From IMG/VR virus record IMGVR_UViG_3300000893_000184, positions 1-20,241 of that record: a DNA stretch of 20,241 nucleotides; one strand, written 5' to 3'. The notes under the pieces were generated by a model. The model was not told the origin of the DNA. It was given only the letters and a program-made list of their open reading frames with translations, and did no database searches. Shown here one piece after another: positions 1 through 20,241 of the stretch. The stretch is from a virus. The first letter of the stretch is position 1, and every line of letters starts with the position of its first letter. Both the position numbers and the translations under genes were made by a program.

Positions 1-1962
1 CCCCGCCGCAGGCATTCCGGGCATCGGAGGCTGCGGCGGGGCTAGAGCCGGAGGAGGAATTGGGGAGCCACCCCCGGGTGAGAGGTTTGGCGGACCACCG
101 CCCCGCAAATTAGCGATTGCGCCCGCCGCCTGCCCTTGGGCCTGAGCCGCTTTCATCGTTTGGGCCGCTTTCTGGATAAAGGGCTGAATCTGTTGCGCGT
201 GCTGCTTCCAGTATTGCGGGTTAGCCTGCGCAGCCTGGATATGCATCTGCATATGCTGCATAAAGATTCCTAATCCCTGTGGCGGAATCGGTTGACCCTG
301 CCCGTTTTTGAAGTTTATAAACCCGTCTTCAATCTGCAGATGCACAAGATGATCGTCACTGGGCTTAACCTGAGGCAGAAACCCGTCCGCCAAGAGCGTG
401 TTCTCAATCGCCTGTTCTTCCTGCTGGCTGGCCTGAGCATCCTGGGGCTCCTGATAAATGTCGCCAACCCATTGCGCATCCATGAGTTCAATGATCTTGC
501 GATCGATCTCGAAGGTCTTGACCCAGGGCACACCAGCCGCTAACTGCCGTAACTGCATCAGTTTCTGAATCTCCCGCTCGCGGCTGTACCCGTCGACGCT
601 CCCGTTAGGACGCAATACGTACTTGTTATCAAACGCTGCGTCCTCGAGCGTGATCCGCTCTTTGCGCCAAAAATAATCCAAACTCGCCCGGTCGTACTGC
701 TTCAACAAACTCCAGCTCTGCTCAAAAATCCGCGTGATCGACCCTTTCAAAATCCGCGCACGCAAATCATTAGATTGCTGCATGACCGACGTAATGACAT
801 TGGTCTCGGTCGCAGTTTTGTTGTCCCGTTGCGGCTGACCTGGTCCGGCTACGCCAAAGTCTGGAATCCCCACCCGTTGCTCGGCCATTGACCGGTTGGA
901 ATTAATCTCCTCATCGAAGGAAACCGGCGGCGACGGTTGCTGCACCAGTTGCAACACCGCATCATACACCGCTCCCGGTTCCCACCTGATATTCTGCGCG
1001 TTCACGCTGCCTCCCTGAGAACTCAAGACCGGCCGATTGGCGATCGACATGTAGTCGAGCTTTTCGTTCCAGGTCTTGCACGCGCTGGCTTCGTACATCT
1101 GCACCAGTTCGCACACACCGCGGCTGGAGTAATAACCGCCATCGGTCAACTCGTACGGGATCATGACCAACGGCACCTGTTTATGATCGTAGGGTAGCTT
1201 GAAATCCGCCCGTACAGGTTCATCGGGCTGCAGCGGACTGAACGTCTTCACCAGAATCTGGCCGTCAGTCTGACGCAGATACACTTCCCACAAAATGATC
1301 AAGTCTTTAAGCCGGACATAACTCAAGCCTTCGGCCGTGTAGCGGTAGTGCTCATACTTCTGGTCAGGTCGCCCTTCGCCCTTGATGCTCTCTATAAACG
1401 TTTCGTCCGTGTTGAACCCCTTGGCCTCGGCGTCACGCAGGTACTCGGCTTCCGAATACTGCATCACGTGCGTTACCCGCTCACTCCGATTAAAATCAAA
1501 GGTCGCGTACGGCGGCACAATGACAAAGTACGGGTGAATGGAAGCGTAAGCGATCCGCTCAGCCTTGGTGTCCCAGTACGTCTTGATGATTCCCATCCCG
1601 TTCTGCAGACAGGAATCAATCCCGCACATCACCTGCTCACTGAAATTACTGCACTCGCGCACCTTGTAATCGAACCATTGCGCTACGCTTTCGGTGTAGG
1701 AATCCCCTTGATCTTCAAGACTGTAAAAACTGGCCAACAGTTCCGGGCCGAATATCCAGACCACGTAATACGGTTTTAGCTTGGTAATGATCGTATCCGC
1801 TACCGGCACGTGCGCATTAGCCGCCCCCGGCCACGGACGATTGGCGCGACCCACTCCGTGGTTACGCATCTTTTGCCAGGTGATCTGCCGCCATTCCCAT
1901 TTCAGACGGTCACGAAGATCGTTGTTTATCTCACCGTACAGTTCATGATTGTCCTCGCTCAT
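1..1962 (-). CDS. Phage portal protein (3' end cut by window edge)
   Basis: The frame is open from an ATG at 1962 to base 1, giving 654 residues without a stop, so the C-terminus lies outside the window. The N-terminal part has the look of P22-type/podoviral portal proteins: a WRQITW-type helix, then NRPWPGAANAHVPV followed by a segment starting VADTIITKLKP. This is the hallmark 'PWPGAxNxxxP' stretch of portals that dock on the terminase and form the DNA-entry vertex. The middle carries typical portal core text (for example MGIIKTYWD, VPLVMIPYELTDGGYYSSRG, NKTATETNVI). The last 100 visible residues are Gln/Ala/Pro/Gly-rich (many Q, then PPP and PG runs), resembling a low-complexity C-terminal tail. 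The ATG overlaps the stop of the upstream 102-aa gene by ATGA, implying coupled translation. Portal identity is a family-recognition call; subfamily is uncertain. Confidence 0.85.
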   Translation of the reverse strand, partial: MSEDNHELYGEINNDLRDRLKWEWRQITWQKMRNHGVGRANRPWPGAANAHVPVADTIITKLKPYYVVWIFGPELLASFYSLEDQGDSYTESVAQWFDYKVRECSNFSEQVMCGIDSCLQNGMGIIKTYWDTKAERIAYASIHPYFVIVPPYATFDFNRSERVTHVMQYSEAEYLRDAEAKGFNTDETFIESIKGEGRPDQKYEHYRYTAEGLSYVRLKDLIILWEVYLRQTDGQILVKTFSPLQPDEPVRADFKLPYDHKQVPLVMIPYELTDGGYYSSRGVCELVQMYEASACKTWNEKLDYMSIANRPVLSSQGGSVNAQNIRWEPGAVYDAVLQLVQQPSPPVSFDEEINSNRSMAEQRVGIPDFGVAGPGQPQRDNKTATETNVITSVMQQSNDLRARILKGSITRIFEQSWSLLKQYDRASLDYFWRKERITLEDAAFDNKYVLRPNGSVDGYSREREIQKLMQLRQLAAGVPWVKTFEIDRKIIELMDAQWVGDIYQEPQDAQASQQEEQAIENTLLADGFLPQVKPSDDHLVHLQIEDGFINFKNGQGQPIPPQGLGIFMQHMQMHIQAAQANPQYWKQHAQQIQPFIQKAAQTMKAAQAQGQAAGAIANLRGGGPPNLSPGGGSPIPPPALAPPQPPMPGMPAAG

Positions 1963-2267
1963 ACCAGTCTGGGAATCTGTCTTTTGGGCCCAAGAGCGTC
2001 TACTTCTTCCTTGGTAAAGAGCCCTCTCATCAAAGCAATCCTTAACTGTTCATTGATGAAGGTGCGCACTTTCTTGCGCCTGTCTCCGGCTTGTCCGGGA
2101 GAAAGCTTCTCATTGGGAACACTGCGCCAAGCTTTTATCCTCTGTGCCTCCTCATCCAAGAGAATCTTAAACATTTTCCTGGCCTCTCGACGTCTCCGGT
2201 TTTCGGGATAACCCAGCGAGTATTGCTCAACTTCCTGGACCAGATCCCTATGTTGCTGCTCACTCAT
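1959..2267 (-). CDS. Hypothetical charged helical phage protein, 102 aa
   Basis: The protein begins MSEQQHRDLVQEVEQY and is rich in Arg, Glu and Lys, with predicted helices throughout and no membrane segment. I do not recognise a family. An upstream in-frame start at 2405 exists, but it would overlap the whole membrane-protein gene on the same strand in another frame. The ATG at 2267 overlaps that gene's stop by ATGA and is therefore the better start. The stop overlaps the portal ATG by another ATGA. Its place directly before the portal gene suggests a virion assembly or packaging accessory role, but nothing in the sequence proves this. Confidence 0.7.
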   Translation of the reverse strand: MSEQQHRDLVQEVEQYSLGYPENRRRREARKMFKILLDEEAQRIKAWRSVPNEKLSPGQAGDRRKKVRTFINEQLRIALMRGLFTKEEVDALGPKRQIPRLV

Positions 2268-2449
2268 CGCGGCAATGCTCCAAAGTGCGCCAGTGGTAAA
2301 AACAGCCAGATCAAACTCAAAACCACGATCACCACGCAAACCACCGTCACCACTTTCATGATGGGTGCCGGCGCGAATTGGCTTAATACCCACCACAACA
2401 AACAAACGACAATAACCAGAACCAGCCAGTAAATCAGCGTGCTGATCAT
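2264..2449 (-). CDS. Small two-helix membrane protein, 61 aa
   Basis: The sequence MISTLIYWLVLVIVVCLLWW is followed by a short polar turn containing Pro (FAPAPIMK) and a second hydrophobic helix (VVTVVCVVIVVLSLIWLFLP). So there are two membrane segments at about residues 4-25 and 32-53, with almost nothing outside the membrane. This layout is seen in small bacterial inner-membrane proteins (the arrangement recalls the Thivi_2564-type family) and in class II holins. Position between structural genes makes a holin possible, but no endolysin is visible nearby to support it. Both ends are ATGA overlaps with the neighbouring genes. Confidence 0.75.
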   Translation of the reverse strand: MISTLIYWLVLVIVVCLLWWVLSQFAPAPIMKVVTVVCVVIVVLSLIWLFLPLAHFGALPR

Positions 2450-2748
2450 GGGTACGGACTCACACTCATTGCCACCACGGTCGCGGCAGTATCACTGACG
2501 AACTGGAACGTGGTGTTGCGCAAGACGTGATTACGGGTGTAAATCTCACCGGCTTTGAGCGGATAACAGTTGGCGCTCCCCGCTGCCGCCGTCACCGTCG
2601 GATCAAAACTGATCCAGATGATGCCCGTCCCGTTGTTTTTGATCGTAACAGCGTTCTCCGTGTCGCCGGCAAAACTGACCGTGTTCAGGTCGCCAATCGC
2701 TCCGGTCGTCACCGAGCCGTGTAGCCGTAAAGTGATAGTCTGAGGCAT
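2446..2748 (-). CDS. Small beta-rich probable virion protein, 100 aa
   Basis: The protein (MPQTITLRLHGSVTTGAIGD...) is rich in Thr, Val, Ala and Gly with alternating hydrophobic residues. It contains ENAVTIKNNGTGIIWISFD and a C-terminal FQFVSDTAATVVAMSV. That pattern suggests a compact beta-sandwich, as in head decoration or fibre-associated phage proteins. I recognise no named family. It starts five bases after the stop of the IPT/TIG gene, and its stop overlaps the ATG of the membrane-protein gene (ATGA). Virion role is inferred from fold style and the neighbouring portal. Confidence 0.7.
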   Translation of the reverse strand: MPQTITLRLHGSVTTGAIGDLNTVSFAGDTENAVTIKNNGTGIIWISFDPTVTAAAGSANCYPLKAGEIYTRNHVLRNTTFQFVSDTAATVVAMSVSPYP

Positions 2749-2753
2749 GCTGG

Positions 2754-3269
2754 CTAAGTGATCGTAAAGGTTAAAGAACCGCTTGATTGCCCGTCAGGAT
2801 TAGTCACCACAGCACTCTTGGAACCCGCTGCAGCCAGATCGGCGGCCAAAATCGTCACCGTTAAACTCGTCGCACTGCCGAATGTCGTTTGATAAAGACT
2901 ACTTCCAAAAAGAAGCGTCGCACCCGAGACAAAACCCGTCCCGGCTATCGTCACACTTGTGTTGCCGGCACCATGCACAGCCGTATTGGGTGTCAACGTG
3001 CTCAAGCTCGGGGCAGGCACATCAACCACCGTGTCGCCGCCGCGCACAATAAGCCGTCCCCCGTTGCACTGAGGCGGTACATTGATAATCCGGCATTTAT
3101 AACTCAAATTCGGCAACTCCTGATACGGAATAACTTCAAGATCGCCAGCAATCATCAATCGCGGCGCCGCACTAACTCCAGCAGTGGAAGCTAAAGCGAT
3201 ATTAATCCAGCCGTACTTGCCGGTATTAAAAGCCGGAGCAAAGGAGCGAATCGTCGTCGCGACAGCCAT
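2754..3269 (-). CDS. Virion-associated protein with C-terminal IPT/TIG-like Ig domain, 171 aa
   Basis: The N-terminal half (MAVATTIRSFAPAFNTGKYG...) includes LEVIPYQELPNLSYKCRIINVPP and is of unknown type. From about residue 85 the text PSLSTLTPNTAVHGAGNTSV, then IAGTGFVSGATLLFGSS and VTNPDGQSSGSLTFTI, matches the IPT/TIG immunoglobulin-like fold: P-x-[IL]-x-x-[IL]-x-P start, 'GTGF...A...G' core and 'V.NPDG.S' end. Such domains decorate phage capsids and tails and may bind surface carbohydrates. A GTG start 30 bases further upstream would overlap the previous gene; the ATG at 3269, seven bases after that gene's stop, is preferred. No strong ribosome-binding site is seen. Confidence 0.8.
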   Translation of the reverse strand: MAVATTIRSFAPAFNTGKYGWINIALASTAGVSAAPRLMIAGDLEVIPYQELPNLSYKCRIINVPPQCNGGRLIVRGGDTVVDVPAPSLSTLTPNTAVHGAGNTSVTIAGTGFVSGATLLFGSSLYQTTFGSATSLTVTILAADLAAAGSKSAVVTNPDGQSSGSLTFTIT

Positions 3270-3274
3270 AAACT

Positions 3275-3511
3275 CTATTGTTGCAAGATCTGAGGCCACA
3301 CTTCCCGCGGCTGAAATACGATGTAAATCATCGCCGGACTATTGGCATTCGCCGTGGAAGGAACCGATGCCACGATCGAATTAGTTCCGTTGACACCCCA
3401 CACGTAACTCGCCGAACCCAGATCGCCGCTCCGGGTCGCAAACAATGTCGTGCAGAGTGCGTCAATCGTTGTACTGGCTGCGATCACTGTTCCTTGTGCT
3501 GGTTGTGCCAT
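3275..3511 (-). CDS. Small virion-block protein, paralogue 3 of a tandem trio, 78 aa
   Basis: The protein MAQPAQGTVIAASTTIDALC continues TTLFATRSGDLGSASYVWGV and ends near PREVWPQILQQ. It aligns end to end with the products at 3519-3788 and 3896-4210, sharing STTIDAL, LFATRSGDLG, a Y-x-W dipeptide, NSIV and an aromatic C-terminal xVxP. A good Shine-Dalgarno (AAAGGA) lies three bases before the ATG. Function is not recognised. Small size, beta-prone Thr/Ser-rich sequence and the virion block suggest a minor structural or decoration protein. It is closer to the 3519 paralogue than to the 3896 one. Confidence 0.8.
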   Translation of the reverse strand: MAQPAQGTVIAASTTIDALCTTLFATRSGDLGSASYVWGVNGTNSIVASVPSTANANSPAMIYIVFQPREVWPQILQQ

Positions 3512-3518
3512 AAATCCT

Positions 3519-3788
3519 TTATTGTTTTATGCTCGAGGGATAAACCGGACGCGCCTCAAACCGGCAGATTAACGCACTGCCAAGCTGGGCGCTCGGCGTA
3601 GTGCCGCTTGGAAACGTGCCGACAATCGAATTAGGCGTCGCCCAAACGTAGCTTGGCGTACCCAGATCGCCTGAGCGGGTCGCGAAAAGCGAAGTGAAAA
3701 GCGCATCAATAGTTGTGCTGCCCGGGACCGCAGTGCCGGGCGTGATGGCTTGTGGTTCAGGTGCTGCGGGTTGATCAGTTCCGTTCAT
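3519..3788 (-). CDS. Small virion-block protein, paralogue 2 of a tandem trio, 89 aa
   Basis: An N-terminal Pro-rich leader (MNGTDQPAAPEPQAITPGTA) is followed by the shared core GSTTIDALFTSLFATRSGDL, GTPSYVWATPNSIV and the tail EARPVYPSSIKQ. It is homologous to both neighbours (3275-3511 and 3896-4210), so the trio arose by tandem duplication. Seven bases separate its stop from... the next ATG at 3511. No clear Shine-Dalgarno precedes its ATG, but a GC-rich hairpin at 3803-3828 lies just upstream. Function unknown; a virion role is inferred from the neighbourhood. Confidence 0.8.
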   Translation of the reverse strand: MNGTDQPAAPEPQAITPGTAVPGSTTIDALFTSLFATRSGDLGTPSYVWATPNSIVGTFPSGTTPSAQLGSALICRFEARPVYPSSIKQ

Positions 3789-3802
3789 AACATTGGCGTC
3801 AG

Positions 3803-3828
3803 GGGGCCGGTTACCCGACCCGGAGCCC
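3803..3828 (-). other. GC-rich hairpin between two tandem paralogues
   Basis: In the 107-base spacer 3789-3895 the minus strand reads GGGC, then TCCGG, a short loop, and CCGG plus CCC, which can fold into a GC-rich stem with a small bulge. No T-run follows, so it is not a standard terminator. It may be a partial attenuator or mRNA-stabilising stem. The rest of the spacer holds only a 16-codon reading frame and nothing else I can name. Confidence 0.3.
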
Positions 3829-3895
3829 GTTCACGCTAACCAAGAGGTAAATCCGGGAAGCAGATACGCTCTCTTGCTCCTGACATAAATTGTTT

Positions 3896-4210
3896 TTAAG
3901 AAATGGTTGCCGGGTAAAATGCCCGTGATTCAAAATTGATGTACATCGCGCTGCTTGATGCGTTCTGGGTCGTCGCCGCGGTGAAATTGGCGATGATCTG
4001 GTTCGGGCCGCTCCACTGAAACGTCGGCGTCCCGTGCTGCGCGCTCTGGTTGGCAAAGCAGGTGTTGAACAGCGTGGCTAACGTGGTATTGCCCGGAATG
4101 CTGGTGCCGCTGGAGGGTTTAACCAAAGGAACCGGTTCAAGATTCTCTTGGGTTTCCGGATATCCGAAAGGCGGAATCCCTGAATCGCTGGGGGAAAGTT
4201 CCTCGCTCAT
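3896..4210 (-). CDS. Small virion-block protein, paralogue 1 of a tandem trio, 104 aa
   Basis: The protein has an acidic/Pro-rich N-terminus of about 35 residues (MSEELSPSDSGIPPFGYPET...). The shared core follows: GNTTLATLFNTCFANQSAQH, GTPTFQWSGPNQIIANF and the tail SRAFYPATIS. It is the most divergent of the three paralogues and has the longest leader. It is first in the leftward unit; a perfect TTGACA lies about 36 bases upstream of its ATG on the minus strand, with a weak -10 close to the start, so transcription may begin within a few bases of the ATG. Function unknown. Confidence 0.8.
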   Translation of the reverse strand: MSEELSPSDSGIPPFGYPETQENLEPVPLVKPSSGTSIPGNTTLATLFNTCFANQSAQHGTPTFQWSGPNQIIANFTAATTQNASSSAMYINFESRAFYPATIS

Positions 4211-4218
4211 AGAAGTGC

Positions 4219-4246
4219 TTGTTATTCCCTGCTTGTCCGTAATAAT
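4219..4246 (+). promoter_or_regulatory. Candidate rightward sigma70-like promoter
   Basis: TTGTTA (4219-4224, four of six) is followed by a 16-base spacer and AATAAT (4241-4246, five of six). It would drive the plus-strand pair at 4270 and 4695. It physically overlaps the leftward candidate, so the two directions may compete for polymerase. Confidence 0.4.
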
Positions 4247-4251
4247 GTCAA
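4221..4251 (-). promoter_or_regulatory. Candidate leftward sigma70-like promoter
   Basis: On the minus strand a perfect TTGACA (4251-4246) is followed, 19 bases later, by AATAAC (4226-4221, four of six to TATAAT). The spacing is long. The predicted start would lie only a few bases before the ATG at 4210, so the mRNA would be nearly leaderless. It overlaps a candidate promoter facing the other way. Confidence 0.35.
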
Positions 4252-4269
4252 GTTAAATCCCCTTTTGCA

Positions 4270-4698
4270 ATGCAAAATCCGCCTCTTGTCTCAGCTTTAG
4301 GCATTGCGTATGCCTATTTCCCCATTCAAGTCCAACCCGGTGACGGAGCAATCCACCAGTTGCTGCTGACTGAGGTCGAAAGTTTGGGTAACGATTCGCT
4401 CTTTAGCGACGCCGAACGCGGCATCGGCCTAGCGCATCGAGCCATGGTGAGTGTCGACGTCCACGCCAAGTGCGAGCACCAGGTCGCCATCGAACGCCAC
4501 CTCTCTGTGCAGCTGGATAAAGGGGCTAGCGGCGGTCTCATGGAACGCGGCACGAGCACCTTTATCGCCGGCCTCGGTAACGCCAATTATCAGGGAATCC
4601 TCGAAACCGGCCATGTCGTGCGCGCCAGCGTGCAAGCTCCCGGTGACCAGATCTCAATCCAAGGCGGCTACATCTCAGTCGTCGCGACTCCGGTATGA
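4270..4698 (+). CDS. Possible jelly-roll (C1q/TNF-like) virion or receptor-binding protein, 142 aa
   Basis: The protein (MQNPPLVSALGIAYAYFPIQ...) lacks a signal peptide and membrane segments. Its C-terminal half has alternating beta-strand text: MVSVDVHAKCEHQVAIERHL, VQLDKGASGG, GTSTFIAGLGNANY, LETGHVVRASVQAP and the ending IQGGYISVVA. An ending of the type 'G-D-V-V-x-x-x-V...GYISVV' recalls C1q/TNF-like trimeric heads of phage fibres and decoration proteins. That is fold-style inference only. It lies on the plus strand, opposite to the flanking virion and packaging genes. No Shine-Dalgarno precedes the ATG. Its stop overlaps the next gene's ATG (ATGA), so the pair is translationally coupled. 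Confidence 0.7.
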   Translation: MQNPPLVSALGIAYAYFPIQVQPGDGAIHQLLLTEVESLGNDSLFSDAERGIGLAHRAMVSVDVHAKCEHQVAIERHLSVQLDKGASGGLMERGTSTFIAGLGNANYQGILETGHVVRASVQAPGDQISIQGGYISVVATPV

Positions 4699-5036
4699 AA
4701 ACTTTGCTCCTAGTGTTCCTATCCCTGGCCAATTGCGCATTCGCCGCGCCCTTCCTGGTCTGCGACGCGGTGCCGGCCCAGGCCCAGCAAAACCTGAACG
4801 TCGTCAGTTACGTGATCACAGGACTTGCCCAGACACCGATCACTACCCAGGCCATGATCAACGCAGACGGATCGCAGCAACTCCACTATGATCTCTCCGC
4901 CGTGGCCAACGGCAGCTACACCGTAACCGCAGCGGCGGTCAACGGTCTGGGATTGGAGGGACCGTTCAGCGACCCTTTCATCTTCACGGTCGGATTGCCG
5001 ATCAAACCAACGGGCTTGCGAATCAGTCCAACCTAG
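4695..5036 (+). CDS. Secreted protein with fibronectin III/Ig-like fold, 113 aa
   Basis: A classic Sec signal peptide opens the protein: MKTLLLVFLSLANCAFA, with probable cleavage before APF at about residue 18. The remainder (about 95 residues) looks like one beta-sandwich: VVSYVITGLAQTP, a middle DGSQQLHYDLSAVANGSYTV, then TAAAVNGLGLEGPFSDPFIF and the tail KPTGLRISP. The 'L..V.NGSYTVTA.AVN..G.EGPFS.PF.F' pattern is typical of fibronectin type III or related modules. A signal peptide on a phage gene inside the virion region suggests an exported product acting on the host envelope (for example exclusion or surface modification) rather than a capsid part. Function is not established. Start overlaps the upstream stop. 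Confidence 0.75.
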   Translation: MKTLLLVFLSLANCAFAAPFLVCDAVPAQAQQNLNVVSYVITGLAQTPITTQAMINADGSQQLHYDLSAVANGSYTVTAAAVNGLGLEGPFSDPFIFTVGLPIKPTGLRISPT

Positions 5037-5143
5037 TCCAACTGGGCGCGTTCGTGTTTACGCCGAGCGCCAAAGTGCCGGTCACAAGAATCGGCGCCTT
5101 CAGCTTTATGGCGACTCCGACTCCGACGCCAAAGAAATAAACG

Positions 5144-6589
5144 CTACCCCGTCCAACTCCCGAGATTTTCCAATTCTTCCCGGCTAACTCGACCCTCACC
5201 ATACCGGGATTGCTCGCGGTCAAAGCCCTCATAAACCTCATCTAACTTTTCCCACGGATCTTTGAGCCGCTGCGCATACGTCGCGAAGTTTTGCACCCCG
5301 TGCGCAAACGCGCCACAGACCGCATCGGCTCTATCAGGCGATTTAACGCCGCGCGCCGCCATGTCGTCCTTCTTCTCTATCCCCAGTCGGCCGCGCGCGT
5401 CGTAGGTGGTTTTACGGCTCGTTAACTGGCTCACCAGCGTCGGGTCGTTGATTAAACAGAGCTCCCCTTTCTGGATTCGCTGCGCGAACGTGTGCCAGAT
5501 CTCCGCGCCTCTGGAGATAAAATGATCTTCGTTGCTCGGCTTAGCGCCGAAATTAAATCGATTTATCGCCCAACCGGCATCTCTAAGCATGTCACACAGC
5601 GGAAGCCCCAACCCACCGGCATCGCCCCAGATTTGCTCAGCACGAAGACCATGTTTACGGAATTCCAAGATAAAACGACCCACAACGGAAATCGCGTTTG
5701 TATCGTGCCAGGCAGCGAGTTGTAAAAGCTTATTTCCGCTTCGGATAGCGAGCACGTTTTCGTCGCGTCCCAAAGCGAAATCGCAGAAACCAGCGTATTC
5801 ATGTCTTGAGATTTTGGCATGGGGTGGATTGGATAAGGTTGCCATCAGACTCTGGAAGGGCACAATGAAACTTTCTCCCTCGGCCAGATCCATGAACTCG
5901 CCGTAAATCGAAGAGCGTACCAAGGGATGTCCCTCGCCGTAGGTGGCGATCATGTCCTCGAGTTTGGCTTTCGGTATGTGAGGACATTGCTCCAATGAAA
6001 TTTCGAAAACGATATGCTGGGCGCGGTTACTGGCAAAACAGTCGTAAAAGGTGCCGCTTCGTAGTCCGGGCGAGGAAATCACGAGCAGCACGGCGTAGCC
6101 GCAACGGTCGACCGCCTCGAAAATGGCGTTCGGAACCGATTTGGCTTCGTCGATTATTAGTAACAACGGAGCGCCTTTGGCTCCATGGTGACCTTCCATA
6201 CGACTGGGCTCATCTGTGGTAAAGCTAATCAATGTGCCGCCCTGCGGCGTCCGGATCTCCCGGGAAAGAAATTCCCAGTGGATCAGGTGCGGGTGGCGAT
6301 AGGAGGTCAAAGCCCGCATCAGCTGGCTATCGAGCTGGCGCGCATCGGCACTGGTTAAGACAACCTTGCTTTTGGGATAACGATCCAGCCAGCGCAGAAT
6401 GACGGTCGGAATGACAATCGAACTTTTGCCGCTGCCGTTGGGCGTGCGCACCGCAATCCGGACCCGCTCCAGACTCGAACCGAAATCAACCGCCTCGGCG
6501 ACTTCGGCCTGCCAGGGATAAAGCTCCTGGGATAGCACTTTTTTGGCAAACAGGTGCGGCGAATCAACGAGGCCTTTGGCCAGTTTCAT
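5144..6589 (-). CDS. Terminase large subunit (ATPase-nuclease DNA packaging motor)
   Basis: The 481-residue protein has the two-domain layout of TerL. ATPase domain: an adenine-binding Q (WQ at 26-27), Walker A RTPNGSGKSS (48-57), Walker B LLLIIDEAK (142-150, D147/E148) and a coupling motif SSPG (172-175). Nuclease domain: first Asp in GFCDFALGRDE (D270), second in WGDAGG (D323) and third in SPDRADAV (D419/D422), forming an RNase H-like metal site. The enzyme pumps DNA into the prohead through the portal and cuts the concatemer. Length is normal for the family. The ATG overlaps the methyltransferase stop (ATGA). It runs convergent with the plus-strand pair, about 107 bases apart. Confidence 0.93.
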   Translation of the reverse strand: MKLAKGLVDSPHLFAKKVLSQELYPWQAEVAEAVDFGSSLERVRIAVRTPNGSGKSSIVIPTVILRWLDRYPKSKVVLTSADARQLDSQLMRALTSYRHPHLIHWEFLSREIRTPQGGTLISFTTDEPSRMEGHHGAKGAPLLLIIDEAKSVPNAIFEAVDRCGYAVLLVISSPGLRSGTFYDCFASNRAQHIVFEISLEQCPHIPKAKLEDMIATYGEGHPLVRSSIYGEFMDLAEGESFIVPFQSLMATLSNPPHAKISRHEYAGFCDFALGRDENVLAIRSGNKLLQLAAWHDTNAISVVGRFILEFRKHGLRAEQIWGDAGGLGLPLCDMLRDAGWAINRFNFGAKPSNEDHFISRGAEIWHTFAQRIQKGELCLINDPTLVSQLTSRKTTYDARGRLGIEKKDDMAARGVKSPDRADAVCGAFAHGVQNFATYAQRLKDPWEKLDEVYEGFDREQSRYGEGRVSREELENLGSWTG

Positions 6590-7479
6590 CTTTGGAGTTC
6601 GACTTGATGGATTGCTTGGAAAAAGGGAAACGCTTGTTGCGGAACAACCGCGTTGCCGAGCGCTTTAAGGCGGTGTGATCGATGGGGAATCCCATCAACT
6701 CTTCGACAAAGCGGGGGTTGAGTGAGCCCGAACCGGTAAGGCCCGCTGCTTCGGATAGTGGGCGGGAGTTCTCCTTGGCAGCGTGGGAAGTGCTCTTCCA
6801 GTCCCGCTCGATGGGGGTCGGCCAGAGTTTCGGAGTGAGCACTTGATCGCTCAGTTGCATCGCATGGCCGTTGGCTAGTCTCTGCTCTGCGTTCTGGCCT
6901 CCCCCCGTCACAATCGAGCTGTTCGGCGTGCGCCAGAGCTTCTTCACTTCGTATTGCAGATCCCCATGTCCCTCCCCTTGGCTGTCGTAACCCTCCTTGC
7001 GTGGAGTGGGCAACAATGAAGATTCGATACCGCAGATGCTTGGCTCCAACTGCGTTAGCTGGAACGCTGAAAGCGCGAAGCGTGTATCCAAGCGATTCCA
7101 GACGTAGGAGCACTCCATCGAACTCGCCCAGTGTGAGGATGCCAGGAGGATTTTCGAAAATGCACCAAGTTGGCTGGACTGTTCCAACCACATCGAGCAC
7201 TGCCGACCAGAGCCAACGGTCATCACTCGCGCCTCGGCGCTTCCCGGCAAGACTCGCCGGCTGGCACGGGACGCCGGCGGACAGGACAGTGACACGGTTT
7301 CGAAGCCCGCTAAAATCGGCTCGTCGCAAGTCTCCATAGTTGGGTATCTCCGGCCATTTCTCTTCCAGTAACGCGCAGCAATATCGATCTATCTCGCTGA
7401 AACCCAGAGTCTCAAATCCCGCCCATTCCGCCGCCAAGTGAAAGCCGCCGATGCCACTGCACAGATCCAAGTGCGTCAC
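6586..7479 (-). CDS. DNA (cytosine-5-)methyltransferase, phage-encoded
   Basis: This 297-residue enzyme would transfer a methyl group from S-adenosylmethionine to C5 of cytosine. Motif I is DLCSGIGGFHLAAEWAGF (5-22), motif II has SEID (28-31) and motif IV is PCQPAS with catalytic Cys72. RRGASDDRWLW (81-91) is the loop region after the catalytic site. Motif VI is ENPPG (109-113; most relatives have ENV, so a Pro follows the Glu-Asn), motif VIII is LRYRIFIVA (149-157) and motif X is ALGNAVVPQQA near the C-terminus. The target-recognition region lies between about residues 160 and 260, so specificity cannot be read. It starts with GTG, overlapping the upstream stop as GTGA, and its stop overlaps the TerL ATG. 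No restriction enzyme is beside it, so it is an orphan, probably anti-restriction or packaging-related. Confidence 0.92.
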   Translation of the reverse strand: MTHLDLCSGIGGFHLAAEWAGFETLGFSEIDRYCCALLEEKWPEIPNYGDLRRADFSGLRNRVTVLSAGVPCQPASLAGKRRGASDDRWLWSAVLDVVGTVQPTWCIFENPPGILTLGEFDGVLLRLESLGYTLRAFSVPANAVGAKHLRYRIFIVAHSTQGGLRQPRGGTWGSAIRSEEALAHAEQLDCDGGRPERRAETSQRPCDATERSSAHSETLADPHRAGLEEHFPRCQGELPPTIRSSGPYRFGLTQPPLCRRVDGIPHRSHRLKALGNAVVPQQAFPFFQAIHQVELQR

Positions 7480-7787
7480 TTGACTCTCCAGATTCGCAAC
7501 AACGCCCGGCCGCGCATCGGGATTTTCTCCCCGTCAGTCATCCGGGTTCGAACTTTGATCCCGGTCATTGCAGCCAACCAATGAATGTAACCGTGGTGCC
7601 CGTTGAAAACGACCGATTGACCAACCTGCATTCGGCAAAAAGCTTTGCGCAGCCAACGGTAAGGTGGCGCCGCAGTGCCCGGGATCGGCACATCGGATTC
7701 CAGGATTAGTTCATGATTGTCTTCGGGCTCAGCCGACGCGCGCATCGAACGGCGTAAAGCGAGTTTTCTGGCCAGGGCGCTTTTCAC
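7476..7787 (-). CDS. Short conserved-type phage protein, 103 aa
   Basis: The C-terminal 70 residues carry DVPIPG, then YRWLRKAFCRMQVGQSVVF, then VRTRMTDGEK and a final LRIWRVK. The order 'P-I-P ... [MK]-x-V-G-x-S-x-x-F ... R-[IV]-W-R' resembles a short protein family found in many phages (the DUF7303-like group), whose role is not known. The start is GTG at 7787 with a GTGA overlap on the probable TerS stop; its own stop overlaps the methyltransferase GTG. Lying inside the packaging block, it is probably co-translated with TerS and the methyltransferase. Confidence 0.7.
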   Translation of the reverse strand: MKSALARKLALRRSMRASAEPEDNHELILESDVPIPGTAAPPYRWLRKAFCRMQVGQSVVFNGHHGYIHWLAAMTGIKVRTRMTDGEKIPMRGRALLRIWRVK

Positions 7788-8245
7788 TCCGGCGCTCCAT
7801 TCCCGTTGCCGAGTTGGGCTGGTTTATAGTTGGCGAACATTTTCTTGACCGACTCGCGCACCGGCGCGGCTTCTTTTTCAATCTCCTTCATTTCGGCGCG
7901 AGTGATGTGAATGGAGAGATTATTCTGGGTAAAACTGTTGTGCTGAAAAGTGAGCTGGACCTCGGGTTTAGCGAACTGAGTTGGGTAACGGCGCTCGAGC
8001 ATCCAGCAGACGCCGGCCGGCAAATATTGACCTTCCCAGAGCTGGCGGCGGTAAGGTTCTTCGAGTTCGAGCGCAGCTTTTTTGATATTAGGAAATAACT
8101 TGCCGCAACGCGCCTGCTGAATGGTGCGATAACTGGTTCCGACCATGACGCCGATTTGCTCATCGGTATAAGCAAGCCAGATGAGTTCAGCGACGCGCTT
8201 CTGTTTGGCTGGGGTTAAGAGCGGAGGGCGACCGGTGCGCGGCAT
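7784..8245 (-). CDS. Probable terminase small subunit / HTH DNA-binding protein, 153 aa
   Basis: The N-terminus (MPRTGRPPLLTPAKQKRVAE) leads into a helix-turn-helix (LAYTDEQIGVMVGTSYRTIQ, about residues 24-43). The centre holds CWMLERRYPTQFAKPEVQL, a W/M-LERR-[YH]-P-x-x-[FW] pattern common in small terminases. The C-terminus is a charged helix suited to oligomerisation. TerS proteins bind the packaging site and load TerL; the gene sits two small genes upstream of TerL on the same strand, as usual for the pair apart from the inserted methyltransferase. A simple transcription regulator remains possible. Confidence 0.7.
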   Translation of the reverse strand: MPRTGRPPLLTPAKQKRVAELIWLAYTDEQIGVMVGTSYRTIQQARCGKLFPNIKKAALELEEPYRRQLWEGQYLPAGVCWMLERRYPTQFAKPEVQLTFQHNSFTQNNLSIHITRAEMKEIEKEAAPVRESVKKMFANYKPAQLGNGNGAPE

Positions 8246-8475
8246 AAGACTAAAATATCGAATGGATTACGATCAGGGAAGAACTCAACGGAAGAAGCTC
8301 GGCGAATAAATCCGTCAGCGATGAGGAGAGAAATGACTTGGATTTTTTGTTCCGGATCTAACGGATAAAGGTCGCCTGAAAAATACCAATGCTCTGAAGT
8401 GAAAGGTTTGCCCTTATGCTCAAGCTGATAAGCGAGATCGGCAAGGAGTTCGGATTTGAACTGTTTAGAGGTCAT
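8215..8475 (-). CDS. Hypothetical protein, 86 aa
   Basis: From the ATG at 8475 the product begins MTSKQFKSELLADLAYQLEH and contains SEHWYFSGDLYPLDPEQKIQ and FFPDRNPFDILVLCR. It may be a small winged-helix-like protein (helix-helix-strand pattern with LLIADGFIRR), but I do not recognise it. A longer version from a TTG at 8571 would be translated through the GTCGAC repeat cluster and is unlikely. Its 3' end overlaps the start of the next gene by 31 bases. No Shine-Dalgarno is visible. Confidence 0.5.
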   Translation of the reverse strand: MTSKQFKSELLADLAYQLEHKGKPFTSEHWYFSGDLYPLDPEQKIQVISLLIADGFIRRASSVEFFPDRNPFDILVLCRAPVALRS

Positions 8476-8519
8476 AAGCGCGTCGACAATTCTGTCGACA
8501 TGTCGTCGAAAAATGATAA

Positions 8520-8633
8520 GGGGACCAGCCGACAAAACCGAAGTTCTTTGACTGAGTATTGTTGTCGACAAACGTATTTGTATACGCGAAGCGTATAAAT
8601 ACGTGTCGACGACAGTTTTGTCGGTAGGTCCCC
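8520..8633. repeat. Interrupted inverted repeat with 19-bp arms in the origin-like region
   Basis: The left arm 8520-8538 (GGGGACCAGCCGACAAAAC) and right arm 8615-8633 (GTTTTGTCGGTAGGTCCCC) are reverse complements at 17 of 19 positions. Between them lie a second, nested hairpin and two of the GTCGAC copies. Outer arm ends are GC-rich (GGGGACC/GGTCCCC). The element is too long and loop-rich for a terminator and has no T-run; a protein-bound cruciform at an origin or recombination site is more likely. Confidence 0.6.
8561..8613. repeat. Nested hairpin ACGTATTT..GAA..AAATACGT flanked by GTCGAC
   Basis: ACGTATTTGTATACGC (8572-8587), a GAA loop and GCGTATAAATACGT (8591-8604) pair over 14 bp with one 2-base bulge. 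The palindrome continues outward through a GTCGAC on each side (8564 and 8605), so the symmetry covers about 53 bp. The AT-rich stem lies inside the larger inverted repeat and could mark a strand-opening site. Confidence 0.6.
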
Positions 8634-8648
8634 GTGTTGTCGACAGGT

Positions 8649-9731
8649 TCAGGCTGTCGACGCATTTGTCGACGCCGTCGACGGATTGCGATATTTTGCG
8701 ACATAAGAGGCGGTGAGGAAATATCTGGCTTCATGGTCTGTAGCGAGATATCCAAGGTTTTTGGCAGATTTAATTCTGCGGTCCATGGTGCGCTCTGTAA
8801 TTTCGAAAGGCCTGGTTCTGGCGAAAAGATCTCCGTAAGAAATATATTCTTCGGAGCCGATAAGGCTGCATAGATCATCGACGGAAAGTTTAAGTTTTGT
8901 TGCCGACTTAAAGCTCTTGAGATTATCGGGATCTTTGTCGGCTTCGACATGGAAACGAGGATGACGAAACTGAACTGCGAAAGGTTCAACACCGTGACAG
9001 GAGCGTGTATTAGCGGTGACGTTGTAGCATTTTTCATCCTGCATTTCTCTGAAGGTGAGGCAGGTATCCGGAGCGCGGCCCCAAACGCCAGTACCGCTGA
9101 AAGCTTCAATAGCGCGTTTATCGCTTTGGTTGCCTTTGGAGAAATGATGAAGTAATCCGACACCGCAATTGAGCCGGGAAGCGAGCTCCGCGGCGCGGTT
9201 CATGAGCTCGACTACGATGCCGGTGTCACTTTCACTCATGCGCGCGCCTCCTAAGATGCGATAGATGGGATCGATTGAGATGGCACGATAACGGTTGGGA
9301 TCAAGATAATCGGCAAGTCGGCTTAAATCGTTGAGGCTGAAATTAATGCCGCGCAGCGAAATGACCTCGATATTTTCCAGGGTTCCATCGCCATAGGAAG
9401 CAGCAATCTCTTCGAAACGTTTTCGGATATCGGATTTAAACAATTCACAATCGATATGAAGCACTTTACCGAAACCGGTTCCGGTCCAGACAAGCCAGTC
9501 GAAGGCGCTTGCGACACAATACATCAGATCCATCAATCCCCAGCTTTTCCAGCTTTTGGAATGGCCTCCGATGAGCAGCACTTCCTGACGGCGCCAGAGG
9601 CGCTCGAGAATAACTTCGCTGCCTTCCTTAGGGAGTTCCGAGATTTTTTGCGGTTGGAGCCAGGCGGGTTTTTCGCCATTGGTTTCGACCTTTCTGTAAT
9701 GCTGACTGAAAGGGTCAAAAGCTTCTGGCAT
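8649..9731 (-). CDS. RepA-like replicative ATPase (AAA_25/RecA-fold hexameric helicase type)
   Basis: This 360-residue protein has a Walker A of the RepA type, GGHSKSWKS (55-63, K62), then HIDCE (92-96), Walker B ISIDP (151-155), a sensor HH (195-196) followed by FSKGNQSDK, and FSGTGVWGRAPD (211-222). This order matches the RSF1010 RepA/AAA_25 group, DNA-dependent ATPases and 5'-3' helicases that act at origins. The C-terminal ~90 residues look like a winged-helix module (YISYGDLFARTRPFEITERT, then MDRRIKSAKNLGYL). The final residues STASTNASTA are encoded by the GTCGAC repeats. The ATG at 9731 has an AAGGA nine bases upstream. No primase domain is seen, so priming would come from elsewhere. 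Confidence 0.85.
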   Translation of the reverse strand: MPEAFDPFSQHYRKVETNGEKPAWLQPQKISELPKEGSEVILERLWRRQEVLLIGGHSKSWKSWGLMDLMYCVASAFDWLVWTGTGFGKVLHIDCELFKSDIRKRFEEIAASYGDGTLENIEVISLRGINFSLNDLSRLADYLDPNRYRAISIDPIYRILGGARMSESDTGIVVELMNRAAELASRLNCGVGLLHHFSKGNQSDKRAIEAFSGTGVWGRAPDTCLTFREMQDEKCYNVTANTRSCHGVEPFAVQFRHPRFHVEADKDPDNLKSFKSATKLKLSVDDLCSLIGSEEYISYGDLFARTRPFEITERTMDRRIKSAKNLGYLATDHEARYFLTASYVAKYRNPSTASTNASTA

Positions 9732-9758
9732 TGATGTGCGTCCTTACTCTAAGACTCT

Positions 9759-10154
9759 TCACATAGGATACAGCGTGATTTTGATTATCTCGTTGCCGTG
9801 CGGATCTTTAGCCTGGTTCGCGCGGACTTTGTATTTTTTGGCGCCGATGTTCCCCTGGCCGGAATAAGTGCCGCGTTTCTCAGAATTAAGGACGAAATAG
9901 CCGCGTCCGGTTTCGGGCGGCATTTTGAGACGTTCGGAGTCGATGAGTTCGCGCAAAAGGATTTCCATTTTCTGCGCCTCATGTCGGATATCGGGAACCT
10001 GTTCGATCATGCGCCGGCGCAGATCGTCTTCGGCAATCTGCTGCACGCGTTCCAAACGTTTCTGGTGCGCCCAGGCTTCTTCCCGCGCCTGGAAGGCCGG
10101 ATCGATCTGGGATTCTGTTTCCCAAGTGTATTCGTCGTTCTGTTCCGGGGGCAT
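9759..10154 (-). CDS. Hypothetical charged protein upstream of RepA, 131 aa
   Basis: From the ATG at 10154 the protein begins MPPEQNDEYTWETESQIDPA. It has a long charged, probably coiled-coil middle (REEAWAHQKRLERVQQIAED...) and a C-terminal beta-type part (GRGYFVLNSEKRGTYSGQGN, then KYKVRANQAK and IIKITLYP). I recognise no family. The start is fixed by an AGGAG five to six bases before it; an in-frame TTG at 10169 lies upstream of that site and is rejected. It lies 27 bases upstream of the RepA-like gene, so a replication accessory role is plausible. Its leader contains the 18-bp hairpin 10167-10257. Confidence 0.75.
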   Translation of the reverse strand: MPPEQNDEYTWETESQIDPAFQAREEAWAHQKRLERVQQIAEDDLRRRMIEQVPDIRHEAQKMEILLRELIDSERLKMPPETGRGYFVLNSEKRGTYSGQGNIGAKKYKVRANQAKDPHGNEIIKITLYPM

Positions 10155-10166
10155 AAAGTCTCCTCT

Positions 10167-10257
10167 CAAACCCCACTACTGAAAAGTCCGTGGAAAACCC
10201 AACTTTGCCTCAGGGCAGCGAGGCATGGGACGAGCATGCTTTCAGTAATGGGGTTTG
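10167..10257 (-). promoter_or_regulatory. Structured 5' leader: 18-bp stem with inner hairpin, adjoining the ribosome-binding site
   Basis: On the minus strand CAAACCCCATTACTGAAA (10257-10240) pairs with TTTCAGTAGTGGGGTTTG (10184-10167) over all 18 positions, one being U-G. In a plus-strand RNA the same position would be an A-C mismatch, so the fold favours the minus transcript. Inside, TGCCTC and GAGGCA form a perfect 6-bp stem (10207-10226), extended by a TGGG/CCCA pairing with a bulge. The 3' arm ends four bases before the AGGAG of the 131-aa gene. This could be a translational operator or a structured origin-linked RNA; I recognise no known riboswitch class. Confidence 0.55.
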
Positions 10258-10294
10258 AAGGGAGAGCGAACCTTTTCCGGGTTCATGAGCTCAG

Positions 10295-10323
10295 AGTCTG
10301 GCTTACGAATCCGTAACAGTCAA
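10295..10323 (-). promoter_or_regulatory. Weak candidate promoter for the 131-aa/RepA unit
   Basis: Minus-strand TTGACT (10323-10318, five of six to TTGACA) is followed by a 17-base spacer and CAGACT (10300-10295, only three of six to TATAAT). It lies between the terminator of the upstream operon and the leader hairpin, where a promoter is expected, but the -10 is poor. A 5-bp hairpin TTACG/CGTAA (10303-10316) falls within the spacer. Confidence 0.25.
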
Positions 10324-10331
10324 TGCGATTG

Positions 10332-10376
10332 AAAAAAGCGGGCCCGAACCCTTGGCGTTCTGATTCGGGACCCGCT
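10332..10376 (-). terminator. Rho-independent terminator of the leftward recombination operon
   Basis: Read leftward, the stem AGCGGGTCCCGAA (10376-10364) pairs with TTCGGGCCCGCT (10348-10337) with one bulged base and a 15-base loop. Six T residues (10337-10332) follow at once. This is a standard intrinsic terminator placed about 55 bases after the stop of the 78-aa gene. It closes the operon that starts near 15359 and separates it from the RepA unit. Confidence 0.85.
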
Positions 10377-10430
10377 GACATTGTGCCCCACAGCATTAGT
10401 GTCTCTAGAGCGAATCTATCGCATAAACCC

Positions 10431-10667
10431 CTAGTCTGTTCCAATCTCTTTCGCGTTGACCTTGGTTAGATCCAGAACCAGTTGGCAGTAGGCGGCTAAA
10501 AGCCTGGCGCGTATATCTGCGGTTTGTTCACGGTCACCAGGGACGAAGTGACCGGCTAGCCAAAGGGAGGTCAATTCGGCCAGTACAGCGCTTTGCAGAG
10601 CAGGCTCTCTGCCGGCCAGGATGGGTTTAATACGCTCAGCCAATTCCACGATCTCTTTGGCATTCAT
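10431..10667 (-). CDS. Hypothetical small helical protein, 78 aa
   Basis: The product (MNAKEIVELAERIKPILAGR...) is almost wholly helical, with LQSAVLAELTSLWLAGHF and ADIRARLLAAYCQLVLDL. I do not recognise a family. The ATG overlaps the stop of the previous gene as ATGA. It is the last gene before the intrinsic terminator. It lacks the ELRKAA ending of its three upstream neighbours, so it is not clearly part of that paralogue set. Confidence 0.7.
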   Translation of the reverse strand: MNAKEIVELAERIKPILAGREPALQSAVLAELTSLWLAGHFVPGDREQTADIRARLLAAYCQLVLDLTKVNAKEIGTD

Positions 10668-10855
10668 TCTGCCGCCTTTCGCAGTTCTGCGATCAGGTCA
10701 AACCAATCTCTGATCTCTATTTGACTATTCCTGCCAAGTGTTTCGTAGGCCAGCGCAGCGGCCGCACGGCCGCATAGTTCTTTTGTGCGCGCTAACTCAA
10801 CCTGGAGAATGAGTATCACAGCTTGCGAACCTATAACCTCATCCGCCTCGCTCAC
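10664..10855 (-). CDS. Small coiled-coil-type protein, ELRKAA-family paralogue C, 63 aa
   Basis: The start is a GTG at 10855 (VSEADEVIGSQAVILILQVE), which overlaps the previous stop as GTGA; a longer in-frame start at 10960 would overlap most of the neighbour and is rejected. The C-terminal half contains KELCGRAAAAL and ends DLIAELRKAAE. It shares [KL]xLCxRAAxAL plus IAELRKAA with the two upstream genes, so the three arose by tandem duplication. Function unknown; the short Leu-rich helix suggests oligomerisation. Confidence 0.7.
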   Translation of the reverse strand: MSEADEVIGSQAVILILQVELARTKELCGRAAAALAYETLGRNSQIEIRDWFDLIAELRKAAE

Positions 10856-11057
10856 TGTGCCGCCTTTCGCAGTTCGGCGATTATAGATGCATCCAAACCC
10901 AGTTCCTCGATGGGCCACTCCTTGTGAATTTTCTCCAACGCATCCGCCGCACGGAGGCACAACGTTTTTAAACCGGCGATCTGAGTCCCGCTTTCCTCTA
11001 GAGCCTCCAGTAATATTAGGTTCTCGCTCACTCGGCCGCCTTTCGTAGTTCTCGGAT
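10670..11057. repeat. Three 24-nt direct repeats marking duplicated 3' gene ends
   Basis: Plus-strand copies at 10670-10693 and 10858-10881 are identical at 23 of 24 positions; a third, more diverged copy is at 11034-11057. Each encodes the last residues (xELRKAA) of one of the three small paralogues on the minus strand. Spacing is 188 and 176 bases. The high nucleotide identity of the first two against diverged coding upstream suggests recent duplication or gene conversion of the ends. Confidence 0.7.
10852..11031 (-). CDS. Small coiled-coil-type protein, ELRKAA-family paralogue B, 59 aa
   Basis: GTG start at 11031 with a GTGA overlap on the previous stop. The protein VSENLILLEALEESGTQIAG continues LKTLCLRAADALEKIHKEW and ends ASIIAELRKAAQ. 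The Leu/Ala heptad-like pattern fits a short coiled coil. LCLRAADAL is identical in the upstream paralogue A. A start at 11079 is possible but would extend 48 bases into that gene. Function unknown. Confidence 0.7.
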   Translation of the reverse strand: MSENLILLEALEESGTQIAGLKTLCLRAADALEKIHKEWPIEELGLDASIIAELRKAAQ

Positions 11058-11342
11058 TAAATCGTCGCGTTCTTGCCAAGTACAGCCAGCCAGCGCATCA
11101 GCCGCGCGGAGACAAAGCCCTGACAATTCTTCAATCGTTTTGCGTTCTTCGGCGTTGAGAAATTTCAAACGTTCGATCTCAGCCAAAAGCGCGGCTTTTT
11201 CCATAACCAACAAACTTGATCCAGTTGGCTGCAATGCTTGAGGCAAAGGCATCGAGACCAAACCGCTGACCGGTTGGCCGCTTCCTACCGGGCAACCTGG
11301 CTCGTGGCCTGGGACAGGGTGCAGACAGATTTGGCAATGCAT
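11028..11342 (-). CDS. Zn-knuckle plus ELRKAA-family protein, paralogue A, 104 aa
   Basis: The chosen ATG at 11342 (MHCQICLHPVPGHEPGCPVG) lies eight bases after the stop of the 56-aa gene; an ATG at 11426 would overlap that gene by about 75 bases. The N-terminus has CQIC...H..GC, a likely small zinc-binding knuckle. A Gly/Pro-rich linker follows, then a coiled coil (MEKAALLAEIERLKFLNAEE) and the shared end LSGLCLRAADALAGC...LIRELRKAAE. It is the longest paralogue and probably the parent copy from which B and C derive as C-terminal fragments. Role unknown. Confidence 0.7.
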   Translation of the reverse strand: MHCQICLHPVPGHEPGCPVGSGQPVSGLVSMPLPQALQPTGSSLLVMEKAALLAEIERLKFLNAEERKTIEELSGLCLRAADALAGCTWQERDDLIRELRKAAE

Positions 11343-11350
11343 GACTGGCG

Positions 11351-11521
11351 CTAGAGTAAACGTTCCATCAGCTTGGCGGCCAGTGTTTCCAGAAACCGGT
11401 GATGATCTTTGTGTTTCTGGGTGCATTTGCCGTTGCCGGCCAAGAGCCGGTAATATTCCAGGTGATCTTTGACCAATCCCTGCAGGTATCCAATCTCTTC
11501 GGGCTCAAAGTGAATCGTCAT
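11351..11521 (-). CDS. Hypothetical protein, 56 aa
   Basis: The ATG at 11521 overlaps the stop of the HTH gene as ATGA, and the frame runs to TAG at 11351. The product is MTIHFEPEEIGYLQGLVKDH, then LEYYRLLAGNGKCTQKHKDH and HRFLETLAAKLMERLL. Two amphipathic helices are separated by a Cys/His-rich turn. I recognise no family. The stop-start overlap on one side and an eight-base gap to the next gene on the other argue that this short frame is a real gene. Confidence 0.7.
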   Translation of the reverse strand: MTIHFEPEEIGYLQGLVKDHLEYYRLLAGNGKCTQKHKDHHRFLETLAAKLMERLL

Positions 11522-11676
11522 TTGATATTTTTATAGGTCGAGTGCGCCAGTAACTGATGAAGAGTGTTTTTGGAAATGCCAAAGAGTCTGCCGATGAACG
11601 TGCGCCGGAACCCTTCTCGGCGCATCTGGCGGATCAGGATGACCTGGTAAGGTAAAAGCTTGCGCGACGTTTTCAT
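11518..11676 (-). CDS. Small helix-turn-helix protein, 52 aa
   Basis: From the ATG at 11676: MKTSRKLLPYQVILIRQMRR, EGFRRTFIGRLFGISKNTLH and QLLAHSTYKNIK. The segment IRQMRREGFRRTFIGRLFGI plus SKNTLHQLL is a clear helix-turn-helix of the resolvase/sigma-region-4 style, so it probably binds DNA. The start at 11730 used by a longer frame overlaps the nuclease gene; the chosen ATG overlaps the nuclease stop as ATGA. It could be an autoregulator or a nuclease partner. Confidence 0.75.
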   Translation of the reverse strand: MKTSRKLLPYQVILIRQMRREGFRRTFIGRLFGISKNTLHQLLAHSTYKNIK

Positions 11677-12059
11677 CCCCAGCTTTTGATGATCTCGATC
11701 GCTTCGGCGGCACTGGTGACCACATGCCATTTAATCCCTTCGCCCTGAAGCTGGAGCCTAAAATGCGCCTGCTCCTCGCTAAGGTGTCCAGCAGCCGATT
11801 TAAACTCGATCCAGGCGCTAGCGCCATCTTTACCCACCCAGAAATCAAAAACACCTGTAGTGGCCGTAGAACGCTTGTGCGTGGCATGCCAGCAGTAGGG
11901 CAGAGCGTTAAGAAGGAGCCAATTGGCAAAAATGCGTTGCTCCTCGCGTTCCAGGCGCGGTCGGCGCAGAATTTTAGGCTGCACTTGGACGGGTTCCACC
12001 GGCATACCTTCAATCATGCTTTTCTGATGCAGGGAAAGCTCGTTCCACTTAATGCCCAT
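11673..12059 (-). CDS. VRR-NUC domain nuclease, 128 aa
   Basis: The protein carries the virus-type replication-repair nuclease pattern: E-x-x-E/Q helix (LEREEQRIFANWLLLN, 36-51), HATHKRSTATTGVFDFWVG with D72, then WIEFKSAAG (E85, K87) and EEQAHFRLQLQ with Q97. Together these form the PD-(D/E)XK metal site. VRR-NUC proteins in phages cut branched or flapped DNA, including Holliday junctions, during replication and packaging. The length suits a stand-alone VRR-NUC. Its first 11 bases overlap the end of the Zn-ribbon gene. The placement with an annealing protein, SSB and another PD-(D/E)XK nuclease supports a recombination role. Confidence 0.85.
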   Translation of the reverse strand: MGIKWNELSLHQKSMIEGMPVEPVQVQPKILRRPRLEREEQRIFANWLLLNALPYCWHATHKRSTATTGVFDFWVGKDGASAWIEFKSAAGHLSEEQAHFRLQLQGEGIKWHVVTSAAEAIEIIKSWG

Positions 12060-12309
12060 GATGTTTTTTCGCTCTGGCCAGAGTGTGCTGGATCAAACGA
12101 ATCTCGGCGAGCTCATCAAATCCTAGAGCGCTCAAGTCCGCCTTTACTAGGAGTAATCCCGGGCCGAAAGAGAGCGCTGCACCACACGCCAGACAAACGG
12201 TTAGATCCCCGGCTTCGGGACGTTGCTCCTCGCCGCCGGCCCGAGACAAAGGGTGGCCGCATGCCGGACAGTTCTGGTGTGGAGTCAGGTGTTCGTAATC
12301 GAATTTCAT
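12049..12309 (-). CDS. Zinc-ribbon protein, 86 aa
   Basis: From the ATG at 12309: MKFDYEHLTPHQNCPACGHP, then a linker and VCLACGAALSFG. The two CxxC pairs (CPAC and CLAC), about 27 residues apart, form a zinc ribbon. The C-terminus is a helix (ELAEIRLIQHTLARAKKHHG). Such proteins are common small phage gene products with unknown roles in transcription or nucleic-acid binding. A longer frame from 12441 would overlap the whole membrane-protein gene. The chosen ATG overlaps that gene's stop (ATGA). Confidence 0.75.
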   Translation of the reverse strand: MKFDYEHLTPHQNCPACGHPLSRAGGEEQRPEAGDLTVCLACGAALSFGPGLLLVKADLSALGFDELAEIRLIQHTLARAKKHHGH

Positions 12310-12497
12310 TGCCACTTTGCGCGTTGCGAATCGTAAATGCCCTGCAAGCGTTTCCAGCGGCGCAACTCTCTGCGTTCCTGGGCCAGGATGTGCAGCATGC
12401 AGCGGATCTGCCAACTGGCCCAGAGCAGGACGCCGGACCAAATGAAAAGGATCACGGCAAGCGTGCCGCAGGCGTGGTCAAAGATCGAGTCGGTCAT
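12306..12497 (-). CDS. Single-pass membrane protein with basic cytoplasmic helix, 63 aa
   Basis: The protein MTDSIFDHACGTLAVILFIW continues SGVLLWASWQIRCMLHILAQ and ERRELRRWKRLQGIYDSQRA. One membrane segment spans about residues 9-30, followed by a positively charged amphipathic helix, so the C-terminus is predicted inside the cell. Function unknown; it is too short for a typical spanin and lacks a holin layout. Both ends are ATGA overlaps. Confidence 0.7.
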   Translation of the reverse strand: MTDSIFDHACGTLAVILFIWSGVLLWASWQIRCMLHILAQERRELRRWKRLQGIYDSQRAKWQ

Positions 12498-12871
12498 AGC
12501 TTCTTCAAAGTCTTCGCGTGCATTGCTTCCCAGTCTTCTGGACTAACTGGTGGATTGTCCAACGCTCTGCTGTAAAGCGTCATCATCCCTTTATGCTGCT
12601 GCAGGATCAGCGACCAATAATGGCCGCATTCCCCTCGAAAATCGATACGCACCGCACTGCGCCGTTCGCTACTATGCCGATCAAAAATCAGATTCGTGCC
12701 TTCATATAAACTTATTTCGTCTTCATCAGGATCAAGCTCAGTGCCGACACGTAGCACATGATGGTAAACGCCTTCACAAAACGGACATTCCAAGCTTTCC
12801 TGTTCATCAGAACCGACAGGTTTCATGCGGTAAACTTCTGCGCCGATCATAAAGATTGATCCTGGGTTCAT
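12494..12871 (-). CDS. Hypothetical Cys-containing phage protein, 125 aa
   Basis: The product holds LECPFCEGVYHHVLRVG (CxxC near residue 29), then a middle IDFRGECGHYWSLILQQHKG (residues ~77-96) and a C-terminal DNPPVSPEDWEAMHAKTLKK. The CPFC pair with the later ECGH could jointly bind zinc. I have the impression of a recurrent phage family with 'CPFC...EC.H.W.L...QHKG', but cannot name it. The start overlaps the stop of the PD-(D/E)XK nuclease gene (ATGA). Confidence 0.75.
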   Translation of the reverse strand: MNPGSIFMIGAEVYRMKPVGSDEQESLECPFCEGVYHHVLRVGTELDPDEDEISLYEGTNLIFDRHSSERRSAVRIDFRGECGHYWSLILQQHKGMMTLYSRALDNPPVSPEDWEAMHAKTLKKL

Positions 12872-14013
12872 TCTGAGACAACTTGCGCATTTGACTGACG
12901 AGGATCGGTTTGACTGAGTACCCCTTTAATTCTCTTTAAAGAAGGTGAATTTGGCCTTTCGATAATTAACCCATGTAAAATTTCATTCATCCGTTGTTTG
13001 GCATCCTTTCCTTTTAATTTCAACACTTTCGCCAAAGCTTTTTCCAACTCACCAAGTCGATAATTAGCAGCACCCTTTATCTGATCAGTATCCAAATACT
13101 CTCCCAATCTTCCACGCGCAGCATCCCAATCCGTCACTTCCCGCCTCACAGCTCCCGGCACCATTGCGTAATTCGGAATTGAAAAGGATGGATCGGTTAA
13201 AAGTTTTTCAGAATAGAACTCTTCCACTTGGTCGCATAATCGCCGCAGCATTTCGACTTCATCTAAAAGCTTACTAGCACGATTCGGTTCCACTGGTAGC
13301 TGAGTTATTTGAAGCTTGCTTATTGGCGCAACAGTTGCGTCACGAAAGGGTTGACAGATTAACTGAGCCGGACAAAAACGACATTGTTCCGGGCCTGGGC
13401 TGAAAGTTGCATGCGGATCGTTGATCGCGCGCAAAGTAGCTCTAATATCGCCATAAGCCGCTTCCAACTCTCTATAATCATACCGGGCCTCAGTGACTCC
13501 ATACGGACCGCTGACGATCTGGGCAATCACGTGATGCACCTGGGGATAGGCAAGCGCCAGGACCACGGACAGGAATTTCAGTTGGGCGTTAATTTGCGCG
13601 GGATCCGGTTCCCTGAACCCGAATTTGTAGTCCTGAATCAGCGCGACCTTTCCTCCAATGATAAATCGGTCAACGCGCCCGCTGGCGACTGGCTTGCCGC
13701 CTACATATAACCAAAGCCGGCGTTCTTTAAATTCCTGCACCGGACTATCGCCAAAGATCCGTGTCACTTGATCATCAGCGCGTTCGCGCATGAAAGCCAC
13801 TGACGTCTTTTCAGTCTCATCAAGCTCGACTGCTTCACCCGCCATGCTCGCATGACCGCGTTTTCCACTCCTGGCATCAGGACTGTCCTTGTACGCTTCC
13901 TGCCCTAATCGCTTAGCTTCCTGCGAAAGCTGGTGAGAAGCGCTGCAAAGCTCGTTCCGTCGCCACGCTGAGGCGCTCGGAAGCCCACGTCTCTCGTCTA
14001 AATCGGTGTCCAT
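12868..14013 (-). CDS. PD-(D/E)XK exonuclease, DUF2800/Cas4-like, 381 aa
   Basis: The N-terminus has LPSASAWRRNELCSASHQLS (a conserved 'S.S....C..S' start with Cys23) and GKRGHASM. The catalytic core is GRVDRF (D115) and IQDYKFG (D128, K130), followed by a helix with AQLKF (Q144). A Cys cluster CRFCPAQLIC (C211, C214, C220) together with Cys23 would bind an Fe-S or zinc centre, as in Cas4/AddB-type nucleases and phage DUF2800 proteins. It probably resects dsDNA for the neighbouring annealing protein. The last ~150 residues are helical and unassigned. Start and upstream stop share one base (TGATG). Confidence 0.85.
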   Translation of the reverse strand: MDTDLDERRGLPSASAWRRNELCSASHQLSQEAKRLGQEAYKDSPDARSGKRGHASMAGEAVELDETEKTSVAFMRERADDQVTRIFGDSPVQEFKERRLWLYVGGKPVASGRVDRFIIGGKVALIQDYKFGFREPDPAQINAQLKFLSVVLALAYPQVHHVIAQIVSGPYGVTEARYDYRELEAAYGDIRATLRAINDPHATFSPGPEQCRFCPAQLICQPFRDATVAPISKLQITQLPVEPNRASKLLDEVEMLRRLCDQVEEFYSEKLLTDPSFSIPNYAMVPGAVRREVTDWDAARGRLGEYLDTDQIKGAANYRLGELEKALAKVLKLKGKDAKQRMNEILHGLIIERPNSPSLKRIKGVLSQTDPRQSNAQVVSE

Positions 14014-14531
14014 CAGAATGGTAAATCGTCAGGTTCAGTGTCGCTCGGGGCGCCCGCGGCCTGCTTGCTCCGCCGTTGCGCCTCAGCCCATTGGGCGTCA
14101 CTGGCCCCTTGTTTGGGTGCCGCGGTCGGCCCGACTTCTTTCGGACGGTAATAGTACGCCACCCGGTTAACTTCTTTGCCGGCCATTGATCCCATCTGCG
14201 CTACTTCAACTTTCAGCCGACATTTGCCATGAGCTCCTGACACTGCACGCCAGTTCGGTCCATCACCTCGCTCTTTTGGCGCACGATTGATGGCCAAGAG
14301 GAATTCGCCAATCCCGTCCCGCGGTTCGCCCTGGCTCGTTTCTCCGCTCCAAGGTTGATCGAAAACCGTTTGGCCTTGAATGGTTAGCCTGACTTTCAAG
14401 ACCCAGTTGCCGTTGGCTTTCTGGTAAGGCTCAGTATAATCTGCGACCTCAAAAGCGTAATCGCCTTCCGGCAACGGTCCGCTCGGCATCCGACGCTCGT
14501 CACCGCCTTGAAAGGTATAGCCTGTAATCAT
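14013..14531 (-). CDS. SSB-like single-stranded DNA-binding protein (DUF669-type), 172 aa
   Basis: The N-terminal half (GPLPEGDYAFEVADYTEPYQ, then WVLKVRLTIQG, TVFDQPW and GIGEFLLAINRAP) is an OB-fold-like pattern as seen in phage DUF669 proteins. CRLKVEVAQMGSMAGKEVNR resembles the C-terminal strand of those proteins. A Gln/Ala/Pro-rich linker leads to the tail EPDDLPF, which copies the acidic DDxPF tip of bacterial SSB that recruits partner enzymes. The gene lies between the annealing protein and the exonuclease, an established phage recombination order. Start overlaps the annealing gene stop (ATGA). Confidence 0.8.
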   Translation of the reverse strand: MITGYTFQGGDERRMPSGPLPEGDYAFEVADYTEPYQKANGNWVLKVRLTIQGQTVFDQPWSGETSQGEPRDGIGEFLLAINRAPKERGDGPNWRAVSGAHGKCRLKVEVAQMGSMAGKEVNRVAYYYRPKEVGPTAAPKQGASDAQWAEAQRRSKQAAGAPSDTEPDDLPF

Positions 14532-15163
14532 TTGTTGTTAGCCTCCGCTGGATAATCTTGCAGTTCTTCCACTGTCTTAATTCCTTTGAGTATATCCGCA
14601 AACTCGTCCCGCAGTCCGAAACCCAACGCTCGGTAATAGCACATTCGTTTGGGATAACTTTTCCAGACGCTGGAGCGCTCATAAATCCCGGCCGCTTTAG
14701 CTTCCTTGACGCTGAAGGAATAGACCTCGGCCTTACGCCCCTTGCGTTTGAGGGTCAGCTTGCATTCCAGCTCATCACCCTCGCCCACGTACTCGGCGCT
14801 CTTCTGCTGCAGTTGGCCGCTGGCCTCGCACATCGCAAGAGCCAAGTCACCCATGATCCCGACCCGGTTATTAATAATGGTCATGCCGTCAATGGCTTGC
14901 ATCGGTGTAAGCCCTAGCTCGATCGCCTTGGCCCAGCAGATCACTAGTTGCTGCTCGTTCTTGAACGCCGTAGGCGCCAAACGACTCTGCAGGTAACAAC
15001 GGGCAAAGCGGAACGCAGCGTCCACATCGTGCAGCTCAACGCCGCGCACTCCGAAGGGAATCAGCGCTTTTTTAGCCTCAAGCTTTTCGCTCATTACGGC
15101 ACGTTCAGTAAATGGATTGACCCCCGAATCAGTTTCCGGCAAGCCGTTATCATCATTCATCAT
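14528..15163 (-). CDS. RecT/Bet-like single-strand annealing protein (probable)
   Basis: About 211 residues from the ATG at 15163 (a second ATG follows at 15160). A GGAG lies four bases before the first and seven before the second, so either may be used; a TTG at 15184 lies upstream of the GGAG and is rejected. The core AIELGLTPMQAIDGMTIINN, GDLALAMCEASG, LTLKRKGRKAEVYSFSVKEA and WKSYPKRMCYYRALGFGLRD matches a large phage family with 'ELGL.PMQA...I.v.ING....GD..LA...SG...YP.RM...RA..F.LRD.F.D.LKG', commonly annotated as RecT/Bet recombinases. It would pair complementary strands after exonuclease resection. Family naming is from memory, hence moderate confidence. Confidence 0.7.
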   Translation of the reverse strand: MMNDDNGLPETDSGVNPFTERAVMSEKLEAKKALIPFGVRGVELHDVDAAFRFARCYLQSRLAPTAFKNEQQLVICWAKAIELGLTPMQAIDGMTIINNRVGIMGDLALAMCEASGQLQQKSAEYVGEGDELECKLTLKRKGRKAEVYSFSVKEAKAAGIYERSSVWKSYPKRMCYYRALGFGLRDEFADILKGIKTVEELQDYPAEANNK

Positions 15164-15197
15164 ATGACTCCGTACTATCGACAAGGCCGTTCGTCAA

Positions 15198-15359
15198 TTA
15201 AATTTCTTTTGAGTTTACGTTACCGGATCGCTTCAGATCGGCCAAAATAAGACCCACGATGTAGCTCGAGCGATTACGCCCTTTGGCTTTAGCCTCCCTA
15301 TTTATCTCAGGCAAAAGCTCTTTCGGGATTGTGATCGAAGTGCGCATAACTCTTTTCAT
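15198..15359 (-). CDS. Ribbon-helix-helix regulator (CopG/Arc-type), leftward, 53 aa
   Basis: The product MKRVMRTSITIPKELLPEIN, then REAKAKGRNRSSYIVGLILA has a strand (RTSITIPKE) followed by two helices, the ribbon-helix-helix layout. RHH dimers insert the strand in the major groove. A start four codons later (MRTSITI) is equally plausible. It is first in the leftward operon and divergent from another RHH gene 42 bases away, so it probably regulates its own operon and perhaps its neighbour. The long frame from 15410 would overlap the other regulator and is rejected. Confidence 0.8.
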   Translation of the reverse strand: MKRVMRTSITIPKELLPEINREAKAKGRNRSSYIVGLILADLKRSGNVNSKEI

Positions 15360-15388
15360 TTGTCTTCGTGCTGTGACTGCGTGATATT
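15360..15388 (+). promoter_or_regulatory. Candidate rightward promoter between divergent RHH genes
   Basis: TTGTCT (15360-15365, four of six) is followed by a 17-base spacer and GATATT (15383-15388, four of six). The spacer holds GTGCTG and TGCGTG, loosely related halves that could be operator sites. The start would lie about six bases from the ATG at 15401, giving a near-leaderless message. A leftward promoter must overlap this region and the first codons of the rightward gene, but I cannot pick a convincing one. Confidence 0.35.
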
Positions 15389-15400
15389 CTGGGTTCAGAT

Positions 15401-15658
15401 ATGAAAGCAAGCCATAAAACTCCCGATGCTACCGGTTCCGAAGATACCTCCAATAGAAGCACGGTTTCCATTTCCATTTCTGTTCCGACTGACGTTGTCG
15501 AGGCGATGAACGCGAGCGCGATGCGCCGGGGAATGACCCGCAGCCAGTACATCACCTGGCTGATCCGGAACAATCTTTACGTTGAGCACGGTCTTCTTCC
15601 TGATATTCAATCGCCTCCTCTGCCGAAAATCTCACCGCGTATTAAACCAAAGGATTAA
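15401..15658 (+). CDS. Ribbon-helix-helix regulator (CopG/Arc-type), rightward, 85 aa
   Basis: The centre reads STVSISISVPTDVVEAMNAS and AMRRGMTRSQYITWLIRNNL: a beta strand (VSISISVP), a helix (DVVEAMNASAMRRG), a turn (MTRSQ) and a second helix, i.e. ribbon-helix-helix. A flexible 19-residue N-terminus and Pro-rich C-terminal tail (SPPLPKISPRIKPKD) flank the fold. It starts the rightward small-gene operon and lies head to head with another RHH gene. Repressor function is inferred from fold and context. Shine-Dalgarno is weak. Confidence 0.8.
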   Translation: MKASHKTPDATGSEDTSNRSTVSISISVPTDVVEAMNASAMRRGMTRSQYITWLIRNNLYVEHGLLPDIQSPPLPKISPRIKPKD

Positions 15659-15682
15659 AGTTTTACAACCAAAGAACCACCG

Positions 15683-15841
15683 ATGGCAGAGATGCGCGAG
15701 TTTGCCGAGATGTTCAGGGTACTGCTCCTAGCGCTCAACGAGGAAGAATTAATAAGGCTGGAGCGGCGATTTCAGAAACTCAAACAACCGCTACTGGCCG
15801 AGCTGATGAAGAGCGAACTGGAACGGCGACATGGAAAATAA
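15683..15841 (+). CDS. Hypothetical small helical protein, 52 aa
   Basis: ATG at 15683 to TAA at 15841. The product is MAEMREFAEMFRVLLLALNE, EELIRLERRFQKLKQPLLAE and LMKSELERRHGK: a strongly amphipathic, charged helical protein with a hydrophobic LLLAL patch, likely a coiled coil or helical hairpin. No family recognised. It is 24 bases after the RHH gene and in the same direction. It is short, so the call rests on operon position and well-formed composition. Confidence 0.6.
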   Translation: MAEMREFAEMFRVLLLALNEEELIRLERRFQKLKQPLLAELMKSELERRHGK

Positions 15842-15879
15842 TTAAAGGATCGCAATCAATTTCCGTATGACTGAGTAAT

Positions 15880-16032
15880 ATGTCAATCTTAAGTTTCCTC
15901 ATCACTTTAGGCCTGATCGGACTCGGGATCTGGGTGCTGTTCTTCGGCCTGCACATACTCATCATAGTCTTTGTAGGGATCGGAGTATTGCTTTCCGCAA
16001 TCTGGCACTGGGCTTGTGAACAATTCAAATAA
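15880..16032 (+). CDS. Small two-helix membrane protein, 50 aa
   Basis: The product MSILSFLITLGLIGLGIWVL continues FFGLHILIIVFVGIGVLLSA and IWHWACEQFK. It is hydrophobic over residues 2-44 with Gly breaks at the centre, fitting two short membrane helices and a short charged tail. It could be a membrane-acting toxin-like, holin-like or superinfection-exclusion peptide; none is proven. Start is ATG at 15880, 38 bases after the preceding gene. Confidence 0.6.
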   Translation: MSILSFLITLGLIGLGIWVLFFGLHILIIVFVGIGVLLSAIWHWACEQFK

Positions 16033-16036
16033 GCAT

Positions 16037-16204
16037 ATGGACGAGACACTTTCCCAAATAATCGAGCGACTGCTCGCAGCAGATGCGGAGTATAAAGCCT
16101 TTGTCCGCACGACGCGTTCGCATCAACTGGCCTGCGAAGGCGCGCATGAAGCGATTGCCACGCTGCCGCAATTAAGTGCAGCGCTTCCTGTATCGGAGCT
16201 ATAG
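16037..16204 (+). CDS. Hypothetical helical protein, 55 aa
   Basis: The product MDETLSQIIERLLAADAEYK continues AFVRTTRSHQLACEGAHEAI and ATLPQLSAALPVSEL. Helical, mildly acidic, with no membrane segment. An in-frame GTG at 16016 would overlap the membrane-protein gene; the ATG at 16037, four bases after that stop, is chosen. No family recognised. Confidence 0.6.
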   Translation: MDETLSQIIERLLAADAEYKAFVRTTRSHQLACEGAHEAIATLPQLSAALPVSEL

Positions 16205-16263
16205 AACCGTTTGTTTCGGGGGGCAAAGCTTTACGAGAAAACGAAGTCCTCAACCACTTTTTT

Positions 16264-16425
16264 ATGAAAGGCTTTATTTTCTATCTCTTCCTTAGCGTGA
16301 TCGTTCCCTTTGCCCTTATGACGCTCTATACCGCCATTACATGCAATATCTCTCTGCCCGAAGCGATTTCTTGGACACTTAATGAAACTGCTTCCGAAGC
16401 CGCCGATGAAGTGCTAGCGCCCTAA
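16264..16425 (+). CDS. Small single-pass membrane or secreted protein, 53 aa
   Basis: The product MKGFIFYLFLSVIVPFALMT continues LYTAITCNISLPEAISWTLN and ETASEAADEVLAP. A hydrophobic N-terminal helix (residues 3-26) is followed by an acidic 28-residue tail. It could be a membrane anchor or a signal peptide. It is the last rightward gene; its 3' end overlaps the 3' end of the giant minus-strand gene by 12 bases, so the two transcription units converge without a spacer. The preceding 59-base gap holds nothing I can name. Confidence 0.55.
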   Translation: MKGFIFYLFLSVIVPFALMTLYTAITCNISLPEAISWTLNETASEAADEVLAP

Positions 16426-19400
16426 CAACTGATTCGCCACGCGTTGTTGCCGCGCCATTTGCTGCATCAGCATTTGCCCCTGGCGTTCCTTGAGCGCCTG
16501 CTGACGCGCAGCCTGGGCCACGTCGGGCTGAGCCGCTTTAAACTTGTCGTAATCCAGCCGTGAGAGCTGCAGCATCTCTTTAGAACTACTCTCCAGTCCC
16601 GTCGAGAGCGCGGTCTTGGCGTACGTGCTCGCCAGCCCGAAAATCCGGCGCGCCTCGGCTTCAGGCAGGTTATCGTGCGCCCAAGAGAGGAAATCCATCA
16701 CCGCCTGCGGCTTAGTCGATCCTCCCACTTTCAGTGGTGAATTAGTGGAAATCGTTTGCTTGATCCGTTTGAGTTCATCCGGCACCTGCGCCTTAGGCAC
16801 TTGCTCCAGCCATTGCCGGATCGCGCCGCTGACATCGTGCTCGTTACCGCTGATCAGTCCGTTAATGATCCGTTCCCTGGTCGGGTCGAACGGGCCGCGT
16901 CCGCTCATGGCCAACGCCGTCGCTTTAGTTCCTTGAGCCTCGCGTTTCTGTTGCAACGCCGGATACTCGTCCTCGAACATCTTTATCCGGTCACGAGTAA
17001 AGTTGACGTCCTGCTTTGCCGCATAGGTGTCGCTCCAGGCGCTGTGCAGATTCGGCACCCTCGCCATCGTTCCAAGTCCGATGTTGGCCAGAACCCGATA
17101 CTCCGAAACGATTGAACGCATCAAGGTGTCGAGGAGCTTTGCGCTCGGCGGTGCAGGCTTGGTAAAGTTGAGTGTCTCGCCGCGCCAACCGTTAACGAAA
17201 GCAATGAGAGGCTCGGCAAATGAGATTAAAGGCGGGTGCAACGGGTCTTTCGGGCGCCCCTGCATTTCACCTGCCCCTAGCCCCAGTGTGCTCTGCGCCG
17301 TATCCCAGTAGTCACCAAAGAGCCCGCTGAACCCCGAGGCGATAAATGCGCCCCAGCCGCGCCCCAGAAACCAGCGCAGCGCCTGGGCGTAATTATGGTT
17401 TGAGAGCGCTTTACCGATCTCGGCCCAGGTCGGATCTTTCGGATCCCGGTTATACATCGCGTTCAAAGCAATCTGAACAGTGCTGCCGGCTCCTACGGCT
17501 GTAGCCAGGTAACCCAGATTGCGAACTGCCTGGTAACCAATATCGCCCAGATTACGGCTCCTGATCGCGCGATCCAATGGCATCAGGAACTCGCGCGTCG
17601 CCATCCGCGCCGTGTTCGCGCCCCATCGCTGGAACTGGAACATGGCGCGCCCCATTGGATTATTGACGATCCCCTCCGGTATCTGGCCGGGACCGTAATT
17701 GGCGTGGATATCCATGATATGCTGGCGCAGGAATTCGTCAGTCAACGGACCCGCACCGCTCTCGCGCGCCAGACGATTCAGAATATTCGGGTCATCGGTC
17801 CCAAACCGGCGCAGAATCCAGCCCTCTCTTTGGCGGGTAACCGGATTGTCTTTCCCCATCCCGTGGTCGCGCAGGAAATCTTGCAGGATCAATTTGCCCT
17901 GCTGCATCCCGAACGCCCGATTGATGTTCTCGGTCAAGTTATGTCCGCCGAAAGAGATCGCTCTTTGCGCTAAAACGCTAAGTTGGCGATTCAGCCAACT
18001 GGGATTGGAGGCTAAGTCGTAATCACTCAAAACCTCGCGCAAGTTGTTTTTCAAGATGTTGCGCTCGCGCGCCTCGGCAATCCACGAGCGCCAGTGAAAG
18101 GGGAATTGCGCCGCGGTTTTAAGAAAGTTCATCGGGCCGCCGAAAATGAAGTTCTGCGCAGCGCCCGTAATCAGGTTACGCACCGCCGTTCCCTGATTCC
18201 CCAGATACGCGGAGAGGGCCAGGTTACGGCCACCCTGGAAAAATCGTTCCACGGGGCTATCGCCGACACGCACATAGTGCGCTTTCCGAATGCTCTCGAT
18301 CCGGTTGATAATGTCCTGCTTGGTCTGATGGCTGTAATCCGGGTTTTTGTTTACCTCCTCGATACCGCGGTCAAATACATCTTTGCCGGCGTTCCCGAGT
18401 TTCTGCCCCATGGTGCTGATCTGCGCCAACCTCTCGTTACCCTTAGTCAGATACCGGATTAAAGTTTCCGGACTGAAATCGTAAAAGTCCAGCGGCAGAT
18501 CCAACCGACGCGCCTTTTCCATGTTGGAAAAATGATCGGTGCTGCCTGGGTTACCGCTGATGGCGTGCGTGAATTTATCAATAAATTCCTGGCGATCCTT
18601 GACCACGCCCTTAGCGATTGCGTCATTGACAATCCGGTTAAAATCAACCGCTCGCGCTCCGTCCCGGTTATCGAATATGTCGCGGGTATCCTGGCTGATC
18701 ATACGAGGAAAATAACTGCGCCCAATCAGCTTAGCTGGACGCGTTATATCACCGTCCTGCACCTGGACGTTAAGCTGCTTCATGAGCTGTCCAGCGCGCT
18801 CAAGTGAGTCCTTAGAAGCAGCAATCAGTCTCTGCGTGTCAGCCCCGATTGCCGGCAATGGCTGACGCTTCTGCTCGGCTCTGATGTAATCGGTGAACTC
18901 CCCAACCACGCGTTGCCGGTCACTTTTTGGGATCGAATCGAAAGCGTCTTTTAACGGCAATAAACGCATGTATTGCCCGAACCGCTGCACCTCGCTCGGG
19001 AAACGCCGGATTGCCATTGCCAATGGCCTGGTCTCCTTGTAATCGAGCATGGCGCTCTCGCCGCTTTTAAGCGCTAGGGAAAATCCGCGCTTGAGCTTTT
19101 CCCACTGGCTTTCAGTTCGACTCCCAGGCGGACCTCTTGGTTTTTCAGGCGCAATTTCTCCAATTCCGCCACGTTGCGCTCCAGGTTCTTCTGCAAGACC
19201 TGCTCGAGCTTTGCGCTCCAGCATCCGTAGCTTGGCCTCTACCTTGTTCATGAGGCCGGCAAGCTCGGTCTTAGCCAGAGCGTTCCCGGGCTTAAGCGAA
19301 CGAGACAGCTTCTTTAAACCCTCAAGCGCATTCTCGTACCAGTCTTTAACTTTCTCGATGCTCCTACGAAACACGCTCTCAGTCGGGTCTCCGGCGCGCA

Positions 19401-20241
19401 TCTGAACCAGTTGCCGGACAAGCTCAGAGACATGATTCGCCAATTTTATTTTCGCGCTGCGTCGAAGCTCTGCATCCCCCGGCACGCTGGAATCCGGCGC
19501 TCGGGTCGCGTCGTCAACGTCATCGGCAAATTCCGAAAGGATGTGCTCCCGCAACTCCGGATCTTCGGCATGCTCAGCGACCCGATATAGCAATGCCGAA
19601 TTCTGAATCGCTTCATTGATCCCCGCGGCCCGTCGCAGGTTACCTTGAGCCTCAGCCTGGCGTCGCGCGTTAAACAGATCATTTAATAAAGCCGTATCGT
19701 GCGCAGCCCTGAAATCGACGTAGCCGCCTCGTGTTCTGTCACCGCCCGCTTTCAGCCATTTATCGATCATAGCCAGATTCTGCGCGTGATGAATCAGTTC
19801 TTCCTGCAGTCCCAAATGAATCGCGTCGATCGGATCGACTCCCTGGCGCACCACGCTTTCAATCCAAGAATATTCTCCCGCCGAATTGCGCTCTAAAGCT
19901 AAATTGCCGTAATCATCCGCAGCCGCCCGCAGTGACGAAACAAGAGAATTATCGCGTAGAGCGATTTTGCCGACGTCGTAAAGCGGCTTATATTTTCGTT
20001 CCCAGATCGCGTCCCAGAGTTTATGAAACGCCTGCTCACGCTGCGGCGTGAAAGGCTCAGCATTCAGGTAATCGTCCCGAAGTCCCGCAAACGGCGCTCT
20101 TTCTTGCTCCGATAAACGATTTTCCAGAGGGTTCTGCAGCCGTCCCAATCGATCCTGTAAAGGTGGGCCGCCGCCTTCCTCGACACGTCCGCCAGTAGCT
20201 GGCTCCGTCCGTTCACCCAGGTCCGGCCTAACAGGTTCTTC
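16414..20241 (-). CDS. Giant virion-like protein with large-polyvalent-protein features (5' end cut by window edge)
   Basis: The frame is open from base 20241 to the stop at 16414: at least 1,275 residues. The first ATG/TTG inside the window is not the true start, since 31 further codons (EEPVRPDLGERTEPATGGRV...) precede it. The N-terminal third is helical and charged; around 19250-19150 it includes a coiled coil (LMNKVEAKLRMLERKARAGL). The centre and C-terminal part alternate soluble and hydrophobic helices, for example NQGTAVRNLITGAAQNFIFG (about 18210-18140) and NLGYLATAVGAGSTVQIALN (about 17525-17465), with NPMGRAMFQFQRWGANTARM just before. This resembles the large polyvalent/LPD-type and ejected internal virion proteins of podoviruses, which enter the host with the DNA. 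No catalytic motif is recognised, so enzymatic roles are not claimed. The C-terminus is Gln-rich. Confidence 0.7.
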   Translation of the reverse strand, partial: EEPVRPDLGERTEPATGGRVEEGGGPPLQDRLGRLQNPLENRLSEQERAPFAGLRDDYLNAEPFTPQREQAFHKLWDAIWERKYKPLYDVGKIALRDNSLVSSLRAAADDYGNLALERNSAGEYSWIESVVRQGVDPIDAIHLGLQEELIHHAQNLAMIDKWLKAGGDRTRGGYVDFRAAHDTALLNDLFNARRQAEAQGNLRRAAGINEAIQNSALLYRVAEHAEDPELREHILSEFADDVDDATRAPDSSVPGDAELRRSAKIKLANHVSELVRQLVQMRAGDPTESVFRRSIEKVKDWYENALEGLKKLSRSLKPGNALAKTELAGLMNKVEAKLRMLERKARAGLAEEPGAQRGGIGEIAPEKPRGPPGSRTESQWEKLKRGFSLALKSGESAMLDYKETRPLAMAIRRFPSEVQRFGQYMRLLPLKDAFDSIPKSDRQRVVGEFTDYIRAEQKRQPLPAIGADTQRLIAASKDSLERAGQLMKQLNVQVQDGDITRPAKLIGRSYFPRMISQDTRDIFDNRDGARAVDFNRIVNDAIAKGVVKDRQEFIDKFTHAISGNPGSTDHFSNMEKARRLDLPLDFYDFSPETLIRYLTKGNERLAQISTMGQKLGNAGKDVFDRGIEEVNKNPDYSHQTKQDIINRIESIRKAHYVRVGDSPVERFFQGGRNLALSAYLGNQGTAVRNLITGAAQNFIFGGPMNFLKTAAQFPFHWRSWIAEARERNILKNNLREVLSDYDLASNPSWLNRQLSVLAQRAISFGGHNLTENINRAFGMQQGKLILQDFLRDHGMGKDNPVTRQREGWILRRFGTDDPNILNRLARESGAGPLTDEFLRQHIMDIHANYGPGQIPEGIVNNPMGRAMFQFQRWGANTARMATREFLMPLDRAIRSRNLGDIGYQAVRNLGYLATAVGAGSTVQIALNAMYNRDPKDPTWAEIGKALSNHNYAQALRWFLGRGWGAFIASGFSGLFGDYWDTAQSTLGLGAGEMQGRPKDPLHPPLISFAEPLIAFVNGWRGETLNFTKPAPPSAKLLDTLMRSIVSEYRVLANIGLGTMARVPNLHSAWSDTYAAKQDVNFTRDRIKMFEDEYPALQQKREAQGTKATALAMSGRGPFDPTRERIINGLISGNEHDVSGAIRQWLEQVPKAQVPDELKRIKQTISTNSPLKVGGSTKPQAVMDFLSWAHDNLPEAEARRIFGLASTYAKTALSTGLESSSKEMLQLSRLDYDKFKAAQPDVAQAARQQALKERQGQMLMQQMARQQRVANQLLGR

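Follow-up and report, generated by a model that had tools for sequence, protein, structure and literature searches.

A palindrome array within a nested hairpin at the 3' end of a phage rep gene: a probable replication origin of variable motif

Do eight GTCGAC palindromes crowded at the end of a RepA-like gene mark the replication origin of a phage, and is the palindrome itself the conserved part? The question is raised by a virus record from IMG/VR, 20,241 bases long (the window, i.e. the whole stretch of DNA that was analysed), in which the original prediction had read the cluster as a possible origin, partition or resolution site.

The array, its hairpin and the adjoining genes

A recount placed the GTCGAC copies at 8482, 8494, 8564, 8605, 8639, 8656, 8668 and 8677, with spacings of 12, 70, 41, 34, 17, 12 and 9, exactly as first described, and the plus strand reads TGTCGAC at six of the eight, in agreement with "mostly TGTCGAC"; the other copies in the contig number three (592, 4453 and 6107) and not two as claimed. 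About 4.4 copies are expected in a 20-kb contig, and the densest 201 bp in 300 Markov-1 simulated contigs contained at most two. Eight copies per 201 bp were reached by no other 6-mer of the window: the next-densest was the overlapping TGTCGA (six), followed by values of four or lower. The resulting density was 29.6 per kb in 270 bp at the array against 0.15 per kb in the remaining contig.

Three of the copies (8656, 8668 and 8677) are located inside rep, where they code for the final residues of the protein, and the remaining five sit in the 173-bp gap between rep and the next gene. A nested inverted repeat, overlooked in the original prediction, extends over the whole array. Folded as single-strand DNA, 8480-8690 had an MFE of -66.5 kcal/mol compared to -33.7 +/- 3.0 for its shuffles (z = -10.9), the lowest energy among the segments scanned along the contig and its strongest predicted hairpin. 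The nested arms are 8480-8500/8655-8675, 8520-8538/8615-8633, 8560-8570/8604-8614 and 8572-8582/8594-8604, with a GCGAAGC tip at 8586-8592; the structure starts in the last codons of rep and occupies the gap up to the next gene. The array region is mildly AT-rich (local G+C of 48% vs 54%) and the hairpin centre is AT-rich, with no long A+T run. The coding-strand RNA of the region also folds strongly (MFE -94.1, z = -8.2), and an Rfam search of 8200-9000 returned zero matches. The features of the locus are as follows:

7784-8245, minus strand: TerS-like gene, weak match to PHROG 4102 (terminase small subunit, 0.0011), with homologues in the relatives L125 and L325
8215-8475, minus strand: next gene, 86 aa, without functional assignment; its ATG closes the intergenic gap
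8480-8690, no strand: candidate origin, eight GTCGAC within one nested inverted repeat (by count and folding)
8482-8499, no strand: GTCGAC copies 1-2 (8482, 8494); arm 8480-8500 pairs with 8655-8675 (21 nt, 86% complementary)
8520-8538, no strand: middle arm GGGGACCAGCCGACAAAAC, pairs with 8615-8633 (19 nt, 89%)
8564-8610, no strand: inner hairpin, GTCGAC copies 3 (8564) and 4 (8605) on either side of ACGTATTTGTATACGC-GAA-GCGTATAAATACGT
8615-8633, no strand: middle arm GTTTTGTCGGTAGGTCCCC, partner of 8520-8538
8639-8682, no strand: GTCGAC copies 5-8 (8639, 8656, 8668, 8677; by count)
8649-9731, minus strand: rep, RepA-like replication helicase of 360 aa with a RecA fold (Pfam AAA_25, 1.2e-17)
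8652-8684, minus strand: 3' end of rep built from the repeat and read as PSTASTNASTA (from the sequence)
8691-8882, minus strand: Rep residues 284-347, predicted winged-helix-like C-terminal domain, proposed reader of the motif

The best PHROG for Rep was 2597 "DNA primase" (8.8e-37) and its fold matched RecA, KaiC, DnaB and RSF1010 RepA (1olo); at the sequence level no relative with a solved structure was found. The last approximately 70 residues were modelled as helix-helix-helix-strand-strand, a block with pLDDT of 65-87 in an overall weak model (mean pLDDT 60.7), and the C-termini of the Rep relatives are also HTH-like. The PSTASTNASTA tail is absent from the 50% identical Rep of L325.

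The other genes of the contig include portal-like, TerL, C5 methyltransferase, PD-(D/E)XK exonuclease, SSB-like and RecT-like genes. Since its TerL is closest to that of Akkermansia phages and the bacterial genomes with a Rep relative are mostly Verrucomicrobiota MAGs, the host probably belongs to the Verrucomicrobiota, judging from these affinities. In broad gene order the Akkermansia phages match the window, but their helicase is of the DnaB type; no comparable hairpin was seen after the DnaB-type helicase gene in phages Chambord and Chantilly, and the Akkermansia phage stretches examined contained zero GTCGAC. Elsewhere in the window, a 1244-aa protein (16414-20148, minus strand) had neither a Pfam nor a PHROG match, and a single-protein scan of viral contigs gave no relative of it. 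Two small, divergent, slightly overlapping RHH-like genes (15198-15410, minus; 15401-15658, plus) matched Pfam weakly, and L325 contained two matches to the former.

Conservation of the layout and turnover of the motif

The same kind of single-protein scan gave no relatives of the window Rep, and these were obtained instead via a TerL alignment and a Rep alignment. A check put forward with the original prediction, that the same repeat should stand beside repA in related phages, turned out negative for GTCGAC itself. In L125, whose TerL is 85% identical to that of the window, a different AAA_25 ATPase occupies the rep position and is followed by 8-10 copies of ATTTCA/TGAAAT, and in L325, which has a similar gene order (identities of 50% for Rep, 55% for the exonuclease and 41% each for SSB and TerS), rep is followed by nine copies of ACCGCC/GGCGGT. 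Comparison of the three arrays therefore revealed three motifs at one position within one broad lineage. No other 200 bp of the contig is as dense in repeats as the stretch behind rep, in the window as well as in L125, the motifs being different.

Ranking within each locus extended this picture. Among viral Rep relatives, 8 of 16 non-redundant loci had the 220 bp that follow the rep stop in their top 5% for motif repetition (p = 3.5e-7), and for motif arrays directly upstream of rep the score was 0 of 16. A second, independent set, drawn from genomes of bacteria and archaea (for the most part Verrucomicrobiota MAGs), had the array after rep at all eight non-redundant loci (seven in the top 2%), with the motifs GGCTCA, GCTGCA, TCATAA, AACTTC, GACAAA, ACACCG, ACCACT and GGACAA. 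The fold anomaly after rep was in the top 5% at 18 of 24 loci with unrelated sequences, and both signals together reached the top 2% at 11 of 24 non-redundant rep ends vs 0 of 240 when the 3' ends of other genes in these loci were ranked (p = 3e-13), these rank tests all being made on loci that are not fully independent and with a scoring scheme written for this analysis. Neither array nor hairpin was present after rep in L346 and L354. Annotated phages agreed: in six whose helicases are homologous (Enterococcus EFC-1, Paenibacillus Diane, Streptococcus Javan273 and Javan377, Faecalibacterium FP_Lugh and Dulem 35) the fold rank was 0.000 in all six and the motif rank 0.000 in five.

Sharing of the motif between pairs of Rep depended on their identity: it was 84-99% above 90% identity, 35% at 80-90% and 0 of 918 pairs, highly redundant ones, at 70-80%. 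Because motifs are shared mainly by nearly identical Reps and never at 70-80% identity, the comparison suggests fast coevolution or swapping of the Rep and motif pair; the motif differs even among phages of similar gene order, and therefore Rep and origin seem to coevolve or swap as a unit. What is conserved is the hairpin together with an array that is placed after rep and oriented both ways, and not GTCGAC itself.

Two further observations concern individual loci. A Prevotella MAG contig (L410/L411, 7002-7200) carries the same rep with an ACACCG/CGGTGT array of 11 copies twice, in the ranges 30634-43608 and 1378-14352. After rep in L164, L342, L397 and L401, the motif copies are accompanied by a common TATATATATA-like tract and a GGACTCCTTA-type hairpin, resembling an unwinding region and a second hairpin.

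GTCGAC arrays were also encountered in unrelated viral contigs. Among the matches listed, 65 of 119 TGTCGAC clusters had all copies in one frame, and such in-frame coding repeats, about half of these clusters, were set aside. Arrays at replication genes were found in L016 after a Prim-Pol/PriCT_2 replicase and in L100 after a DnaG-type primase, both unrelated to the window Rep; GTCGAC is denser than in the window (12 and 11 copies) at L016 4551-4778, L096 444-671 and L100 5595-5820. A cluster in L006 (2781-2820) is located within a Phage_rep_org_N (replisome-organiser) gene, and those in L025 (2323-2348), L091 (7616-7640), L080 (4284-4402) and L089 (10240-10449) are within genes that look like initiators by eye; in this the five resemble origins within initiator genes. 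The arrays with hairpins at L056 5860-6086, L083 9956-10172, L118 474-627 and L042 868-1021 have a common TTTAGAAT(G/C)ATT-like stretch and no recognised replication gene nearby; three of them (L056, L118 and L042) are near TerS-like genes, in L056 together with an SprT-like gene. The control palindrome GACGTC produced similar arrays, also near replication genes, the counts for the two palindromes being not comparable as each was taken among the matches listed. The notion that GTCGAC is special in itself was dropped after this control scan, and since GACGTC arrays occur at replication genes too, GTCGAC is not one spreading element.

Known origins and rival explanations

The annotated origin of Streptococcus phage Sfi21, which served as a positive control in the same test, is a 302-bp non-coding region (34487-34784, the "phage inhibitory sequence") overlapping the end of orf382, and it gave six AGTAAC copies with motif and fold ranks of 0.000 each. 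It has been described as an independent origin activated by infection (PMC6356513). Similarly to the window array, it starts in the last codons of the helicase gene and fills the gap behind, with a short motif in both directions (AGTAAC/GTTACT), a nested hairpin and identical ranks. In contrast to the window, it has a long A+T tract, a motif and sequence unrelated to those of the window, and a helicase of the Pox_D5/DUF5906 type next to a Prim-Pol primase in place of AAA_25; the window Rep had no profile match and no detectable similarity to orf382. Replication of the Sulfolobus plasmid pRN1 requires an intact stem-loop of ~100 nt immediately downstream of the replication gene; the structure of this stem-loop is kept among relatives, its sequence is not, and the authors called it a putative origin, noting a similar stem-loop in Bordetella phage BIP-1 (PMC4234260). 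The likeness lies in a stem-loop right behind a gene whose product is a replication protein with a winged helix at its end, a winged-helix-like one by prediction in the window, while pRN1 differs in the lack of iteron-like repeats and in a protein combining Prim-Pol with an SF3 helicase. With these two, the region 8480-8690 shares its place, overlapping and following the rep 3' end, and a large stem-loop conserved in structure and not in sequence, but not the Prim-Pol primase with SF3/D5 helicase, the window Rep being AAA_25 only. The window array would thus vary a type of origin that is already known: it would work like those of Sfi21 and pRN1 but is not classed as a member, because its Rep is AAA_25 and lacks similarity to orf382.

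Compared to iterons, the array has several short copies adjoining an initiator gene (eight vs three in the rest of the contig), but they are not direct, helically phased repeats: the unit is palindromic, the spacings are irregular and the relatives use both orientations. RSF1010 oriV is similar in having a hexameric RecA-fold helicase (RepA) and iterons with priming hairpin sites (ssiA/ssiB), and different in that a separate RepC binds the iterons, three proteins (RepA/RepB'/RepC) take part and the repeats are of iteron type without a palindromic unit. In lambda, the O protein recognises a cluster of repeats located in or beside its own gene. The same holds for phages TP901-1 and Tuc2009 (PMC8965321). 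In all three the array lies within the gene and the initiators are replisome organisers, not helicases. The alpha protein of satellite phage P4 binds origin repeats via its winged-helix domain, then unwinds and primes (PMC4234260); by this description it resembles what is proposed for the window, a replication protein whose winged helix reads origin repeats, and differs as a Toprim primase fused to a helicase.

The origin assignment is well supported, though by evidence other than the tests initially proposed. Conservation of GTCGAC does not support it, nor does GC skew, which showed a local positive stretch at 7.5-9.5 kb and no global minimum or clear reversal in the contig, a 20-kb fragment, so that other sites may exist; the layout conserved without its sequence, the lineage-specific motif array, the nested hairpin and the position at the rep 3' end argue well for it. 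From these sequence features 8480-8690 is most likely the replication origin of the phage and the cognate target of the adjacent helicase. The alternative offered with the original prediction, a partition or resolution site, gained no support: a Pfam scan of 20 window proteins revealed no partition protein (ParA/ParB-type) or resolvase, and the RHH-like genes, with their weak matches, are 6.7 kb away.

Packaging sites often adjoin terS, and a TerS-like gene is close downstream not only in the window but also in L125 and L325, so that a pac/cos site had to be weighed, at which the small terminase, encoded 240 bp away, would bind to start packaging. It is unlikely, as the array follows rep and does not track terS: it stays directly after rep in L164, L328, L342, L397 and L401, where TerL is 3-5 kb downstream, and in EFC-1, Javan273 and FP_Lugh, where the annotated terS is 1.4-2.5 kb downstream, and in Sfi21 the annotated cos lies elsewhere, the corresponding place being occupied by the annotated origin. 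Quite improbable, too, is a transcription terminator or structured 3'-UTR of rep mimicking an origin. The strong coding-strand RNA hairpin followed by a weak T-rich stretch, and the co-direction of all neighbouring genes, would suit it, but termination needs no array of a single motif, the other gene 3' ends in the loci compared lacked the combined signal, and in pRN1 the terminator hairpin adjoining the origin stem-loop is dispensable (PMC4234260). The array hairpin may additionally terminate transcription.

Palindromic repeats are typical of operators, and the weakly matched RHH-like genes (15198-15658) could encode a regulator; an operator or copy-control site that takes no part in initiation, and through which transcription would be controlled by Rep or by some other regulator of the phage, is nevertheless very improbable, given that the array stands after rep and not before it, that none of the 16 viral loci had a top-5% array directly upstream of rep, and that the motif varies with the adjoining rep and not with a distant regulator. 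The possibility that a mobile palindromic element (MITE-like, or the end of a transposon) had inserted behind rep by chance was raised by the similar ~220-bp arrays with nested hairpins in unrelated viral contigs, of which L056, L118, L042 and L083 are not beside a recognised replication gene. It was rejected and deserves hardly any credence: the contig has a single copy, a target-site duplication was not seen by eye, GACGTC behaves alike at replication genes, and homologous positions in relatives carry other motifs, i.e. the position is kept and the sequence is not.

Proposed initiation and the rep-origin cassette

If the region is the origin, initiation might proceed as follows. The winged-helix-like C-terminus of Rep, a low-confidence model, would bind the TGTCGAC copies, the palindromic unit, identical on both strands, permitting binding in either direction. 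Rep rings would then assemble at the array, the nested inverted repeat, AT-rich at its centre, would be opened or extruded, and the helicase would be loaded, with priming and fork assembly to come next. Rep and array would travel as one cassette, the motif changing as Rep diverges.

On a broader proposition we are evenly divided: that AAA_25-helicase phages of Verrucomicrobiota, Bacteroidota and Firmicutes share one self-contained cassette of rep and origin. In it, a giant hairpin directly after rep would contain a motif that is private and changes fast. The C-terminal winged helix of Rep would read this motif, which is kept above 90% Rep identity and replaced at 70-80%, and which would act as an "origin password" that decides on incompatibility between replicons and, when phages coinfect, on PER-like immunity by origin decoys. 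This broader picture, in which the cassette is fixed and each lineage has its own motif, has the greater interest. Cultured phages with the same layout, such as EFC-1 and the Paenibacillus phage Diane, make the reading testable, and the Rep/array pairs represent matched natural sets for learning how a winged helix reads its origin. From this pairing it can also be predicted which phages a cloned origin would block, or which would compete for it.
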